Source: Lentisphaeria bacterium
GTDB lineage: Bacteria; Verrucomicrobiota; Lentisphaeria; Victivallales; Victivallaceae
Direction: 5' to 3'
DNA length: 64,000 bases
NCBI GenBank assembly: GCA_017507125.1
Contig: JAFWBQ010000063.1
Span: 1-64,000, forward strand
Every line of letters begins with the position of its first letter. Positions within the stretch are counted from its first letter, which is position 1. Made by a program: the position numbers and the translations under genes. Under the pieces are notes generated by a model, which was not told the DNA's origin, made no database searches, and saw only the letters and a program-made list of their open reading frames with translations. Shown here one piece after another: positions 1 through 64,000 of this stretch.

Positions 1-2
1 TC

Positions 3-377
3 AAAATCTTACATGGACTCATTTCAGGTCTCTCTTGCGGGTGCCGGATGCAGAAGCACGAGCTTGGTATCTCAACGAAGCCAGCCGTGAATCTTGGAGC
101 TCCCGCACTCTTGACCGCAACATTGGCTCACAATATTATCACCGGTTGCTGGCAACTTCAGTTGGTAAAAGCTCTGGGGAATAATGAATTGACTGTAAAA
201 GAGATGTTATCCCAAGTCGGGTTGAAACATCGTGAAACTTTCCTTGCCAACTATCTCAATCCTGCGATCAAAGATGGCTTTGTGCGTTTGCTCTATCCTG
301 ACAGTCCCCGCCATCCCCGGCAGAAATATCTTCTGACAGTAAAGGGCTTGGCGGCCTTTCAGGAACTTCAGCATTGA
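3..377 (+). CDS. C-terminal part of a Fic-like / ATP-binding protein (5' end outside window)
   Basis: The reading frame is open from base 3 with no stop before the first ATG at 48, so this is probably the tail of a gene starting outside the window. Residues from the LTVKEML segment through GLKHRETF, NYLNP and PRHPRQKYLLT match the winged-helix domain that ends many Fic-family and AlbA-type ATP-binding regulators (pattern GLKHRxxF, YLxPxxxxGxxxxxxPDxPxxxxQKY). That domain is thought to bind DNA or a partner; no catalytic Fic or ATP-binding part is visible here. It is convergent with the minus-strand operon that ends at 435. Whether this is a live gene or a remnant cannot be decided from the window. 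Confidence 0.55.
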   Translation, partial: KILHGLISGLSCGCRMQKHELGISTKPAVNLGAPALLTATLAHNIITGCWQLQLVKALGNNELTVKEMLSQVGLKHRETFLANYLNPAIKDGFVRLLYPDSPRHPRQKYLLTVKGLAAFQELQH

Positions 378-413
378 AAAATCCCCCGGCAGCGGTGAGC
401 TGTTCCGGGGGAT
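375..413 (-). terminator. Factor-independent terminator of the aldolase/ATC operon
   Basis: ATCCCCCGG (381-389) pairs with CCGGGGGAT (405-413). Read on the minus strand the hairpin is followed by TTTTT (377-381). It lies just past the stop of the last minus-strand operon gene. The plus-strand gene ending at 377 gets no T-run from it. Confidence 0.8.
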
Positions 414-434
414 CACTTGAAGAGGAGCGGAGGG

Positions 435-959
435 TCAGGATCTTTTGTTGCGCTCCACCTCTTCCCAGTTGTCAAGATTGGAAAAGACGGTGTTTTCTTC
501 CACAGCGGAAGACAGATACTCTTTCTGAACCTCCTCTGCCACCTCTTTGCTGGGGGTGATGACGGAAACACATTCAGGAGTCTTGCGCCCGATGATGTTT
601 TCCACATAGTAATAACCGCACTTGGTCAACAGAGGCAGCACCCATCCGGCGCAGTGGTCGCAGTATTTGGCACAGGGCTCTGCATCGCAGTCCAGAACCT
701 TTGAAAGACTGGGACAGCGGCTCATCCTGAAATACAGACGGTCTGGGAGCAGTTTCTGCTCCATTTCGCAGTTTTCCTCAATGCGGATATGTTCCCAGTA
801 ATCATACATCCCCTTGAGTCCGTCGCGGCGGAACCATTCAAGACAATGCAGCTCCTGGTGACGGCTGATCTGGTCGTAATAGGGCCGCAAACCATCCCTT
901 TCATCAAGGAATTTGAACACTTCATTATAAAAACGTACAAAATGGTCGCTGGGTATCAT
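435..959 (-). CDS. Cys-rich ATC-hydrolase-like protein, paralogue B
   Basis: A 174-residue cytoplasmic protein with no signal peptide. Its core carries CPSLSKVL, then CAKYCDHC, GWV, PLLTKCGYYY, a Cys-rich arrangement that may bind a metal. Together with the neighbouring 183-residue protein and the 148-residue protein upstream it looks like the L-2-amino-thiazoline-4-carboxylate hydrolase-like fold (PF14196-type); family members open the thiazoline ring of ATC or are uncharacterised. The first 19 residues (MIPSDHFVRFYNEVFKFLD) are identical to the next paralogue although the codons differ, so the duplication is old and this part is under selection. Its ATG at 959 overlaps the upstream stop (ATGA). 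It is the last gene of the operon. The family assignment is inference; the substrate is unknown. Confidence 0.7.
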   Translation of the reverse strand: MIPSDHFVRFYNEVFKFLDERDGLRPYYDQISRHQELHCLEWFRRDGLKGMYDYWEHIRIEENCEMEQKLLPDRLYFRMSRCPSLSKVLDCDAEPCAKYCDHCAGWVLPLLTKCGYYYVENIIGRKTPECVSVITPSKEVAEEVQKEYLSSAVEENTVFSNLDNWEEVERNKRS

Positions 960-1507
960 TTTTTCTCATCCTTCTTATGTAAAGAAATGCGGTATGCCCG
1001 ATTTTTTTCAACAGTTTCAAACTCATGCAAATTGCTGAAAATATACTTGTAGCCCTGCCGCCCAACTTCATCGCGGATCTTTTCGATCTCTTCCCGGTAT
1101 TCGGAACACGCTCCGAAACACTCAGGTATATCCAGCGCACGCTGATACTTGATATAATAAAATCCGCACTTGGTCATCAACGGACTGACCCATCCGGGGC
1201 AGTGAAGACAATATTTTTCACAGGCTCCGGCATCGTTATCCAGAACTTTGGTCAAGCTGGGGCACTTTTTCATGTGGGTATAACGCACACCATTTTCAAT
1301 ATATGAATTGAGTATGCAGTTTTCCTCCACACGAATATGTCCCCAATACTCCTCCATTCCTTCCAGCCCCTTTTCCATGAAGCAGTCGTAACAGTGCATT
1401 TCTTGATGGCGACTGATTTCGGAATAGTATTCTTCCAGACCGTTTTCTTTGTCAAGAAATTTGAAGACCTCGTTGTAAAAACGCACAAAGTGGTCGCTTG
1501 GAATCAT
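956..1507 (-). CDS. Cys-rich ATC-hydrolase-like protein, paralogue A
   Basis: A 183-residue cytoplasmic paralogue of the gene downstream. It shares the same N-terminus, then ISRHQEMHC, EEYWGHIRVEENC, CPSLTKVL, CEKYCLHC, GWV, PLMTKCGFYY. Cysteines conserved between the two copies (in CPSL, in CxKYCxxC and in TKCG) are the best candidates for a metal site or nucleophile. It overlaps both neighbours by four bases (ATGA), implying translational coupling within one operon behind the aldolase gene. ATC-hydrolase-like membership rests on the shared pattern of an N-terminal His-containing helix followed by a CP motif and distal Cys cluster; I am moderately sure of this and do not know the reaction. 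Confidence 0.7.
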   Translation of the reverse strand: MIPSDHFVRFYNEVFKFLDKENGLEEYYSEISRHQEMHCYDCFMEKGLEGMEEYWGHIRVEENCILNSYIENGVRYTHMKKCPSLTKVLDNDAGACEKYCLHCPGWVSPLMTKCGFYYIKYQRALDIPECFGACSEYREEIEKIRDEVGRQGYKYIFSNLHEFETVEKNRAYRISLHKKDEKK

Positions 1508-1950
1508 TTTCCGGCATCTTTCGTAAAGGTCTGGATACAGTGACCTTCACCCAGAACCTGAACCTCGGAACGCCATGGAGAATTTTCACACATCCCGGCG
1601 TTGACTTCACTGGTCTGCAAACAAACGTGGGGAGAAGGTTCAAGCCCCAGTTTCCGCAAGTGACGGATGGCGGGACATTCAAAGACTTCAAGGACGATCC
1701 TGTTTTCCTCAACGGTCAGCTGATACTTTCCCTTTTCACGGAAATAAAACCAGTTCAAATGCTCCAGCAGCTCAGAGGCATCCCCCTTGACCAGTTTCTC
1801 GTGGATGGATTTGTATACATCGCGCCCGGTCTTCCGCAGGATCTCTTTCAACGCTTCAACACCGTAGTTCTCTGCAATATAGTTGAGCGTCGTGTTGGTG
1901 GTTCCGTGAAAGTCCAGATGGAGTTCATTATCTTCCTGATAACGCAGCAT
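1504..1950 (-). CDS. L-2-amino-thiazoline-4-carboxylate hydrolase-like protein
   Basis: A 148-residue protein. The ATG at 1950 lies two bases beyond the aldolase stop; a longer frame would intrude into the aldolase coding end, so the shorter start is preferred. Features are HLDFHGTTNTTLNYI, YGVEALKEILR, FECPAIRHL, CLQTSE, AGMCE and GEGHCIQTF, which resemble the PF14196 family, named for a Pseudomonas enzyme converting ATC to S-carbamoyl-cysteine. It is less Cys-rich than the two proteins that follow. The operon order aldolase, this gene, paralogue A, paralogue B suggests a shared pathway on a small amino-acid-like or keto-acid substrate, which is inference. Confidence 0.65.
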   Translation of the reverse strand: MLRYQEDNELHLDFHGTTNTTLNYIAENYGVEALKEILRKTGRDVYKSIHEKLVKGDASELLEHLNWFYFREKGKYQLTVEENRIVLEVFECPAIRHLRKLGLEPSPHVCLQTSEVNAGMCENSPWRSEVQVLGEGHCIQTFTKDAGK

Positions 1951-1951
1951 A

Positions 1952-2848
1952 TCAGTCAAGCTCCGCTTTGAACTGCTCAATACACTTTTCGACACGCGCC
2001 ATGGCTTCAGGAGTAAGAGTTGACATTTCCTGAGCGATGGTGTAGGCGCTTTCGCAAAGTCCCATCTTCATCAGAGCGTACTTCTGACCATTCCAGACAT
2101 TGGCAAGGTCAATGCCGTAGACGCCATGGAATATTTCAATGAAGGTATTCTGAAGTCTCACGGCCTCTTTGTAATCCTCTCTGTCAACGGCACGGGCAAT
2201 GCCGACCATGGTCTTGGAACAGAGAGCACCCATGCCGCAGACCATACCGTCCATACCGGCAATGAGGGCTTCGTCAACGGCCCACTCCTGACCTTCCATA
2301 AGCAGCGTTTTGAATCCTTTATCACGCTTCATCAGCAGCAGTTCGCGGCGGAGCCACATGTTGGAGGAGGAGTTCTTGATTCCCTTCAAATTGGGGTGCG
2401 CCATAATGGCGGCAAAATCATCAAGGGAGAAATTGATGTTGTTGTTGGGGGGGCAGTAGTAAAAATAAACAGGTCTGTCAGCTTTGTCAAGAACAGTCAG
2501 CACAGACTTGACGGGATTCAGAGAAGAGGTACGGGCAGGCAGCATAAAGACGTAACTGTCAAACTTGTACTGGCTGTAACGCTTCATGTTCTCAAGAGAA
2601 AGGGGAAGACTCGTGGCGTTGATACCCACAAGAAGATCGATCTTTCCGGCGGTCAGCTCAGCGGATTCAGCCACAAATTCCTCTTTGAAGGCATCGGAAA
2701 AACTGCCCCATTCGCCCATGGATCCCAGAATGAAGATGCCGTCAAGACCGTGACGGATGTTGCGTTCATAGATCTTCTTCAAACCGGCTTTATCCAGGGA
2801 GCCGTCCTGCATAAGGGGGGTCACAGTTGCAGAAATCGTTTTTTTCAT
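1952..2848 (-). CDS. DapA/NanA-family class I aldolase (dihydrodipicolinate synthase family)
   Basis: A 298-residue TIM barrel. Lys158 in GIKNSS is at the Schiff-base position, Tyr131 in YYCPP at the proton-relay position, and LGSMGEW (41-47) replaces the usual GTTGE substrate-carboxylate motif. Members of this family condense or cleave pyruvate-type keto acids (dihydrodipicolinate synthase, N-acetylneuraminate lyase, KDG aldolase). The altered loops and lack of other lysine-pathway genes argue against true DapA. It leads the operon with the three ATC-hydrolase-like genes, and has a good ribosome site (GAGGTGG) before the ATG. The exact substrate cannot be told from sequence. Confidence 0.85.
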   Translation of the reverse strand: MKKTISATVTPLMQDGSLDKAGLKKIYERNIRHGLDGIFILGSMGEWGSFSDAFKEEFVAESAELTAGKIDLLVGINATSLPLSLENMKRYSQYKFDSYVFMLPARTSSLNPVKSVLTVLDKADRPVYFYYCPPNNNINFSLDDFAAIMAHPNLKGIKNSSSNMWLRRELLLMKRDKGFKTLLMEGQEWAVDEALIAGMDGMVCGMGALCSKTMVGIARAVDREDYKEAVRLQNTFIEIFHGVYGIDLANVWNGQKYALMKMGLCESAYTIAQEMSTLTPEAMARVEKCIEQFKAELD

Positions 2849-2912
2849 CTTTCCACCTCGATTTTTTTTAATTTTGCTGCCTCATATCCAAAGGTCATTC
2901 ATATTGTTACGG

Positions 2913-2940
2913 TTGACAAAAAACAGTTGTCAGGTACAAT
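2913..2940 (+). promoter_or_regulatory. Sigma-70-type promoter upstream of the ftsQ-like gene
   Basis: TTGACA (2913-2918), 16-base spacer, TACAAT (2935-2940). It points toward the gene at 3054/3075, leaving a leader of about 110 bases that contains a second promoter. Confidence 0.6.
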
Positions 2941-3018
2941 AAGATACATCCCCATCTCTTTCAAATCAAATCAAAGTATGAAAAAAATTCTTTTTTGTTG
3001 CGCTTCATCTCTTCAAAC

Positions 3019-3047
3019 TTGAAAAAACAGTATGATGATGCTATTTT
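3019..3047 (+). promoter_or_regulatory. Second promoter of the ftsQ-like gene
   Basis: TTGAAA (3019-3024), 17 bases, TATTTT (3042-3047), with TGC just before the -10. Transcription would start only a few bases before the GTG at 3054, favouring the ATG at 3075 as start from this promoter. Confidence 0.55.
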
Positions 3048-3053
3048 ATAGAT

Positions 3054-3899
3054 GTGGAGTGGAAAAAATCAGTCATGACCAGCGTAAAAGTAAAACCCGG
3101 ACTCCCGGAACAGGAGTCAGAAGAAAGACGTCTTGCCGGCCGCAAAATTTGGCGGGCAGCTGCCGTATTGGGTCTTTTCTGCCTGATAACGGCGGCATTC
3201 ATTTTCCTTTTCTTCCTGATGCGCAAGGCTTTTTTCAGCGAAAACCCTCATTTCAGACTCAAAAGAATGGAGATCATAAACGGTTCTTACTGGAAGGGGA
3301 AAGAAAAAGTTCTCGGATTCCGCACCGGAGTGAAACCGGGTACGAATGTTTTCAACATTGACTATCCGGCCTTGCGTAAGGAAATCGAAAAGATCCCCGG
3401 CATTGAGAAGGCTGAAGTCGTACGGATCCTCCCGGATAAACTGCAGATCAAGATTGCAGAACGCATCCCCAGGGCAGTGCTTTACAGTCCCGGCGGTCAG
3501 CTTGTGGTGGACGAAAAAGGGGTGGTCATTCCCCGTCAGGAGTCAGCGATCCACGGTTCGCTCCCGGTCATCACCCATATCCCCGGAGGGGGTATAGTGC
3601 GTCCCGGAGATAAGGTTGAAATACTTCTGCCTGCGCTGAATCTCATTATGACGACTCTCAGAAATTATCCGGACATCGCCATTGAGTGCATTCAGCCCGG
3701 TAACGGAAAAAGTCTGCAGTTTTACATGCGTTACCGGGGCGGCAAAGGTTATTGGGTCATCATCCCCGTTGAAAACCGCGGCCTGCCCTACCTTTTAAGC
3801 GCCTTGCAGACAGCAATCATCAACGCACATTGGAAACAAATCAAAGTTTCATCATTCAACTTGCTCTATGACGGGCGGATTGTCACAAAAACCAATTAA
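3054..3899 (+). CDS. ftsQ: FtsQ/DivIB-like cell-division protein (POTRA domain)
   Basis: A 281-residue single-pass membrane protein: basic cytoplasmic N-terminus, one membrane helix at about residues 34-56, then a POTRA-type segment at about 65-135 (FRLKRMEIINGS, NVFNIDYPALRKEIEKIPGIEKAEVVRILPDKLQIKIAER split over this stretch) and a C-terminal beta domain. FtsQ links early and late divisome proteins in the periplasm. The start is uncertain: GTG at 3054 or ATG at 3075 (274 residues). It is unusual in standing alone; ftsA, ftsZ and mur genes are not adjacent. A generic POTRA protein is the alternative, but length and layout fit FtsQ well. Confidence 0.8.
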   Translation: MEWKKSVMTSVKVKPGLPEQESEERRLAGRKIWRAAAVLGLFCLITAAFIFLFFLMRKAFFSENPHFRLKRMEIINGSYWKGKEKVLGFRTGVKPGTNVFNIDYPALRKEIEKIPGIEKAEVVRILPDKLQIKIAERIPRAVLYSPGGQLVVDEKGVVIPRQESAIHGSLPVITHIPGGGIVRPGDKVEILLPALNLIMTTLRNYPDIAIECIQPGNGKSLQFYMRYRGGKGYWVIIPVENRGLPYLLSALQTAIINAHWKQIKVSSFNLLYDGRIVTKTN

Positions 3900-3917
3900 T
3901 CAGGAGCAGCAGTTCTT

Positions 3918-4424
3918 ATGGATTTTTATGAAGTCGTCAGAAACCGCAGAAGTATCCGCAGTTTCAAAAGCACCCCCGTACCGGATGAAGCAGCACACCG
4001 GATCGCCGCCGCTGTCAATGCCGCCCCTTCAGCGTGCAATCTGCAGCCGGTCACTTTCAAATTCATCCGCAACGCCGATTTAAAAGCACGGCTGGCAGCG
4101 TGCTGCAAACAGGAGTTCCCCGCAGAAGCACCTGTGATACTTGCGGCAATATGTGCTCCGGAAAAATCATGGAAACGGGGAGACGGCTTCAACAGTGCCG
4201 ACACCGATATGGCAATCGCTATGGAACACGCCATACTTGCGGCAACAGCAGAAGGTTTGGGCAGCTGCTGGGTCTGCGCTTTTGACAGTGAAAAAGCTGC
4301 CGGAGTACTTGGCGTTGAAGCCCCCTGCTATGTGGGGGCACTTTGTCCCATGGGGTATCCTGCGGCACCGCCCCGGGAGTTTATCAGAAAAGAAGAATCC
4401 CAAATCTTTGAGGTCATAGATTGA
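3918..4424 (+). CDS. Nitroreductase-family FMN flavoprotein
   Basis: 168 residues. The N-terminal RRSIRSF, APSACNLQP and the central GLGSCWV segment are typical of the NAD(P)H-dependent FMN nitroreductase fold. This is a short single-domain form, as in the small oxidoreductases related to NfsA/NfnB or iodotyrosine deiodinase-like proteins. It probably acts as a cytoplasmic homodimer reducing a quinone- or nitro-like substrate; the physiological substrate is not predictable. An AGGAG site lies upstream of the ATG. Its TGA overlaps the TTG start of the next gene (TTGA), so the two are likely coupled. Confidence 0.88.
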   Translation: MDFYEVVRNRRSIRSFKSTPVPDEAAHRIAAAVNAAPSACNLQPVTFKFIRNADLKARLAACCKQEFPAEAPVILAAICAPEKSWKRGDGFNSADTDMAIAMEHAILAATAEGLGSCWVCAFDSEKAAGVLGVEAPCYVGALCPMGYPAAPPREFIRKEESQIFEVID

Positions 4425-5482
4425 AGAAAAATTTTACTCCCTTTACCACCGGAACTGAGCATTGGCAGCTCAAAGCATTTCCGGCAGGCAAAACGATCCT
4501 TGAAATTTCAAACAGCAGCAACCGTTCGCTTCTGCGTATCAATCGGGGCGAATTTGCCGGTTTTTCCGAAATTTCGGCACTCCCTGAAATATTCCGGCTC
4601 CATCGGGCGGAAGATGGATATTCCGTTTCTCTGGAAACCCGGAGCGTCATTCCCTTCGGTTCCGAATTCCGGGTTGAACGTGATGTGACCATCACCAACG
4701 GTACGGCGGCAATGACCACATCCGTTGCAGCATGCAACCGGGGCGAAGTGGGCAATATCACCCTTGAAACAGTGGAGTTTCCCGGCCCCTGGGCAAAGAT
4801 CAGCTACCGGGTCTATGGTGAGGAAAAAATGCACACATGCAAGTTCCGGGAAAATGCGGAGTTCTATTCAGGCAGCGAACTGCCCTGGTATATCCAAATT
4901 GAATACCGCGGCGGCGCCAAAGCCGAATTTATGACCGGCAGCGACATCTGGCGCCACCGGGCAGCGGCAAAAATGGAGGGCGTCACAAGCGCATTCCGCA
5001 TCGCCGACTGTGACGGAACTCTTGTCTTTGAGCGCGCCGTTCTCATCTACGACAAAGAAACGGTCGTTGAGAAACGTCCCTGGCAATTTGAGACTCTGTT
5101 TGCCTGGAGCATCCCCGATGGCACCCCTGCTGCCGACGCAGAAGAAACTGAAGTCACAGGCTGTCTTGCAGCCAGAAAGATCCAGCGCACCATGCGCCAG
5201 AGTATCCGCCGGACAGAAAATTCTCTGCGCCTGACAGGATACACCCCTGTCTTGTGCATGGACTCCGCACATCTGGACCGTCCCGGTAAAAAAGAGCTTG
5301 AACACATTGACATACAGGATCTTTTCCAGCTTTACTGCTGGGGCAACCGTCAGCTGTCACGGAAAAATCTGACTTTGACTGTCGGAGCCGCTTCATCGGA
5401 GCTGCTCCCGGCATCACTGGTTCTTGAACATCTTTCATTTCCTCCCGAAGCCCTTGCTCAGGAGGATGAGGATGATTTGTAA
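4421..5482 (+). CDS. Conserved protein of unknown function, TTG start
   Basis: A 353-residue soluble protein with no signal peptide or membrane helix. The start is a TTG overlapping the preceding stop as TTGA. The first two-thirds reads as alternating beta strands (ETRSVIPFGSEFRVERDVTI, ETVEFPGPWAKISYRVYG), resembling the supersandwich fold of sugar mutarotases, and the next gene is a hexose-6-phosphate mutarotase, so a role in carbohydrate handling is possible. No catalytic motif is recognised. The C-terminus is acidic (EDEDDL). I do not assign a function. Confidence 0.75.
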   Translation: MKKNFTPFTTGTEHWQLKAFPAGKTILEISNSSNRSLLRINRGEFAGFSEISALPEIFRLHRAEDGYSVSLETRSVIPFGSEFRVERDVTITNGTAAMTTSVAACNRGEVGNITLETVEFPGPWAKISYRVYGEEKMHTCKFRENAEFYSGSELPWYIQIEYRGGAKAEFMTGSDIWRHRAAAKMEGVTSAFRIADCDGTLVFERAVLIYDKETVVEKRPWQFETLFAWSIPDGTPAADAEETEVTGCLAARKIQRTMRQSIRRTENSLRLTGYTPVLCMDSAHLDRPGKKELEHIDIQDLFQLYCWGNRQLSRKNLTLTVGAASSELLPASLVLEHLSFPPEALAQEDEDDL

Positions 5483-5517
5483 TTTTCAAATCAAAAAAAA
5501 TATGAGGATCTTTTAAT

Positions 5518-6405
5518 ATGAACTGCAAAAAATTTGACGTTCCCGGCATTACTTTTTCAACTCTTGACTCCGGTCTGGAAATCATTTCGATCTCCAATAA
5601 GTACGCTTCTGCCAAGATCACCACCAACGGTGCCCATATCTTTGAATACACCCCCATTGGTGAAAAAAATCTGCTCTGGGTCAGCAAGAGAGCCTTCTTC
5701 GTTCCCGGTAAACCGATCCGCGGCGGCGTCCCCGTCTGCTGGCCCTGGTTCGGCGCAAGTTTGATCGAAGGCCGCCCCGGTCACGGTTTCGTCCGTGTGG
5801 AAGAGTGGCAAATCAGCGACATCGCTGAACTTCCTTCCGGCGCGACAAAATTGGTTTTCACTCTTGACTCCGATATGAAGCAGTTCGCCATGGCGGATTT
5901 CCCCTTTACTGTCAACATGATCTTCACCATCGGCAAAGAGCTTGAAATGACCCTCGTCATGGTGAATAAAGGCACTGAACCTGTTAAGATCGGCTGCGCG
6001 CTCCACACCTATTTCGCCATTTCAGATATCAACAAGGTCGTTGTCACCGGTCTTGACAAGTGCCACTACTTTGACCACAAAGTCGGCGCCCCCCGGTTTG
6101 AAGGCAACTATCAGGAGGGCGATGTAAAAGTCACCTCTGAAATTGACAATGTCTATTTCCCCGCTCCCGGAACCACTGAGATCGTTGATCCGGGTTGGGG
6201 ACGCATCATCACCATTGAAAAGTCCGGTTCCGACTCCACTGTGGTCTGGAATCCCTGGGTTGAAAAGGCAACTACCATGGCGGATTACGCTCCCGAAGAG
6301 TATCAGGAAATGATTTGTGTTGAAAGCGCCAACGCCAAATGTGATCCCAGGATCCTGCTGCCGGGAGTTCCCCACCAGATCAGTCAGAAGATCGGTCTCA
6401 AGTAA
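5518..6405 (+). CDS. D-hexose-6-phosphate mutarotase (YeaD-like)
   Basis: A 295-residue aldose-1-epimerase-superfamily protein. Diagnostic segments are RGGVPVCWPWFG (about residues 68-79), PGHGFVR, and ALHTYFAISD with the likely catalytic His. YeaD enzymes interconvert the alpha and beta anomers of glucose-6-phosphate and related hexose-6-phosphates, feeding glycolysis and the pentose pathway. A GAGGA ribosome site precedes the ATG. It sits between an unknown beta-rich protein and hisA, in a run of same-strand genes with short gaps. Confidence 0.88.
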   Translation: MNCKKFDVPGITFSTLDSGLEIISISNKYASAKITTNGAHIFEYTPIGEKNLLWVSKRAFFVPGKPIRGGVPVCWPWFGASLIEGRPGHGFVRVEEWQISDIAELPSGATKLVFTLDSDMKQFAMADFPFTVNMIFTIGKELEMTLVMVNKGTEPVKIGCALHTYFAISDINKVVVTGLDKCHYFDHKVGAPRFEGNYQEGDVKVTSEIDNVYFPAPGTTEIVDPGWGRIITIEKSGSDSTVVWNPWVEKATTMADYAPEEYQEMICVESANAKCDPRILLPGVPHQISQKIGLK

Positions 6406-6428
6406 TCCAAAGACGGAGTAAGTGTTCC

Positions 6429-7184
6429 ATGAGTTTCCGCCCCTGCATTGATCTGCATGACGGCAAAGTCAAGCAGATCGTCGGTTCCACCCTTGATACC
6501 GGGAGTTTGAAGACCAATTTCGTTTCTGAAAAAACACCTGAGTTTTACGCAGAACTTTACCGGCGCGACAACCTTCCCGGCGGACACATCATCATGCTGG
6601 GCGGCGGCTGCGAAAATGCCGCGGCGGCGGCTCTCAAGGCGTGGCCGGGACATCTTCAGCTGGGGGGCGGCATAACTCCCGTCAATGCAGCATCATGGCT
6701 TGAAAAAGGGGCAGACAAAGTCATCGTCACCAGCTGGTGTTTTCAGGATGGAAAATTTTCCCCTGAAAAACTGAAACAGCTCCTTGCCGAAACAGGTAAA
6801 GAGCATCTGGTGCTTGATCTTTCCTGCCGCCGCAAGGGTGAAGATTACTTTGTCGCCGCCGACCACTGGCGCACCTACACCGATCTCAAAGTCAACCGCG
6901 AAACCTTGGAAATGCTTGCGTCAAGCGCCGCTGAGTTTCTGATCCACGCCGTTGATGTGGAAGGGAAACAGGCTGGGATAGACACGGAACTGCTTGAGAT
7001 CCTCAGCAAGGAATCCCCCATTGAATGTGTCTACGCAGGCGGCATCAGAACTCTTGATGATGTGGAACTTATTGAAAAAGCCTCATCCGGCAGAGTCCAC
7101 TACACCATAGGCTCCGCACTGGATATTTTCGGAGGTTCCCTTTCTTACAGCGATGTGGTCGCCCACAACAACCTGAAAAGGTGA
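6429..7184 (+). CDS. hisA: Eukaryotic-type HisA (ProFAR isomerase)
   Basis: 251 residues. The sequence follows the yeast HIS6/plant type rather than ordinary bacterial HisA: CIDLHDGKVKQIVG, TNFVSEKTPEFYAELY, QLGGGI, KVIVTSWCF, LDLSCRR, FLIHAVDVEGK.GID, VYAGGI and GSALDIFGG. Catalytic aspartates are predicted at 8 (CIDLH) and 130 (LDLSC). The reaction is the Amadori isomerisation of ProFAR to PRFAR in histidine synthesis, in the cytoplasm. No other his gene is nearby. A distinct TIGR family (eukaryotic-type HisA) is known from fungi, plants and a minority of bacteria; placement here comes from remembered sequence similarity, not a search. Confidence 0.9.
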   Translation: MSFRPCIDLHDGKVKQIVGSTLDTGSLKTNFVSEKTPEFYAELYRRDNLPGGHIIMLGGGCENAAAAALKAWPGHLQLGGGITPVNAASWLEKGADKVIVTSWCFQDGKFSPEKLKQLLAETGKEHLVLDLSCRRKGEDYFVAADHWRTYTDLKVNRETLEMLASSAAEFLIHAVDVEGKQAGIDTELLEILSKESPIECVYAGGIRTLDDVELIEKASSGRVHYTIGSALDIFGGSLSYSDVVAHNNLKR

Positions 7185-7188
7185 GAAA

Positions 7189-8100
7189 ATGCAGGATTTT
7201 CTTTTTGACATCTCCTCCATCAATTTTCATATTCCTGAACGCAAAGCGCTTCTGGAGTCGTTCCGTGCAAAAGCCGATGAGCTGGGTGTCAATATGGGAG
7301 TTCAGCTCCACAACGATGAAAATCAGGAGACCATGGATTTTCTCTTTGAAAACAAGGTCCCCATGACAGGGCACTCCCCGCTTCTTGAAAAGTACAACTG
7401 GAACTTTGCCGCTGAGGATATTACCCCCGTATGGCAGGGCGTGGAAAATAATGTGCGTCTTTTTGAGAAACTCAATATCACGCGCAGCTGTTTTCACGGC
7501 TTCTACATGAGCGACCTGATGGTTGAGGCTTTCGGACACGGCAAAAGTTATGCCGAATGCATGGCTCCCCTTTTCCGGGAAGAACTCGCCCTTATTCCCG
7601 GAAACTGCCGTAACAGGGATTTTACCAAACTCCCTGAATACATCATGCGCCGTGAAAGGGTCAAGAAAAATCTTCACGAACTCAAGCGCCGTTATCCCCA
7701 GATCACCTGGGTCATTGAAACCGACTTTCCGGCTTTCAGTGCAAGCTCCATGTTCCCTGAAGATATGAACGCTCTTGAGTTCCCCATTTGCATCGACACA
7801 GGTCACTTCTGGTGCATCTGCCGTCTTTTTGATCTGGATTTCCACGCTGAAACAGAAAAATTCCTCAAAGGCGGAAATGTGGAAATGGTTCATCTTCATG
7901 CTTCCATCTGCGACTTTGACACGCCCAAAGAGAAACTCCATGACGGACACCGGGTCCTGAGCACCCCCAACGTGATGGATCTGCCCCGCTTTGTCAGAAG
8001 CTGCGCCAAATACGGTGTCCGGCACTTTGTCCTTGAGATCTTCGACAGTACACCGGAAGATCTTGAACTCCTTGTCCAATGGCTTAAGGAGCTGAATTGA
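7189..8100 (+). CDS. Sugar phosphate isomerase/epimerase-like TIM barrel
   Basis: 303 residues, xylose isomerase-like (AP endonuclease 2) superfamily. Likely metal ligands lie in VIETDFP, CIDTGHFW, VHLHA, DGHRV and LEIFDS, the usual order of Glu, Asp/His, His, Asp/His and Glu around a divalent metal. Members epimerise or isomerise sugars and inositols or hydrolyse related compounds. It starts four bases after hisA and its TGA overlaps the TTG start of the following membrane-protein gene. Substrate unknown. Confidence 0.8.
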   Translation: MQDFLFDISSINFHIPERKALLESFRAKADELGVNMGVQLHNDENQETMDFLFENKVPMTGHSPLLEKYNWNFAAEDITPVWQGVENNVRLFEKLNITRSCFHGFYMSDLMVEAFGHGKSYAECMAPLFREELALIPGNCRNRDFTKLPEYIMRRERVKKNLHELKRRYPQITWVIETDFPAFSASSMFPEDMNALEFPICIDTGHFWCICRLFDLDFHAETEKFLKGGNVEMVHLHASICDFDTPKEKLHDGHRVLSTPNVMDLPRFVRSCAKYGVRHFVLEIFDSTPEDLELLVQWLKELN

Positions 8101-9764
8101 ACTTTTTACGCCGTCACCCCCTTATCACCGTTTTCAGCACGGCACTGGTGCTGAGGGGGATGTTTGCCCTCTTTTACCTCTCTTCACCTTTTCGCTTTTT
8201 TCACTGCATTCCGGGGCTGGATATGGAAACGCTTCTGCGTTTCGGTGAATGGGGAACTCCCGGCAACAACTTCTTTTTCACACTCCACAGGCTTCAGGTC
8301 TTTCTTTTCTGGAAAGTGAACAACGGCGTCCATCCGGTTCTCTGGCACGTCCTTTGGCAAAGTCTGCTGGGAGCTGCCGGAGCGGCCATGATCGCCGGAA
8401 TTTCCCTGAGACTCTTCGGAAAAAGATATCCTGCCCTTTTGGCAGGACTCCTCTGGGCACTGAATCCCGTCGAGCTGATGTATGAATTCACCACCTTGCA
8501 GGATTCTTTAGTCAACTTCGGCATCATATTGAGTATTTTCGCTTTTCTTGAAGCAAGAAAGCGCCGCTTTGCCCCTTTCTTTGCTCTTGCATCAGGTGCC
8601 GCAGCCGGCATCGCCGCCACAGGCCGCCCCGTTGCCATTGGCCTGGTCCTCTGTCTCGGGGTGTGGAATTTATACTATCTCCACCGCCGTAAACTCCCTT
8701 TGAAAAGAGTGCTTTTTTTCGCCGGGGGAGTGTTGGCGCTCTGGGGCGTCTTTTCAACTGTCAATCTGATCGTCATAAAAAAATTCAACTGTTTTTTCAA
8801 TCCTGTTTCCTATGCCGTTGCGGTCAATACCACTCCGGCGGCAGTGCACGGCTCCTCAAAAAAAACTTTTGAGCTCCCCCCTCTCCTTAAAACAGTCTGC
8901 AAGATGGCGCTGAGGACGCCCCGGCTCCTGAGCCCCCAGGAGATCCCTGAAAATCTGAACATCCATTTTTTAAGAGCAAAGATCCCCTTTTTCAGGATCC
9001 CTTACGCCTTTATCCCTCTCTGCGCCGCCGCAGCAATACTTTTCCTGCTTCTGACGGGACGCTGGAAGAAAAAAGAAGGCTTTCTTCTGGTTCCCATTTT
9101 TGCCCTTGCCGTTTTTCTCTGCATCCGGGAGCCGATCGGACGTTACCGGCTTCTGCTGCTTCCCTGGTTCACCCTTCTGACAGTATGGCTTTTCAGTTAC
9201 TTCAGCGCAAAAAAAAGCAGATTGCCGCTTTGTCTGATCGTCTCGGGAGTTCTCATTTTCATCGGTTGCTCCCTGACAGCCCATCCCCTGCGGGGCGCGG
9301 ATCACTTTGCCTGGGGAGTGGCACTGGAAAAAGAGGCAGGAAAAACGACTCCCGAAGCGCTGAAAGAATTTAAAACTGCCTTTCTCCTCAAACCGGATCC
9401 CAACCATGCCGTTTCCCTCATAACCCGTGCCATGAAAGCCAATGACCGGGAACTTGCACAGGAAACAGCTCAAAAGTGGATGGCGGCAAGCCGCAACAGT
9501 ACACTTTCCTGTTACTACGCAGCACTTGCCGCGTTCCCTGAAATGGACAAGATGGAACACTTCTTTTCACTTGTCAAAGAGAAGGAACTTCCTCCGAAGC
9601 TGTGTTTCCGCTATTACTTTATGCGGGGAGATATCAGTTACCGCAAGGGCCGTTTCAGTGAAGCGGCAATTTTCTATAAATCAGCGTTACAGCTGCCGGA
9701 AGGGACTCCCGCGCAGCGTCAATATGCAGAAAAAATGATCCAACGACCGGAGATGAAAAAATGA
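8097..9764 (+). CDS. Multipass glycosyltransferase-like (GT39/ArnT-type) protein with C-terminal TPR-like tail
   Basis: 555 residues, beginning with TTG overlapping the upstream stop (TTGA). About residues 1-395 hold ten or so membrane helices with an early lumenal loop (PGLDMETLLRFGEWG) carrying an acidic residue, as in polyprenol-phosphate-sugar-dependent glycosyltransferases of the PMT/ArnT clan. The segment after about 400 is soluble and helical (ALEKEAGKTTPEALKEFK, then FRYYFMRGDISYRKGRFSEA), resembling TPR repeats. Such proteins usually transfer sugars to lipid or protein on the periplasmic side. Acceptor unknown; the family assignment is moderate. The stop overlaps the next ATG (ATGA). 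Confidence 0.7.
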   Translation: MNFLRRHPLITVFSTALVLRGMFALFYLSSPFRFFHCIPGLDMETLLRFGEWGTPGNNFFFTLHRLQVFLFWKVNNGVHPVLWHVLWQSLLGAAGAAMIAGISLRLFGKRYPALLAGLLWALNPVELMYEFTTLQDSLVNFGIILSIFAFLEARKRRFAPFFALASGAAAGIAATGRPVAIGLVLCLGVWNLYYLHRRKLPLKRVLFFAGGVLALWGVFSTVNLIVIKKFNCFFNPVSYAVAVNTTPAAVHGSSKKTFELPPLLKTVCKMALRTPRLLSPQEIPENLNIHFLRAKIPFFRIPYAFIPLCAAAAILFLLLTGRWKKKEGFLLVPIFALAVFLCIREPIGRYRLLLLPWFTLLTVWLFSYFSAKKSRLPLCLIVSGVLIFIGCSLTAHPLRGADHFAWGVALEKEAGKTTPEALKEFKTAFLLKPDPNHAVSLITRAMKANDRELAQETAQKWMAASRNSTLSCYYAALAAFPEMDKMEHFFSLVKEKELPPKLCFRYYFMRGDISYRKGRFSEAAIFYKSALQLPEGTPAQRQYAEKMIQRPEMKK

Positions 9765-10546
9765 TTGAAGGATTCCGCATCGTCGATGCCCATTGTCATC
9801 CCATCAATGACAATCTGGCAAACTCAAAATTCAATGCTTACGGCTCTCCTGACAACGCAGTTGATTTTTTTGCAGATATGCGTGCCTACGGCATGGACTT
9901 CTGTGTGGGGTCAGTGATCCGTTCAACTAAAGAGCCTGTGGATTTTACCCCTTTTGCCGAAACCAATGCTGCCGGATTTGAGCTTGAAGAAAAGTATTCC
10001 GACTTTTATCAGACAGGTATCCGCATCAATCCCCTCTTTGTGAAGGACTCCATTGCGGAACTTGAAAAATACCATAAAAAAGGTGTTACCTGGATCGGGG
10101 AACTGGTTCCTTATATGAGCGGATACACCTCTATTTCAACGCCTGAGATCCTTGAGATCTTCGGGGTTGCAAGGGATATGGGGATGACGGTCAACATCCA
10201 CTCTCCCGGCACAGAGGATCTTGACAGACTGATGAAAAATCTCCCTGATTTGAAGGTGGTCGCCGCCCATCCCGGAGAACGTGCCGCTGTTCTGGAACGC
10301 ACGGAACTGATGAAACGGCACAAAAATCTCCACTGGGATATTTCAGGGACAGGCCTCTTCCGCTGGGGGATGCTCCGTTATATGGTGGAACAGTGCGGCG
10401 CAGAAAAGCTCCTTTTCGGAACCGATTTCCCCATCTGCAATATTTCCATGCAGGTCTACGGCGTCTTGAGCGAAAAAATCTCAGAAGAGGCAAAGGCTGC
10501 CATCTTCTCAGGCAACTACGACCGCCTTTCAGGACGCAGCAGATAA
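9761..10546 (+). CDS. Metal-dependent amidohydrolase (Amidohydro_2-type TIM barrel)
   Basis: 261 residues. Metal-site motifs: DAHCHP with His11 and His13, later VNIHSPG, AAHPGE and the catalytic GTDFP aspartate. This pattern is shared by the amidohydrolase family that includes ACMS decarboxylase and many uncharacterised hydrolases. It is cytoplasmic. The ATG overlaps the upstream stop, and the stop lies one base before fpg, so it belongs to the same transcription unit. The substrate is not evident; a second relative with the same layout lies at 43265. Confidence 0.82.
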   Translation: MIEGFRIVDAHCHPINDNLANSKFNAYGSPDNAVDFFADMRAYGMDFCVGSVIRSTKEPVDFTPFAETNAAGFELEEKYSDFYQTGIRINPLFVKDSIAELEKYHKKGVTWIGELVPYMSGYTSISTPEILEIFGVARDMGMTVNIHSPGTEDLDRLMKNLPDLKVVAAHPGERAAVLERTELMKRHKNLHWDISGTGLFRWGMLRYMVEQCGAEKLLFGTDFPICNISMQVYGVLSEKISEEAKAAIFSGNYDRLSGRSR

Positions 10547-10547
10547 A

Positions 10548-11372
10548 ATGCCGGAACTGCCCGAAGTTGAAAATATCGGCAGGGCGCTGAAGAAACATCT
10601 TGTCGGAAAAAAGATCCGGAACATAGAAGTTTTCACCCCTGCCATGCGTACTCCCCTTACGCCTCTCCTTGAAGCAGATCTTATGGGCGCACAATTCCTT
10701 GACGTGCGCCGCAGAGGACGCTATCTGACTGCAGAACTTGACCGGGAATGCTGTTTTCTCATGCATTTCGGCATGTCAGGAGTGGTCAGGGTGGAGCCTG
10801 TTTCTGTACCTAAAAGAAAGCATGAACACATTTTCATACACCTTGATGACGGCAATGTGTTCCGCTTTGAATGTACGAGGCGCTTCAGCATCTTTGAAAT
10901 CCACAAACTCCCTCAAGGGGGAAAGTTCCCTGCTGTGCTTGACAAACTGGGCGTAGAGCCGCTGGAAAAAGGATTTACCGCCTCTTTTCTGCACGCTGAG
11001 GCGGCAGGAGTCAAGAGTTGCGTCAAGAACTTCCTGATGGATAACGCCGTCGTTGTGGGCATCGGCAACATCTATGCCACTGAAACCTTGTTTGCCTGCG
11101 GCATAGATCCCCGGCGCCGGGCTTCAACGCTGACGCTTTCTGAATGCAGAAAAATCGTCAAACACTCAAAAGAGATCCTCACTTGCGCCATTGAATCAGG
11201 GGGGACTACCATCTCTGACTTTCTCAATGTTGACGGCAGCAAAGGTGAATTCGTCACCAGACTGCAGGTCTACGGTCGTACAGGGAGTCCCTGTTTCAAA
11301 TGCGGCACAAACATTGAAAGCGTTCAGCTGGGGGGGAGAACTTCTGCATTCTGCCCCAAATGCCAGAAATGA
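10548..11372 (+). CDS. mutM: Formamidopyrimidine-DNA glycosylase (Fpg/MutM)
   Basis: 274 residues, full length. The N-terminal MPELPEVE supplies the catalytic Pro (Schiff base) and Glu; the helix-two-turn-helix region includes GIGNIYATE, and the C-terminus ends in a zinc finger (CFKCG...FCPKCQK). The enzyme removes 8-oxoguanine and formamidopyrimidines and nicks the strand by beta/delta elimination. One deviation: in DVRRRGRYL the residue that is usually Lys (Lys57 of the E. coli protein) is Arg. It is the last gene of this plus-strand run and is convergent with the peptidase at 11400. Confidence 0.95.
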   Translation: MPELPEVENIGRALKKHLVGKKIRNIEVFTPAMRTPLTPLLEADLMGAQFLDVRRRGRYLTAELDRECCFLMHFGMSGVVRVEPVSVPKRKHEHIFIHLDDGNVFRFECTRRFSIFEIHKLPQGGKFPAVLDKLGVEPLEKGFTASFLHAEAAGVKSCVKNFLMDNAVVVGIGNIYATETLFACGIDPRRRASTLTLSECRKIVKHSKEILTCAIESGGTTISDFLNVDGSKGEFVTRLQVYGRTGSPCFKCGTNIESVQLGGRTSAFCPKCQK

Positions 11373-11399
11373 GCTTATTTCAAGGGAGAAAAAGATCTT

Positions 11400-12569
11400 T
11401 TACCGCGGCACAAGCACAAATGTTTTACCGTGAGAAACTTTCTTTCCTATCCTCAAAGGAACCCATGAAGGCTGTATTTCATGTTCTCCCCAAGAGTTGG
11501 AAACGGCGATCTCTTCTGTTTCAAGATTATAACCGATAACAAGGCAGATGTGGTCTCCACCCTTAGACGGAACCTTGAGGCGGCGGAGACGCTTTACCCA
11601 TTCTTTCTTTGAACGGACCATGGTTCTTACACGCCGGCTCTCCATTCTGATTTTTTCATATTCAGGGTTGACACGCATAACCCAGAAAATGGGTATTCCC
11701 TGATCAATGTACTTTTTGATCATGGAAAGACGCAAATCACCACAGGAAACAGTTCTGAGATTCACAGCACGGCAAACAGGTGAAAGAGAACTGAGCAAAC
11801 TGCTGACAGATGTACCGCCCCCCTTGCGGGTGTTGGCTTTATCAGCAATAAAGTGCATATTGATGGTGGTGATCCCATAATATCTCAGAACTCTTTCCAC
11901 AGTTGCCGGTGCACAATATCCTTTAGACCCCTGATTGACCATGGGGATATCGGCAATAAATCTGTCACCGAAACTGTTTTCTTTCACCTTTTGAGAAAAA
12001 TCTTTATCCTTGAGATTGATCTTTTCTTTTCCGGCAGCAGAGAGATTTTTATCTCTGAAAAGAATGTGGATGATGACATACTCTCTGCGGTTATGTTCAA
12101 GAAAGATCTCCGTTTCTCCACTCATCCAGATGAGAGCGCGGCTGTTGACTTTTTTGAGACCATACTTCTGTTTCCGGGATTCACCGAATTGCGCCGTCAA
12201 CTGAGCGGCAAGTTCTCTTGCACTGTGGTTGATGGTCCGGCCCATATTCTTTTCTTTTGCCGTATCGCCTTTGTTGGCATAAAAGATATCAATTTGAGAA
12301 AGCAGCCCTGAATCGTCATAAGAAACACGCATTTCCACGGCAGGGACACCGAAAATTTTCCGGTTATGCAGAAAGGCGGTACGCAACATGTTATTGCCGC
12401 TGAAACGGATCCCTTTTGACAACATGAAACTTTCAAGTTTCTGCTTTGACCAACGCTGTTCCGATTTAAGAAAAGGCAATATTGCAGAGTGCTCACCTGC
12501 CTCTCTTCCGGAGAGTGATGTGAGTGTTGCCAGAAGTCCGCAAAGTAAAGCAAGAGATATCCGTTTCAT
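11400..12569 (-). CDS. Secreted papain-like (C39-type) cysteine peptidase
   Basis: 389 residues from the ATG at 12569, chosen because it has AGGAAG upstream and begins a signal peptide (MKRISLALLCGLLATLTSLS). A longer in-frame start exists but would bury this signal. The C-terminal domain (about 205-389) has the papain tetrad: Gln213 and Cys219 in VNQGSKGYCAPA, His340 in GGDHICLVIGYN and Asn358 in SNSWGE, fitting the Peptidase_C39_2 group. Residues 30-200 form a domain I do not recognise, possibly a propeptide or binding module. It follows the beta-helix array on the same strand but a terminator-like hairpin separates them. Convergent with fpg. Confidence 0.8.
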   Translation of the reverse strand: MKRISLALLCGLLATLTSLSGREAGEHSAILPFLKSEQRWSKQKLESFMLSKGIRFSGNNMLRTAFLHNRKIFGVPAVEMRVSYDDSGLLSQIDIFYANKGDTAKEKNMGRTINHSARELAAQLTAQFGESRKQKYGLKKVNSRALIWMSGETEIFLEHNRREYVIIHILFRDKNLSAAGKEKINLKDKDFSQKVKENSFGDRFIADIPMVNQGSKGYCAPATVERVLRYYGITTINMHFIADKANTRKGGGTSVSSLLSSLSPVCRAVNLRTVSCGDLRLSMIKKYIDQGIPIFWVMRVNPEYEKIRMESRRVRTMVRSKKEWVKRLRRLKVPSKGGDHICLVIGYNLETEEIAVSNSWGEHEIQPSWVPLRIGKKVSHGKTFVLVPR

Positions 12570-12611
12570 ATATTCTTCCTGATGGTAAAAAATTACAGAA
12601 GCCTGTGTTCG

Positions 12612-12643
12612 AAAGAACTGCCGGGGCTCCATGCTCCCGGCAG
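12612..12643 (-). terminator. Probable terminator after the beta-helix operon
   Basis: CTGCCGGGG (12618-12626) pairs with CCCGGCAG (12636-12643); on the minus strand it is followed by TTCTTTC. It lies between the last beta-helix gene and the peptidase gene. The T-run is imperfect, so readthrough into the peptidase is possible. Confidence 0.55.
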
Positions 12644-12665
12644 CTGACTCTCTCAATGGCTGTTT

Positions 12666-14606
12666 TTATTTGCTGCGAAGCTGATTGAGAACAGCAATAA
12701 CTTTTTCACTCTTTTTATGCATCTCAATAAACTTTTTCTGAGATTCCCCTGCCTGGAATGCTCCGGCGGCAGGAGCTTTGCCCTTGAAATACCCGGCCTT
12801 GAAACCGGGGAAAGCTGCAAACTTTTTACCATTGACGGTAAAAGGTTTGGAAAGATCAATGGCGCATCCGGCAGCGGGAGATGCCGCTTTAAGAGTCACA
12901 TCCGGAAGTCCGGGAACGTTTTTGCTGTTCCACAGATTCTTTGTTTCATCAACGCCGATGACCTTGTTGCGCCTGGCGATTTCGGGGTCACGCTGCTTCA
13001 CAGAACGGGCTTTGGGATCAAAGGTGTAAAGCAGATTGCCGTCAAAAAGCTCCTGACTCTTTGTGGTAAGGTAGGGACCGCCTTTCATAACGTTGTTCAC
13101 GAAGAAGAAAGGCATAACCATACGAAAGCGATTGGCAAGATAATTCACTGAAAAGAGGGAGTCAATATCGTGCCCGCCCCAGAAAGTGTTGTGGTAAATA
13201 TAAATTTTCCCGGCATCAACCGGATCAGGCGGATTCTTCTTATAAACTTTTGTGCCCTTTTCAAAGTTCACCATGTCAGGTCCCCAGCGATAGGATTCGC
13301 AGTGAACATAGATCTGTCCTCCACCGTTGCGCGCCTGAACGAAAAGGTTGCGATAGTGATACTCTTCACGATGAGCGCGTTTGCCGCGCAAATCATGGAC
13401 ACGCAAAGGAATGCCGCAGTTCATCACCAGATTGCCGGTGAAGACACCTGCCGTACGGGGACCGGTACAGATGCCAACGCTTGACATTTCACGGACCACA
13501 TTGTCTCTGACTTCACAATTGGCGCCGTAGGCATCCATGCCGATCAATCCCTGAACGATGATGTTGTTGATGATACGGGTATTGCGCCCGTTATCAGCAA
13601 TGCCGATATCGTCAGAGCTTGAGGTGCCGATGATATATTTGAAAATAAGGTAAAGCAGTCCGCCCCGCATATCTTCAGCACTGCGGAGCTTGAAAAGATC
13701 ATTGCGGATGAATCCGGCTGTGAGAACGGAGTTTCTGACCGTGGTATCGGTCACTTTTTCATCAATACGCACCCGGGCGCCGCCGTGCATCAACAGACAG
13801 TTGTCAATGGTGTTGTAAGAGCTCTTCCCCACCAGACGGAACTGACGGCGGCTGCCCCGCATGTAAAGATCTTTGAAGTTGAGGTAAGAAACACTGCTCA
13901 GAATGAATCCCTCGCCCTTTGAGGCTGTAAATGTGTGATTCTGAGGCTTGTCGCCGTTGGCAAAGCGCAGATAGAGATACCCTTTGCTCCAGCCCGCCAT
14001 GACGTAGTTGATAACGGGCCAGAACTGCTCTTTGCGGCTGCGGAAATACTGGTGTGTCACCCAGAAATCTTTGGGCATGTTCAAGAGATCGAATCCGGGG
14101 AGACGTTTGCATTCAGGGCCGAATTTGCTCCAGAACATATCGGCATTCATTTCAACCGGGAGCTTTTTCCAACGGGGAAGCTCCATGGTGTAACGGTTGA
14201 TAAAGGTGATCATTTTCCCGTCCATCATCACAAGATCAGGACGGTTGGGGAGCTTGGCTTTCCAGATTTCAGGCCCGATCTCAGGAGCAGGGATCCACTT
14301 GGCAACAGGAATACCGGGAGCCTCCACAATGGAAAGATACTCCCCTTTTTTACCTCTTGTTCCGGCAAAGGTGATGGGGGCGCCTTTTTTCCCTGATTTT
14401 CTGAAAGTGATCTGTTCACGGTAAATTCCGGGGCCGATCTTCACCATATCGCCTGGTTTCGCCTTGGATGCGGCAAAAGCGATGGTCTTGAAAGGCGCTT
14501 TGGCACTCCCCGGATTTTTATTGTTTCCTGCAGGGGAAACATAAAACTCCGCTCCTCCCAGCACGAAAGCAAGAGAAAAGCCTAACAAACACACTGTTTT
14601 CTTCAT
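12666..14606 (-). CDS. Secreted right-handed beta-helix protein, copy 1 of 6
   Basis: 646 residues. A signal peptide (MKKTVCLLGFSLAFVLGGA) is followed by a DUF1565-type opening (FYVSPAGNNKNPGS, APFKTIAFAASKA, PGDMVKIGPGIYRE, SGKKGAPITFAG) typical of parallel beta-helix polysaccharide lyases and related proteins. The middle has the coils LLMHGGARVRID, AGFIRNDLF, DDIGI, IYHNTFWGG and FFVNNVMKGG; the end has GYFKGKAPAAGAFQ and a charged helix. It probably acts on, or binds, a polysaccharide outside the cytoplasm. A GGAGGA site precedes the ATG. Most similar to copy 2. Exact enzyme class cannot be assigned. Confidence 0.85.
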   Translation of the reverse strand: MKKTVCLLGFSLAFVLGGAEFYVSPAGNNKNPGSAKAPFKTIAFAASKAKPGDMVKIGPGIYREQITFRKSGKKGAPITFAGTRGKKGEYLSIVEAPGIPVAKWIPAPEIGPEIWKAKLPNRPDLVMMDGKMITFINRYTMELPRWKKLPVEMNADMFWSKFGPECKRLPGFDLLNMPKDFWVTHQYFRSRKEQFWPVINYVMAGWSKGYLYLRFANGDKPQNHTFTASKGEGFILSSVSYLNFKDLYMRGSRRQFRLVGKSSYNTIDNCLLMHGGARVRIDEKVTDTTVRNSVLTAGFIRNDLFKLRSAEDMRGGLLYLIFKYIIGTSSSDDIGIADNGRNTRIINNIIVQGLIGMDAYGANCEVRDNVVREMSSVGICTGPRTAGVFTGNLVMNCGIPLRVHDLRGKRAHREEYHYRNLFVQARNGGGQIYVHCESYRWGPDMVNFEKGTKVYKKNPPDPVDAGKIYIYHNTFWGGHDIDSLFSVNYLANRFRMVMPFFFVNNVMKGGPYLTTKSQELFDGNLLYTFDPKARSVKQRDPEIARRNKVIGVDETKNLWNSKNVPGLPDVTLKAASPAAGCAIDLSKPFTVNGKKFAAFPGFKAGYFKGKAPAAGAFQAGESQKKFIEMHKKSEKVIAVLNQLRSK

Positions 14607-14622
14607 CTTGATCCTCCTCTGT

Positions 14623-16560
14623 TTATTTATTATTTCTCAACATCTTTGCAATATCTTCAGCACGTTTGTGCATCCTGAAAAATTTTTCCTGAGATTCTCC
14701 CTGCTGGAAGGCTCCTGCGGCTGGTGCTTTTCCCTTGAAATAGCCGGGTGCAAATCCGGGGAACGCCGTAAATTTTTTGCCGTTGGCGGTGAAAGGCTTT
14801 GAAATATCAATGGCGCACTCAAGAGCCGGAGAACCGGCTTTCAGGGTCATATCCGGCAATCCCGGAACATTGCCGCCGTTCCAGAGTTTCTTTGTCTCCT
14901 CAACTCCGATGAGCTTGTTGCGCCGGGCGATCTCAGGATCACGCTGGGGCATGGCACGCATGGCAGGGTCAAAGGTGTAAAGCAGATTGCCGTTGAAAAG
15001 CTCCTGACTGCGGCTTTCCATGCGGGGACCGCCTTTGATCACGTTGTTGACAACAAAAAAGGGCAGCACCCGTTTCAGCTTGGATGCAATGACCCGCACA
15101 GTGAAGTTGGAGCCGAGATCAGGGCCGCCCCAGAAAGTGTTGTGATAGATGTAGATGTGTCCGGGGTCAACCAGAGTGAGAGGGGTCTGGGGAGCGTTTT
15201 TCGCTGCCTTAACGATTTTTGCTTCGTCAGGGTTAGGCTCATAAGAAGCGCAGTGAAGGAAAAACTGGGAACCGGCATGGCGCGCTTGAACATAGAGGTT
15301 GCGGTAGTGGAACTCTTCACGTTTGGTTCCCACTTTGCCCCGCAGATGGTGGATCCGCAGGACGATACCGCAGTTCATCACCAAATTGCCGGTAAAAGTC
15401 CCCGTACAGGCATCCCCGGTGGAAATTCCCACACTTGCCATTTCGCGCACAACGTTGTCCTGAACATGGATATCAGGACCGTAGGCACGGATCCCGACAA
15501 GACCTCTGAGGAACACATTTCCGGTGATCCGGGTAAACTTTCCATTATGGAGCACCCCCACATCGTCAGAAAGGGAAGTCCCGATGATATATTTGAAAAT
15601 GGTATAAACAAGACAGCTCCGCATATCGTGGCTGCCCCGGAGTCCGAAAAGGTCATCGCGGATAAATCCGGAAGTCATGATAGAATTCTTCACCTGAGTA
15701 TGGGTGACTCCCTCATCAATACGCACCCGGGCACCGCCGTGCATCAAAAGGCAGCTGTCAATGGTGTTGTGAGAACTCCTGCCCTGCAAACGGAACTGAC
15801 GGCGGCAACTCCTCAAATGAAGATCTTTGAAATAAAGATGGGATACATTGTTCAAAACGAACCCCTCACCTGTTGAAGCAACGATCTTGCGCCCCTGAGG
15901 CTTTTCCCCATTGGCAAAACGGAGATAGAGAAAACCATCTTTCCATCCGGAAAGCACATATCCTAAAGCGGGCCAGAAAAGTTCCTTGCGCTTGCCGAAA
16001 TAACGGTGACGCACCAGAATATCTTTCGGGAGCGTCAGCAAATCCAATCCGGGCAAACGCTTGCAGTTGGGACCGAACTTGCCCCAGAACATATTTTCGT
16101 TGAGTTCAGAGGGCAGATCCTTCCACCGGGGCAGTGCCATAGTGGAAGCGTTTATAAAAGCGATCATCTTACCATCCAGCGTAATAAGATCCGGACGTTT
16201 TACCAATTTGACCTTCCACACATCCGGAGCGATCTCAGGCGCGGGGACCCATTTGTCAAGGAGTATACCGGGCGCTTCAATAATGGTCAGATATTCCCCG
16301 TTTTTTCCCCGCGTTCCGGCAAAAGTAATGGGAGCACCCTTTTTTCCTGATTTTCTGAAAGTGATCTGTTCCCGGTAGACACCGGGGCCGATCTTCACTG
16401 TATCGCCGGGTTTGGCTTTGGAAGCGGCAAAACCGATGGTCCTGAAAGGAGCCTTGGCACTCCCGGAATTTTTATCGTTTCCGTCAGGGGAAACATAAAT
16501 TTCAGCAGCTCCGGCTGCAAAAGAAAGTAATAAAAGCGGCAGCCATATTCTCTTTTTCAT
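14623..16560 (-). CDS. Secreted right-handed beta-helix protein, copy 2 of 6
   Basis: 645 residues with signal peptide MKKRIWLPLLLLSFAAGAA. Same architecture as copy 1: IYVSPDGNDKNSGS, PGDTVKIGPGVYREQITF, LLMHGGARVRIDEG, AGFIR replaced by SGFIRDDLF, SDDVGVLHNG, IYHNTFWGGPDL, FFVVNNVIKGGP and the GYFKGKAPAAGAFQ tail. It lies 16 bases upstream of copy 1 and 36 bases downstream of the ceramidase-like gene. Residues conserved in all six copies (HGGARVRI or HGGYRVRI, the SDD pair, HNTFWGG) are candidates for the active or ligand site. Confidence 0.85.
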   Translation of the reverse strand: MKKRIWLPLLLLSFAAGAAEIYVSPDGNDKNSGSAKAPFRTIGFAASKAKPGDTVKIGPGVYREQITFRKSGKKGAPITFAGTRGKNGEYLTIIEAPGILLDKWVPAPEIAPDVWKVKLVKRPDLITLDGKMIAFINASTMALPRWKDLPSELNENMFWGKFGPNCKRLPGLDLLTLPKDILVRHRYFGKRKELFWPALGYVLSGWKDGFLYLRFANGEKPQGRKIVASTGEGFVLNNVSHLYFKDLHLRSCRRQFRLQGRSSHNTIDSCLLMHGGARVRIDEGVTHTQVKNSIMTSGFIRDDLFGLRGSHDMRSCLVYTIFKYIIGTSLSDDVGVLHNGKFTRITGNVFLRGLVGIRAYGPDIHVQDNVVREMASVGISTGDACTGTFTGNLVMNCGIVLRIHHLRGKVGTKREEFHYRNLYVQARHAGSQFFLHCASYEPNPDEAKIVKAAKNAPQTPLTLVDPGHIYIYHNTFWGGPDLGSNFTVRVIASKLKRVLPFFVVNNVIKGGPRMESRSQELFNGNLLYTFDPAMRAMPQRDPEIARRNKLIGVEETKKLWNGGNVPGLPDMTLKAGSPALECAIDISKPFTANGKKFTAFPGFAPGYFKGKAPAAGAFQQGESQEKFFRMHKRAEDIAKMLRNNK

Positions 16561-16596
16561 TGTTTACAATTCCCCTGTTGTCAATTTCTGTTTGAT

Positions 16597-17844
16597 TCAA
16601 CTTTCCAATTCTTCCGGCAGCGGTCCGTGAAGTTTTCTCATTCCCTCCACGGCGGCGTTGACCAGTTTCAAAGATTCAAAAGGCTGGATAAAGGCCGAGT
16701 TGACAGCAGTTTCATATCCCCCTGCCACATAGCCGTTGGCATGAGGCAGATAACTCAAGTATGCTGTGGAGTTGTAAAGAATGAATGTTCTTTTGTAAGG
16801 CGAATGCCACTTGATCTCCTGACCGATCTCAGCAAGCATTTCTCCCGGAACTCCCACAAGGCAGACATCATTGTTGAATGCAAGAAACTGGAGTTCAACT
16901 TCAGTTTCTCTCTTCCCGGCATACTCAGGCATCTCCTGCCGCATCTGCTGCCGGTCGCGGCGCAATTTCACAGTCAGACGCTCAATGGAGCCTTTGATTT
17001 TCGGATTTTCAATCAGATATTTTTCCTTGTTTCTGCGGGCGTCGCAAACTCCTTTAATGGCAGCAACAGCAAGGTCTGAGGCGCACTTTCTGACGCTTTC
17101 CCAGCCGCATTCGGAGTCTTTGGGAAACTGGTCTCCTGCGGCACCGTCTACAAAGACGCACCAGCAGCTGTTATCTTCCATGATCTCCCGCAAGGCACCG
17201 GGGTAGTCCGCTGAAATCTGATGAGACCCCATTCCCGGAGCATGTGACGCAAGGGGATGAGCGGCAAAGTTGATAAGCACTCCCTGGGGATGTTTTGTTT
17301 CAGGAGAGTTGAAAATCAGCATTCCCAGCTCCTGATCCGTAAAACCGTTGCTCAACGGCTCAAGAGTACGCTGGTGGGGCAGAAAAGTGCAGCTGTTTGA
17401 ACCATCCACATAGCGGCGGTTATAGTTGGCATCGCACTGACAGGAGTAAAAATAAAGTTCTGTTTCCTGCCACTTTTCCATGGCGGCACTGACAGCCGAG
17501 GAGCTCCACCTGTAAAGTTTTGCAATGTACTCAAGATTGGCGCTTCTGCGTCCCAGGGACCGGGTATGGGGACCGCTGTGGGTATGGGTGCAGCTCAATA
17601 TCACATTTTCTTCAGGACATGCAAGAACCGCTGCCGTATCCCGCCTGATCTTGCGGATGAATGTTTCATCCAGTCCCAGAAGATCGTAGCCGAGAACGGC
17701 CCCTTTTGTTTCACCGTCGTCCAGCAGCAGAACAGAAAGTTTCAGGTCATCGTGGATCCTGACCGTTACATCATTCACCCCATACCCTGCGACGGGTTCT
17801 CCCACCTCAGGAGTGATTATTTGTTCGTAATGTGCAATTTTCAT
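16597..17844 (-). CDS. Neutral-ceramidase-like metal hydrolase within the beta-helix array
   Basis: A 415-residue protein without signal peptide, so probably cytoplasmic. The zinc-site signature CTHTHSGPHT (about 85-94) and INFAAHPLASH, with DGAAGDQFP and the C-terminal HANGYVAGGYE, match the N-terminal catalytic domain of neutral/alkaline ceramidases, amidases that hydrolyse N-acyl bonds. Bacterial relatives of this short, single-domain kind are often of unknown substrate; N-deacylation of an amino sugar is one possibility. It interrupts the six beta-helix genes after the fourth in transcription order, with 32-36-base gaps on both sides, and is very likely co-transcribed. A relative lies at 41844. 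Confidence 0.8.
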   Translation of the reverse strand: MKIAHYEQIITPEVGEPVAGYGVNDVTVRIHDDLKLSVLLLDDGETKGAVLGYDLLGLDETFIRKIRRDTAAVLACPEENVILSCTHTHSGPHTRSLGRRSANLEYIAKLYRWSSSAVSAAMEKWQETELYFYSCQCDANYNRRYVDGSNSCTFLPHQRTLEPLSNGFTDQELGMLIFNSPETKHPQGVLINFAAHPLASHAPGMGSHQISADYPGALREIMEDNSCWCVFVDGAAGDQFPKDSECGWESVRKCASDLAVAAIKGVCDARRNKEKYLIENPKIKGSIERLTVKLRRDRQQMRQEMPEYAGKRETEVELQFLAFNNDVCLVGVPGEMLAEIGQEIKWHSPYKRTFILYNSTAYLSYLPHANGYVAGGYETAVNSAFIQPFESLKLVNAAVEGMRKLHGPLPEELES

Positions 17845-17876
17845 AAAGTTTTTTTCTTATGCTCCACTCAGGGGAG

Positions 17877-19844
17877 TTACTTTCCCGGATTTCTTCTGAG
17901 CATGGCAGACACTTCTTCAGTTTTCTTGTGCATTCTGAAGAATTTTTCCTGGGATTCCCCAACCTGGAAAGCTCCGGCAGCAGGCGCTTTGCCCTTGAAA
18001 TAGCCGGGGACAAATCCGGGCAGAGCCGGCATGACGCGTCCGGCTTTTCCCGGTCTGGATTTGGTGACGTCAATACCGCACTCAAGAGCAGGAGAACCCG
18101 CCGTCAATGTCACATCAGGAAGTCCGGGAACAGATTTTTTATTCCAGATCTTCTCATGTTTGACAATGCCGATGCTGCGGTTGATCTTGTAAAGTCCGGG
18201 ATCGCGGATCGATTTGTCTTTCATGGCGGATTCAGCAAAGAGGTAGAAAAGATTGCCTTTCATAAGGTCAAGAGTCTTGCTGTTGTGACGGGGAGAGAAC
18301 TTGACGATGTTGTTGACAAAATAGAAGGGCATGACAGTGCGGAACATTCTGGCAAATTTGTCAACCATAATACCGTAACCGCCGTCGGCACCTCCCCAGA
18401 AGGTGTTGTGGTAAATATAAAATCTTCCGGGGTCAACAGGGGAAGGCGGATTTTTCTTGTAGACTTTTTTACCCTTTTTATCCTTCTCAAAGTTGACCAC
18501 ATCATCGCCGATGGTCATGGAGGAGCAGTGGACAAAGACATTACTGCCGCCGTGAGGCGCCTGCACAAAAAGGTTACGGTAATGGAACTCTGTGCGAAGC
18601 GGATTCCTGTGCTTTTCACGGATCCGGTGGATCCGCAGCGGAATGCCGCAGTTCATTACAAGGTTTTCATAAAATCTGCCGCCGCCCAGAGGTCCGGTAA
18701 CAATGCCCACGCTTGACATTTCACGGACCACATTGGAGTGCAGTTCAACACCGGGACCGAATGCCTGGACTCCGATCAGTCCCCTGATGATGATATTGCC
18801 GGTGATCAGAGTTCCTGTTCCCCGGTTGATGACACCCACGTCGTCAGAAAGGGAGGTTCCGATAATGTACTTGAAGATGAGATAGAGCAAGCCGCCGCGC
18901 ATGTCTTTACTGCTGCGGAGACCGAAAAGATCATCGCGGATGAATCCTGCGGTCATGATGTTGTCTTTGATCACCGCATTTTTCACTTCGCCGTCAAGGC
19001 GGACCCGGGCGCCGCCGTGCATAAGCAGACAATTTTTGACTGTAACAAAAGAACTTTTACCCTTAACATGGATCTGATAACGGCTGCCCCGCATGTGAAG
19101 GTCGCTGAAAGTCACATGTGAGAGACCGTCAACGGTGAAACCTTCACCGTAAGCTGCAGTAATAAGATGTTTTTCAGGTGTACTGCCGTTGGCAAAGCGC
19201 AAATAGAGCATTCCATTCTGCCATCCGGAAAGCACATAATTGAGCACCGGCCAGAAGTATTCCTGACGCTTGCCGAAATAGTGGTGTTTCACCTTGATAT
19301 TTTTGTCAAGTGCCAGAAGATCAAGTCCGGGAATGCGTTTGCATTTGGGGCCGAAACCGCTCCAGATATCATTTTCAATAATGAGAGAGGGCAGTGTTTT
19401 GCGGCGCTTGAGTTCCATGGTGCGTGAATTGATGAGAGCGATCATCTTTCCATCGACCATAACAATGCTTGGACGCTGAGCAACTTTTGTTTTCCAGACG
19501 TTGGGTGCGATCTCAGGAGCAGGAACCCATTTGTCAAGAGTGGTTCCGTTGGATTCAACAATGGTCAGAAACTCACCTTTCCTGCCCCTTGTTCCGGCAA
19601 AAGTGATGGGGGCGCCTTTTTTACCGGATCTGGTAAACTGGATCTGTTCCCGGTAAAGTCCGGGAAGAATTTTCACAGTATCCCCGGGACCGGCTTTTTT
19701 GGACGCAAAAGCGATGGTTTTCCAGGGGGATTTTTCACTTCCGGAGTTGGCATCACTTCCGGAATTGGAAACATAAAAGGTTTTGGCATCAGCGGAGCAG
19801 AAACAAAGTACAAACACCGCTGCCGGCAGAATTTTTTTAATCAT
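17877..19844 (-). CDS. Secreted right-handed beta-helix protein, copy 3 of 6
   Basis: 655 residues. Signal peptide MIKKILPAAVFVLCFCSADA, then FYVSNSGSDANSGSEKSPW, PGDTVKILPGLYREQIQF, GSRYQIHVKG, LLMHGGARVRLDGE, AGFIRDDLFGLRSS, SDDVGVINRG, IYHNTFWGGADGG, YFVNNIVKF and GYFKGKAPAAGAFQVGE with a C-terminal charged helix. It is intermediate between copies 1-2 and copies 5-6. GGAG lies upstream of the start. It is 32 bases before the ceramidase-like gene and 21 bases after copy 4. Confidence 0.85.
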   Translation of the reverse strand: MIKKILPAAVFVLCFCSADAKTFYVSNSGSDANSGSEKSPWKTIAFASKKAGPGDTVKILPGLYREQIQFTRSGKKGAPITFAGTRGRKGEFLTIVESNGTTLDKWVPAPEIAPNVWKTKVAQRPSIVMVDGKMIALINSRTMELKRRKTLPSLIIENDIWSGFGPKCKRIPGLDLLALDKNIKVKHHYFGKRQEYFWPVLNYVLSGWQNGMLYLRFANGSTPEKHLITAAYGEGFTVDGLSHVTFSDLHMRGSRYQIHVKGKSSFVTVKNCLLMHGGARVRLDGEVKNAVIKDNIMTAGFIRDDLFGLRSSKDMRGGLLYLIFKYIIGTSLSDDVGVINRGTGTLITGNIIIRGLIGVQAFGPGVELHSNVVREMSSVGIVTGPLGGGRFYENLVMNCGIPLRIHRIREKHRNPLRTEFHYRNLFVQAPHGGSNVFVHCSSMTIGDDVVNFEKDKKGKKVYKKNPPSPVDPGRFYIYHNTFWGGADGGYGIMVDKFARMFRTVMPFYFVNNIVKFSPRHNSKTLDLMKGNLFYLFAESAMKDKSIRDPGLYKINRSIGIVKHEKIWNKKSVPGLPDVTLTAGSPALECGIDVTKSRPGKAGRVMPALPGFVPGYFKGKAPAAGAFQVGESQEKFFRMHKKTEEVSAMLRRNPGK

Positions 19845-19865
19845 AGATAAGATTTCTCCGTAAAA

Positions 19866-21806
19866 TTATTTGTAACTCATTTTTTTCATCATATCAACAG
19901 CACGCTGTCCTTTATCATAGAGCTTTCTGAAAAGGGCATCGGATTCATTTTTCTGCAGAGCGCCGGCAAAGGGAGCTTTGCCCTTGAAGTAACCGGACTT
20001 GAAGCCGGGGAGCGCGTCATATTTCTTACCTTTGTAGGTGTAGGGCTTTGAGATGTCCACGCCGCACTCAGCAGGGGAGAAATCAGCCGCAAGCGCCATC
20101 TGAGGCATACCTGAAGTTTTTCCGGGAGCCCACATTTTTTTGCTTGTTTCAAGGGACAATGCACGGTTGTTTTTGGGGACATCGGTATCCTGCATTTTTT
20201 CCTGAATAGGGGGAGTTGTCAGGTAAAGCAGATTTCCTGCCATCACCTCATGGCTTTTGGCATTGTAGCGGGGAGTATTTTTTACAACGTTATTGATGAA
20301 GTAGAAGGGCTGCACACTGCGGAATCTGCTGGCAAGCCGTTTCACATCAAAAAACGCCGCCTTTCCGCCGCCGCCCCAGAAGGTGTTGTGGTAGATATAG
20401 ATCTTACCGGGATCAACAGGGTTGGGGGGATTCTTTTTATAAACTCTTCCGTCAAAGTTCATGCCGTCCGCCTTGGTTTTGTAGGACTCGCAGTGAACGA
20501 AAATAAATCTGCCGCCTTTGGCACCCTGAATGAACACATTGCGGTAATGGTACTCTTCACGTTTGGTGCGTTCATGGCGATAGTTGTGTATACGCAAAGG
20601 GATCCCGCACTCCATGATAAGGTTTTCGTAAAATCTGCCTGTGGTGGCAGCACTGGTGCAAAGTCCCACGCTGGCAAGTCCTCTGATGGTGTTGCGGCGG
20701 ACAATGTTCCGGGGGCCCATAGCATCAATGCCGATCAACCCTTCAAAAATCACATTGTCCTCTACGAGTATATCTGAACCGTAAGAGTAGACTCCCACAT
20801 CATCAGAACGGGAGTTGCCAATGAGATATTTGAAGATGGTGTAGATCAAACCGCCCCGCTGATCACTGGAATCCCGGTGTTTGAAGTGATCCCCCAGAAT
20901 AAATCCGCAGGTCATGAGATTATTTCTGATGGTGATGAAAGAGGCTGTTTTTTCAATTCTGACGCGGTATCCGCCGTGCATCAGAAGACAATTTTCAATA
21001 TTAACGTGAGAAGTTTTTCCACTCAACAGGAACTGAGTGCGGCTGCCCCGCAGAAAGAGATTACTGAAATTGATATGCGAAGCACTTTCCAAAGTGAATC
21101 CGTTACCGTAGCTTGCTGTGAAAGTATGATTTTCAGGTTTGTCCCCATTGACAAAACGCAAATAAAGATATCCATCTTTCCAGCCGCAAAGCACATAAGC
21201 GATAACGGGCCAGAAATCCTGTTTCACATTACCGAAGTAGATGTGTGAAACCGTGGCGTTTTTGGGCAGGATAAAGAAGTCCATGCCGGGCAGACGCCTG
21301 CACTTCTCCCCCAAAGCCAACTTGCTCATAAAGTTGGTCTGGGTCAGGTGGGTCGGAACCTTTTCCCACCGTTTGAGCCCCATGGAACCGTTGTTGATCT
21401 TGGCAATACTTTTTCCATCCATCATCACCAGAAGAGGATTTTTTGCCAATTTGATCTTCCACACATCGGGACCGATCTCAGGAGCACGCTGCCACTTCTT
21501 GAGGGGAACGCCGGGGGATTCAATAACGGTCAGCCATTTTCCATCCTTGCCGCGGGTTCCGGTAAAGGTGATGGGGGCGCCCTTTTTACCTGATCTCTTC
21601 AGCGTGATCTCTTCACGGAATATACCGGGACCGATTTTGACCGTATCACCCGCTTTTGCTTTTGACGCGGCATAAGCAACCGTCGCAAAGGGAGCATCGG
21701 CACTTCCGGAGTTTTTGTTGCTTCCATTTACAGACACAAACAAATCTTTACCGCAAAGTAAAGAGAGCGGGAGCATCGCTCCCAACAGCAAGAATTTTTT
21801 TTTCAT
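19866..21806 (-). CDS. Secreted right-handed beta-helix protein, copy 4 of 6
   Basis: 646 residues. Signal peptide MKKKFLLLGAMLPLSLLCG; opening LFVSVNGSNKNSGSADAPF and AGDTVKIGPGIFREE. It is the most divergent copy: HGGYRVRIEK replaces HGGARVRID, GNSRSDDVGVYSYG replaces GTSLSDDVG, and the tail is GKAPFAGALQKNESD. IYHNTFWGGGGK and YFINNVVKN are retained. The ribosome site AGGAAAAAGG precedes the ATG. Retention of the same coils in a diverged copy argues for a conserved ligand site and altered specificity. Confidence 0.85.
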   Translation of the reverse strand: MKKKFLLLGAMLPLSLLCGKDLFVSVNGSNKNSGSADAPFATVAYAASKAKAGDTVKIGPGIFREEITLKRSGKKGAPITFTGTRGKDGKWLTVIESPGVPLKKWQRAPEIGPDVWKIKLAKNPLLVMMDGKSIAKINNGSMGLKRWEKVPTHLTQTNFMSKLALGEKCRRLPGMDFFILPKNATVSHIYFGNVKQDFWPVIAYVLCGWKDGYLYLRFVNGDKPENHTFTASYGNGFTLESASHINFSNLFLRGSRTQFLLSGKTSHVNIENCLLMHGGYRVRIEKTASFITIRNNLMTCGFILGDHFKHRDSSDQRGGLIYTIFKYLIGNSRSDDVGVYSYGSDILVEDNVIFEGLIGIDAMGPRNIVRRNTIRGLASVGLCTSAATTGRFYENLIMECGIPLRIHNYRHERTKREEYHYRNVFIQGAKGGRFIFVHCESYKTKADGMNFDGRVYKKNPPNPVDPGKIYIYHNTFWGGGGKAAFFDVKRLASRFRSVQPFYFINNVVKNTPRYNAKSHEVMAGNLLYLTTPPIQEKMQDTDVPKNNRALSLETSKKMWAPGKTSGMPQMALAADFSPAECGVDISKPYTYKGKKYDALPGFKSGYFKGKAPFAGALQKNESDALFRKLYDKGQRAVDMMKKMSYK

Positions 21807-21832
21807 AAATCCTTTTTCCTTAAATAAAAAGA

Positions 21833-23785
21833 CTATTTGGCATTTTTTATGATTTGCACCGCTTTTTCAGCTTTGCGGTACATGTCAATAAACATCTGCA
21901 TGGACTCTCCTGCCTGAAAAGCGCCTGCGGCAGGTTTTGCGCCCTTGAAATATCCCGGTTTGAATCCGGGGAAAGCCGGATATGTTTTGCCGTTGAAAGT
22001 AAAGGGGCGTGAAATGTCGATTCCGATACCGAGAGCGGGAGAATTTTTGGCAAGAGTCACATCATAGAGGCCCGGAATTTTTTTATTGTTCCAGAGTGTA
22101 TTGACCATTTTTTCCGGAATCAGAACATTGTGTTTTTTCACTCCGGGGTAGCGCAAAGGCTCCTTGTTGGCGGAACCGGGATAACCATAGAGGAGATTTC
22201 CTGCGAGGAGTTCCTGAGAATGATCCTCAAAGCGATGGCACCCCTTGATCACGTTGTTGATAAAGAGGAAAGGCTGGACACTTCTGAAACGGTTGTAATA
22301 ATATCCCACATGGAATCCGGGATTGAAATCATTTCCCCCCCAGAAAGTGTTGTGATAGATGTAAAATCTGCCGGGATCAACAGGGTTGGGGGGATTCTTT
22401 TTATAAACAGGATATTTATGTTTGGGTGACGGAGGCTCAAAGTTGATTTTATCAGGTCCTCTTACATGAGATGAACAGTGGACAAACACCTGGGAACCGT
22501 CATGGGGAGCCTGGATCACAAAGTTGCCGTAATGATATTCAACACGCTCGGCACGGGCGGCGCGCAGATCGTGGATGCGGATGGGAATACCGTTGTTGAT
22601 CAGGAGATTGTGATGGAATTGACCAATTGTCCGGGGACCGGAATAGACACCGACACTTGACATCTGCATCACAACGTTGTTGTAAAATTCAGAATGGGGA
22701 GCATCCGTATGCACACCGATAAGTCCCTGAAGGATCACGTTTCCGTAGATCTTCGCTCCGGGGCCGAAGATCTGGATCCCCATATCATCAGAAAGAGAGG
22801 TGCCGATGATGTACTTGAAAAATTCATAGAGCACGCCGCCGCGCATATCATAACTGGCCCGGAGCTGAAAGAGGTCGCCCCGGAGGAATCCTGCGGTGAG
22901 GATCGAGTTTCTGACAACAGTGTTCGCAGCGTTTCTCTCGATCCGCACCCGGGCGCCGCCGTGCATCAGAAGACAGTTGTCGATCACATTGTTTGAACTG
23001 CCGCCCAATATGCGGATCTGATAACGGCTGCCTCTCAGGTGAAGATTTTTAAACTGCAGCCATGAGGCTCTTTTCAAAGTGAATCCGTTGCCGTAAGAGG
23101 CGGTAAATTTGTGTTTTTCAGGCGTACTTCCGTCTGTAAAGCGGACATAGAGTTTTCCATCGCTCCAACCGGTCAGAACATTGCCGATGGTGGGCCAGAA
23201 AAGCTCCTTGCGTTTTCCGAAATAACGGTGACTGATAAGGATATCCTTTTTCAGCGCAAGCAGATCCAATCCGGGACAGCGTTTGCAGCCGGGACCGAAC
23301 TTGCTCCAGATCAGCTCTTCAGTGAGCTCCTCCGGGAGCGTTTTCCCCCGGGGAAGTGCCATGGTCAACTTATTGATAAAACCTATCATCTTGCCGTCCA
23401 TCATCATCAAATCAGGACGTTTTTTCAGTTCTGTCTTCCAGACATCAGGAGCTATCTCAGGAGCAGGTTTCCAGTTGGTAAGAGTCGTTCCAATACCCTC
23501 TACGATGGTAAGAAATTCGCCGTTTTTGCCTCTGATGCCCTCAAAAGTGATGGGGGCATCTTTTTTGCCGGAACGGGCAAACGTAACCTGTTCCCGGTAA
23601 ACTCCGGGAGTGATTTTCACAGTGTCTCCCGCCTGAGCTTTGCCGGCGGCGTATGTGATGGTGGCAAAAGGAGCTTGAGACGTTCCGGGGTTTTTATCGC
23701 TTCCGGAAGGTGATACGAACCACTCCCTTCCCCAGAGCAGGGAAACGGGAAGAACAACTCCCAGCAAAAACAAGCGTCTTTTCAT
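21833..23785 (-). CDS. Secreted right-handed beta-helix protein, copy 5 of 6
   Basis: 650 residues. Signal peptide MKRRLFLLGVVLPVSLLWG, then WFVSPSGSDKNPGTSQAPF, GDTVKITPGVYREQVTF, GSRYQIRILGGSSNNVID, LLMHGGARVRIERN, AGFLRGDLFQLR, SDDMGIQIFG, IYHNTFWGGNDFNPGFHVGYYYNRF split over this stretch, FINNVIKGC and GYFKGAKPAAGAFQAGESMQMF. It pairs closely with copy 6 (shared GSSNNVIDNCLLMHGG, FDVGY/FHVGY, ESMQMFIDMYRKAEKA), indicating a recent duplication of this pair. AGGAG lies 9 bases before the ATG. Confidence 0.85.
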   Translation of the reverse strand: MKRRLFLLGVVLPVSLLWGREWFVSPSGSDKNPGTSQAPFATITYAAGKAQAGDTVKITPGVYREQVTFARSGKKDAPITFEGIRGKNGEFLTIVEGIGTTLTNWKPAPEIAPDVWKTELKKRPDLMMMDGKMIGFINKLTMALPRGKTLPEELTEELIWSKFGPGCKRCPGLDLLALKKDILISHRYFGKRKELFWPTIGNVLTGWSDGKLYVRFTDGSTPEKHKFTASYGNGFTLKRASWLQFKNLHLRGSRYQIRILGGSSNNVIDNCLLMHGGARVRIERNAANTVVRNSILTAGFLRGDLFQLRASYDMRGGVLYEFFKYIIGTSLSDDMGIQIFGPGAKIYGNVILQGLIGVHTDAPHSEFYNNVVMQMSSVGVYSGPRTIGQFHHNLLINNGIPIRIHDLRAARAERVEYHYGNFVIQAPHDGSQVFVHCSSHVRGPDKINFEPPSPKHKYPVYKKNPPNPVDPGRFYIYHNTFWGGNDFNPGFHVGYYYNRFRSVQPFLFINNVIKGCHRFEDHSQELLAGNLLYGYPGSANKEPLRYPGVKKHNVLIPEKMVNTLWNNKKIPGLYDVTLAKNSPALGIGIDISRPFTFNGKTYPAFPGFKPGYFKGAKPAAGAFQAGESMQMFIDMYRKAEKAVQIIKNAK

Positions 23786-23807
23786 GACTCAGGCTCCTCT
23801 TGTGTTT

Positions 23808-25748
23808 TTATTTGGCGTTTTTGATGATCTGCATGGCTTTTTCTGCCTTGCGGTACATGTCAATGAACATCTGCATGGATTCCCCATCCTGAAAAGCGCC
23901 TGCGGCAGGGGCTTTGCCCTTGAAATAACCGGGTTTGAATCCGGGGAAGGCAGGGAACTCTTTGCCTTTGTAGGTAAAAGGTTTGGAAATATCAATTCCC
24001 ACGCCGAGAGCAGGAGAGTTTTTGGCAAGAGTAAGATCGTAAAGTCCGGGGATCTTTTTATTGTTCCAGATGTTCCCGCTCTGAGCTTCGGCAAGCAGAA
24101 GATTATCCTTTTTCATGCCGGGGTGACGGATGGGATTTTTATTGACGGCACTGGGATAACCATACATAAGATTGCCCGCCTGAAGGATCTGGGCATCAGG
24201 ATTCCAGCGGTGGCATCCTTTGACAAGGTTGTTGACATAATAGAAAGGCATGACTGAACGGAACCGTCTGGCAAGATATCCCACATCAAATCCGGGAGTC
24301 CAGTCGCTGCCGCCCCAGAAGGTGTTGTGGTAAATGAAGATCTTGCCGGGATCAACGGGGGCGGGAGGATCGGTTTTGTACTTGGCAGTTCCCTTTTCAA
24401 AGTTGACCATATCAGGTCCGTAAAGGTGGGAAGAGCAGTGGACATAGACCTGAGAACCGTCATTGGGAGCCTGGATGAACACATTTCTGAAGTGATACTC
24501 CTCACGCTTGGCACGCTCGTGACGGAGCGCATGGACCCGCAGGGGGATAGCGGAGTTCATAACAAGGTTATGATAGAATTTTCCGCTGGTCTGAGGTCCG
24601 GTACAGATTCCGACACTTGACATATTCATGACAACATTTCCGGCAAATTCGCACTGAGGACCATAGGCGTCTGAACCGATCAGCCCCTGGGTGATCACGT
24701 TGTTCAGCACCCGGGTACCCGTTCCGTATTCTCTGACGCCGATATCATCGGAACTGGAGTAGCCGAGAATGAATTTGAATACCTGATAGAGCACGCCGCC
24801 GCGCATATCATTTGCAGCACGGAGCTGAAAAAGATCTCCGCGGATAAATCCCGCAGTCAGGATGGAATTCTGAACAGTGTTGTTCCGGGCGCCCTGATCG
24901 ATCCGCACCCGGGCCCCGCCGTGCATGAGAAGACAGTTGTCGATCACGTTGTTGGAGCTGCCGGCCGATATGCGGATCTGATAACGGCTGCCCCGCATGT
25001 GGAGATTTTTGAATTTGAGCCATGATGCCCGTTTCAAAGAGAATCCTTCACCGAAAGAAGCGGTGATGTTGTGCTTCTGAGGAGTGCTGCCGTCGGCAAA
25101 GCGGATATAGAGTTTTCCATTGCTCCACCCTGTCATCACATTGCCGATGGTGGGCCAGAGCAGCTCCTTGCGCTTGCCGAAATAGCGGTGACGGAAAAGA
25201 ATATCCTTTTTCAGAGAGAGCAGATCGAAACCGGGACAACGTTTGCAGTTGGGTCCGAATTTATCCCACATAAGCGTTTCATAAAGTTCATCGGGGAGCT
25301 GCTTCATGCGGGGCAGCGCCATGGTGGATTTGTTGATATAGGTGATCATTTTACCATCCATCATCATCAGATCAGGACGGTTCGGCAAATCGGTTTTCCA
25401 GACATCCGGAGCGATTTCAGGAGCCTTCTCCCACTTGGTCAAATTGGTTCCCACACCCTCAACGATGGTCAGAAAAGCACCATCTTTGCCACGGCTCCCC
25501 TCAAAAGTGATGGGAGCGCCCTTTTTCCCGGAACGGGTGAAAACGATCTGTTCACGGTAAAGTCCGGGAAGAATTTTCACCGTATCGCCGGGTTTGGCTT
25601 TCTGAGCGGCAAAAGCAATCGTTTTCCAGGGGGCCTGCTCCGTTCCCGGATTTTTATCATTTCCCTGCGGTGAAACGAAAAAATCTTTTGCAGCCAGAGG
25701 AAAGAGCGCACATAAAGCAGCCCACATAAAAGGCATTTTCTTCATCAT
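23808..25748 (-). CDS. Secreted right-handed beta-helix protein, copy 6 of 6 (first gene of operon)
   Basis: 646 residues from the ATG at 25748, chosen because GGAG lies six bases upstream; a longer frame to 25778 lacks this and does not begin with a signal. Signal peptide MMKKMPFMWAALCALFPLAA. Then FFVSPQGNDKNPGTEQAPW, GDTVKILPGLYREQIVF, ISAGSSNNVIDN, LLMHGGARVRIDQG, AGFIRGDLFQLR, SSDDIGVREYG, IYHNTFWGGSDWTPGF, YYVNNLVKGC, GYFKGKAPAAGAFQDGE. It is nearest the promoter at 25805 and therefore probably the most strongly transcribed member. Confidence 0.85.
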   Translation of the reverse strand: MMKKMPFMWAALCALFPLAAKDFFVSPQGNDKNPGTEQAPWKTIAFAAQKAKPGDTVKILPGLYREQIVFTRSGKKGAPITFEGSRGKDGAFLTIVEGVGTNLTKWEKAPEIAPDVWKTDLPNRPDLMMMDGKMITYINKSTMALPRMKQLPDELYETLMWDKFGPNCKRCPGFDLLSLKKDILFRHRYFGKRKELLWPTIGNVMTGWSNGKLYIRFADGSTPQKHNITASFGEGFSLKRASWLKFKNLHMRGSRYQIRISAGSSNNVIDNCLLMHGGARVRIDQGARNNTVQNSILTAGFIRGDLFQLRAANDMRGGVLYQVFKFILGYSSSDDIGVREYGTGTRVLNNVITQGLIGSDAYGPQCEFAGNVVMNMSSVGICTGPQTSGKFYHNLVMNSAIPLRVHALRHERAKREEYHFRNVFIQAPNDGSQVYVHCSSHLYGPDMVNFEKGTAKYKTDPPAPVDPGKIFIYHNTFWGGSDWTPGFDVGYLARRFRSVMPFYYVNNLVKGCHRWNPDAQILQAGNLMYGYPSAVNKNPIRHPGMKKDNLLLAEAQSGNIWNNKKIPGLYDLTLAKNSPALGVGIDISKPFTYKGKEFPAFPGFKPGYFKGKAPAAGAFQDGESMQMFIDMYRKAEKAMQIIKNAK

Positions 25749-25804
25749 ACTTTTCTCCAAATTTAAACTCCATCTCAAAGGACAAATTTTCTAATGTTTG
25801 AAGT

Positions 25805-25833
25805 AATATAGCATATCTATTCGCTCAATGCAA
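25805..25833 (-). promoter_or_regulatory. Promoter of the beta-helix/ceramidase operon
   Basis: On the minus strand: TTGCAT (25833-25828), 17 bases, TATATT (25810-25805), with TGC directly before the -10. The leader to the ATG at 25748 is about 50 bases. Confidence 0.65.
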
Positions 25834-25861
25834 ACTCAGCCCTTAAAAAAAATTCTCTCGA

Positions 25862-25888
25862 GGTGAGTTTTTTTTGAAAATCCTCACC
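25862..25888. promoter_or_regulatory. Inverted repeat between divergent promoters (possible operator)
   Basis: GGTGAG (25862-25867) and CTCACC (25883-25888), centres 21 bases apart, lie between the minus promoter at 25805-25833 and the plus promoter at 25896-25924. The spacing of two helical turns suits a dimeric regulator, but a six-base repeat can arise by chance. Confidence 0.3.
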
Positions 25889-25895
25889 ACTTCAC

Positions 25896-25924
25896 TTGAC
25901 AAAAAAGTGATCTTGTGCTAATTT
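25896..25924 (+). promoter_or_regulatory. Promoter of the SDR/flavoprotein operon
   Basis: TTGACA (25896-25901), 17 bases, TAATTT (25919-25924), preceded by TGC (extended -10). It is divergent from the beta-helix operon promoter, with about 60 bases between the two -35 elements. Confidence 0.7.
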
Positions 25925-25969
25925 TACCGTAAGCATTATTTTGATCTGAAGAGAAAGGAAAATTCCCTC

Positions 25970-26716
25970 ATGAAAACAGCGATCGTCACCGGCGGCAGCC
26001 GGGGTATCGGCTACGGTATCGCCGAAGAACTGGCAGCAAATAACTGGAATCTTGCCATCTGTGCCCGTCAGGAGTCCTCCGACGCCGCAGAAAATCTGAT
26101 AAAAAAATTCCCCGGAGTCACTGTCCGCTATTACAAGTGCGATGTTTCAAGCGCCGCTGACCGCGAAAATCTTCTCGCCTCAGTGATCCGTGATTTCGGT
26201 TCCTTTGAAGCACTTGTCAACAACGCAGGCGTCGCCCCCCTTGTCCGTGCGGATCTTCTTGAAATGACAGAAGAAAGTTTTGACAGGGTCATGAACATCA
26301 ATCTGAAAGGACCTTTTTTCCTTTCCCAGAGCGCAGCCAAAATTTTTGCTGAACGCAAAACCGGCGTCATTGTCAACATCGGCAGCTGCTCCGCCACAGT
26401 TGCCAGCATCAGCCGGGGTGAATACTGCATTTCAAAAGCCGGCATCGGCATGATGACTAAACTTTTCGCAGTCAAGATGGCTGAATTCGGCGTCAATGTG
26501 TATGAGATCCGCCCCGGTGTGATTTCAAGCGATATGACAAGCACCGTTAAAGCCAAGTACGACAAGCTCATCGCCGAAGGACTGACGCTCCAGCCCCGCT
26601 GGGGAGAGCCTTCTGACATCGGCAAAGCCGTCGCCATGCTGCTGCGGGGAGACCTTGCCTACTCCACCGGTACAGTAATCGACATCGGCGGCGGAATGGA
26701 GATCGCAAGACTGTGA
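25970..26716 (+). CDS. Short-chain dehydrogenase/reductase (SDR)
   Basis: 248 residues, classical SDR. TGGSRGIGYGIAEEL is the nucleotide-binding loop, NNAGVAP the structural motif, and the active site is a Ser in IGSCSA with YCISKAG (Tyr and Lys). It ends in GGGMEIARL. Members of this 3-oxoacyl-ACP reductase-like branch often oxidise sugars or sugar acids using NAD(P). The TGA overlaps the GTG start of the flavoprotein gene (GTGA), so the two are likely translated together and may act on successive steps. It diverges from the beta-helix operon, hinting at a role in using the released sugar, which is inference. Confidence 0.9.
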   Translation: MKTAIVTGGSRGIGYGIAEELAANNWNLAICARQESSDAAENLIKKFPGVTVRYYKCDVSSAADRENLLASVIRDFGSFEALVNNAGVAPLVRADLLEMTEESFDRVMNINLKGPFFLSQSAAKIFAERKTGVIVNIGSCSATVASISRGEYCISKAGIGMMTKLFAVKMAEFGVNVYEIRPGVISSDMTSTVKAKYDKLIAEGLTLQPRWGEPSDIGKAVAMLLRGDLAYSTGTVIDIGGGMEIARL

Positions 26717-28563
26717 AAAAGCGTCATGTAAACACTCTTGTCATCGGCTCCGGAGCAGCGGGTTTGTGCGCTGCGCTCCGTCTTTACCGCGAAGGGGTCA
26801 AAGATATTCTTGTCATCACCGAAGGTGTGAAGATGGGGACCTCCATCAACACCGGCAGCGACAAGCAGACATATTACAAACTGGGCATGTATGGAACGGA
26901 GCCGGATTCCCCTGCGGATCTTGCCAAATCTTACATGGCAGGGGGAGCCGTTCACGGTGATATCGCTCTTGTGGAGGCGGCACTTTCAGCCAGAGGATTT
27001 CTTCACCTGTGTGATCTGGGAGTTCCCTTTCCCCATGATGAACTGGGACAGTACATCGGATACAAAACGGATCATGACCCCAGAAGACGTGCCACCAGCT
27101 GCGGTCCTTATACCTCAAAAGAGATGTGCCTTGCCCTGCTCCGCGCTCTGAAAGAAACAAGCGTTGAAATCGCCGAAAAGCGCATTGCAGCAACTCTGCT
27201 CAAAGTTGACGGACGTGCCGCAGGTGCCGTTGTCTACAACGGTGAAAGCTGTGGATTTGAAACCGTCACCGCTGAAAACACTGTCTTTGCCGTGGGCGGC
27301 CCCGGCGGTCTTTATGCCAACAGCGTCTATCCTCCCTGTCACACAGGTGCCATCGGCATTGCCATGCGTATCGGTGCAAAGTGCCGTAACCTGCCGGAGT
27401 CCCAGTTCGGACTTGCATCGGTCAAATTCCGCTGGAATGTCTCCGGAACTTATATGCAGGTTCTGCCCCGCTTTGTTTCCACAGCCCCTGACGGCAGCGA
27501 TGAAAAGGAGTTCCTGCGCGAAAGATTCACTGACGCTGATTTGAATTCCCGTGTCTTTCTTAAAGGCTATCAGTGGCCCTTTGATGTCAAAAAGTTCCCT
27601 GACGGTTCTTCTGCCGTTGACGTAGCTGTCTTTGAGGAAAATGCCAAGGGCAGACGGGTTTTTCTGGACTTCAGGAGCAATCCGGCAGGACTTGATATGA
27701 AAGCCATTTCTTCCGAGGCGAGAGAGTATCTTGAACGCTCCAAGGCCTGTGACGGCACCCCCATTGAACGTCTGCGGAAAATGAATCCCGGCGCCATTGC
27801 TCTTTATGCCGACCACGGTATCGATATCGAAACGGAAATGCTTGAGATCGCTGTCTGTGCCCAGCACAATAACGGCGGACTGGCAGGAAACACCTGGTAC
27901 GAATCAGAAAATATCCCCCATCTCTTCCCCATCGGCGAAGTCAATGGTTCCCACGGCGTCACCCGTCCGGGCGGCTCAGCTCTCAACGCCGGTCAGGCGG
28001 GGGCGTTCCGGGCGGCTAAGTTCATTGCCGGTGTCTGTCAGAGTGACACTCTTGACCATGCAAAAGCTGAGGAACAGGCGGCTTTCGAAATCAAACGTCT
28101 TGAAAAAATTATCTCAGGCACCAGAGATGCCCGGAGCGATTTGCAAGATATCCGGCAGCGCATGTCCCGGTGCGCCGGTTTTCAGCGCCGCATCACTGAA
28201 GTCGAAACAGCTTTGGAAGAGGCGAAAACATTGCTTGAAGCTATTGAAAAAGAAGGTTTCTGCAACAGCTCCGGCGTTCTGGCTCTGACCACGGCACAGC
28301 TTGCTTTCAGTTCAGTTATGTATCTTTCTGCGATTCGGTATCAGATCCTTGCCGGTGTCGGTTCACGGGGATCTGCAGCAGTTTTCGGATACGACAATGC
28401 CCCTGTTTCTGAAAACGAAACATTCCGTTCTCAGATCCTCACAAGCTCTTTCAAAAATGGCGAAATCGTTAATGAATTTGAAATGTGCCGGCCGCTGCCA
28501 ACTCCGGACGGATGGTTTGAGAATGTCTGGGCAGATTACCGCGAAGGAAAGATTTTTCTTTGA
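26713..28563 (+). CDS. FAD-dependent oxidoreductase, fumarate reductase/succinate dehydrogenase flavoprotein family
   Basis: 616 residues starting at a GTG that overlaps the SDR stop. VIGSGAAGLCAALRL (about 6-20) binds the FAD ADP moiety; MGTSINTGSDKQTYY, AVGGPGGLY and the C-terminal PIGEVNGSHGVTRPGGSALNAG (split here: GEVNGSHG and GGSALNAG) are the usual FAD-contact segments. A helical C-terminal region follows from about 440. Related enzymes oxidise or reduce alpha,beta C-C bonds in carboxylates, or L-aspartate. No partner Fe-S or membrane subunits are adjacent, so it is probably soluble. Substrate unknown. Confidence 0.82.
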   Translation: MKKRHVNTLVIGSGAAGLCAALRLYREGVKDILVITEGVKMGTSINTGSDKQTYYKLGMYGTEPDSPADLAKSYMAGGAVHGDIALVEAALSARGFLHLCDLGVPFPHDELGQYIGYKTDHDPRRRATSCGPYTSKEMCLALLRALKETSVEIAEKRIAATLLKVDGRAAGAVVYNGESCGFETVTAENTVFAVGGPGGLYANSVYPPCHTGAIGIAMRIGAKCRNLPESQFGLASVKFRWNVSGTYMQVLPRFVSTAPDGSDEKEFLRERFTDADLNSRVFLKGYQWPFDVKKFPDGSSAVDVAVFEENAKGRRVFLDFRSNPAGLDMKAISSEAREYLERSKACDGTPIERLRKMNPGAIALYADHGIDIETEMLEIAVCAQHNNGGLAGNTWYESENIPHLFPIGEVNGSHGVTRPGGSALNAGQAGAFRAAKFIAGVCQSDTLDHAKAEEQAAFEIKRLEKIISGTRDARSDLQDIRQRMSRCAGFQRRITEVETALEEAKTLLEAIEKEGFCNSSGVLALTTAQLAFSSVMYLSAIRYQILAGVGSRGSAAVFGYDNAPVSENETFRSQILTSSFKNGEIVNEFEMCRPLPTPDGWFENVWADYREGKIFL

Positions 28564-28566
28564 AAG

Positions 28567-29433
28567 ATGAATAAAAATATCGCTTTTTTTCTGACGGTGA
28601 TCGCCGTTATCATTTTGGGCGCCGGATGTAAAACTCATCCGGCGGCAGAAAAACGGCTCGCCAAATACGCTCCGGCTGCCACTGAGGAAAATTGTCTTTT
28701 GAAGTGGCGGAACAACACCTTCAAACTTCATCCCAACCGGCAGTTTGCAGTGTTCAACGGAATGCCCATCCAGCTGCCTGCGGCGCCCCTTTACGGTGAG
28801 GACAAAGTTTACAAAGTCACCCCCATGACCTTGCGGAACATCATAGATCCCCTCATGACCGGACACATCCCCCCCCGTCAGATCCGACGGATCCTTGTAG
28901 ATCCCGGCCACGGCGGAAACGATATGGGGGCACCGGGAAAAATAAGCAAAGAAAAGGATTTGAATTTTCTTCTGGCGCGCGAAATAGCTTTTGCCTTGCA
29001 GAAAAAGGGATTCCAGGTGGCTATGACCCGTACCAGGGATGTTTTTCTGCCTCTGCGGAGCAGGGTCGATCTGGTAAAAAAGTACAAAGCGGATCTTTTC
29101 ATTTCAGTTCATCACAACGCCTCAAAACGCAATCCTGCCGCATCGGGCATTGAGTGTTTCGCTTTCAAAACGCCCCGGAGCGAAGATACGCTTCTTGCTG
29201 TCATGATCCAGGAGTCACTCATCCGGCACACCGGCAGTGTCAACAGGGGAGTCAAATTTGCCAACTTTTCGGTGCTGCGCGGCAATCCTGTTCCGGCCGT
29301 TCTGATCGAAGCGGGCTTTGTCACCAATGCCGCTGAAGAAAAACGTCTTGTGGATCCCCGCTGGCGCCGGAAGGCCGCTGCTGCCGTTGCAGGTGCCGTC
29401 ACTTCTTATGCACGCAAGTCAGGGAAACGCTGA
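28567..29433 (+). CDS. N-acetylmuramoyl-L-alanine amidase lipoprotein (Amidase_3)
   Basis: 288 residues. N-terminal membrane segment with lipobox LGAGC (Cys21), so it is probably a lipoprotein in the envelope. The catalytic domain (about 108-285) has the zinc ligands His115 (DPGHGG), Glu129 (SKEKD) and His182 (SVHHNA), and the catalytic Glu248 (LIEAGF), giving a complete AmiC-type site. It cleaves the lactyl-Ala bond of peptidoglycan, as in daughter-cell separation. It starts three bases after the flavoprotein stop, apparently as a passenger of that operon. A strong terminator follows within the end of the convergent transporter gene. Confidence 0.92.
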   Translation: MNKNIAFFLTVIAVIILGAGCKTHPAAEKRLAKYAPAATEENCLLKWRNNTFKLHPNRQFAVFNGMPIQLPAAPLYGEDKVYKVTPMTLRNIIDPLMTGHIPPRQIRRILVDPGHGGNDMGAPGKISKEKDLNFLLAREIAFALQKKGFQVAMTRTRDVFLPLRSRVDLVKKYKADLFISVHHNASKRNPAASGIECFAFKTPRSEDTLLAVMIQESLIRHTGSVNRGVKFANFSVLRGNPVPAVLIEAGFVTNAAEEKRLVDPRWRRKAAAAVAGAVTSYARKSGKR

Positions 29434-29443
29434 CGGGAAAAAC

Positions 29444-30388
29444 TCACTTCTGCTCCGGAACGGATTCAGGCTGTTCCGGAGTTTTTTTGTGTCCGGCAAG
29501 GATCACTGAGATGAGTCCGCAAAAAACCAGCACCATGCCGAGAAGATTGAAGAGCGTCAGTTTTTCCCCCAGAAGCAGAAATGAACCCGCCATGGTGAAA
29601 ACAGGAGTCAGATTCTGGGTTAGAAGCAGTTTCCACATTTCGCACTGTTTCAAGGCGACGCTCCAGGCGATATAGGCAAGAGCTGAGGGAAAAACTGCCA
29701 TAATGATGACTCCGCCCCACGCCTCAAAAGTAGAAGGCAGAATAAGTGCCGGAGCGGCAGGGATCATCACCAGCATCGCCATAATACCCGATATCAGTTC
29801 GCACCAGCCGGTCATGACAAGAGAATCTCCCCCGGACTCCATCAAAGCCTTGGTACAACGTGAACCGGTGATCCAGAAGATGGCAGCAGCGACGCAGAAA
29901 AGCTGTCCCGTCAATCTGCCTCCGTCATAAATAAATCCGTCAGGCGTCAGAATGTTCAGAACCATCAAAGCCCCCGCTGCAGCTATGATCACCGAAAAAA
30001 ATTCATTCTTTGAACTTTTAAGCATAAAAAGGTTCCAGAACGCCAGCAGTATCACAGGTCCGGAATCCACAAGAAGCGCCCCAGCTGTGGCGCTCACGCT
30101 TTTCTGTCCCGTAAAAGAAAGAAAACTTGTCAGCAGATAAAGCTGCAGCGCCGTTCCCAGTACAAGAAAAAACTGACGCTTTGAATTGAACCACAAAGGG
30201 CGTTTTGTCACCCGCCCCACACAGAGAACGATCAAACCGCCGATAAAAAAACGCAGCGCTGTCAAAGTCAGAGGATCTATTCTTTTCGCCCCTCCCCCCA
30301 GAAGAAAGCCTGCCGTCACAAAGGCAGAACTCCACAGAAACGAGGCACATCCGGCAAGAAACATTCCCTTCAGGTCTTTATTGCACAT
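29444..30388 (-). CDS. EamA/DMT-family transporter
   Basis: About 314 residues with ten predicted membrane helices in two EamA repeats, such as GMFLAGCASFLWSSAFVTAG at the N-terminus and LGMVLVFCGLISVILAG near the end. DMT proteins export or import small metabolites, amino acids or nucleotide precursors; the substrate is unpredictable. The ATG at 30388 overlaps the end of trmO by 11 bases; an upstream in-frame start at 30445 would lie deep in trmO and is rejected. The hydrophilic C-terminus is encoded by the terminator hairpin of the opposite operon. Confidence 0.85.
   Translation of the reverse strand: MCNKDLKGMFLAGCASFLWSSAFVTAGFLLGGGAKRIDPLTLTALRFFIGGLIVLCVGRVTKRPLWFNSKRQFFLVLGTALQLYLLTSFLSFTGQKSVSATAGALLVDSGPVILLAFWNLFMLKSSKNEFFSVIIAAAGALMVLNILTPDGFIYDGGRLTGQLFCVAAAIFWITGSRCTKALMESGGDSLVMTGWCELISGIMAMLVMIPAAPALILPSTFEAWGGVIIMAVFPSALAYIAWSVALKQCEMWKLLLTQNLTPVFTMAGSFLLLGEKLTLFNLLGMVLVFCGLISVILAGHKKTPEQPESVPEQK
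29453..29488 (+). terminator. Terminator of the amidase operon, inside the 3' end of the transporter gene
   Basis: CTCCGGAAC (29453-29461) pairs with GTTCCGGAG (29473-29481), followed by TTTTTTT (29482-29488). The hairpin lies within the last codons of the convergent EamA gene, where it encodes an E/P-rich tail. Confidence 0.88.
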
Positions 30389-31154
30389 CTCTGACAAAAC
30401 TCCTGTGTACCGCTTTATCGTTGTAAGGATCTTCCTGAGAAGCAAGCTCCTGCGGCGTATAACCTGAAAAAATCTTTTTCACTGTTACTTTTCTTTCTTC
30501 TCTGACAAAAGCGATCCTCCAGGTCCGGTAAGCGAGGATCTGTTCCTCCCCCGGAACGCCGGAAAGACGCTGGCGCTCAGGGTTCCCGCTCTGAAGCGTC
30601 AGCTGTATTCTTGCCACATCGGCAAGATCCGGGCCGCCGCAGACGAGAAGACGCGAAAGCTCTTCTGAAACACCGGGCGCAAAGACAAGTTCCGGAACAG
30701 GCGGCACCTGATCCCGCCATCCGGCACGGGAAGAGGGAAAAGAATCTGCTTCGGGGATGTAGGGCTTTATATCAAGGACAGGGGTACCGTCAAGAAGATC
30801 AAAGTTCCTGATGTGAAGCTTCACCCCTTCTATTTTCACCAGTTCCACAGCCGAAAGTCCGATGGGGTTGGGACGGTAAGGAGAACGACTGGCAAAAAGT
30901 CCCACCTTGCGGTCAATGCCGTAAGGCGGGAGAACTTTTGGTTTCCAGCTGTGGTTCCGGTCAAAAACAAAAAGGATCCAGATGCGCTCAAACCCGGCAA
31001 GATCTTCCAGAGCCTGTTCATAGTTGCAATGGGGAAAAAGTTCAATGAATCCTTCGTTCCGGGCATAAATGCCCTGCCGGGGCGCCTGCTGGGGAAATTT
31101 CCCGCCGCCCCGAAGTACTCCGATCGCTTTGAAGTTGTAGCTTGAATTGTTCAT
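30378..31154 (-). CDS. trmO: tRNA m6t6A37 methyltransferase (TrmO/TsaA family)
   Basis: 258 residues. The N-terminal beta-barrel has IGVLRGGGKFPQQAPRQG, GFERIWILFVFDRN, FASRSPYRPNPIGLSAVEL, DLLDGTPVLDIKPY, IPEADSF and AGW, the SAM-binding and signature segments of TrmO. The enzyme N6-methylates t6A at position 37 of certain tRNAs. The C-terminal portion, with ILAYRTWRIAF, corresponds to the smaller TrmO C-domain. It is followed by the transporter gene with overlap. No clear promoter was found upstream. Confidence 0.9.
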   Translation of the reverse strand: MNNSSYNFKAIGVLRGGGKFPQQAPRQGIYARNEGFIELFPHCNYEQALEDLAGFERIWILFVFDRNHSWKPKVLPPYGIDRKVGLFASRSPYRPNPIGLSAVELVKIEGVKLHIRNFDLLDGTPVLDIKPYIPEADSFPSSRAGWRDQVPPVPELVFAPGVSEELSRLLVCGGPDLADVARIQLTLQSGNPERQRLSGVPGEEQILAYRTWRIAFVREERKVTVKKIFSGYTPQELASQEDPYNDKAVHRSFVRDVQ

Positions 31155-31228
31155 CTCATAAGATAATACGCAAAAGGAGGAAATTCAAGTTTTTCATAAA
31201 AAAAAAGGACTTACTGCAAATTGTCGAC

Positions 31229-31257
31229 TTGACTTCAGACTCTTCCGGATGTATAGT
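31229..31257 (+). promoter_or_regulatory. Promoter of the QueG-like/IclR operon
   Basis: TTGACT (31229-31234), 17 bases, TATAGT (31252-31257), with TG abutting the -10. The leader to the ATG at 31324 is about 60 bases, containing GGAG 9 bases before the start. Confidence 0.68.
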
Positions 31258-31323
31258 AACCACACAGAATGATAAACAAAAGTTCATCAATGATATACAC
31301 CAATTAATACAGGAGATGTTATC

Positions 31324-32385
31324 ATGGCTATCATGACCAGAGATTTCAACAGTGTTGACCTGAGCGATCCCAAGGCCGCAGCACTGGCGGTAAAACGCAA
31401 AGCCCTTGAAATGGGCGCAGATGTTGTGGGTATCGGTAATATTGAACGCTGGGCAAACGCCCCATTGCAAATGGATCCCAAACAGATCATGCCTGAATGT
31501 AAAAGCATCATCGGCATGGTGTTCAGGGTGGAACGGGGCAGTCTGCGGGGCATTGAAGAGGGAACTTTTTTCAGCAACTACTCTGCCATGGGGTACGGCG
31601 GTCTTACCTATCTCTACATGCCCATGACAGTCATCAATCTGAGCAAATTCATTGAAGACCAGGGGTATGAAGCAATTCCCATGGGACATCAGAGCGATTG
31701 GCGTGCCATCAGCAATAACGGTGAGCTGAAGGCTAACTTCAGCCGTCCTGCCCGTCCCGGTCAGGCGCGTCCTGATATCATGATCCATCTGCGTGTAGCC
31801 GCCTATCTCTGCGGCTTGGGCGAGATCGGTTTCAGCAAGATGTTCCTGAGTCCTCAGTTCGGTCCCCGCTGCCGGGTCGGGATCGTCCTCACCGATGTGG
31901 AACTTGAACCCGATCCCATCTACGACGGTCCCCAGCTCTGCAACCGCTGCATGGCATGTGTCAAGGCTTGCCCCGGAGCGTGCTTTGACCCTGAAAAAAC
32001 CATCAAAGTCAACCTTGCCGGTCATGAAGTGGAATGGGCCGACATCGACATCACCAAGTGCGCCATCACTTTCAGCGGAACAAAATACACCGGTGTCGTT
32101 CAGGAAGATCCCTATCTGAGGGGCAACCCCAATGACACTGTTCCCGGCGAATGGTCCCCCTTCCGCCACAAACCCGTCAACCTTTATCAGTCCGGACAGG
32201 CCGTCTGCGGTGCAAGGGGATGTACCCGTGCCTGCATGATCTCTCTGGAAAGCCGGGGCGTGCTGCAAAATACCTTTAAGGAAAAATTCCGCCGCCGTCC
32301 GGTGTGGAGCGTTGACTGGAACACTCCTGACGAAAATGTCACCGATCTCAAGTTCACAGAAGAAAAGAAAAACGAAGCAGATTGA
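31324..32385 (+). CDS. Epoxyqueuosine reductase (QueG)-like 4Fe-4S protein
   Basis: 353 residues. Similarity to the QueG/reductive-dehalogenase clan lies in the cobalamin-binding-like N-terminal half (GADVVGIGNIERW, GMVFRVERGS) and a complete 4Fe-4S motif CNRCMACVKACPG (about 200). The second cluster is irregular: CGARGCTRAC with spacing C-x4-C-x3-C plus a Cys in TKCAI, unlike the canonical CxxCxxCxxxCP. Thus it is probably not true QueG but a related corrinoid/Fe-S oxidoreductase. The HEAT-repeat C-terminus of long QueG forms is absent. It is directly followed by an IclR regulator, suggesting an inducible catabolic function. Confidence 0.75.
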   Translation: MAIMTRDFNSVDLSDPKAAALAVKRKALEMGADVVGIGNIERWANAPLQMDPKQIMPECKSIIGMVFRVERGSLRGIEEGTFFSNYSAMGYGGLTYLYMPMTVINLSKFIEDQGYEAIPMGHQSDWRAISNNGELKANFSRPARPGQARPDIMIHLRVAAYLCGLGEIGFSKMFLSPQFGPRCRVGIVLTDVELEPDPIYDGPQLCNRCMACVKACPGACFDPEKTIKVNLAGHEVEWADIDITKCAITFSGTKYTGVVQEDPYLRGNPNDTVPGEWSPFRHKPVNLYQSGQAVCGARGCTRACMISLESRGVLQNTFKEKFRRRPVWSVDWNTPDENVTDLKFTEEKKNEAD

Positions 32386-32389
32386 TTTC

Positions 32390-33106
32390 ATGCCGGGATC
32401 AGAACTTGTCCAATCATTGCTGCGAGGCATGGATATACTGAAGCTCATCTCCTCTAAACCGGAGGGGATGAGGCTCAGTGAACTCGTTGATGAAACGGGA
32501 TTGCAGAAAAGTACGCTCCACAATCTGCTGCGGACTCTGGCGGCACGGGAATTCATTGTCAAAGACTCCCTCAACCGCTTTGCGGTGGGACCGGCAATCG
32601 TGGAAATGGCCAACGCCGTCAGCAAAAATGACATCCGGGAAAAAATCAAAAAACACCTGCTCCACCTTGCAGAACTTTTTCCCGGACATGTCGTTACTCT
32701 TGCTACGTTGAAAGGAAGCAAGATCCAGCGTATCATGCGGGTATCACCGGATCTCCCCGGTATGGTCCAGACGCCCTCAGAGCAGATGCTGATGCCCTAT
32801 ATTTCAGTAACAGCGATCGCGCTTCAGGCAGGGAATCCCGTCCCTGCGGCTGAACTGGAAAAAAGATTTCCATTTGAAGATTACGGAGTGGGAAAATGGG
32901 GGACACGTGAACGCTTCGATCTTCTCAAGAAACAGGTCCTCAAAGACGGATTCTGCTGCCAATTTTCAGAAGAACGTACAGCGGCAGCATTCATTATGCC
33001 AGATACACTGGCCCTTGGATTCAGCATTGGGAAAAAAATGGTCAATATGCTTGCCGAATATAACTCAGCAGCACAGGAAATGCGAAGGATCGTATGGAAC
33101 CAATGA
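32390..33106 (+). CDS. IclR-family transcriptional regulator
   Basis: 238 residues from ATG at 32390, four bases after the preceding stop. The N-terminal winged helix (LVQSLLRGMDILKLISS, GMRLSELVDETGLQKSTLHNLLRTL in pieces) is typical of IclR, followed by an effector-binding GAF-like domain ending in AAQEMRRIVW. IclR proteins sense small aromatic or sugar-derived effectors and activate or repress nearby catabolic genes, so the upstream QueG-like gene is a likely target. Convergent with PSD. A longer start reaching into the upstream gene is unlikely. Confidence 0.9.
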   Translation: MPGSELVQSLLRGMDILKLISSKPEGMRLSELVDETGLQKSTLHNLLRTLAAREFIVKDSLNRFAVGPAIVEMANAVSKNDIREKIKKHLLHLAELFPGHVVTLATLKGSKIQRIMRVSPDLPGMVQTPSEQMLMPYISVTAIALQAGNPVPAAELEKRFPFEDYGVGKWGTRERFDLLKKQVLKDGFCCQFSEERTAAAFIMPDTLALGFSIGKKMVNMLAEYNSAAQEMRRIVWNQ

Positions 33107-33133
33107 GGCGGAACGTGTAACTCCGGCGCGGAA

Positions 33134-34024
33134 TTATCTGACTGCCTGAGCGATGGTCTCACCGCAGCGGATCAATGTCTCACAGCCTTTTGCACTGTTT
33201 TCCAGAAGATCAGGGGACCATTTTATCTTCCCGTTGTCAAAGATCAGTATAATGGTGGAACCGCCGAATTTGAAATAGCCCTTCTCATCCTGTCTGCCGT
33301 GCTTGCCGCTTCCTGCGGTCTGAACGATGGAGCCGACACCGAAAGCACCTACCTCAAGAAAACGGAACGAACCGAAGATCTCTGATTCAAGGGCAGTGAT
33401 CTGCCGGGTGTTTTCAACGTAAAGATCCGGATATTTCGCCAGTGCAACAGGGTTCACCGAGTGATATTTACCTCTGACTTTCAAGGGCTCTGCGGCCTGA
33501 AAACATTCACAGGGGAAGTGATAACGGTGGTAATCCACCGGCGCCAGGCGGATGACTGCCGCAGCAAGACGGGAAGCGGTCAGTTTTTCGCAGCAAAGAT
33601 CATTCAAAGTACGTTCCGCTCCTTTGACAGGGATGGGGCTTTCGCCTGTCAAGTCTTCAAATACAGCGATCCTTCCATCGGCAGGGGAAGAGAGCATTTC
33701 CGGGGAATGATCAAAGGGACGGACTCCCTTTTTCAAACGGCGGGTGAAAAATTCATTGAAACTTGCGTATTTTTCCGGAGGAAGTTCCGCCTCAGAGGCG
33801 TTGCAGCCCGGAATCGAAGCAAGATCATTGATATTTCTGCGGGAAACAGAGCGGTCATAATACCACCCCATAAGTGCGGAAAGTCCGGAAGTGTTGAAAA
33901 GCACTCCACTGAGGCAGTGACCGAGGAAGGTTTCGTATGCAAAACGCAAGGCGCCGTCACCCATAACGGTCTCCTGAACAAGTTCGCCTGTCTTACGGTT
34001 GACTATGGTAATGGCTTTTTTCAA
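33134..34024 (-). CDS. psd: Phosphatidylserine decarboxylase, GGST (type II) form
   Basis: 296 residues. The start is TTG at 34024: an in-frame TGA lies two codons upstream, AGGA sits 8 bases before it, and the N-terminus NRKTGELVQE is conserved in this subfamily. ADGR with Asp116 and DYHRYHFP with His166/His169 form the catalytic Asp/His site; FGGST (253-257) is the self-cleavage motif, with Ser256 becoming the pyruvoyl group. It makes phosphatidylethanolamine from phosphatidylserine at the membrane. The GGST variety is typical of chlamydiae, clostridia and relatives rather than the LGST form of proteobacteria. pssA is not adjacent. Confidence 0.93.
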   Translation of the reverse strand: MKKAITIVNRKTGELVQETVMGDGALRFAYETFLGHCLSGVLFNTSGLSALMGWYYDRSVSRRNINDLASIPGCNASEAELPPEKYASFNEFFTRRLKKGVRPFDHSPEMLSSPADGRIAVFEDLTGESPIPVKGAERTLNDLCCEKLTASRLAAAVIRLAPVDYHRYHFPCECFQAAEPLKVRGKYHSVNPVALAKYPDLYVENTRQITALESEIFGSFRFLEVGAFGVGSIVQTAGSGKHGRQDEKGYFKFGGSTIILIFDNGKIKWSPDLLENSAKGCETLIRCGETIAQAVR

Positions 34025-34077
34025 CTTTCAAATCCTGTTTGTTCTATTGAATTGCTCTCTTTATTTGTTCCGGGAGT

Positions 34078-34106
34078 AATATACCACATGGTTCGGAAAA
34101 AATCAA
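34078..34106 (-). promoter_or_regulatory. Promoter of psd
   Basis: Minus strand: TTGATT (34106-34101), 17 bases, TATATT (34083-34078), with TGG before the -10. It lies 54 bases upstream of the TTG start. Confidence 0.72.
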
Positions 34107-34320
34107 TATACCGCAGAGAAAAAAATCTCTTTGAAAGAGTTTGCACCGCTCGTGCACAACAGAGGACGCGCTCAATCAACTCTTCAAAAAGTTTATTTTC
34201 GTCAAGTTCAGGATTTTCGAGTATCTTGCCGAATTTGTTCCGCTGCTGCACGATATACTTGTTTTACCTCTTCCAATTGTTTTCAAATCAAATTTTCAAC
34301 TGCCGCGTACCGCATTTCAC

Positions 34321-34349
34321 TTGTAAAATCTGTAAACTGGATGTATTAT
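34321..34349 (+). promoter_or_regulatory. Promoter upstream of the glycosyltransferase gene
   Basis: TTGTAA (34321-34326), 17 bases, TATTAT (34344-34349), with TG abutting. The leader to the ATG at 34462 is about 105 bases. Confidence 0.55.
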
Positions 34350-34461
34350 AGATAAGTGACACTGTCTTGTGCCTTCTTCTCCGGCAAAGGGCTGAAGAGG
34401 GAATACCGGACTTTGTCATCCCAGATCCATCACCATCTACTTAAGGAGCTTCAGCGCTTTT

Positions 34462-35421
34462 ATGAAAATTCTTTTTGTCGGCAGTTTTGATTCCTGGAAA
34501 AAATTGCATTTGGAACATCTTATTTCCGGTTACCGTCAGGCAGGATTTGATGTCCTTGCTGCCGATAAAAACAAGATGTCAAAATTTCACGGTCTGCCTC
34601 TGCCGGAAAAAATGGCAGAGGAACAGAGGCAGCGTTCTCTGGAACAAATCATCAAGCGCCACTCTCCTGATATCTGTTTTTTCCCGGGGACAGTTCCTTT
34701 TGACATCAAACGTCTGAAAAGTTACTACAAAGGTCTGGTCATCTTTCACGATTATGATGGTCCCCGGCGCAGTGATCTTGAGAAGTTCTGCAAATTGAGC
34801 AGAGAGTGTCTCTTTCTGACTGTTTCAAGGTATGTTGAAAGGGAACTTAAAAAACGGGAGTGTCAATGCTTTTATCTTCCTCACGGTGTGGACACAGAAT
34901 ACTATGATCCGTCACACGGTTCACAAAACACTTATTCTGCCGATATTTCATTTATCGGCAGAGCAACCGACAGAAGAGTGAGTATTTGTGCTTCATGCAA
35001 TATGGACATTGCTCTTTACGGCGACAGGTGGAAGAAGACCTCTCTGGCAGGCATGTGCCGTTCAAAAAAGAACATATATGAAAAAGAGGTGGTTTCCATT
35101 TATCGAGACTCCACTGCCATGATCAATATCCTGCAGGAGCCTCTGGAACAATTTCAAACGATCATGAGTTTGCAATGTTTTGCGATCCCTTCGACTGCGG
35201 GGTGTCTGTGTGCCGAGTTCGTGGAGGAGTTTCCGGAAGCATTTGAAGAAAACAAAGAAGTTTTACTTTTCCGTACCCCGGAAGAACTGCCGGAGCTGCT
35301 GCAGAAAGTCATCAAAGATAAAAAGCTGGCAGCTCAGACAGGAGCTGCCGCAAGACAACGTTGTCTTGCCGAACATACCCATCGCCACCGCGCCATACAG
35401 CTGAAAAAGCTCATATCCTGA
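34462..35421 (+). CDS. Glycosyltransferase (GT4-like / CgeB-like)
   Basis: 319 residues, cytoplasmic. It opens with MKILFVGSFDSW, has the acceptor-domain pattern FHDYDGPRRSD and the linker FYLPHGVDTEYYDP. The C-terminal donor half contains ADISFIGRATDRR, IYRDSTAMINI and a Glu-rich stretch EFVEEFPEAFEE, as in GT-B enzymes of the CgeB/Glyco_trans_1_2 group. Such enzymes decorate surface polysaccharides or spore-like envelopes. AAGGAG lies upstream of the ATG. No other glycan gene is adjacent. Confidence 0.78.
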   Translation: MKILFVGSFDSWKKLHLEHLISGYRQAGFDVLAADKNKMSKFHGLPLPEKMAEEQRQRSLEQIIKRHSPDICFFPGTVPFDIKRLKSYYKGLVIFHDYDGPRRSDLEKFCKLSRECLFLTVSRYVERELKKRECQCFYLPHGVDTEYYDPSHGSQNTYSADISFIGRATDRRVSICASCNMDIALYGDRWKKTSLAGMCRSKKNIYEKEVVSIYRDSTAMINILQEPLEQFQTIMSLQCFAIPSTAGCLCAEFVEEFPEAFEENKEVLLFRTPEELPELLQKVIKDKKLAAQTGAAARQRCLAEHTHRHRAIQLKKLIS

Positions 35422-35480
35422 AGGACAAAATCAAACAGACAGCTAAACGTTTGAAAAAAGAAGAGTTTCTTTCACCGGGG

Positions 35481-35509
35481 TTGATTTTTTTCTGCAGAGG
35501 TGGTACATT
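35481..35509 (+). promoter_or_regulatory. Promoter of the thioredoxin-fold/TPR gene
   Basis: TTGATT (35481-35486), 17 bases, TACATT (35504-35509), preceded by TGG (extended -10). Confidence 0.65.
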
Positions 35510-35559
35510 ATAGAACAGAAAAAGTTTATTATATCCGGCTTTGATTCAGGAGAATGAAA

Positions 35560-36663
35560 ATGAAAAAATTGTATCTGTTGATCCTGCTGGTTGCCGCTGC
35601 CTCCCCTCTGGCGGCGCTCCGCTGCGGAGAAAAAGCGGCAGAACTGCCCAATTTGAAATACCTTCACGGCAGCCGCATTCAGGTATCGGCTCCCGCTGCC
35701 CCCGGCACCCTCAGGATCCTGACCTTTGTCCATACCCGGGCACAGGGGGCGCAGGGAACCGCTGCCATGCTGACGGCGCTGGATTCCATACATAAAAACA
35801 GAGTGACTCAAATCATGATCACACCGGATCCCGAGTCAGATGCAGCCTCATTGCTTCCCCTGATCCGCCGGAGCAGGACCGCCCTTGCTCTTGATTCCAG
35901 CCGCAGGATCACCATGCAGTACATGGCAGGCTCTCTGCTCTTTCCCAAATCCTTTGTCATCGACCACAAAGGAACCATCATCTGGTGCGGAGAAAGTGTT
36001 GATCTGGGCGAAATGCTCCAGAACTATTTTGCCGGAACCTTTGACAGATCTGCGACAGAAAAAGTGTGTCCCATGCTGGATGAACTGCAGACTCTGCTGC
36101 GGGAAAGCAGTGAACGCAAAATGAAACAGCTGACCGATAAGATCTTTGCCATTGTGCCTGACCATCCCGGAGCTCTGCGGATGCGTCTCTTTGCTCTTGA
36201 AAACTCCAGCCGTATTCCTCAGGCATGGGAACTGCTTCAGAGCCGTCTCAAAGCAGCTCCCGGCTCAGCGAGACTCTATTTCACCGCCGTTGACTTCGTG
36301 AGCCGTTACGGTTACTTCAGAAGCCGTCTGGGGGATGTTCTTTCACACTTTGACCGGAACGTGAAGAGCGGGGACTCACGTTGTATGATGGCGTGGGAAC
36401 TGCTCAAGCGCTTTCAGTACAACCTGCAGGCTCTTGAATACGCCAACAAACTTCTCGGCACCCAAGCGCCCCGTTCCTTTGAGCTCCGCAGAGTCTGGCT
36501 CGCAGCCAGAGCGCAGGTCGCCTATCTCGCCGGAGATCTCCCCAAAGCCATCGCGTATCAGAAGCAGATTTCCGCTCTGAACCTGAGTTTGGGCATCAAA
36601 ACGCCGGATCCTCTTCTCGAATATTTCACCGGAGCAGAAAAACTCAAAAAAGCTCTTCCCTGA
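35560..36663 (+). CDS. Secreted thioredoxin-fold protein lacking CXXC, with TPR-like C-terminus
   Basis: 367 residues from the second of two in-frame ATGs (AGGAG is too close to the first at 35554). Signal peptide MKKLYLLILLVAAASPLAA. Residues of about 25-160 resemble TlpA/ResA: RILTFVHTRAQGAQG, YMAGSLLFPKSFVIDHKGTIIWCGE (in pieces), with the conserved cis-Pro-like LFPKSF. The usual redox CXXC after the first strand is replaced by HTRAQG, so it cannot be a normal thiol oxidoreductase; a binding or scaffold role is more likely. The second half is helical and TPR-like (ALRMRLFALE, AYLAGDLPKAIAYQKQ). Confidence 0.7.
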   Translation: MKKLYLLILLVAAASPLAALRCGEKAAELPNLKYLHGSRIQVSAPAAPGTLRILTFVHTRAQGAQGTAAMLTALDSIHKNRVTQIMITPDPESDAASLLPLIRRSRTALALDSSRRITMQYMAGSLLFPKSFVIDHKGTIIWCGESVDLGEMLQNYFAGTFDRSATEKVCPMLDELQTLLRESSERKMKQLTDKIFAIVPDHPGALRMRLFALENSSRIPQAWELLQSRLKAAPGSARLYFTAVDFVSRYGYFRSRLGDVLSHFDRNVKSGDSRCMMAWELLKRFQYNLQALEYANKLLGTQAPRSFELRRVWLAARAQVAYLAGDLPKAIAYQKQISALNLSLGIKTPDPLLEYFTGAEKLKKALP

Positions 36664-36681
36664 AATCGGGAATAAAAGACT

Positions 36682-36710
36682 TTGAAAAATCACCATCCCG
36701 GGTGTATATT
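36682..36710 (+). promoter_or_regulatory. Promoter of the pyrF-der operon
   Basis: TTGAAA (36682-36687), 17 bases, TATATT (36705-36710), with TG abutting. The leader to pyrF is about 60 bases with GGGAG before the start. Confidence 0.75.
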
Positions 36711-36775
36711 ATATGAAACGAATTTTGAACAAATTCCGGAAAGACATTCCGGATAAATCTGGGAGATTTTGACAA

Positions 36776-37591
36776 ATGAACTTTTTTGCCGCTTTGAAAG
36801 AAACTGTGCGCCGTAACGACTCTCTGGTCTGCGTAGGACTTGATCCCGATCTCGCAAAACTTCCTGAGTGCGTAAAAAAGAGTACCACTCCTCTTTTTGA
36901 TTTCAACAAGGCGATCATTGACGCCACCAAAGATTATGTGTGCTGCTACAAACCCCAGGCGGCATACTATGCCGGTCAGGATCGTGACGATGAACTTAAA
37001 AAGACCATCGCCTACATCCACGAAAATGCCCCCGGCATTCCCGTCATCCTTGATGTAAAACGGGGAGATATCGGCTCTACCGCCTCCATGTATGCCAAAG
37101 AGGTCTTTGAACGCTACGAAGCTGATGCCGTCACCGTCAACCCTTACATGGGTTATGACACTCTGAAACCCTTCCTCGACCGTGCCGACAAAGGTGTTTT
37201 CATTCTGTGCCGCACCTCCAACCCCAACTCAGGGGATCTGCAGAACCTTGTGGCTGACGGCAAACCCCTTTTCCAGCATGTGGCTGAACTTGTCCGCGAC
37301 AGCTGGAACGCCAACGGCAACGCGGGTATCGTTGTTGGCGCGACCTATCCTGAAGAACTGAAAATGCTTCGCGAACTCTGCCCCGAACTGCCCTTCCTCG
37401 TTCCCGGCGTGGGCGCTCAGGGCGGTGATGTTGAAAAGGTGGTCAACTTCGGCTGTACCGCTGCCAAAGACGGTATTGCCGTAAACTCCTCAAGAGGCAT
37501 CATCCACGCCGGAAACGGCGAAGATTTCGCTGAAAAATCCGGTGCCGCAGCCAAAGCTCTGCGGGATCTTATCAACTCTTTCCGGAAGTAA
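36776..37591 (+). CDS. pyrF: Orotidine-5'-phosphate decarboxylase, type 2
   Basis: 271 residues, the longer form of OMP decarboxylase. The active-site stretch ILDVKRGDIG contains Asp93, Lys95 and Asp98; VGLDPDLAKLP binds substrate and VPGVGAQGGD contacts the phosphate. It makes UMP in pyrimidine synthesis. It is six bases from der and shares its operon. carB, another pyrimidine gene, is 16 kb away with no visible link. Confidence 0.95.
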   Translation: MNFFAALKETVRRNDSLVCVGLDPDLAKLPECVKKSTTPLFDFNKAIIDATKDYVCCYKPQAAYYAGQDRDDELKKTIAYIHENAPGIPVILDVKRGDIGSTASMYAKEVFERYEADAVTVNPYMGYDTLKPFLDRADKGVFILCRTSNPNSGDLQNLVADGKPLFQHVAELVRDSWNANGNAGIVVGATYPEELKMLRELCPELPFLVPGVGAQGGDVEKVVNFGCTAAKDGIAVNSSRGIIHAGNGEDFAEKSGAAAKALRDLINSFRK

Positions 37592-37597
37592 TGATTT

Positions 37598-39013
37598 ATG
37601 GCTCAAACTGAAAAAAAATCGACTCTCCCCGCCATTGCCATCGTCGGACGGCCCAATGTGGGCAAGTCCTCACTTTTCAATGCCGTGGTGGGCAGACGTC
37701 TTGCCATTGTCCACGAACAGGCGGGGGTCACCCGCGACCGGGTCATGGCGACTGTTGTCCGCGACGGGCGCAAGTTCCGCCTCATTGATACCGGCGGACT
37801 CGGATTGATGACCGGCGAAAAAAAAGGCGGCGAAGTGTGGGATGCCGCCATCGCGGATCAGGTCGAAGCAGCTGTTGCCGATGCCGATGTGCTGATTTTC
37901 CTCGGAGACGCTCAGGCGGGCGTCACTCCTCTTGACAGTGACATCGCCGTCCGGCTCCGTGCCACAGGTAAAAAAGTCATCTGCGCCGCCAACAAGTGCG
38001 ACAACGGCAAGATTGCCGATGATGCCGCAGAGTTCTCGGTTCTGGGATTTCCTGAAGTGTTCCCCGTCTGCTGCCAGCACAGGGGCGGTCTGGGGGGACT
38101 TTTTACAAAGGCTCTTTCTCTGCTGCCTGCTTACGAAGGTCCCGCCGAAAATGACGCCTCTGTGGTAAAACCCCTCAATATCGCCATCGTAGGTCGTCCC
38201 AATGTGGGCAAATCCTCTCTGGTCAACGCCCTCATCGGTGAAAAACGCATGATCACAGCCAACATTGCAGGCACCACCCGGGACGCTGTTGACGTGGAGT
38301 TCACTTTGCGCTCCGGCGATGAAAATTATCCTGCCATTCTGGTCGATACCGCAGGTCTGCGGAAAACCGGAAAAGTGGAAAATGTGGTTGAATACTTCAG
38401 CGCCATGCGCGCCAAAAGCGCCATTGACCGGGCGGATATCGTGGTCTTCATGATCGAAGCCTCTCCTGATGGCGCCACCGCTCAGGACCGGAAGATCGGC
38501 TCCATGATCGAAAGCGCCGGCAAAGGCGTGGTCATCGCCGTCAACAAACGGGATCTGAGAAAGGAAAGCGATGAGGAACTCCTCAAAGCCGTTGACCGGA
38601 CTCTGCCCGGATTGAGTTATGCTCCTGCGGTGCTGGTTTCCGCATTGAAACAGAACCGTTTTGATGAACTTATCAGCAATATCGCACGGGTGATGACCAA
38701 CCTTGACAGCGAGATCCCCACCGGCGTCCTTAACCGCGTCCTGGCAGATGCCTTTGCACACCATACGCCTCCTGTTGTGGGTACGGCGCCCCTGAAACTT
38801 TACTACGCAACCATGACCGGAAGCCGTCCTCCCAGGATCAAGATGTTTGTCAACGCCAAAGAGAATGCGGCGCCCAACTATATGACATTCCTGAAGCGCC
38901 AGCTCAGAGGAGCTTTTGAACTGACAGGCGTGCCTCTGATCCTTGAAGCCGTTCCCCGCCCCAAGAAGGTGGAAAGCATCAAGCGCAACATGAACAACCG
39001 TAAACACAAGTAA
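37598..39013 (+). CDS. der: Ribosome-assembly GTPase Der (EngA)
   Basis: 471 residues: two tandem GTPase domains (GRPNVGKSS at about 17 and again at about 194, each followed by DTGG/DTAG and NKCD/NKRD) and a C-terminal KH-like domain ending in a basic tail (NMNNRKHK). It is required for 50S subunit maturation. The first domain contains an extended loop (MTGEKKGGEVWD). It is co-transcribed with pyrF. The stop is 23 bases before the next gene. Confidence 0.96.
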   Translation: MAQTEKKSTLPAIAIVGRPNVGKSSLFNAVVGRRLAIVHEQAGVTRDRVMATVVRDGRKFRLIDTGGLGLMTGEKKGGEVWDAAIADQVEAAVADADVLIFLGDAQAGVTPLDSDIAVRLRATGKKVICAANKCDNGKIADDAAEFSVLGFPEVFPVCCQHRGGLGGLFTKALSLLPAYEGPAENDASVVKPLNIAIVGRPNVGKSSLVNALIGEKRMITANIAGTTRDAVDVEFTLRSGDENYPAILVDTAGLRKTGKVENVVEYFSAMRAKSAIDRADIVVFMIEASPDGATAQDRKIGSMIESAGKGVVIAVNKRDLRKESDEELLKAVDRTLPGLSYAPAVLVSALKQNRFDELISNIARVMTNLDSEIPTGVLNRVLADAFAHHTPPVVGTAPLKLYYATMTGSRPPRIKMFVNAKENAAPNYMTFLKRQLRGAFELTGVPLILEAVPRPKKVESIKRNMNNRKHK

Positions 39014-39036
39014 CTTTATTTCACACGGAGTTAATT

Positions 39037-39528
39037 ATGGATAAGGAACTTGAACAGCAAATCGCAGCTTTTATGAGCGAAGAACTTGCCAAAGGCACAG
39101 GTCTTTCACAGCTGCAGAACATGGTCAATGAGAAATTTAACACCCATCTGACCTACATGGAGATCCGTATCATCGCTTCTGAACTTCAGATCGACTGGAA
39201 CGCCACCGACCCTAAAGCCATTGCCGCCGCCAAAGAAAAGGCGAAAAAAGAAGAAGAAGCCAGAAAAGCTGAAGAAGAGGCACGCCTTGCCGCCGAAAAC
39301 GGTGAAGCTCCTGCGGCAGACGCTCCCGGCAAGTGTTCCGTCACCGTGAACAAGGTCAATCCTCCCGGCATTTTCGCTTCAGGAACCGTCACCTTCTCAG
39401 GGGGTTCCACCGCCGACTGGTACGTTGATCAAACCGGCAGACCCGGTATCAGCAATCTGAAGGGCGATCAGCCCACCCAGCAGGAAGCTGAAGAATTTAT
39501 GATGGAACTGCAAAAAGTCTTGAGGTAA
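39037..39528 (+). CDS. Conserved hypothetical protein with charged helical linker
   Basis: 163 residues, soluble. Residues 1-60 are helical (EQQIAAFMSEELAKGTGL, NEKFNTHLTYMEIRIIASEL), then an Ala/Glu/Lys-rich helical linker at about 60-95 (KEKAKKEEEARKAEEE) and a small beta domain with VTFSGGSTADWYVDQTGRPG. No family function is recalled. It lies between der and the PHP gene with short gaps and probably belongs to their operon. Confidence 0.75.
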   Translation: MDKELEQQIAAFMSEELAKGTGLSQLQNMVNEKFNTHLTYMEIRIIASELQIDWNATDPKAIAAAKEKAKKEEEARKAEEEARLAAENGEAPAADAPGKCSVTVNKVNPPGIFASGTVTFSGGSTADWYVDQTGRPGISNLKGDQPTQQEAEEFMMELQKVLR

Positions 39529-39534
39529 TGGATC

Positions 39535-40623
39535 ATGGAAAAATTCCCCGCTGAATTCAATATGCTTGACAGTGACGCACGGCGCAAGGCGCTTGAAGAG
39601 ATGACGCCTTATCTGCGTCCCTTTAACATGCACTGCCACAGCTTTTTCTCTTACAACGGCTACGGCTACTCCCCCACCTATATCGCCGCTCTTGCAGCGA
39701 AACTGGGATGGCGCGCCGCCGGACTTGTGGATTTTGACGTCCTTGACGGTGTTGATGAATTCCTTGCCGCCTGCGCCGCCTTGCGCGTTCCTGCTGTCGC
39801 CGGTATGGAAACACGCGTTTTCGTCGCAGAACTCTCTGACGCCGAAATCAACTCTCCCGGCGAACCCGGGGTTGCCTATCATCTGGGAATGAATTTCCGT
39901 TCCTCCGCCGTTCCTGCCCAATGGCAGAACTTTGCCGCCGATTTGAAAGCCAAAGCCAACGGACGTACCCGTCAGGTGGTTGAAAAGGTCAACTCCGTGC
40001 TGCCTGAGATCGCTCTTGACTTTGATGCCGAAGCTCAGAAACGCACCCCCGCAGGCAATGTGACTGAACGTCACATCTGTTCAGCCTACCGCGAAGCTGC
40101 CGAAGCAAAGTTTCAGGGAGCAGAACTGGAAAGTTTCTGGACCGCCAAGATCGGCGGATTTGCGGCAGATCCTGTAAAACTTGAAGGCAATATCCGCTCC
40201 AAGCTGATGAAACAGGGGGGCGTGGGTTATGTTGCCCCCAAGCCTGAGAATTTCCCCACATTGCAGGAAATGAACGCCTTTATCAAAGGCTGCGGAGCTG
40301 TTCCCACTGTGGCATGGCTCAATGGACTTTCTGCAGGAGAAGCCGATCCTGAAGCACTTCTTGAGCTTCATGTGAAAAACGGTGCCGGTGCCGTCACCAT
40401 TATCCCCGACCGCAACTGGCGCGCCGCCGATGCGGAAAAAGCGGCAAAACTGACCGCCGCTCTGGATAAATTCCTCGCCGCCTGTGCCAAGTTCAAACTC
40501 CCGGTTCTCGCCGGAACCGAGATGAACGCCCCCGGTCAGCTGCTGGCTGATGATTTCACTGTTCCCGCACTGGCAAAGCATTACAGCCAGTTGGCTGCCG
40601 GTGCCGACACTTTCAGTTGTTAA
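39535..40623 (+). CDS. PHP-domain metal-dependent hydrolase-like protein
   Basis: 362 residues. The N-terminus contains NMHCHSFFSYNGYG with His33 and His35, the first PHP metal motif (HxH), then GLVDFDVLDGVDEF and GMETRVF as further metal-region strands. A large insertion (about 115-230) follows, and the C-terminal half closes the barrel with PVLAGTEMN. PHP proteins are phosphoesterases or phosphatases, e.g. histidinol phosphatase; which applies here is not clear. It is six bases after the hypothetical gene and 15 bases before the dehydrogenase. Confidence 0.7.
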   Translation: MEKFPAEFNMLDSDARRKALEEMTPYLRPFNMHCHSFFSYNGYGYSPTYIAALAAKLGWRAAGLVDFDVLDGVDEFLAACAALRVPAVAGMETRVFVAELSDAEINSPGEPGVAYHLGMNFRSSAVPAQWQNFAADLKAKANGRTRQVVEKVNSVLPEIALDFDAEAQKRTPAGNVTERHICSAYREAAEAKFQGAELESFWTAKIGGFAADPVKLEGNIRSKLMKQGGVGYVAPKPENFPTLQEMNAFIKGCGAVPTVAWLNGLSAGEADPEALLELHVKNGAGAVTIIPDRNWRAADAEKAAKLTAALDKFLAACAKFKLPVLAGTEMNAPGQLLADDFTVPALAKHYSQLAAGADTFSC

Positions 40624-40638
40624 AGGAGAATATTTATT

Positions 40639-41760
40639 ATGAGTACCTTTGTTGGAATCGGACTTGGTCCTATCCAGACCGGCATTTTCCTTGCCGGAGC
40701 TTTCAAGGGAGGCTTTGACCGCATCGTCATCGCTGAAGTCAACAATGATCTGAAAAACGCCGTCAACGCCGCCGGCAGTGTCACCATCAACATCGCCAAC
40801 CGCGACAGCATCACCACCGAAGTCTACGGCAATGTGGAGGTCTACAATCCCCTTGATCCCGCTGAACTGCCCAAACTCATTGATGCCGCCGCCGAAGCAG
40901 AAGAGTTTGCAACAGCTCTTCCCAGCGTGAAGTTCTTTTCCTCCTGCGCGCCCTGGCTGCTGGAGGGCTTCAAGCGCTCACCTGAGCGCAGACGTTTCAT
41001 CTACACTGCCGAAAACAACAATCACGCCGCAGAAGAACTGGAAAAGGCGGTCGGTGTCGCCTTCCCTAACACTTATTACCTCAACACCGTTATCGGCAAG
41101 ATGAGCGGCGTTCTGAAAGAAGGTTCTCTCCCCATGCTGGCTCCCGGCGCCGCTGTGGGACATCTGGTGGAAGCCTTCAACACCATCTACATTTCCAAGT
41201 GTCCCGGCATCGAAGAGCGCAAGACCGCTTCTCTCTATGTCAAAGATGACCTCTATCCCTTTGAAGAAGCCAAACTTTACGGACACAATGCCACCCACTT
41301 CCTGCTGGGAACTCTGGGTAAAGCCAAAGGTTTCACCACCATGGACGAGCTCGCCGATCAGAAAGATCTGCTTGCCATCGCCCGCGCCGCTTTCGTTGAG
41401 GAGTCCGGCAAGGCTCTGGTGAAAAAGTACGCCCACCTCAATGACGAACTTTTCACTGAAGCAGGTTTCACCGCCTACGCGGAAGACCTTCTTGTCCGTA
41501 TGACCAATCCTTTCCTCAAGGATGCCATCGACCGTATCACCCGTGACCTTGAGCGCAAGCTCAGCTGGGACGACCGCGTCATCGGCACCATGCGTACCAT
41601 CCTGAGCCAGGGGGTCACCCCGGTGAACTTCGGCAAAGGCGCCAAACTTGCCGCCGCTGAATTCGCCGAAGGCGGCGACGCCAAAGCTAAACTGGCAGCT
41701 CTCTGGCCCCAGCCCTGGGGCGAAGAACACGAGACCCTCTGCAAGATCATCGGTCTCTGA
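40639..41760 (+). CDS. Mannitol-1-phosphate dehydrogenase-like protein
   Basis: 373 residues. The N-terminus GIGLGPIQTGIFLAGAF is a nucleotide-binding fold, followed by VIAEVNNDL. AENNNHAAEELE and KLYGHNATHFLLG, with the catalytic-helix pattern (Lys, Asn, His), match the long-chain mannitol dehydrogenase family. It would interconvert a sugar alcohol (or its phosphate) and ketose with NAD. It is downstream of the PHP gene, which could dephosphorylate a related substrate (inference). An inverted repeat with T-run follows it. Confidence 0.75.
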   Translation: MSTFVGIGLGPIQTGIFLAGAFKGGFDRIVIAEVNNDLKNAVNAAGSVTINIANRDSITTEVYGNVEVYNPLDPAELPKLIDAAAEAEEFATALPSVKFFSSCAPWLLEGFKRSPERRRFIYTAENNNHAAEELEKAVGVAFPNTYYLNTVIGKMSGVLKEGSLPMLAPGAAVGHLVEAFNTIYISKCPGIEERKTASLYVKDDLYPFEEAKLYGHNATHFLLGTLGKAKGFTTMDELADQKDLLAIARAAFVEESGKALVKKYAHLNDELFTEAGFTAYAEDLLVRMTNPFLKDAIDRITRDLERKLSWDDRVIGTMRTILSQGVTPVNFGKGAKLAAAEFAEGGDAKAKLAALWPQPWGEEHETLCKIIGL

Positions 41761-41781
41761 AAAGAGTATCATTGAAATTAC

Positions 41782-41824
41782 AGGCTGTTGTAAAACTTCC
41801 TCCTGAGGTGAACAACAGCCTTTT
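41782..41824 (+). terminator. Terminator-like hairpin before the second ceramidase-like gene
   Basis: AGGCTGTTGT (41782-41791) pairs with ACAACAGCCT (41812-41821), followed by TTTG; the loop contains a further small palindrome CCTCCTGAGG. The T-run is short, so it could be a partial terminator or leader element controlling the gene at 41844. Confidence 0.55.
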
Positions 41825-41843
41825 GATTCCCAAAGGAGTTTTT

Positions 41844-43199
41844 ATGAAAGTCAAATTCGGTCTCGGCAGAAGATGTACGACCCCACAGGTGCCTATTTCA
41901 CTTGCAGGTTACTTCAACAAGCGTATGTGGGATCATGTCATTGATGACATTGAAGTCAGGGCGGTTGCATTCAAGGATGACGGGGAGTTCCGCTGTATCA
42001 TCCAGTTTGATCTTCTGAGCATCCACTATCACCTTTACAATCAGATCTTTGATGCGATCAAAGAGATCGGCCTCAAAGGATTTTCCTCAAAAAATGTTCT
42101 CATCTGTGCCACCCACAGCCACACCTGCCCTGACAACTTCAATGACCCCAACAGCAAAGAGTACTGCCGTTTTATTGCCGCCAAAGCCGCAGAAGCGCTG
42201 AAAGAGGCTGTAGAAAATATGCAGAAGGGTGAACTCTTTTACACCATGACTCAGGATCACAGGTTTCAATTCAACCGCCGCTACTGGATGAAGAATGGAA
42301 CTGTTGTCACCAACCCCGGCAAACTCAACCCCGATATTCTGCGCCCTGAAGGGGATATTGACCCCCAGATCCCTGTGCTGGCGGTAAAAACAGATGCAGG
42401 AGTTGCACTTCTCATGACCAGCATCGTCAACCACACCGACACCATCGGCGGATGCGGTGTTTCAGCCGACTGGCCCGGCATCATGCGGCGCAAACTTGAA
42501 TCCCAAATGGCTCCCGGAGCCATGATGATGCCTCTTATCGGAGCTTCAGGCAACATCAACCACTTTGATGTGTCAACGGATATGAATCAGACCTGTCCTG
42601 AAGAGCCCAAGCGCATCGGTGAAGGTTATGCTGAAACTGTTGCCGCCGCCCTTGACAAACTCATTCCCGTTCCCGGTAAAAAGATCCGGATGGTGACAGC
42701 AAAGGTCAAAAGCTCCCCCCGGATCGTTGATCCTGCGGATGTGGCAGAAGCCAGAGCTGTGGTGGAAAAATTCAAGGAGATCGACACTTCAAAGGTCGGC
42801 AAAGGTGTTGATATCACCAGTGAAGATCTTGCCAAGGGCGCTCCTTTTGCCCTGAAGTTCTTTGCCGAAAAACTCCTTGATCTTGCGAAACACCCCAGAG
42901 TCCCCAATTTTCTTCTGACCAAGATAGAGTTCGGTTCTCACGTTGTACTTGCCTCGCTCCCCAGCGAACCCTTTGTGGAAATAGGTCTCACCTTGCGCCG
43001 TTCCGTCTTCCGTGACAAGTTCTGCATCGTCACCTCTCACGGCAACTACAACGGAGGCAAAGAGATCTTCTCAGGCTACATCCCCAACGCCTGGAACTAC
43101 GGCCGGGGCGGTTATGAAACCACTCCCCGCAGCAGCAACTTCGGTCTTGACACAGCAGATGTGCTCATCGCCAAATGGAGAAAACTTGCTGAAAAGTAA
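41844..43199 (+). CDS. Neutral-ceramidase-like metal hydrolase
   Basis: 451 residues from the ATG at 41844, with AAGGAG upstream; an earlier in-frame start at 41772 would include the hairpin and is rejected. CATHSHTCPDNF is the zinc-site motif (compare CTHTHSGPHT in the array gene), then MTSIVNHTDT, LIGASGNINHFD, and NYNGGKEIFSGYIPNAW near the C-terminus. No signal peptide is present, so it is probably cytoplasmic. It is distinct from the 415-residue relative by an insertion around 330-370 (EIDTSKVGKGVDIT). Substrate unknown; N-acyl hydrolysis is the family reaction. A strong terminator follows. Confidence 0.78.
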   Translation: MKVKFGLGRRCTTPQVPISLAGYFNKRMWDHVIDDIEVRAVAFKDDGEFRCIIQFDLLSIHYHLYNQIFDAIKEIGLKGFSSKNVLICATHSHTCPDNFNDPNSKEYCRFIAAKAAEALKEAVENMQKGELFYTMTQDHRFQFNRRYWMKNGTVVTNPGKLNPDILRPEGDIDPQIPVLAVKTDAGVALLMTSIVNHTDTIGGCGVSADWPGIMRRKLESQMAPGAMMMPLIGASGNINHFDVSTDMNQTCPEEPKRIGEGYAETVAAALDKLIPVPGKKIRMVTAKVKSSPRIVDPADVAEARAVVEKFKEIDTSKVGKGVDITSEDLAKGAPFALKFFAEKLLDLAKHPRVPNFLLTKIEFGSHVVLASLPSEPFVEIGLTLRRSVFRDKFCIVTSHGNYNGGKEIFSGYIPNAWNYGRGGYETTPRSSNFGLDTADVLIAKWRKLAEK

Positions 43200-43216
43200 T
43201 TATCTCTGAAAAAAAC

Positions 43217-43253
43217 AAGGGGGCTGCCAACAAAGAGCAGTCCCCTTTTTTTA
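43217..43253 (+). terminator. Bidirectional terminator between convergent genes
   Basis: AAGGGGGCTGC (43217-43227) pairs with GCAGTCCCCTT (43237-43247) with a T-run (TTTTTTTTT through 43252). The A-run at 43209-43215 gives a T-run on the minus strand, so it can also stop the minus-strand transcript coming from 44182. Confidence 0.9.
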
Positions 43254-43264
43254 CTTGAATCTTA

Positions 43265-44182
43265 TTATGCCTTTGCAAGAGGAAGTTTGAAAAAATCAAT
43301 CGCGTTGTTGCGGCATATCTTTTTCCACACCTCATCAGGCAGTTTTCCTGAATCGTGCATCCGGTCAAACCAGAGCTTCAGCTGAAAATTGGCATCCACT
43401 TCGCTGTTACAGCAGTCGGTGCCGAAGAAAAGTTTGTCCTGAAACTCCGTCAGGAACCTGACCGCAAACTCTTCATCCCGTCTGAGCCAGCCTGCGGCAT
43501 CTGAAAGCTCCCCGTAAAGATTGGGGAACTCCCGCAGCAGCTCCTGAGCCACGCCCTCACATTCAATGGGGCCCTCAGCTCTTGGAGAACCGTACTGGAG
43601 TCCGTCATTCCGGAATATGGCTTTGCAGCGGGCTGGACGGGTGCGGGTGGTATACTCCGCCCAAAAAATGGGGCCGTGAGCAATAAATTTCAAATTTGGG
43701 AAACGCTGTAAAGTATGTTCCAGAAAGGGCAGTCCCATCTCATCGTAAAGTCCGAAATCTCCTTCCGGACGGTCGGAACCGTCGGTGGTGACAGGGAGTC
43801 CGACTTTCTCTGCACAGCCGAAAAGATTCTGAACTCTCTCATCGTTCATGGGCATATTGGGCATGATTTCGCCCACTCCCAGACACCCCAGATCTTTGTA
43901 GTATTGAAGCACCGTATCAAGGCGGGCATCTGCCCGGTTGATCAGAGCGCGGGGGTCTACATTGCAGAAAGGAAACAGACGTCCGGGATAGATCTCAGCC
44001 ATTTCCAGAATATCTTCATTTGCCTGGGGCAGATAGATCTCAGAGTTGACAACAGGAAGCACGAATCCGGCTTCAATGCCGTAGTGGTCATACCGCTCGA
44101 TCAATCCCTGCGCCGTGCAGAAGGGCGTCACGAAAGGGGTGGGTTTCCGGTAGGCATGGGCATGGATATCTATATATTTCAT
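43265..44182 (-). CDS. Amidohydrolase-family metal hydrolase
   Basis: 305 residues. DIHAHAYRK gives His7 and His9; KFIAHGPIFW and the C-terminal FFGTDCCN supply the further metal His and catalytic Asp. Same broad family as the gene at 9761 but with longer loops (PRAEGPIECEGVA). It is cytoplasmic. It lies downstream of the GH39-like gene on the same strand with a 15-base gap (AGGAG before the start), so the two probably act in one carbohydrate pathway, e.g. hydrolysing a lactone or ester product. This is inference. Confidence 0.82.
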   Translation of the reverse strand: MKYIDIHAHAYRKPTPFVTPFCTAQGLIERYDHYGIEAGFVLPVVNSEIYLPQANEDILEMAEIYPGRLFPFCNVDPRALINRADARLDTVLQYYKDLGCLGVGEIMPNMPMNDERVQNLFGCAEKVGLPVTTDGSDRPEGDFGLYDEMGLPFLEHTLQRFPNLKFIAHGPIFWAEYTTRTRPARCKAIFRNDGLQYGSPRAEGPIECEGVAQELLREFPNLYGELSDAAGWLRRDEEFAVRFLTEFQDKLFFGTDCCNSEVDANFQLKLWFDRMHDSGKLPDEVWKKICRNNAIDFFKLPLAKA

Positions 44183-44197
44183 CTGCGGTTCTGCTCC

Positions 44198-45514
44198 TTA
44201 CGCTTCAACACTCTGAAATCTGGCAAAGATCACAGTCGGCTTTGTTCCGATGGTGATTCTCACATTTTTCTCTGCATCGTGACTGATATCAACAGGTTCA
44301 AGATTTCTGCCGATATCCACGGCTATGGCCTCTTTCCATGTCAGCCACTTGTCGCTTTTGAGGGTGATCACATTACCCCGGACATGGAAAACACTGATAA
44401 GCAGAGCGATCTCGCCGGCGGGATCTTTACAGGCAAGAGCGTAAAGATCACGGTCGTTGGAAACGACTTCAAGACGTTCCGGGAAATCCAGCATCTTGCC
44501 GAAAGCCTTCATGCAGTAATAACTTTTGGAGGGAACTCCGAACATGGAAAAGAGTCCGAAAGCGCCGCAGGTGAGTGTATAGTAGTTCGCCATATCCAGC
44601 GGCGTATCCTGCCAGACGGTCATGACGGCAGTAAGAAAAGCGCCGGCATCCAATTCTTTCATGCGGTGCTCGTAATGGAATGCTTTCTGATCTTTTGAGA
44701 TCCGGCTCCATGAACCGGGAACATAGTGCCACTCATTCAAATGCAGTTCCGCCTCCGGATATCCGTAGGAGTCCACCACCTCTCTGGCATAAAAAACCTG
44801 CTCGCGCATAAACTCCACATTATCGGTGTAACAGTGCCATGAATAGAAGTCCAGCGGCGCGTTGTTATCGGCGCAGCACTGAAGAAATTTCCCCGTATGT
44901 CCCTCTTTTTCACAGCGGACATGGGCGGGGCCGCCGATCTTGATATCGGGACACCGGGACTTGATGATCTTTGAAATATGGCAGTAAAAGTCATTGAAGT
45001 CCTCAATGGGGCCTGCCCACAGACCTTCGGGTTCGTTCCAGATCTCCCAGTATTTGATGCCGAAACGGAATCCGTCGCCCCATCCCTCATTGTAATGGCG
45101 GATGATATTGCATGCCACTGTTGCCCATTTATCCCACTGATCCCGGGGAACGGGGCGGGTGTTGTAGCGGGGGAAGTGGTGCTCAATGGAGGGCCCCAGA
45201 CGGTAAATGACCTGAGTTCCCAATCCGATACAGTGGCCGATGTATTCATCGGTTTCCTCAAAGTAGTAGTTCCGGGGATCCTCCGGATCAAGGTGCATAA
45301 AAGGGAAGATCATGTTGAAGTCAACGATCCGCCAGCCTCGGTTGTCAAGAGGGGTATCATGGAGTCTTGCATAAGGACAGCGCAACTCTTTGTAGGGTTC
45401 AGAAATATCGTTCATGGAAGAGCCGTACAGGGGGGGAGCCATATTGCCGCCATTGAGAGCTTTAAGGGGGCCGATCACTTTAGAAGTGTTGAGTGTCAAT
45501 TCCGGACGGTGCAT
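44198..45514 (-). CDS. Glycoside hydrolase, GH39-like (clan A)
   Basis: 438 residues from ATG at 45514, preferred because TGAGGA lies directly upstream; the more upstream ATG at 45526 has no such site. No signal peptide, so it is probably intracellular. YWEIWNEPEG supplies the acid/base Glu161 and LHLNEWHY the nucleophile Glu261, the retaining clan-A arrangement seen in GH39 beta-xylosidases and iduronidases and related families. The C-terminus is a beta domain. It is the first gene after its promoter and is next to an AraC regulator. Which glycan it cleaves is not predictable. Confidence 0.75.
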   Translation of the reverse strand: MHRPELTLNTSKVIGPLKALNGGNMAPPLYGSSMNDISEPYKELRCPYARLHDTPLDNRGWRIVDFNMIFPFMHLDPEDPRNYYFEETDEYIGHCIGLGTQVIYRLGPSIEHHFPRYNTRPVPRDQWDKWATVACNIIRHYNEGWGDGFRFGIKYWEIWNEPEGLWAGPIEDFNDFYCHISKIIKSRCPDIKIGGPAHVRCEKEGHTGKFLQCCADNNAPLDFYSWHCYTDNVEFMREQVFYAREVVDSYGYPEAELHLNEWHYVPGSWSRISKDQKAFHYEHRMKELDAGAFLTAVMTVWQDTPLDMANYYTLTCGAFGLFSMFGVPSKSYYCMKAFGKMLDFPERLEVVSNDRDLYALACKDPAGEIALLISVFHVRGNVITLKSDKWLTWKEAIAVDIGRNLEPVDISHDAEKNVRITIGTKPTVIFARFQSVEA

Positions 45515-45576
45515 TTTTTTCCTCACAGATATTTTTTACTGTTATTCAGCACAATTTCAAATTAAGGTATATATAG

Positions 45577-45604
45577 AATATATCGCAACTTTCTGCAAAA
45601 ACAA
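45577..45604 (-). promoter_or_regulatory. Promoter of the GH39-like/amidohydrolase operon
   Basis: Minus strand: TTGTTT (45604-45599), 16 bases, TATATT (45582-45577). The spacer before it ends in the araC 3' region. The -35 is a weak match. Confidence 0.5.
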
Positions 45605-45664
45605 TAGTTCAAGCTGAAAAAAAGAAACTTTTTACGAAAAATCCGGAGCCATTGTCTGTAAACT

Positions 45665-46444
45665 TCAGCTTTTCTTCCTGACGCTCCCCGGAGAGATCCC
45701 GAAAAACTGTCTGTAACTCTTGGAAAACTGATAACGGTTGGCAAAGCCTGTTTTCAAAGCAATTTCATCCATGGTCAAAGTTGAATGCTGCAAAAGCTCC
45801 TGAGCCAGTTCCATGCGTCTGCTGATCCGGTACCGGCAGGGAGTGATGCCGATACAGCGGCGGAATGTGCGCTGAAAGTTATCTCTTGACATATTTACTT
45901 TGGCTGCGACTTCGCTGCTGCTGAGGGTCAGATCTTTGTTGATGATCTCAAGGGCTTTACCGATACGGCTGTCGCACCTCATCCCCTTCTCAGTCTGAAT
46001 ACGGCCCCGAAGTTCAGAAAGATAGTAGAGCAGCATGGCATACATCCGTACATCAAAGTGTTTTTCGGCGCACCCGAACCACTCTTCCGTCTCAAGCAGA
46101 TGTTTCCGGAACGGAGCTGAAGAAAAAGCAAGGGGCCGTGAAACAGGAACAGGATCATCCCATTCAAAGTGCATATAAAGCTGCCAGAAACGTCCCTCTG
46201 CAAAAGAGGCATAGTTGGTATTCGGAGGAATCAAAAGTATTTCATCCATCTTCAAATCTATGCGTTCATCCTGAAAAACGATCCACGCCCCGGGGTTTCG
46301 GTTCCAGTAAAAACGCCAGAAAGGGGCATTGCGGCAGGGATTGTTCCAACTGGTATGCACATCCACATAAGAGTAGTGCAAGACCCTTATTCCGGGGAAA
46401 GACAGATCCCGGTTCTGTTTGTTGATCTCACCAGTTTTTGACAT
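45665..46444 (-). CDS. AraC-family transcriptional regulator
   Basis: 259 residues. The N-terminal half is a cupin-like sensing domain (IRVLHYSYVDVHTSW, EILLIPPNTNY). The C-terminal half has two helix-turn-helix motifs (SSEVAAKVNMSRDNFQRTF, MDEIALKTGFANRYQFSKSY) and ends FFGISPGSVRKK, the AraC signature. It probably senses a sugar and controls the flanking GH39-like operon and the divergent secreted-protein operon. A ribosome site CAGGA precedes the ATG. It is a natural regulator for this PUL-like locus. Confidence 0.93.
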   Translation of the reverse strand: MSKTGEINKQNRDLSFPGIRVLHYSYVDVHTSWNNPCRNAPFWRFYWNRNPGAWIVFQDERIDLKMDEILLIPPNTNYASFAEGRFWQLYMHFEWDDPVPVSRPLAFSSAPFRKHLLETEEWFGCAEKHFDVRMYAMLLYYLSELRGRIQTEKGMRCDSRIGKALEIINKDLTLSSSEVAAKVNMSRDNFQRTFRRCIGITPCRYRISRRMELAQELLQHSTLTMDEIALKTGFANRYQFSKSYRQFFGISPGSVRKKS

Positions 46445-46495
46445 ATTAAATTTCCTGAATAAATAATCAAAATAACATTACAGCGCCACATACAT

Positions 46496-46524
46496 AAGAT
46501 ACTTCATATTTTCTGATGTGTCAA
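46496..46524 (-). promoter_or_regulatory. Promoter of the araC-type gene
   Basis: Minus strand: TTGACA (46524-46519), 17 bases, TATCTT (46501-46496). On the plus strand a TTGACA at 46552-46557 with GACATT 17 bases later, and a TATATT at 46602-46607, are weaker candidates for the divergent prepilin gene. Confidence 0.65.
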
Positions 46525-46643
46525 TAAAAATTTTGAATACAACACCATAATTTGACATCTTTTTTCCATGATATGACATTTTATTTTTACGATTCCCCGG
46601 TTATATTGTACCATGTCCTCAAAAACAATGGAGAAAACTTAAA

Positions 46644-47543
46644 ATGTCAAAAAGAGCCTTGTTTCCCGGAAGAAATCTTAAGTTGAGCAGCTCTTCATGC
46701 CCCAAGAGCAACTCTGTCCCGTCAGAAAATCCTTTTGCCAAATCAGTGTTCACCCTGATCGAACTGCTCGTTGTCATTGCGATCATAGCCATCCTTGCTG
46801 CCATGCTTCTGCCCGCTTTGCAGCAGGCAAGGGAAAAATCAAAACAGATCAGCTGCCTGTCAAAGCTGAAACAGATCGGAACTGCGACACAAATGTATGT
46901 AAGCGGCAACGACGGCTGGTTCATGCCGGCAAGCGCCCCCATCAAGACGCCTTACAACACTTCAACCACCTTGCCCTGGATGTTTTTCATTTCAAGGGAA
47001 ATGGGAATTGCCGACGACTCCCCGACATTCTGGAACGCCAACACCTCCGCAAACGGTGCAGCCAAGATCCCCCACAAGACTTTCAACCGTTACGTCTGTG
47101 ATGCAAACCCCATAAAATACATTGGAGCTGTCGGAGCCAATACATACAATCACCCCTATGCTCTGACCAATTATGTCATCAATCAGTGTCTCGGAGCTGT
47201 TTACCGCAAAGATGACGCCTCGCCTTTCGGACTGTATCCGGGGAAAAAGATCAGCCAGATCAAGCGTGCCTCCCAGACAGGGTTGCTCTGGGATGCGCTC
47301 CCCACCAACACCCAACCCTACCGGGACAGACTCAACACCGTTGATGTCACCAATCTGACCTATAACTGCGTCGGCCGTCCCCATGGCAGCGGACGTATTA
47401 CCAACCTGCTCTACGCCGACGGCCACGCCATCAGTGCCATCCCCGCTCCTTTCCTGCCGGTTATTTTCAACGGCAATGCCAATTCCCCTGCCGGTTGCTA
47501 TTTGTGGGAGGGATCCGCCCCCGATTCACGTTATTGTCCGTAA
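46644..47543 (+). CDS. Prepilin-type surface protein (DUF1559-like, H-X9-DG-type)
   Basis: 299 residues. After a 35-residue hydrophilic leader comes [19 protein letters not shown], the N-methylation helix of type IV pilins and pseudopilins; the residue before Phe is Val instead of the usual Gly. The C-terminus has [12 protein letters not shown], the terminal ADGH segment seen in large DUF1559-like families of Lentisphaeria and Planctomycetes. Such proteins are exported and may serve as surface binding proteins. It is the first plus-strand gene of the locus divergent from araC, with three secreted or glycan-related genes following. Its function here as substrate capture is inference. Confidence 0.85.
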
Positions 47544-47582
47544 AACACTTCAAATAAAAAGTCAATCAGGAGAAAAACATCT

Positions 47583-48095
47583 ATGAAAAAGAATATCGCC
47601 CTTATGCTGTCGGTTGCCGCATTTTTCACTTTGCAGGCATCGGAAGATAATCTCATCCGCAATCCGGAGTTCAAAGAACAGAAGAAAAACTGGTATATCA
47701 CAGGCACCCCCTCCTTTAAGGACGGCATTGCAACGGTCCCCCTGACCAATGTCAGAAAGAACGATCCTGAAACCGTGACAGCCTCTATTGCCCAAACTAT
47801 CCCTGCCATCGCTCCCGGGAAATATGAATTCGCCGCCTATTACAAAGGTGAATTCAGAAATTTGTATGTGGTTCTGAGGGGATATACAAAAGATAAAAAG
47901 AGCGTCAACATCATTGCCAAATGGCTGGGGAAAAAGGATTTCATCAAAGCCGGAGACAAACCCGGCTGGAACAAATTCTACTTTGTGGGCACAGTGCCTG
48001 CCAATGTCGTGCGCGCAACTCTTCACATTGAACCCTGGGGCTCAAAAGGCGCGAGCATTCAGGTCACAGGCATTGAACTTGCCGAAGCAGAATAA
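47583..48095 (+). CDS. Small secreted carbohydrate-binding-like (jelly-roll) protein
   Basis: 170 residues. Signal peptide MKKNIALMLSVAAFFTLQA is followed by a single beta-sandwich: NLIRNPEFKEQKKNWYI, TASIAQTIPAIAPGKYEFAAYYKG (in pieces), VRATLHIEPWGSKGASIQVTGIEL. The NLIRNPEF opening and the W-rich end are typical of CBM4/9/22-type jelly-roll modules. No catalytic residues. It probably binds sugar outside the cell. It lies between the prepilin-like gene and the 834-residue protein, GGAG upstream. Confidence 0.7.
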   Translation: MKKNIALMLSVAAFFTLQASEDNLIRNPEFKEQKKNWYITGTPSFKDGIATVPLTNVRKNDPETVTASIAQTIPAIAPGKYEFAAYYKGEFRNLYVVLRGYTKDKKSVNIIAKWLGKKDFIKAGDKPGWNKFYFVGTVPANVVRATLHIEPWGSKGASIQVTGIELAEAE

Positions 48096-48128
48096 AATCC
48101 TCCGGATCATCAGAGAAAGAAAAAAAAC

Positions 48129-50633
48129 ATGAACAAAAAAATTCTCTTTGCCGTATCAGGTATATTTGCAGCAGGAGTAATTTCCGCTGCGGAGATCATC
48201 ACCTTTTATCCCCAGGGAAAACTTGGAATATTCTTCCCCGGAGAAGCCTTGGAGTTTCAAATCAAACTGAAAGACAAAGCTCCAGCAGCTTCAGGTTCCA
48301 TCACCGTCAAAAACTCCGGCGGTAAGATCATCAAAGTTGTCAAATTGGGTCTGCCCACCGGAAAATTGAACAAGATCAAACTGGACTCCCCCGGCAAAAA
48401 CGGTTTCTTTGAAGTAGAAGCCAAATTCGGCGGAGCCCCTGCCATTGCCTCAATGGTCATCACCCCGAAACAGGAAAAGCCGGATCCCTTTTTCCTGATC
48501 CATCCTTTCCACTGGAGCAATCTTGACACCTTTGCGGCAGTCAGAAGGATCGGCTTCGGCGGTCTGAAAGTCAACTTGAGCAACTATCAGCCCTATAAGG
48601 AAAATTTCAACCCCGAAGAGATGCGCAAAGAAATGCGCAACTCTCCCTATTTCACCCGTATTGCAAAGTTCATGGATAAAAATCCCGATTGGCACTATAT
48701 CGGATCTTTCGGCTTTGATGCCTACACCGGCAGACAACATCTGGCGCCCTCCGTCATCAAAAAGCGCCGTGATGCGGGGTACTACTGCTACCCCAAAGAG
48801 TATTACGACTGTTTCATCATGAAAATCGAAGAGCTCCACCGTATTTCCAAAGGCAGGATCAAATTCTGGGTCCTCTCTCAGGAAATTGACTCTGCGATCC
48901 ATGACCCCAAACGCATCTCTTACGGCGGTCCTGTTGAACTTGCCCATCACCTGATTTCAGCAAAACTTGCCTACAACACGTTGAAACGGCTTGATCCTGA
49001 ATGCCGTGTGGCTCTCATGTCCACCTCAGGGAAAGACTACCATTTCACCACGCCCCGCTTTCTCCTGACCCGTTTTCTCCTTACACATCTGGAAGGCAAA
49101 TTTGATGCCATCGCTCTTGACGCCTACAACGGCAATTACAGTTTGAGAAACGGACGCACCCAGATCGAGCCTCCTGAAAACGGCCTGCGCCAGCACTTGC
49201 TGGATGCCAGAGTGCTCTGCCGGGAATTCGGAAAAGACGGCACCGTTACGGTGGAAGAAAGACAGAAATTTGTTCCTGAAGCAGCCAAAAAGACTCCCAT
49301 CAACGGCGCGATCATGAAACAGGTCGCCGCCATTGAGGCAAGGGATATCATTATTATCAAATCCGTCAGCGGTATCCCCCACTACTCCTATCTGGATTAT
49401 GCGTTCCAGACCGACCAAACCCTCTGGCGTTACGTCACAGATGAAAAGAAAAACTGGCTGCGGACTCCTTTCCCCGCCGCCATGAGCGTGGCGACCACCA
49501 CCCGCACCCTCTCTTATGCAAAACCTGTCCGTAAACCGGAAATCAAACTGCCTTATCTCGTTTACGCTTATCTCTTCCGGAAAGAGGGCAAGACGATCCT
49601 GCCCATCTGGCACGCCGATATCAAGGGAGAAACGATACAATATGAGATAAATCTGCCTTCAAAAGCAGTCATGCGCGATCTGGACGGCAACGATCATGTG
49701 CTGCCCGCAGGGAAAAATATCCTGAACCTGACCAATGCGCCTCAGTTCATCATCCTCTCCGAAGACGCAAAAACCATCCGCAAGGTCGTTGAATCCGGAC
49801 GTTTTGTCAACATGCAAAAGATCAAAGGCGAAATCCGTCCGGCTTCCGGCGGCAAAGCCAATCTCTATTTGATGAATCCTCTCAACACCCCTCAAAGCGT
49901 AAAGGCTGCCGGTCAGACAATCCTGCTCAAGAGTGGTGAAAAGAAGATCGTCACCATCCCCATGCCCACGGAGGACACACTGCTGCTGACTTCCGGAAAA
50001 GATATTCTGCAATTCCCTGTCAACAAAGATATCGTCAGACTCAAACAGAGCGGCACCCGGATCAAACTTGCCGCTCCCGGCGATGTCTTTCCCCGTTCCG
50101 CCTCCATCCCTGAACGCAATCTGCTCTTCTTTGACGGCAAGGATATTGAAGCTGATATGGTCATCAAATGGAACAGCCGATCCCTCATCATTGACGCAAA
50201 GGTGAGAGACCGCTGCCACAAAAACTCCGACAGGGGAGCCTACCTCTGGCGCGGCGACTCCCTGCAGCTGGGGATCGTGCCTGAGGATCAGGTCTGGAAT
50301 CCAGAAATCACAGGCAAAACCCCTATCCCTTTCAACATTTCCGCAGCGTTGACAGACAACGGCGTCACTGTTTACGATTATATCGGCAGACAATCCTGTT
50401 CCTGGCCCTGCCGGATCACCCGCTCAGGTATCTACACCACCTACCATCTGGAGATCCCCTGGAGCGCGACCAACATCGGTAAAGCCGTCAAAGGCAAGGC
50501 ATTTGCCATGAACTTTTCCTTTTTTGACGTAATCCGTCCCGACGGCAAACAGGCAGATTTCTGTATCTCCCTGACCGAAGGATTGACCGGTGGACAGAAC
50601 GTTTCAAAATTCAAAACTTTTATTCTGGAGTAA
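48129..50633 (+). CDS. Large secreted glycoside-hydrolase-like protein with C-terminal CBM9/DOMON-like domain
   Basis: 834 residues. Signal peptide 1-20, an Ig-like domain at about 22-115, a TIM-barrel-like region at about 120-500 (HPFHWSNLDTFAAVRRIGFGG; Glu252 in WVLSQEID occupies the place of a clan-A acid/base, and Glu376 in TVTVEERQ could be the nucleophile), and a C-terminal domain (about 665-834) with WRGDSLQLG, the pattern of CBM9-like/DOMON sugar-binding modules. The active-site pattern is divergent, so a new GH-like subfamily is possible. It begins 33 bases after the jelly-roll gene. Confidence 0.68.
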   Translation: MNKKILFAVSGIFAAGVISAAEIITFYPQGKLGIFFPGEALEFQIKLKDKAPAASGSITVKNSGGKIIKVVKLGLPTGKLNKIKLDSPGKNGFFEVEAKFGGAPAIASMVITPKQEKPDPFFLIHPFHWSNLDTFAAVRRIGFGGLKVNLSNYQPYKENFNPEEMRKEMRNSPYFTRIAKFMDKNPDWHYIGSFGFDAYTGRQHLAPSVIKKRRDAGYYCYPKEYYDCFIMKIEELHRISKGRIKFWVLSQEIDSAIHDPKRISYGGPVELAHHLISAKLAYNTLKRLDPECRVALMSTSGKDYHFTTPRFLLTRFLLTHLEGKFDAIALDAYNGNYSLRNGRTQIEPPENGLRQHLLDARVLCREFGKDGTVTVEERQKFVPEAAKKTPINGAIMKQVAAIEARDIIIIKSVSGIPHYSYLDYAFQTDQTLWRYVTDEKKNWLRTPFPAAMSVATTTRTLSYAKPVRKPEIKLPYLVYAYLFRKEGKTILPIWHADIKGETIQYEINLPSKAVMRDLDGNDHVLPAGKNILNLTNAPQFIILSEDAKTIRKVVESGRFVNMQKIKGEIRPASGGKANLYLMNPLNTPQSVKAAGQTILLKSGEKKIVTIPMPTEDTLLLTSGKDILQFPVNKDIVRLKQSGTRIKLAAPGDVFPRSASIPERNLLFFDGKDIEADMVIKWNSRSLIIDAKVRDRCHKNSDRGAYLWRGDSLQLGIVPEDQVWNPEITGKTPIPFNISAALTDNGVTVYDYIGRQSCSWPCRITRSGIYTTYHLEIPWSATNIGKAVKGKAFAMNFSFFDVIRPDGKQADFCISLTEGLTGGQNVSKFKTFILE

Positions 50634-50636
50634 AAA

Positions 50637-52562
50637 ATGCACAAAATCAAATATGCTCTGTTTTATGATTTCCACACCTCGCCGCTTCACCCTGATGTGG
50701 GAAAGGAATTTGACGCCGAAAAAATTACCGACCGCTTTGTGGAATGCGGCATTGATTATGTAACGTTTCACGCCCGCTGCAATATGGGTATGGCATATTA
50801 CAACACAAAGATCGGCACCCGGCACCCGTCTCTGAACTTTGACCTTTTCGGGGAACTTGCTGAGGCATGTCAGAGAAAAAAAATCGCCATCGGAGCCTAT
50901 TTCAACGGCGGTCTCAGCCGCTATGAAGGTGTCAAACACCGTGACTGGACCACCATCTTTCCTGACGGAACCCAGCACCATCAGCCTTTCTGGAGTCCAT
51001 TTTCCCAGACCATGTGCTACAACTCCCCATACCGGGAACATCTGAAAGCCATGGTCAGAGAGGTCGCCGAAAACTATCCTGTGAGCGGTTTCTTTTTTGA
51101 CTGTATGAGCGCCTGGGATTGTGTCTGCCCCCACTGCATTGAAAAAATGCGTGCAGAGGGAGTGGACTTCAACTCCCAGACGGAACGCCGGTCCTTTGCC
51201 CAAAAGACACAAAGAGAGTTTGCTGAAGAACTGGGGGAAACTGCAAGAAGTTATGACCCGGAATATCTCATCTACTTCAACGATGTTCACTTTGAGGATC
51301 AGAAAAACGCCGGTTCCTACCATGAATTTGAGTGCCTTCCCTGTAAAAGCGGTGGATATCAATTCATGAATGTGGCTCCCCACTACATGCGTACATTGGG
51401 GAAACCCGGTGTCCACATGACCGGCCGCTTCAACCGCTGGAGCGATTTCGGCGGCATTCGCAATGCTCACACCTTGAAATACGAACTCTTCTTCGCCCTT
51501 GCCAACGGTTTGCGCCCCAACATTGGCGACCACCTTTCACCTGATGGTAAAATCAGTGAAACGGTCTTTGACCGCTGCAAAGAGGTTTTCGGAGCGCTTC
51601 ACAAATACGACCGCTGGTTTGATGACAGTTCCGCCGAAGCCGATGCCGCCATCGTCTGGCACAACGGCGGCGAGATCCGTCTTTCAAAGGTAATTTCCGG
51701 TACCGTCAGAATGCTTTCTGAAATGAACATACAGTTTGACATCGTTTCCCCTGCCGTATCATGGGAAAAATATTCCCTTCTCATCTTCCCTGACGGTGTC
51801 CGTCTTGATGGCAATATGCGCCGGAAGATCCGGGAACATGTTGCCAAAGGCGGGTATCTTTTTGTTTCCGGACGCTCCGGGTTGGACGAAAACAACACCT
51901 TCCCCGTGGAATGGGGCGTGGAATTTGAAAGCGATGCAGCTTTTACACCCGCCTACTTCACCAATGCCCCCGGCGATGGCCGGGGCGACCTCACTTACTC
52001 CTTCTACGAAGAAGCCTGTCAGGTGAAACCTCTTGAAGGAAGCCAGACCCTCTATCATCTTGTCGCCCCCGCCCTTAACCGGGAATGGGATGGCCTTTAC
52101 CCCGAATATTACAATCCGCCATTCAAAAAGAGCAGTTATCCTTTTATCAGCTGCCGCGGAAAAAGTGCTTATTGCAGCGGAAAAATTTTCACGGGCTACG
52201 CTGACATGGCGCCGGTTCCCGTCCGTGAAGCGATGAAAGAGACTCTGGAGCTCATGGGCTGGAGTTCCATGCTCAAAGTAAAAGGTGCCCCCTCTTTCGT
52301 AAAATTTTTCGCTGGTCACTCAAAAGAAGGGAAAATGGTTTCTATGCTGGCATACCTGCCCGAAAAACGGGGCGCTGAAATGGAAACGGTTGAAGATGAA
52401 CTCACTGCCGGAAACTTTGAACTTTCCCTGAAGTGTCCCGGCGGCGTGCGGCGCGTTTACATGGCTCCTGAAGAAAAAGAACTCTCTTTCCGGCAGGAGG
52501 GGGAGTACATTACGGTCACTGTTCCCGAATTCACTGGATTCAGCATGGTGGTCTTTGAGTAA
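50637..52562 (+). CDS. GHL6-like hydrolase with beta-galactosidase trimerisation-type domain
   Basis: 641 residues, no signal peptide. Residues 1-330 are a TIM barrel: FVECGIDYVTFHARCNMG, AIGAYFNGGLSRYEG, VSGFFFDCMSAWDCVCP, as in hypothetical glycosyl hydrolase 6 (GHL6/PF14871). The Asp in FFFDCMS is a candidate catalytic residue. Residues about 345-530 resemble the beta-galactosidase trimerisation fold (YSLLIFPDGVRLDGNMRRKIREHVAKGGYLFVSG, in pieces), followed by a C-terminal beta domain (MVVFE). It begins 3 bases after the preceding gene. A terminator hairpin follows. Confidence 0.72.
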   Translation: MHKIKYALFYDFHTSPLHPDVGKEFDAEKITDRFVECGIDYVTFHARCNMGMAYYNTKIGTRHPSLNFDLFGELAEACQRKKIAIGAYFNGGLSRYEGVKHRDWTTIFPDGTQHHQPFWSPFSQTMCYNSPYREHLKAMVREVAENYPVSGFFFDCMSAWDCVCPHCIEKMRAEGVDFNSQTERRSFAQKTQREFAEELGETARSYDPEYLIYFNDVHFEDQKNAGSYHEFECLPCKSGGYQFMNVAPHYMRTLGKPGVHMTGRFNRWSDFGGIRNAHTLKYELFFALANGLRPNIGDHLSPDGKISETVFDRCKEVFGALHKYDRWFDDSSAEADAAIVWHNGGEIRLSKVISGTVRMLSEMNIQFDIVSPAVSWEKYSLLIFPDGVRLDGNMRRKIREHVAKGGYLFVSGRSGLDENNTFPVEWGVEFESDAAFTPAYFTNAPGDGRGDLTYSFYEEACQVKPLEGSQTLYHLVAPALNREWDGLYPEYYNPPFKKSSYPFISCRGKSAYCSGKIFTGYADMAPVPVREAMKETLELMGWSSMLKVKGAPSFVKFFAGHSKEGKMVSMLAYLPEKRGAEMETVEDELTAGNFELSLKCPGGVRRVYMAPEEKELSFRQEGEYITVTVPEFTGFSMVVFE

Positions 52563-52599
52563 GAGCACCGCCGGAAGAAATCCGGTATCCCGAACACCT

Positions 52600-52640
52600 G
52601 AACGCCCGGTCCATCAAAAGACAGGGCGTTCATTATTTTA
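52600..52640 (+). terminator. Terminator of the secreted-protein operon
   Basis: TGAACGCCC (52600-52608) pairs with GGGCGTTCA (52625-52633), followed by TTATTTT. It lies after the GHL6-like gene and before the convergent methyltransferase. Confidence 0.85.
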
Positions 52641-52659
52641 AAATGCGTAAAAAAAAGTT

Positions 52660-53601
52660 TCAACTCTTTTTTGCGGATTTCTGAAACTGCAAGGTATTGC
52701 GTTCCCAGAAGACTCCCTGGGCATATCCCTGGATTTCCGGGGCTTTTTCTGCATTTTCAAGGCGTTTTTCCGCCCAGACGCAATATTGTTCATCCCGTTC
52801 GATCCCCACATAGTGACGCTTGAGTTTTTTTGCTGTGACTGAAGTCGTTCCGGAACCCAGAAAAGGATCAAAGACCACATCCCCCTCACGGCTGCTTGCA
52901 AGGATCAGTTTGGCAAGAAGTTTTTCCGGTTTCTGGGTGGGATGTGCCGTATTTTCAGCCATTGACCAGTAGGGGATTGAAATATCATCCCAGAAATTGG
53001 AGGGACAGGTATTTCTGAAGTTTCCCTCTTTTGTTTCCTCCCAATCTTTGGGTTTCCCCTCAAGACGGTAGGGAGCCACGACTCTGCGCCTGAGTTTCAC
53101 AGCATCGACGTTAAAGGTATATTCCTGAGAAAGAGTTCCGAAGATGATATCCTCCATGGCATTTTTCCAATTGGCGTTGGCTCCCCTGCCCTTTTCCCGC
53201 TGCCATGTGATCCTGTTGCGGAGAATGAAATATTTTTTCATAACATTCATGATCACAGGAGTCGTCTGCCAGTCGCAGCACACATAAACAGAAGCGTGAG
53301 GTTTCAAAAGGGGGATGAGGAGTTTCATCCAGGAGTCGGTATATTCCGCATAAGAATCATCATCCAGCTGGTGAAATTTGCTGCCGTTGAAATTCTTTTC
53401 CAGATTGTAAGGGGGATCAACGATCAAAAGATCCGCAAATTTTTCAGGCAGCCGGGGCAGGATCTCAAAGGTATCGCCACAGATGGTTCTGTCAAGGAGT
53501 TCATCCACAGAAAAGTCCCCCTCCCGGCGCACACAGCGGTCAAGATAAAAACGCCCCTCTTCCACGCTGATGTCAATTGTCTTGTTTCTGCCGGCTTTCA
53601 T
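52660..53601 (-). CDS. Site-specific DNA adenine methyltransferase (beta class)
   Basis: 313 residues. DPPYNL (62-67) comes before the SAM-binding DPFLGSGTT (245-253), the beta-class order used by N6-adenine or N4-cytosine methyltransferases (N6_N4_Mtase). The region between them (ITWQREKGRG, YTFNVDAVKL, WDDISIPYWS, HPTQKPEKL) contains the target recognition part. No restriction endonuclease or specificity gene is adjacent, so it is either an orphan regulatory methylase or has an unlinked partner. GGAGG precedes the ATG. Confidence 0.88.
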   Translation of the reverse strand: MKAGRNKTIDISVEEGRFYLDRCVRREGDFSVDELLDRTICGDTFEILPRLPEKFADLLIVDPPYNLEKNFNGSKFHQLDDDSYAEYTDSWMKLLIPLLKPHASVYVCCDWQTTPVIMNVMKKYFILRNRITWQREKGRGANANWKNAMEDIIFGTLSQEYTFNVDAVKLRRRVVAPYRLEGKPKDWEETKEGNFRNTCPSNFWDDISIPYWSMAENTAHPTQKPEKLLAKLILASSREGDVVFDPFLGSGTTSVTAKKLKRHYVGIERDEQYCVWAEKRLENAEKAPEIQGYAQGVFWERNTLQFQKSAKKS

Positions 53602-53644
53602 CGTTCCTCCCTGGGGCTGTTTTTATCTGATGCTGTTTAAGAGT

Positions 53645-53673
53645 AATATAGCATCTGTCGGGCAAAATTTCAA
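53645..53673 (-). promoter_or_regulatory. Promoter of the DNA methyltransferase gene
   Basis: Minus strand: TTGAAA (53673-53668), 17 bases, TATATT (53650-53645), with TGC before the -10. Confidence 0.75.
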
Positions 53674-53851
53674 AATTTCTTTATAATATTGAGACAACTT
53701 TCAAAATCTTCTCCGGAGATAAAGAAAAAGTTTCCTTGCGTTCTTCCCGGAAAATTAAAAAACTGAAGAGCATTATAATTCTTTTTCAGGGGAAGCGCCT
53801 CAACTTCTCAGGCGGCAGCAGAATTTTTAAAAGAAAAGAAGAGATGTTTCC

Positions 53852-53880
53852 TTGACAAAAAGATCTTTTGGTGGTATATT
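53852..53880 (+). promoter_or_regulatory. Strong promoter of carB
   Basis: TTGACA (53852-53857), 17 bases, TATATT (53875-53880), preceded by TGG. This is the best promoter match in the window; a short leader of about 30 bases follows. Confidence 0.82.
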
Positions 53881-53917
53881 ATGCCGATTTAGACCATTAC
53901 AGGAATAGGAATAAAAA

Positions 53918-57124
<3,207 letters not shown>

Positions 57125-57138
57125 AACCCCGGAGTCTT

Positions 57139-58554
57139 ATGGAAGAGTTCGCAATCGCAGCGATTGTACTGCTCCTGATAGTGGTCCTGGTTTTGGCGGC
57201 ATTGCTTTACCGCCAATCTGACCGCACATTCAGTTTGCGTAATGCACTTGAGGAGTCAGAATCAAGGCGACGGGAGATTTCCAACTTCCTGACCCGCTTT
57301 TCTGCGGGCATCAAAGGAGAAGAGGGTTTCTTCGGCGCCATGAACGCTGCGGCGATCCACATCGGCGAACAGACCGACAGTGAGTCCGTTGCCATTTATA
57401 TCATGGATGGCAGTGAACTGCGGGGGGTCAGTGTCTACGGCACTTATCCCCTTGTCCATACAGCCAACAAACTTGTTTTCACCCGCAGGCGTCATCTTCT
57501 GGAAACGCTGCGGCGTGAAACCATTGCCCCCGGCGAAGGCTTTCTGGGCGGCATCATTATTTCCCGTCTGGCTGAACAAATTCCCTGCGGAGCCAGAGAT
57601 GAACGCTTCAAATCCTACCCTGAGTTCAGCAATCTGGGGGGCGTCATGGCTGTCCCGATGCTCCGGGATGGAGCGCTGGTGGGGGTCATCTGTGCAGTGG
57701 GCAACCGCCAGCATCCGGGGCGTCCCTTTTCAGCCAATCAGTTTGAACGGCTCAAACTTCTTGCTCCTCAGGTACTTATGGTTCACAATCTGGTTATGGC
57801 ATACGGTGAGATCAGCCGCCGCGACCGGATCGATCAGGAATTGGAGCTTGCAAGAGTGCTCCAACAGTCTCTGCTCCCCAAAAGCAACCCTACATGGGGA
57901 GATTTTTCCATCCATGCCTACTCCCGTTCCGCCAAAGAGGTCAACGGCGATTTCTATGATTTCATTAAAATTGACGATGACAGAATGCTGGTGGTCATTG
58001 CTGATGCCTGCGGAAAAGGGATCCCGGCATGCATGCTTACTGCCATGACCAGAAGCGTGGCAAGATCCCTTATTGACAACTTCACCACCTTGCACGACTT
58101 TCTCTGCAAACTCAGTGACAAGCTCAACCGGGACACTGATGCGGACCGGTTCATTACTCTGGGCTGCTGTCTTCTGGATAAGAAAAACATGCTCCTTGAG
58201 TTTGCCCGCGCCGGACACACAGATCTGGTCACTTTTGTTCATAACCACATCCGTATCATGTCCCCCCGGGGGGCGGCGTTGGGCATACTCCCTGCCCGCT
58301 TGGTAAAATTTGACACGATCTGTATCGCCATTGAACCCGGCACAACGGTCATGATGTATTCGGACGGTTTCACTGAAGCCATTGATGCAGAAGGCATTGA
58401 GTTCGGTCAGGATCGGTTGGTCACTGCTTTTGAAGAAGCCTGTTCCAGTAAAAACACCCTTGAAGATGTGGTCAAAGTCATTTCGCGCACGATCATTGAA
58501 TACGAAGAAAGCCAATCTGATGACCAGACACTTGTTCTGATAAGACGGGATTGA
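57139..58554 (+). CDS. Membrane-anchored GAF/SpoIIE (PP2C-type) serine phosphatase
   Basis: 471 residues: N-terminal membrane helix (about 5-27), a GAF-like sensor (about 50-220, ITFTR, GGVMAVPMLRDGALVGVICAVGNR in pieces) and a SpoIIE/PP2C domain (about 240-471) with metal aspartates in VNGDFYDF, IADACGKG, MYSDGFTEA and SDDQTLV. Enzymes of this layout (RsbU/RsbP-like) dephosphorylate anti-anti-sigma factors to steer stress or developmental sigma factors. No anti-sigma partner is adjacent. It follows carB closely (14 bases, GGAG site), an odd partner, and its TGA overlaps the next gene. Confidence 0.88.
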   Translation: MEEFAIAAIVLLLIVVLVLAALLYRQSDRTFSLRNALEESESRRREISNFLTRFSAGIKGEEGFFGAMNAAAIHIGEQTDSESVAIYIMDGSELRGVSVYGTYPLVHTANKLVFTRRRHLLETLRRETIAPGEGFLGGIIISRLAEQIPCGARDERFKSYPEFSNLGGVMAVPMLRDGALVGVICAVGNRQHPGRPFSANQFERLKLLAPQVLMVHNLVMAYGEISRRDRIDQELELARVLQQSLLPKSNPTWGDFSIHAYSRSAKEVNGDFYDFIKIDDDRMLVVIADACGKGIPACMLTAMTRSVARSLIDNFTTLHDFLCKLSDKLNRDTDADRFITLGCCLLDKKNMLLEFARAGHTDLVTFVHNHIRIMSPRGAALGILPARLVKFDTICIAIEPGTTVMMYSDGFTEAIDAEGIEFGQDRLVTAFEEACSSKNTLEDVVKVISRTIIEYEESQSDDQTLVLIRRD

Positions 58555-59903
58555 CTTTTTCCATGAGCAATAAAAAAGAACGGATCATATTGGCTGTTAT
58601 TTTTGCAGCGGCTTTTCTTCTGAGACTCCTGCCCGCATTGAACGTGTTCGACTTTCCTGAACGTTTCATCCGTCCCGACACAGCCACCTATCTTGCGCCG
58701 GCGCAAGCTCTTCTTGAGGGCAAATTTTTCGGTACAGGACGTGCTCCCGGTTATATTTTTCTTGCGGCTGCTGCAAAATATCTTCTGCCCGGCTCAGACC
58801 ATGTTCTTCTTGCATTGACAGGCGTTTTTCTGAGTACGTTGACACTGCTCCCGGTTTATGGAGCTGCCAAAGAACTTTTCGGCAGCCGCGCCGGAGTCAT
58901 CGCGACCGGACTTTTCGCCCTGAATCTCACAGCCATAGCCAATGCCCCGCTGCTGCTGTCAGACACCTTTTTTTCTCTTTTTGCCGCATTCCAGTTTTAT
59001 TTTTTCATCTGCTTTTACCGCAGAAAACAGAATTTTTATTTTGCGCTCTGTATCCTTTTTGCCGCACTGGGGACCCTGATACGTCCCATCAATCTGCCCT
59101 GGATCGCTCCGGCACTGGTATTGTTATGGATGCGTCCTGAAATGCCATGGCAGACAAAACTCAGCAATTCTTTGTGCGCTCTGCTGATCACATCTGCCAT
59201 TCTTCTGCCCTGGATGGCACGGAATGCCGCTTCGGGAGCGCCCTGGTGCATCGACACCAACACCGGTGCCATGTACCACCAGAATGGTGCCATGATCCTC
59301 GCCGAAGCGAAAGGGACCTCTTATGAAGAGGAAAAAGAGAAAATCCGTAATGAGTATATCATTTTTGAAAAAGATGCCGAAAGATTCCCTGATGAAAGAT
59401 CCAGAGAAGCTTGGAAAATAGCCCGGCTCCGCCATGTCATACTCTCGCATCCGTGGATCGCCCTGAAACAGCACTTCAACTGGCATCGTATTCTGTTGCC
59501 TGATGCCCCCACCTTTTTTGAGCTCACAGGTTTGACAAAATCCGACCGTGGAACTATGAATGTTCTTGTCAAACATGGACTTTTTGCCGCAATAGATCAT
59601 TATTTTGAGGGGCGCTGGTATCTGCCGGCTCTTCTTCTGCCCCTGCTGGCGGCAACAGGAGTCATCTATCTGGGCGTGGTTCTGTTTCTTTTCCGTTGTC
59701 TTTTTCACTTCAGGCGCCGCTGGTACATGTGGCTTCTTTTCCTTGCTTTTACAGAGTTTTATCTCTTTCTGCCGGGTCCCATCTGTGCCCCCCGTTATCA
59801 GATCCCCGCTCTGCCTCTCATGTGTGTTTTTGCTGCCGGAGCACTCATTCTCTGTATGGGGAAGCTCCGCAGTCTGAAGCACCATCGTCTGCATCAGCAA
59901 TAA
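58551..59903 (+). CDS. Multipass ArnT/PMT-family glycosyltransferase-like protein
   Basis: 450 residues if the TTG at 58551 (TTGA overlap) is used, or 446 from ATG at 58563. The acidic loop after the first helix, FIRPDTATYLAPAQALLEGKF, is the key feature of polyprenol-phosphate-dependent GT39/GT83 enzymes; about ten further helices follow, with a periplasmic soluble loop at about 225-340. It would transfer a sugar from a lipid carrier to lipid A, protein or polysaccharide. Similar proteins lie at 8097 and 62385. No terminator is evident after it. Confidence 0.78.
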   Translation: MTFSMSNKKERIILAVIFAAAFLLRLLPALNVFDFPERFIRPDTATYLAPAQALLEGKFFGTGRAPGYIFLAAAAKYLLPGSDHVLLALTGVFLSTLTLLPVYGAAKELFGSRAGVIATGLFALNLTAIANAPLLLSDTFFSLFAAFQFYFFICFYRRKQNFYFALCILFAALGTLIRPINLPWIAPALVLLWMRPEMPWQTKLSNSLCALLITSAILLPWMARNAASGAPWCIDTNTGAMYHQNGAMILAEAKGTSYEEEKEKIRNEYIIFEKDAERFPDERSREAWKIARLRHVILSHPWIALKQHFNWHRILLPDAPTFFELTGLTKSDRGTMNVLVKHGLFAAIDHYFEGRWYLPALLLPLLAATGVIYLGVVLFLFRCLFHFRRRWYMWLLFLAFTEFYLFLPGPICAPRYQIPALPLMCVFAAGALILCMGKLRSLKHHRLHQQ

Positions 59904-60202
59904 AACTTTCATTTTGACAATTTTGAGGAGTTTTGAAATTGCCTTATTAAGACTTGGATTAAAATTGTTGAAATCTTTTCTGACAGCATGCTCTTGATGC
60001 TCTTGAAGTCCGGGAAAGATTCATCAAATCTCTGCCGCTACACAGAAACGGCCCGTTTTACATGGTGGCTGCTGAACGTTGCCGCCGGTATCAGCGGGTG
60101 TGATCTTATCAGGGAATTCAATATGGATCAGACCAATTATCGTCACATGACCATCAACAACGGAAAAATGATCTTCTGAAAAAATAAAAGGAGTTTATAA
60201 AA
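59904..60202. other. 299-base intergenic region
   Basis: A 63-codon frame (59988-60179) has no ribosome site, no family resemblance and an odd composition; I do not call it. The last bases carry AAAGGAG as ribosome site for the next gene. No clear promoter was found. Confidence 0.4.
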
Positions 60203-61858
60203 ATGATCAAAACATTCTCTTTCATCGCGGCAGCCATTCTCTGCTGCAGCGTCCTCAACGGAACACCCCTGAAAAAAAAGGTGCTGATCGTCATGCTTGA
60301 CGGTATGCGTTCCGATGCCTTTGATACCTTCAAGCCCCCCACCCTGACGAAGTTGATGAAAGGCGAATGGCAGCCTGGTTACAAAGGTGCCTGGACTCTT
60401 TGCGCGCGCACCATTCCTGACGCTCCCGCCCACAGCGCCCCCAACCACGCCGCCATTGCCACAGGCGTTACTGCAGCAAAACACAAAGTCACCCGCAACG
60501 GCACCACCAAAAACGGAAACTGGAAAGAGTGGCCCTCATGGCTCCACCGTCTGAAAAAAGCTCAGCCGGAGAAAAAGGTCCTTTATATCCACGCCTGGAG
60601 AGAAAGCGGCCTCATTGATCCGACTCCTCTGGTGACACGGGTCAACAAAAGCGACTGGGGCAACACCACGATCTATCCAAAACTCATTACCGACAAGGAT
60701 TGTCCTGATGCCATTATGTACTATATCAACTCCCCCGACGGAGGCGGACACAGCACCGGCTTTTATCCATACGGCGACAACTACTCCCAGACCATTCAGA
60801 TGGGAGACAGATATCTGAAAAAGATGCTTGATCTTATTTCAGCGCGTCCCTCTTTTGCCAAAGAAGATTGGCTCATCCTGGTCACTGCCGACCACGGCGG
60901 TTATGGTCTCGGCCACGGTCAGCCCGGAGGACACTCAGACACAGTTCCTCTCATCATAGCCGGCAGAAACATCGCCGCCGGAAAACTTGCCGGAACTCCC
61001 GGCGTCACCGATCTGCCTGTCACAGCTCTTGAGTTCATGGGGGTCGATACCTCAAAGATGAATCTTGACGGCAAGGTCATCGGCAACAAACTTTCCAGAG
61101 AGAGAGCCGGTAAAGATCTTTCTGAAGGTTTGGAAGCCTACATGATCTTTTCGCGCCGTCCCATTCCTGTCAATCAGCAGCGCCTTGCCATAAAATGCAC
61201 CCGCGTCGGAACCGGTGTTGCCTCCGCAAGCCGCCGCTACATGCTTTTCAACAATACTCTCAAGTGCGAAGATCTCAAAACCGGGGAGGGAAAATTTGCG
61301 CCTCAGGGGATGATTTTCAACGGTCTTGAAAAACTCAAGATGACCAATAACCAATATTTCACCCTGACCTTCTGGATCCGTCTGCCTGCCAAACAGCCGG
61401 GGGACTCCGTCATCATCGGCAACAAGCTCCAGAGCGAAAATGACAAAACAGGCTTCTACATTTCTGCCGCCCGCAAAACTTTCAGGAACGCCAAAGGTCC
61501 CGGTGTGGTCCTTAACTTCAAGGACTCCAAAGGCAAAAAAAGTTTTGCCATGGGAACATACGACATTGATCCCGGACACTGGAACTTTTATGCTGTCACC
61601 GTTACTCCTGATAATGCCCTCTATTTCTTCCAGGGCCGCAGAGACGGATATCTTTACTGGTTCGTGGAAAAATGTGAAGGCAGTGTCAATAACGGCGATC
61701 CCTGGTATATTTCACAGCCTGCCAAAGGTTTCAATGCAGCAAATCTTGATGCCGAAATCGATGACATGGCAGTGTGGAACCGCAATCTTACCACAGATGA
61801 GATCCGTAAAATCTTTGAAGCAGGACGCAATGGTTATTCTCTCGAGGATATAAAATAA
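60203..61858 (+). CDS. Secreted phosphodiesterase/nucleotide-pyrophosphatase fused to LamG-like domain
   Basis: 551 residues. Signal peptide MIKTFSFIAAAILCCSVLNG. About 25-300 is an alkaline-phosphatase-superfamily type I phosphodiesterase: metal-site VMLDGMRSDAF, nucleophile region AHSAPNHAAIATG (the Ser before APNH stands where Thr is usual), PDGGGHSTGF, TADHGGYGLGHG and GGHSDTVPLI. About 360-551 is a LamG/concanavalin-like beta-sandwich (FTLTFWIRLPAKQPGDSVIIGN and FYAVTVTPDN, IDDMAVWNRNLTTDEI). It probably releases phosphate esters outside the cytoplasm and binds a glycan through the LamG part. A terminator follows. Confidence 0.8.
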   Translation: MIKTFSFIAAAILCCSVLNGTPLKKKVLIVMLDGMRSDAFDTFKPPTLTKLMKGEWQPGYKGAWTLCARTIPDAPAHSAPNHAAIATGVTAAKHKVTRNGTTKNGNWKEWPSWLHRLKKAQPEKKVLYIHAWRESGLIDPTPLVTRVNKSDWGNTTIYPKLITDKDCPDAIMYYINSPDGGGHSTGFYPYGDNYSQTIQMGDRYLKKMLDLISARPSFAKEDWLILVTADHGGYGLGHGQPGGHSDTVPLIIAGRNIAAGKLAGTPGVTDLPVTALEFMGVDTSKMNLDGKVIGNKLSRERAGKDLSEGLEAYMIFSRRPIPVNQQRLAIKCTRVGTGVASASRRYMLFNNTLKCEDLKTGEGKFAPQGMIFNGLEKLKMTNNQYFTLTFWIRLPAKQPGDSVIIGNKLQSENDKTGFYISAARKTFRNAKGPGVVLNFKDSKGKKSFAMGTYDIDPGHWNFYAVTVTPDNALYFFQGRRDGYLYWFVEKCEGSVNNGDPWYISQPAKGFNAANLDAEIDDMAVWNRNLTTDEIRKIFEAGRNGYSLEDIK

Positions 61859-61868
61859 ATTTTCACCG

Positions 61869-61902
61869 GTTCCGGAAATATAAGGATTTTCCGGAACTTT
61901 AT
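61869..61902 (+). terminator. Terminator of the phosphodiesterase gene
   Basis: GTTCCGGAAA (61869-61878) pairs with TTTCCGGAAC (61888-61897), followed by TTTATT. Confidence 0.85.
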
Positions 61903-61918
61903 TCAAAGGAAATGAATT

Positions 61919-62221
61919 ATGATCAAACATGTTATTCTCTGGAAATTGAAAGATGAATTTTCAGACGCCGAAAAAGAAACAGTCAAAGCTGGCATCAAAG
62001 CCGGTCTTGAAGGACTCAAAGGGGTTATCCCCGGTCTGGTTGAAATCGTTGTCAACACAGGGAAACTTCCGAGTTCCAATGCAGATGTGATGCTGGACTC
62101 CACCTTCACCGATGAAGCGGCACTTAAAAATTACGCTATTCATCCGGCGCATGTGGAAGTGGCAGACACCAAAGTGCGTCCCTTCACGATGCAGCGTCTT
62201 TGTCTGGACTTTGAAGTATAA
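61919..62221 (+). CDS. Dabb (stress-responsive A/B barrel) family protein
   Basis: 100 residues. MIKHVILWKLKDEF at the start, VEIVVNTGKLPSSNADVMLDSTF in the middle and HPAHVEVADTKVRPF near the end match the Dabb dimeric ferredoxin-like fold (PF07876). Members include cyclases and heme-handling relatives, but most have no known reaction. It is a small single gene after the terminator, with AAAGGA upstream. Confidence 0.88.
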   Translation: MIKHVILWKLKDEFSDAEKETVKAGIKAGLEGLKGVIPGLVEIVVNTGKLPSSNADVMLDSTFTDEAALKNYAIHPAHVEVADTKVRPFTMQRLCLDFEV

Positions 62222-62266
62222 AACAAAAAATCAGACAACATGCCCTGTTTTCAACCGTAACTCACC

Positions 62267-62294
62267 TTGATTTTTCATTTTGACGTGCTATATT
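62267..62294 (+). promoter_or_regulatory. Promoter of the membrane glycosyltransferase-like gene
   Basis: TTGATT (62267-62272), 16 bases, TATATT (62289-62294), preceded by TGC. Confidence 0.65.
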
Positions 62295-62338
62295 AAGCAG
62301 AAGCGTCAACTCTATTGAAAATTAAACATCAAACGTTC

Positions 62339-62368
62339 CACCGGAAAAACTTCAAAGTTTTCCCGGTG
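62339..62368 (+). promoter_or_regulatory. Strong hairpin in the 5' leader (possible attenuator)
   Basis: CACCGGAAAAACTT (62339-62352) pairs with AAGTTTTCCCGGTG (62355-62368) with one bulge/mismatch, then TTATTGT. It lies between the promoter and the ATG at 62385, which lacks a clear ribosome site, so it may control termination or translation. Confidence 0.5.
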
Positions 62369-62384
62369 TTATTGTAAAATAAAA

Positions 62385-63971
62385 ATGGGACCGGATTTGA
62401 AAAAGATCAGTGTCACGACATGGCTTATCCTGGGCGGGATATTCCTTTATACAGCTTCCTTGTGGCAACGGCCGCTTTTCGTATCAGAATTCGCCGAAAA
62501 CAGCGGAGCGATCAACGCTCTTTGTTCCGGCTCGTCTGAAACGTGCAGCGACTTCGTCAGGTCATTTTTATTCAAATACACCGGATTTTCCCCTTTTGCC
62601 TTCCGCATTCCCAATGCGCTGCTTGCCCTGCTGGCCGGCGGGACGCTTCTTCTGGCGGGGCGCAACAGCAGTTTTTCCCGTATTTCAACAGCAGCAGCAC
62701 TTATGTTTCTGTTGAGTCCCGCCATATTTCTGAGCGGCACTGCAGCGCTTTCTTTCATGGTTTCAGGAGCACCTGTTATCATCAGCTTTTATCTGCTTTA
62801 CCTCATGTCAGAAAGCAATTCCGGAAAAAGGAGTTTTCTGTGGGGTTGCGGAGTTCTTGTTTTTTCTCTTCCTGTTCCCTTTTTTCAGGGCAGAATTGCG
62901 CCTCTTTTGTTCGTTTTGGCAGTGTGGCTTGTTTATGCTGTTTCAAGCCTGTTCCTCAAAAGTCCGGAAGAAAGGGGACGGCGGGAAGTACTTCGTCATT
63001 TCACTCCGGCGTTATGCCTCGTGCTTGCCTTGCTGCCTCCGATATTTATAAACAATTGGCAACACTCTGTTTTCGCCCTTCCCCGGAGCAGTGATCTGAA
63101 AACCCTGGCCGCCTTTGCCGCAGCAGGAAGTTTCCCCTGGATCCTTTTCATGACGGGTGCCATGAGAAATTTTTCAGAGCGTTTCAGACGCCTTTGCCGT
63201 GACAGCTTTACACGTTCCGCCCTTGTCCTTGCGGCAGCATCTTTTATAATGGCTCTTTTCACTCCGGCAAGTGCTGCATTTTTTGTTCCCTTTCTTGGGG
63301 GGATGGCAGTGCTTCTTGCTGCCGGACTTGAAATGGAGCATGAAGAAAACGGGTTCCGTTCCTTCAATATCATTCTTTACATCCTTGCGGTCGTGTTTTT
63401 TCTTGCCGCAGCCGGGATCGGCACCTGGAGCGCTCTGGGAATTTATACAAATCTTCTCAATTCCGCCTGTAAAATATTTTCTGCACGGGATGCCTGGGCT
63501 CTCACGGCAATCGTTCCTGCCGTTGCCGCCGTCTGGTGCCTTACTGCTGCCGGTGAAAAGATCAGCAAAGAGCGAAAATTTCTTTCTCTCTGCGCCGGGA
63601 TCGCCTTTCTTTTGCTGGCTTTTCATGGACTGGTCCCCCTCAAAGTCATAGAATATAATGCTCCGGGGAACTTTCTTAAGAAAGTGGTTCTGTCCCGGAC
63701 AGGAACAGAAGCATGTTTTTACGGAGATGCCTCGATGCTCGCCCCGCTTCAGACACTGCTCAAGGGGGCGCAAATCAAACTTTTATCCCACTCGTCAAGC
63801 GCAACTGAGATAAAAGAAGGTTTGAAAGCCGGGAAAAAGATGTGTGTTGTAACACTTTCTCAAGAAGAAAGCAAAAAATTGCCCTTTCCCAAAACAACGC
63901 TTCGTTCCGGCAATTTCATTGCCGTTTTCTATAACATTGATTTCCCCGAAATGCGTGTGAGGAAACCATGA
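62385..63971 (+). CDS. Multipass membrane protein, ArnT/PMT-like
   Basis: 528 residues with about ten membrane helices and an early periplasmic acidic loop (SEFAENSGAINALCSGSSETC), then FRIPNALLALLAGGTLLLA. The overall plan is that of GT39/ArnT-like glycosyltransferases, though the canonical acidic pair is not certain, and a soluble C-terminal part (about 440-528, CFYGDASMLAPLQTLLKGA) is present. It begins without an obvious Shine-Dalgarno site, 17 bases after a strong hairpin. The stop overlaps the next ATG (ATGA). Confidence 0.68.
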   Translation: MGPDLKKISVTTWLILGGIFLYTASLWQRPLFVSEFAENSGAINALCSGSSETCSDFVRSFLFKYTGFSPFAFRIPNALLALLAGGTLLLAGRNSSFSRISTAAALMFLLSPAIFLSGTAALSFMVSGAPVIISFYLLYLMSESNSGKRSFLWGCGVLVFSLPVPFFQGRIAPLLFVLAVWLVYAVSSLFLKSPEERGRREVLRHFTPALCLVLALLPPIFINNWQHSVFALPRSSDLKTLAAFAAAGSFPWILFMTGAMRNFSERFRRLCRDSFTRSALVLAAASFIMALFTPASAAFFVPFLGGMAVLLAAGLEMEHEENGFRSFNIILYILAVVFFLAAAGIGTWSALGIYTNLLNSACKIFSARDAWALTAIVPAVAAVWCLTAAGEKISKERKFLSLCAGIAFLLLAFHGLVPLKVIEYNAPGNFLKKVVLSRTGTEACFYGDASMLAPLQTLLKGAQIKLLSHSSSATEIKEGLKAGKKMCVVTLSQEESKKLPFPKTTLRSGNFIAVFYNIDFPEMRVRKP

Positions 63972-64000
63972 AAAAAACTTGTTGGATGTTGCTTTTTTTC
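63968..64000 (+). CDS. Start of a gene with signal-peptide-like N-terminus (runs off the window)
   Basis: ATG at 63968 overlaps the previous stop (ATGA) and encodes MKKTCWMLLFF, the beginning of a probable signal peptide or membrane helix. Eleven codons are visible, so nothing further can be said. Confidence 0.55.
   Translation, partial: MKKTCWMLLFF

Follow-up and report, generated by a model that had tools for sequence, protein, structure and literature searches.

A tandem array of secreted beta-helix proteins, putative carbohydrate-cleaving enzymes, in a Lentisphaeria bacterium

Gene content and organization of the array

The stretch of DNA analysed here (the window, 64,000 nucleotides of GenBank contig JAFWBQ010000063.1 from a Lentisphaeria bacterium) is contig 13 of a 3.30 Mb genome that is 87% complete. 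Six adjoining genes on its minus strand encode products of 645-655 amino acids, each with a signal peptide (called by eye in c1-c6), and a hydrolase gene is embedded among them. The array is flanked on one side by a divergently transcribed SDR-FAD-amidase group, and on the other by a hairpin, a C39-like peptidase gene, and a MutM-like (Fpg) gene. The features are as follows:

11400-12569, minus strand: secreted C39-like cysteine peptidase (ATG at 12569; Pfam Peptidase_C39_2, 35.4 bits)
12611-12643, minus strand: terminator-like hairpin after copy 1, with a short T-rich tail (RNA fold z = -3.24)
12666-14606, minus strand: copy 1 (c1), beta-helix paralogue, last of the array; the protein modelled with AlphaFold2
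14623-16560, minus strand: copy 2 (c2), beta-helix paralogue with an R358/S380 signature; yak orthologue 95%
16597-17844, minus strand: metal-dependent hydrolase of the neutral-ceramidase fold, embedded between c2 and c3, without a signal peptide
17877-19844, minus strand: copy 3 (c3), beta-helix paralogue with Q358/V380/R405; orthologues in yak (96%) and roe deer (78%)
19866-21806, minus strand: copy 4 (c4), most divergent paralogue, with D358/C380; orthologues in yak (97%) and roe deer (72%)
21833-23785, minus strand: copy 5 (c5), beta-helix paralogue with an H358/Y380 pocket signature; yak orthologue 94%
23808-25748, minus strand: copy 6 (c6), secreted beta-helix protein, first gene of the array; orthologues in yak (96%) and roe deer (87%)
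25805-25834, minus strand: promoter-like site upstream of copy 6 (9/12 matches, weak)

The open reading frames confirm the array as originally predicted, including the product lengths, the signal peptides, and intergenic gaps of 16-36 bases (22, 26, 21, 32, 36, and 16). Copy 6 starts with an ATG at 25748, with a possible alternative TTG upstream at 25778. The array proteins are 53-66% identical to copy 1, and both identity and the phylogenetic tree back the expected close pairs (c1-c2 and c5-c6), with c4 as the most divergent member. The motifs described as shared by all copies hold in part: HNTFWGG and the SDD motif are present in all six, but HGGARVRI is exact in four (c1, c2, c5, and c6; HGGARVRL in c3 and HGGYRVRI in c4), as is GKAPAAGAFQ (c1, c2, c3, and c6). 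In the surroundings of the array, no gene was recognised as a transporter or sulfatase. Elsewhere in the window, an 834-residue protein without a Pfam match (48129-50630) adjoins a GHL6/fucosidase-like gene (50637-52559).

Expression of the six copies as one operon, in a single transcript, is plausible given the short gaps and the gene order conserved in a relative from yak; this reading is based on gene spacing and on the lack of any strong signal inside the array. The predicted hairpin at 12612-12643 is real (z as listed above, with only one of 200 shuffles equally stable) and is retained in the yak relative, though its T tail is weak and a terminator scan did not list it. It separates copy 1 from the ATG of the C39-like gene, which probably lies outside the operon; this gene is kept in the yak and roe deer relatives and absent at this place in the goat relative. 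A promoter-like site does occur at 25834-25805, as predicted, but such sites appear at near-chance density (18 found versus 12.6 expected).

Fold and relationship to known families

The AlphaFold2 model of copy 1 (pLDDT 90.7, pTM 0.91, from a 25-sequence alignment) bears out the predicted right-handed beta-helix, with regular coils, an inserted region at about residues 119-225, and one helix at the chain end. Its stacked three-strand coils place the protein within the right-handed beta-helix (pectin-lyase-like) superfamily. Pfam Beta_helix scores above the cutoff in c1, c3, c4, c5, and c6, and falls 0.3 bits short in c2. The top Foldseek matches of the model are GH120 XylC, GH141 BT_1002, PL9 Pel9A, and GH136 lacto-N-biosidases, at a probability of 1.00; the TM-scores to these solved enzymes (about 0.34-0.41) indicate a family related in architecture and distinct in detail. 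Sequence matches to PL9, GH120, and GH141 are confined to the N-terminal ~45-100 residues and do not sustain the assignment to polysaccharide lyases suggested in the original prediction.

GH120 XylC (PDB ID: 3vst) also combines a right-handed beta-helix with an inserted domain, and ranks first both by fold (E 1.7e-12) and by sequence profile (over the N-terminal 100 residues, E 2.2e-10). Catalysis in GH120 is carried out by Asp/Glu residues (PMC6887791), and the array copies would likewise use Asp/Glu. However, the TM-score is 0.35, the sequence match ends at residue 120 of 650, and similarity does not extend over the full length or the catalytic region. GH141 BT_1002 (PDB ID: 5mqp) is a beta-helix of similar length (fold E 5.2e-11), but the TM-score is 0.34-0.38 and the sequence match comprises only ~36 N-terminal residues (16-51, E 0.072). 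Similarity to GH136 is likewise partial (residues 17-87, E 0.01). PL9 Pel9A (PDB ID: 1ru4) shares the secreted N-terminal opening (GDtv..pG.Y pattern) and the beta-helix fold, whereas the array proteins are larger, contain the inserted region, and have no invariant Lys/Arg at the spacing of the PL9 base. Copy 5 exceeds the Pfam Pel9A-like cutoff (27.9 versus 25.2 bits) with a match that covers 50 of 370 profile positions, all in its N-terminal 50 residues. Finally, among inverting hydrolases of the GH110/GH28 type, the D321...D344-D345 set of PdGH110B (PMC7939477) is resembled by the D312...D332-D333 set read from the sequence of all six copies. In contrast to a strict triad, D332 occurs in 35/39 homologues (D312 in 37/39, D333 in 39/39), D312 and D332 are separated by a helix, and the fold E-value is weaker (1.7e-5).

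Searches of Pfam, NCBIfam, and PDB sequences for a named PL or GH family gave N-terminal matches only. Since no curated family spans the full length, the array proteins constitute, as judged against these three resources, a distinct family. A viral origin was considered and discarded: the proteins matched in BFVD are tailspikes and beta-helix proteins of a generic kind. In the literature on Lentisphaeria beta-helix or tandem glycan enzymes, nothing was found on the array family.

Conservation of the putative active site

The family alignment comprises 39 homologues, down to ~32% identity. Ten residues are invariant (R278, Y319, K323, S331, D333, N369, S376, R402, H404, and R413); E415 is present in 38 sequences (Asn in the most distant one). 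D312, D333, and E415 occur in every copy of the window. Of the 'DD pair', only D333 holds across the family, as D332 is missing from four homologues.

Strands were assigned from the AlphaFold2 model, and the facing and clustering of residues follow strand order, not coordinates. The outward PB1 residues, listed by coil, are R278/R280, D333/G335, G356/358, G378/380, R402/H404, and 433/H435. In the model, the charged ends with a glycine floor between them would form the pattern expected of a sugar-binding groove. Mean entropy is 0.80 bits at the outward PB1 positions versus 1.43 bits at other polar positions of the helix (permutation p 0.015, an indicative value because the PB1 positions were hand-picked by eye). 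Strand order and entropy uphold the conserved polar face on which the original prediction staked its reading.

The dense invariant basic patch (R278, K323, R402, H404, and R413) could also be that of a polysaccharide lyase, in which R402/H404 or K323 would abstract the proton beside a uronic acid while the other basic residues neutralise the carboxylate. PL9 and PL6 enzymes are among the fold matches, and the short N-terminal match of copy 5 points in the same direction. The one-coil Lys/Arg pair of PL6 enzymes is absent, however, and no invariant Lys or Arg stands ~40 residues after the Asp pair, where PL9 enzymes have theirs. Moreover, the best fold matches (GH120 and GH141) are hydrolases, and the carboxylates of D333 and E415 suit a hydrolase, which makes a lyase an unlikely identity for the copies. 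The pair of conserved carboxylates and the closest folds argue for hydrolysis; the abundance of basic residues argues for an acidic substrate and leaves room for a lyase mechanism.

Divergence of the copies

Around the shared centre and on the same face of the helix, several positions differ from copy to copy. In c1-c6, position 358 is occupied by D, R, Q, D, H, and D, position 380 by C, S, V, C, Y, and C, and position 405 by D, H, R, N, D, and A. All three are unchanged in the yak and roe deer orthologues wherever these exist; position 338 also differs between copies and changes slightly in two orthologue groups. As these four positions vary between copies and are mostly fixed between species, the pattern supports one chemistry with diversified substrate pockets, in agreement with the diversification originally proposed.

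All copies are under purifying selection (orthologue dN/dS 0.08-0.15), and synonymous sites of the paralogue pairs are near saturation; together, these values indicate that the copies are old and that each is maintained. Gene conversion was examined as a cause of the higher divergence of c1 and rejected: the orthologue stays closest in all but one of the segments compared, and no donor was found among the known copies.

Distribution and history of the array

All genomes compared are drafts, and the majority are MAGs. Lentisphaeria alone yielded full-length homologues; where a record names the source, the homologue comes from a ruminant-gut MAG, of yak caecum, goat rumen, roe deer caecum, or sheep colon (two further records give no source). 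Within the family to which the organism belongs, full-length members occur in 11 of 78 genomes, its own included. This genome encodes eight, i.e., the six array copies and two singletons on other contigs, one of which (contig C75) lies near GH123-like and GHL10 genes.

The relatives differ in copy number. In the roe deer relative, the interval from the MutM-like gene to the SDR gene contains three copies and a truncated one, without the hydrolase. The yak relative carries seven copies and the hydrolase over two unjoined contigs; the SDR gene adjoins copy 6 on one of them, and the other runs from copy 5 through the C39-like gene. At least 10 copies, over unjoined contigs, are present in the goat relative, where the hydrolase and the C39-like gene are absent from this place. 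One goat copy (L033, 961-2925) has an in-frame TAG at the otherwise invariant W206 and is either a decaying copy or a sequencing error. In a fifth genome of the genus (G011), the flanking genes are in order, ~1 kb apart, with no trace of the array. The site (L152, about 8700-9650) contains a single ~300-residue ORF unrelated to the array genes.

In a tree built by a quick method, c3, c4, and c6 arose before the window, yak, and roe deer lineages separated, and most goat copies group together. As read from these loci, the history of the array is one of tandem birth and death at a single site, with lineage-specific expansion. A broader interpretation, offered tentatively, is that this site in gut Lentisphaeria repeatedly amplifies, recombines, and prunes a hitherto uncharacterised, glycan-cleaving beta-helix family, yielding species-specific sets tuned to host diet or mucus; such sets would share a catalytic centre and differ in their substrate pockets.

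The neighbouring SDR protein (25970-26713) is 98.8% identical to its yak and roe deer orthologues, whereas the adjacent genes reach only 55-90% in the roe deer relative, a pattern that reflects either unusual constraint or recent exchange. Other beta-helix genes abound in the same genome (49 Pfam Beta_helix stretches in total). Contig C79 (L153, 2340-19307) carries a second tandem array of seven ~820-residue genes with beta-helix stretches, 52-69% identical to each other and apparently in two parts. Contigs C106, C38, C51, C18, C100, C92, C78, and C30 encode many proteins of 1,010-1,097 residues in which the N-terminal opening of the array family matches at two separate places, i.e., doubled beta-helix proteins.

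The embedded hydrolase

The 415-residue hydrolase scores below the cutoff of Pfam Ceramidase_alk (18.6 versus 32.1 bits). It nevertheless has the ceramidase fold and the HxH metal motif: its profile matches neutral ceramidase (PDB ID: 2zws) with E 6.7e-10 and an aligned HTHSGP, and Foldseek gives E 2.1e-11, from a low-confidence model (pLDDT 58.7) built from few sequences and used for the fold match only. The downstream Glu and Tyr regions align as well; in contrast, the GNLSP serine stretch of 2zws corresponds to GDQFP, and the signal peptide is missing.

Of 149 relatives' genomes, 42 contain the hydrolase gene, mostly away from the array, and two of the four arrays (those of the roe deer and goat relatives) lack it. 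Copies 78-80% identical to it are present in a different family of the same order, where no beta-helix genes adjoin them. A fixed partnership with the array was therefore rejected, and the earlier placement of the enzyme among genes for one glycan is not supported. The hydrolase gene is best regarded as an optional, amidase-like passenger that spreads independently and entered the array in the window-yak lineage. A second ceramidase-like gene of the window (41772-43196) also scores below the Pfam cutoff (26.3 bits).

Proposed function

Their secretion, their fold, the invariant charged residues at the centre, and purifying selection together indicate that the proteins are enzymes acting on a polymer outside the cytoplasm. 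That polymer might bear peptides (peptidoglycan, a glycopeptide, or poly-gamma-glutamate) rather than be a plant or host polysaccharide. In four genomes, distant singletons lie in same-strand groups with GntR and M19 dipeptidase genes (or M19 and FAD oxidoreductase genes); in two, distant homologues lie beside two M14 carboxypeptidases and PGA_cap, and one goat homologue precedes an M28 peptidase. However, families of the M19, M14, and PGA_cap type may act on other amides and are common in PVC genomes, and the array has no such genes save the ceramidase-fold hydrolase and the neighbouring C39-like gene; a peptide-bearing substrate is accordingly quite improbable. The distant single-copy loci (L127, L126, L129, L131, L128, and L130) also include DUF1559 pseudopilins and metallophosphoesterases in their gene groups. 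Least probable is a non-catalytic role, in which glycan-binding or surface proteins would have been multiplied for adhesion or antigenic variety. Precedents are beta-helix adhesins (PfbA, PDB ID: 4mr0, is among the weak fold matches) and the amplified beta-helix Pmp proteins of Chlamydia, and tandem amplification, variable copy number, and unequal orthologue divergence would suit such a role, but no cell-wall anchor, autotransporter, or sorting domain is seen in a chain that ends in one helix, and a charged set invariant over 39 sequences under strong purifying selection fits catalysis better.

We favour, with a probability of roughly 0.58, a lineage-specific tandem expansion of secreted beta-helix carbohydrate-cleaving enzymes, more likely glycoside hydrolases than lyases. 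Some findings count against this reading: the TM-scores of ~0.34-0.41, the end of sequence matches within the N-terminal ~100 residues, the lack of recognised transporter or sulfatase genes next to the array, the loss of D332 from the GH28/GH110-like triad in four homologues, and the single Asn at E415. The genomic context is mixed, with glycosidase-like genes near the C75 singleton and M19, M14, M28, and PGA_cap genes near distant homologues.

As carbohydrate-cleaving enzymes, the proteins would be translated from a single transcript and exported, and their PB1 groove would bind a glycan that is acidic or heavily substituted. D333, with E415 and/or D312, would provide acid/base catalysis, while R278, K323, R402, H404, and R413 would hold the negatively charged sugar. 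Because each copy retains the shared centre and has its own residues at 338, 358, 380, and 405, the set may cleave one type of bond in several of the chemical environments that a heterogeneous polymer offers. A single target glycan, as first proposed, is among the points that are not supported or are unproven. The ceramidase-fold hydrolase, a later and optional addition, would stay in the cell.

Conclusions

If active, the array copies would be the first members of a new family of carbohydrate enzymes, from a gut lineage that has received little study, and would provide a ready set for specificity assays. Tandem arrays of this kind allow a direct view of how a bacterium adapts a single enzyme to a complex polymer. 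In this one, the residues of the shared centre and of the variable pocket can be specified, orthologues of most copies occur in sister species, and copy number at the locus ranges from 0 to at least 10.
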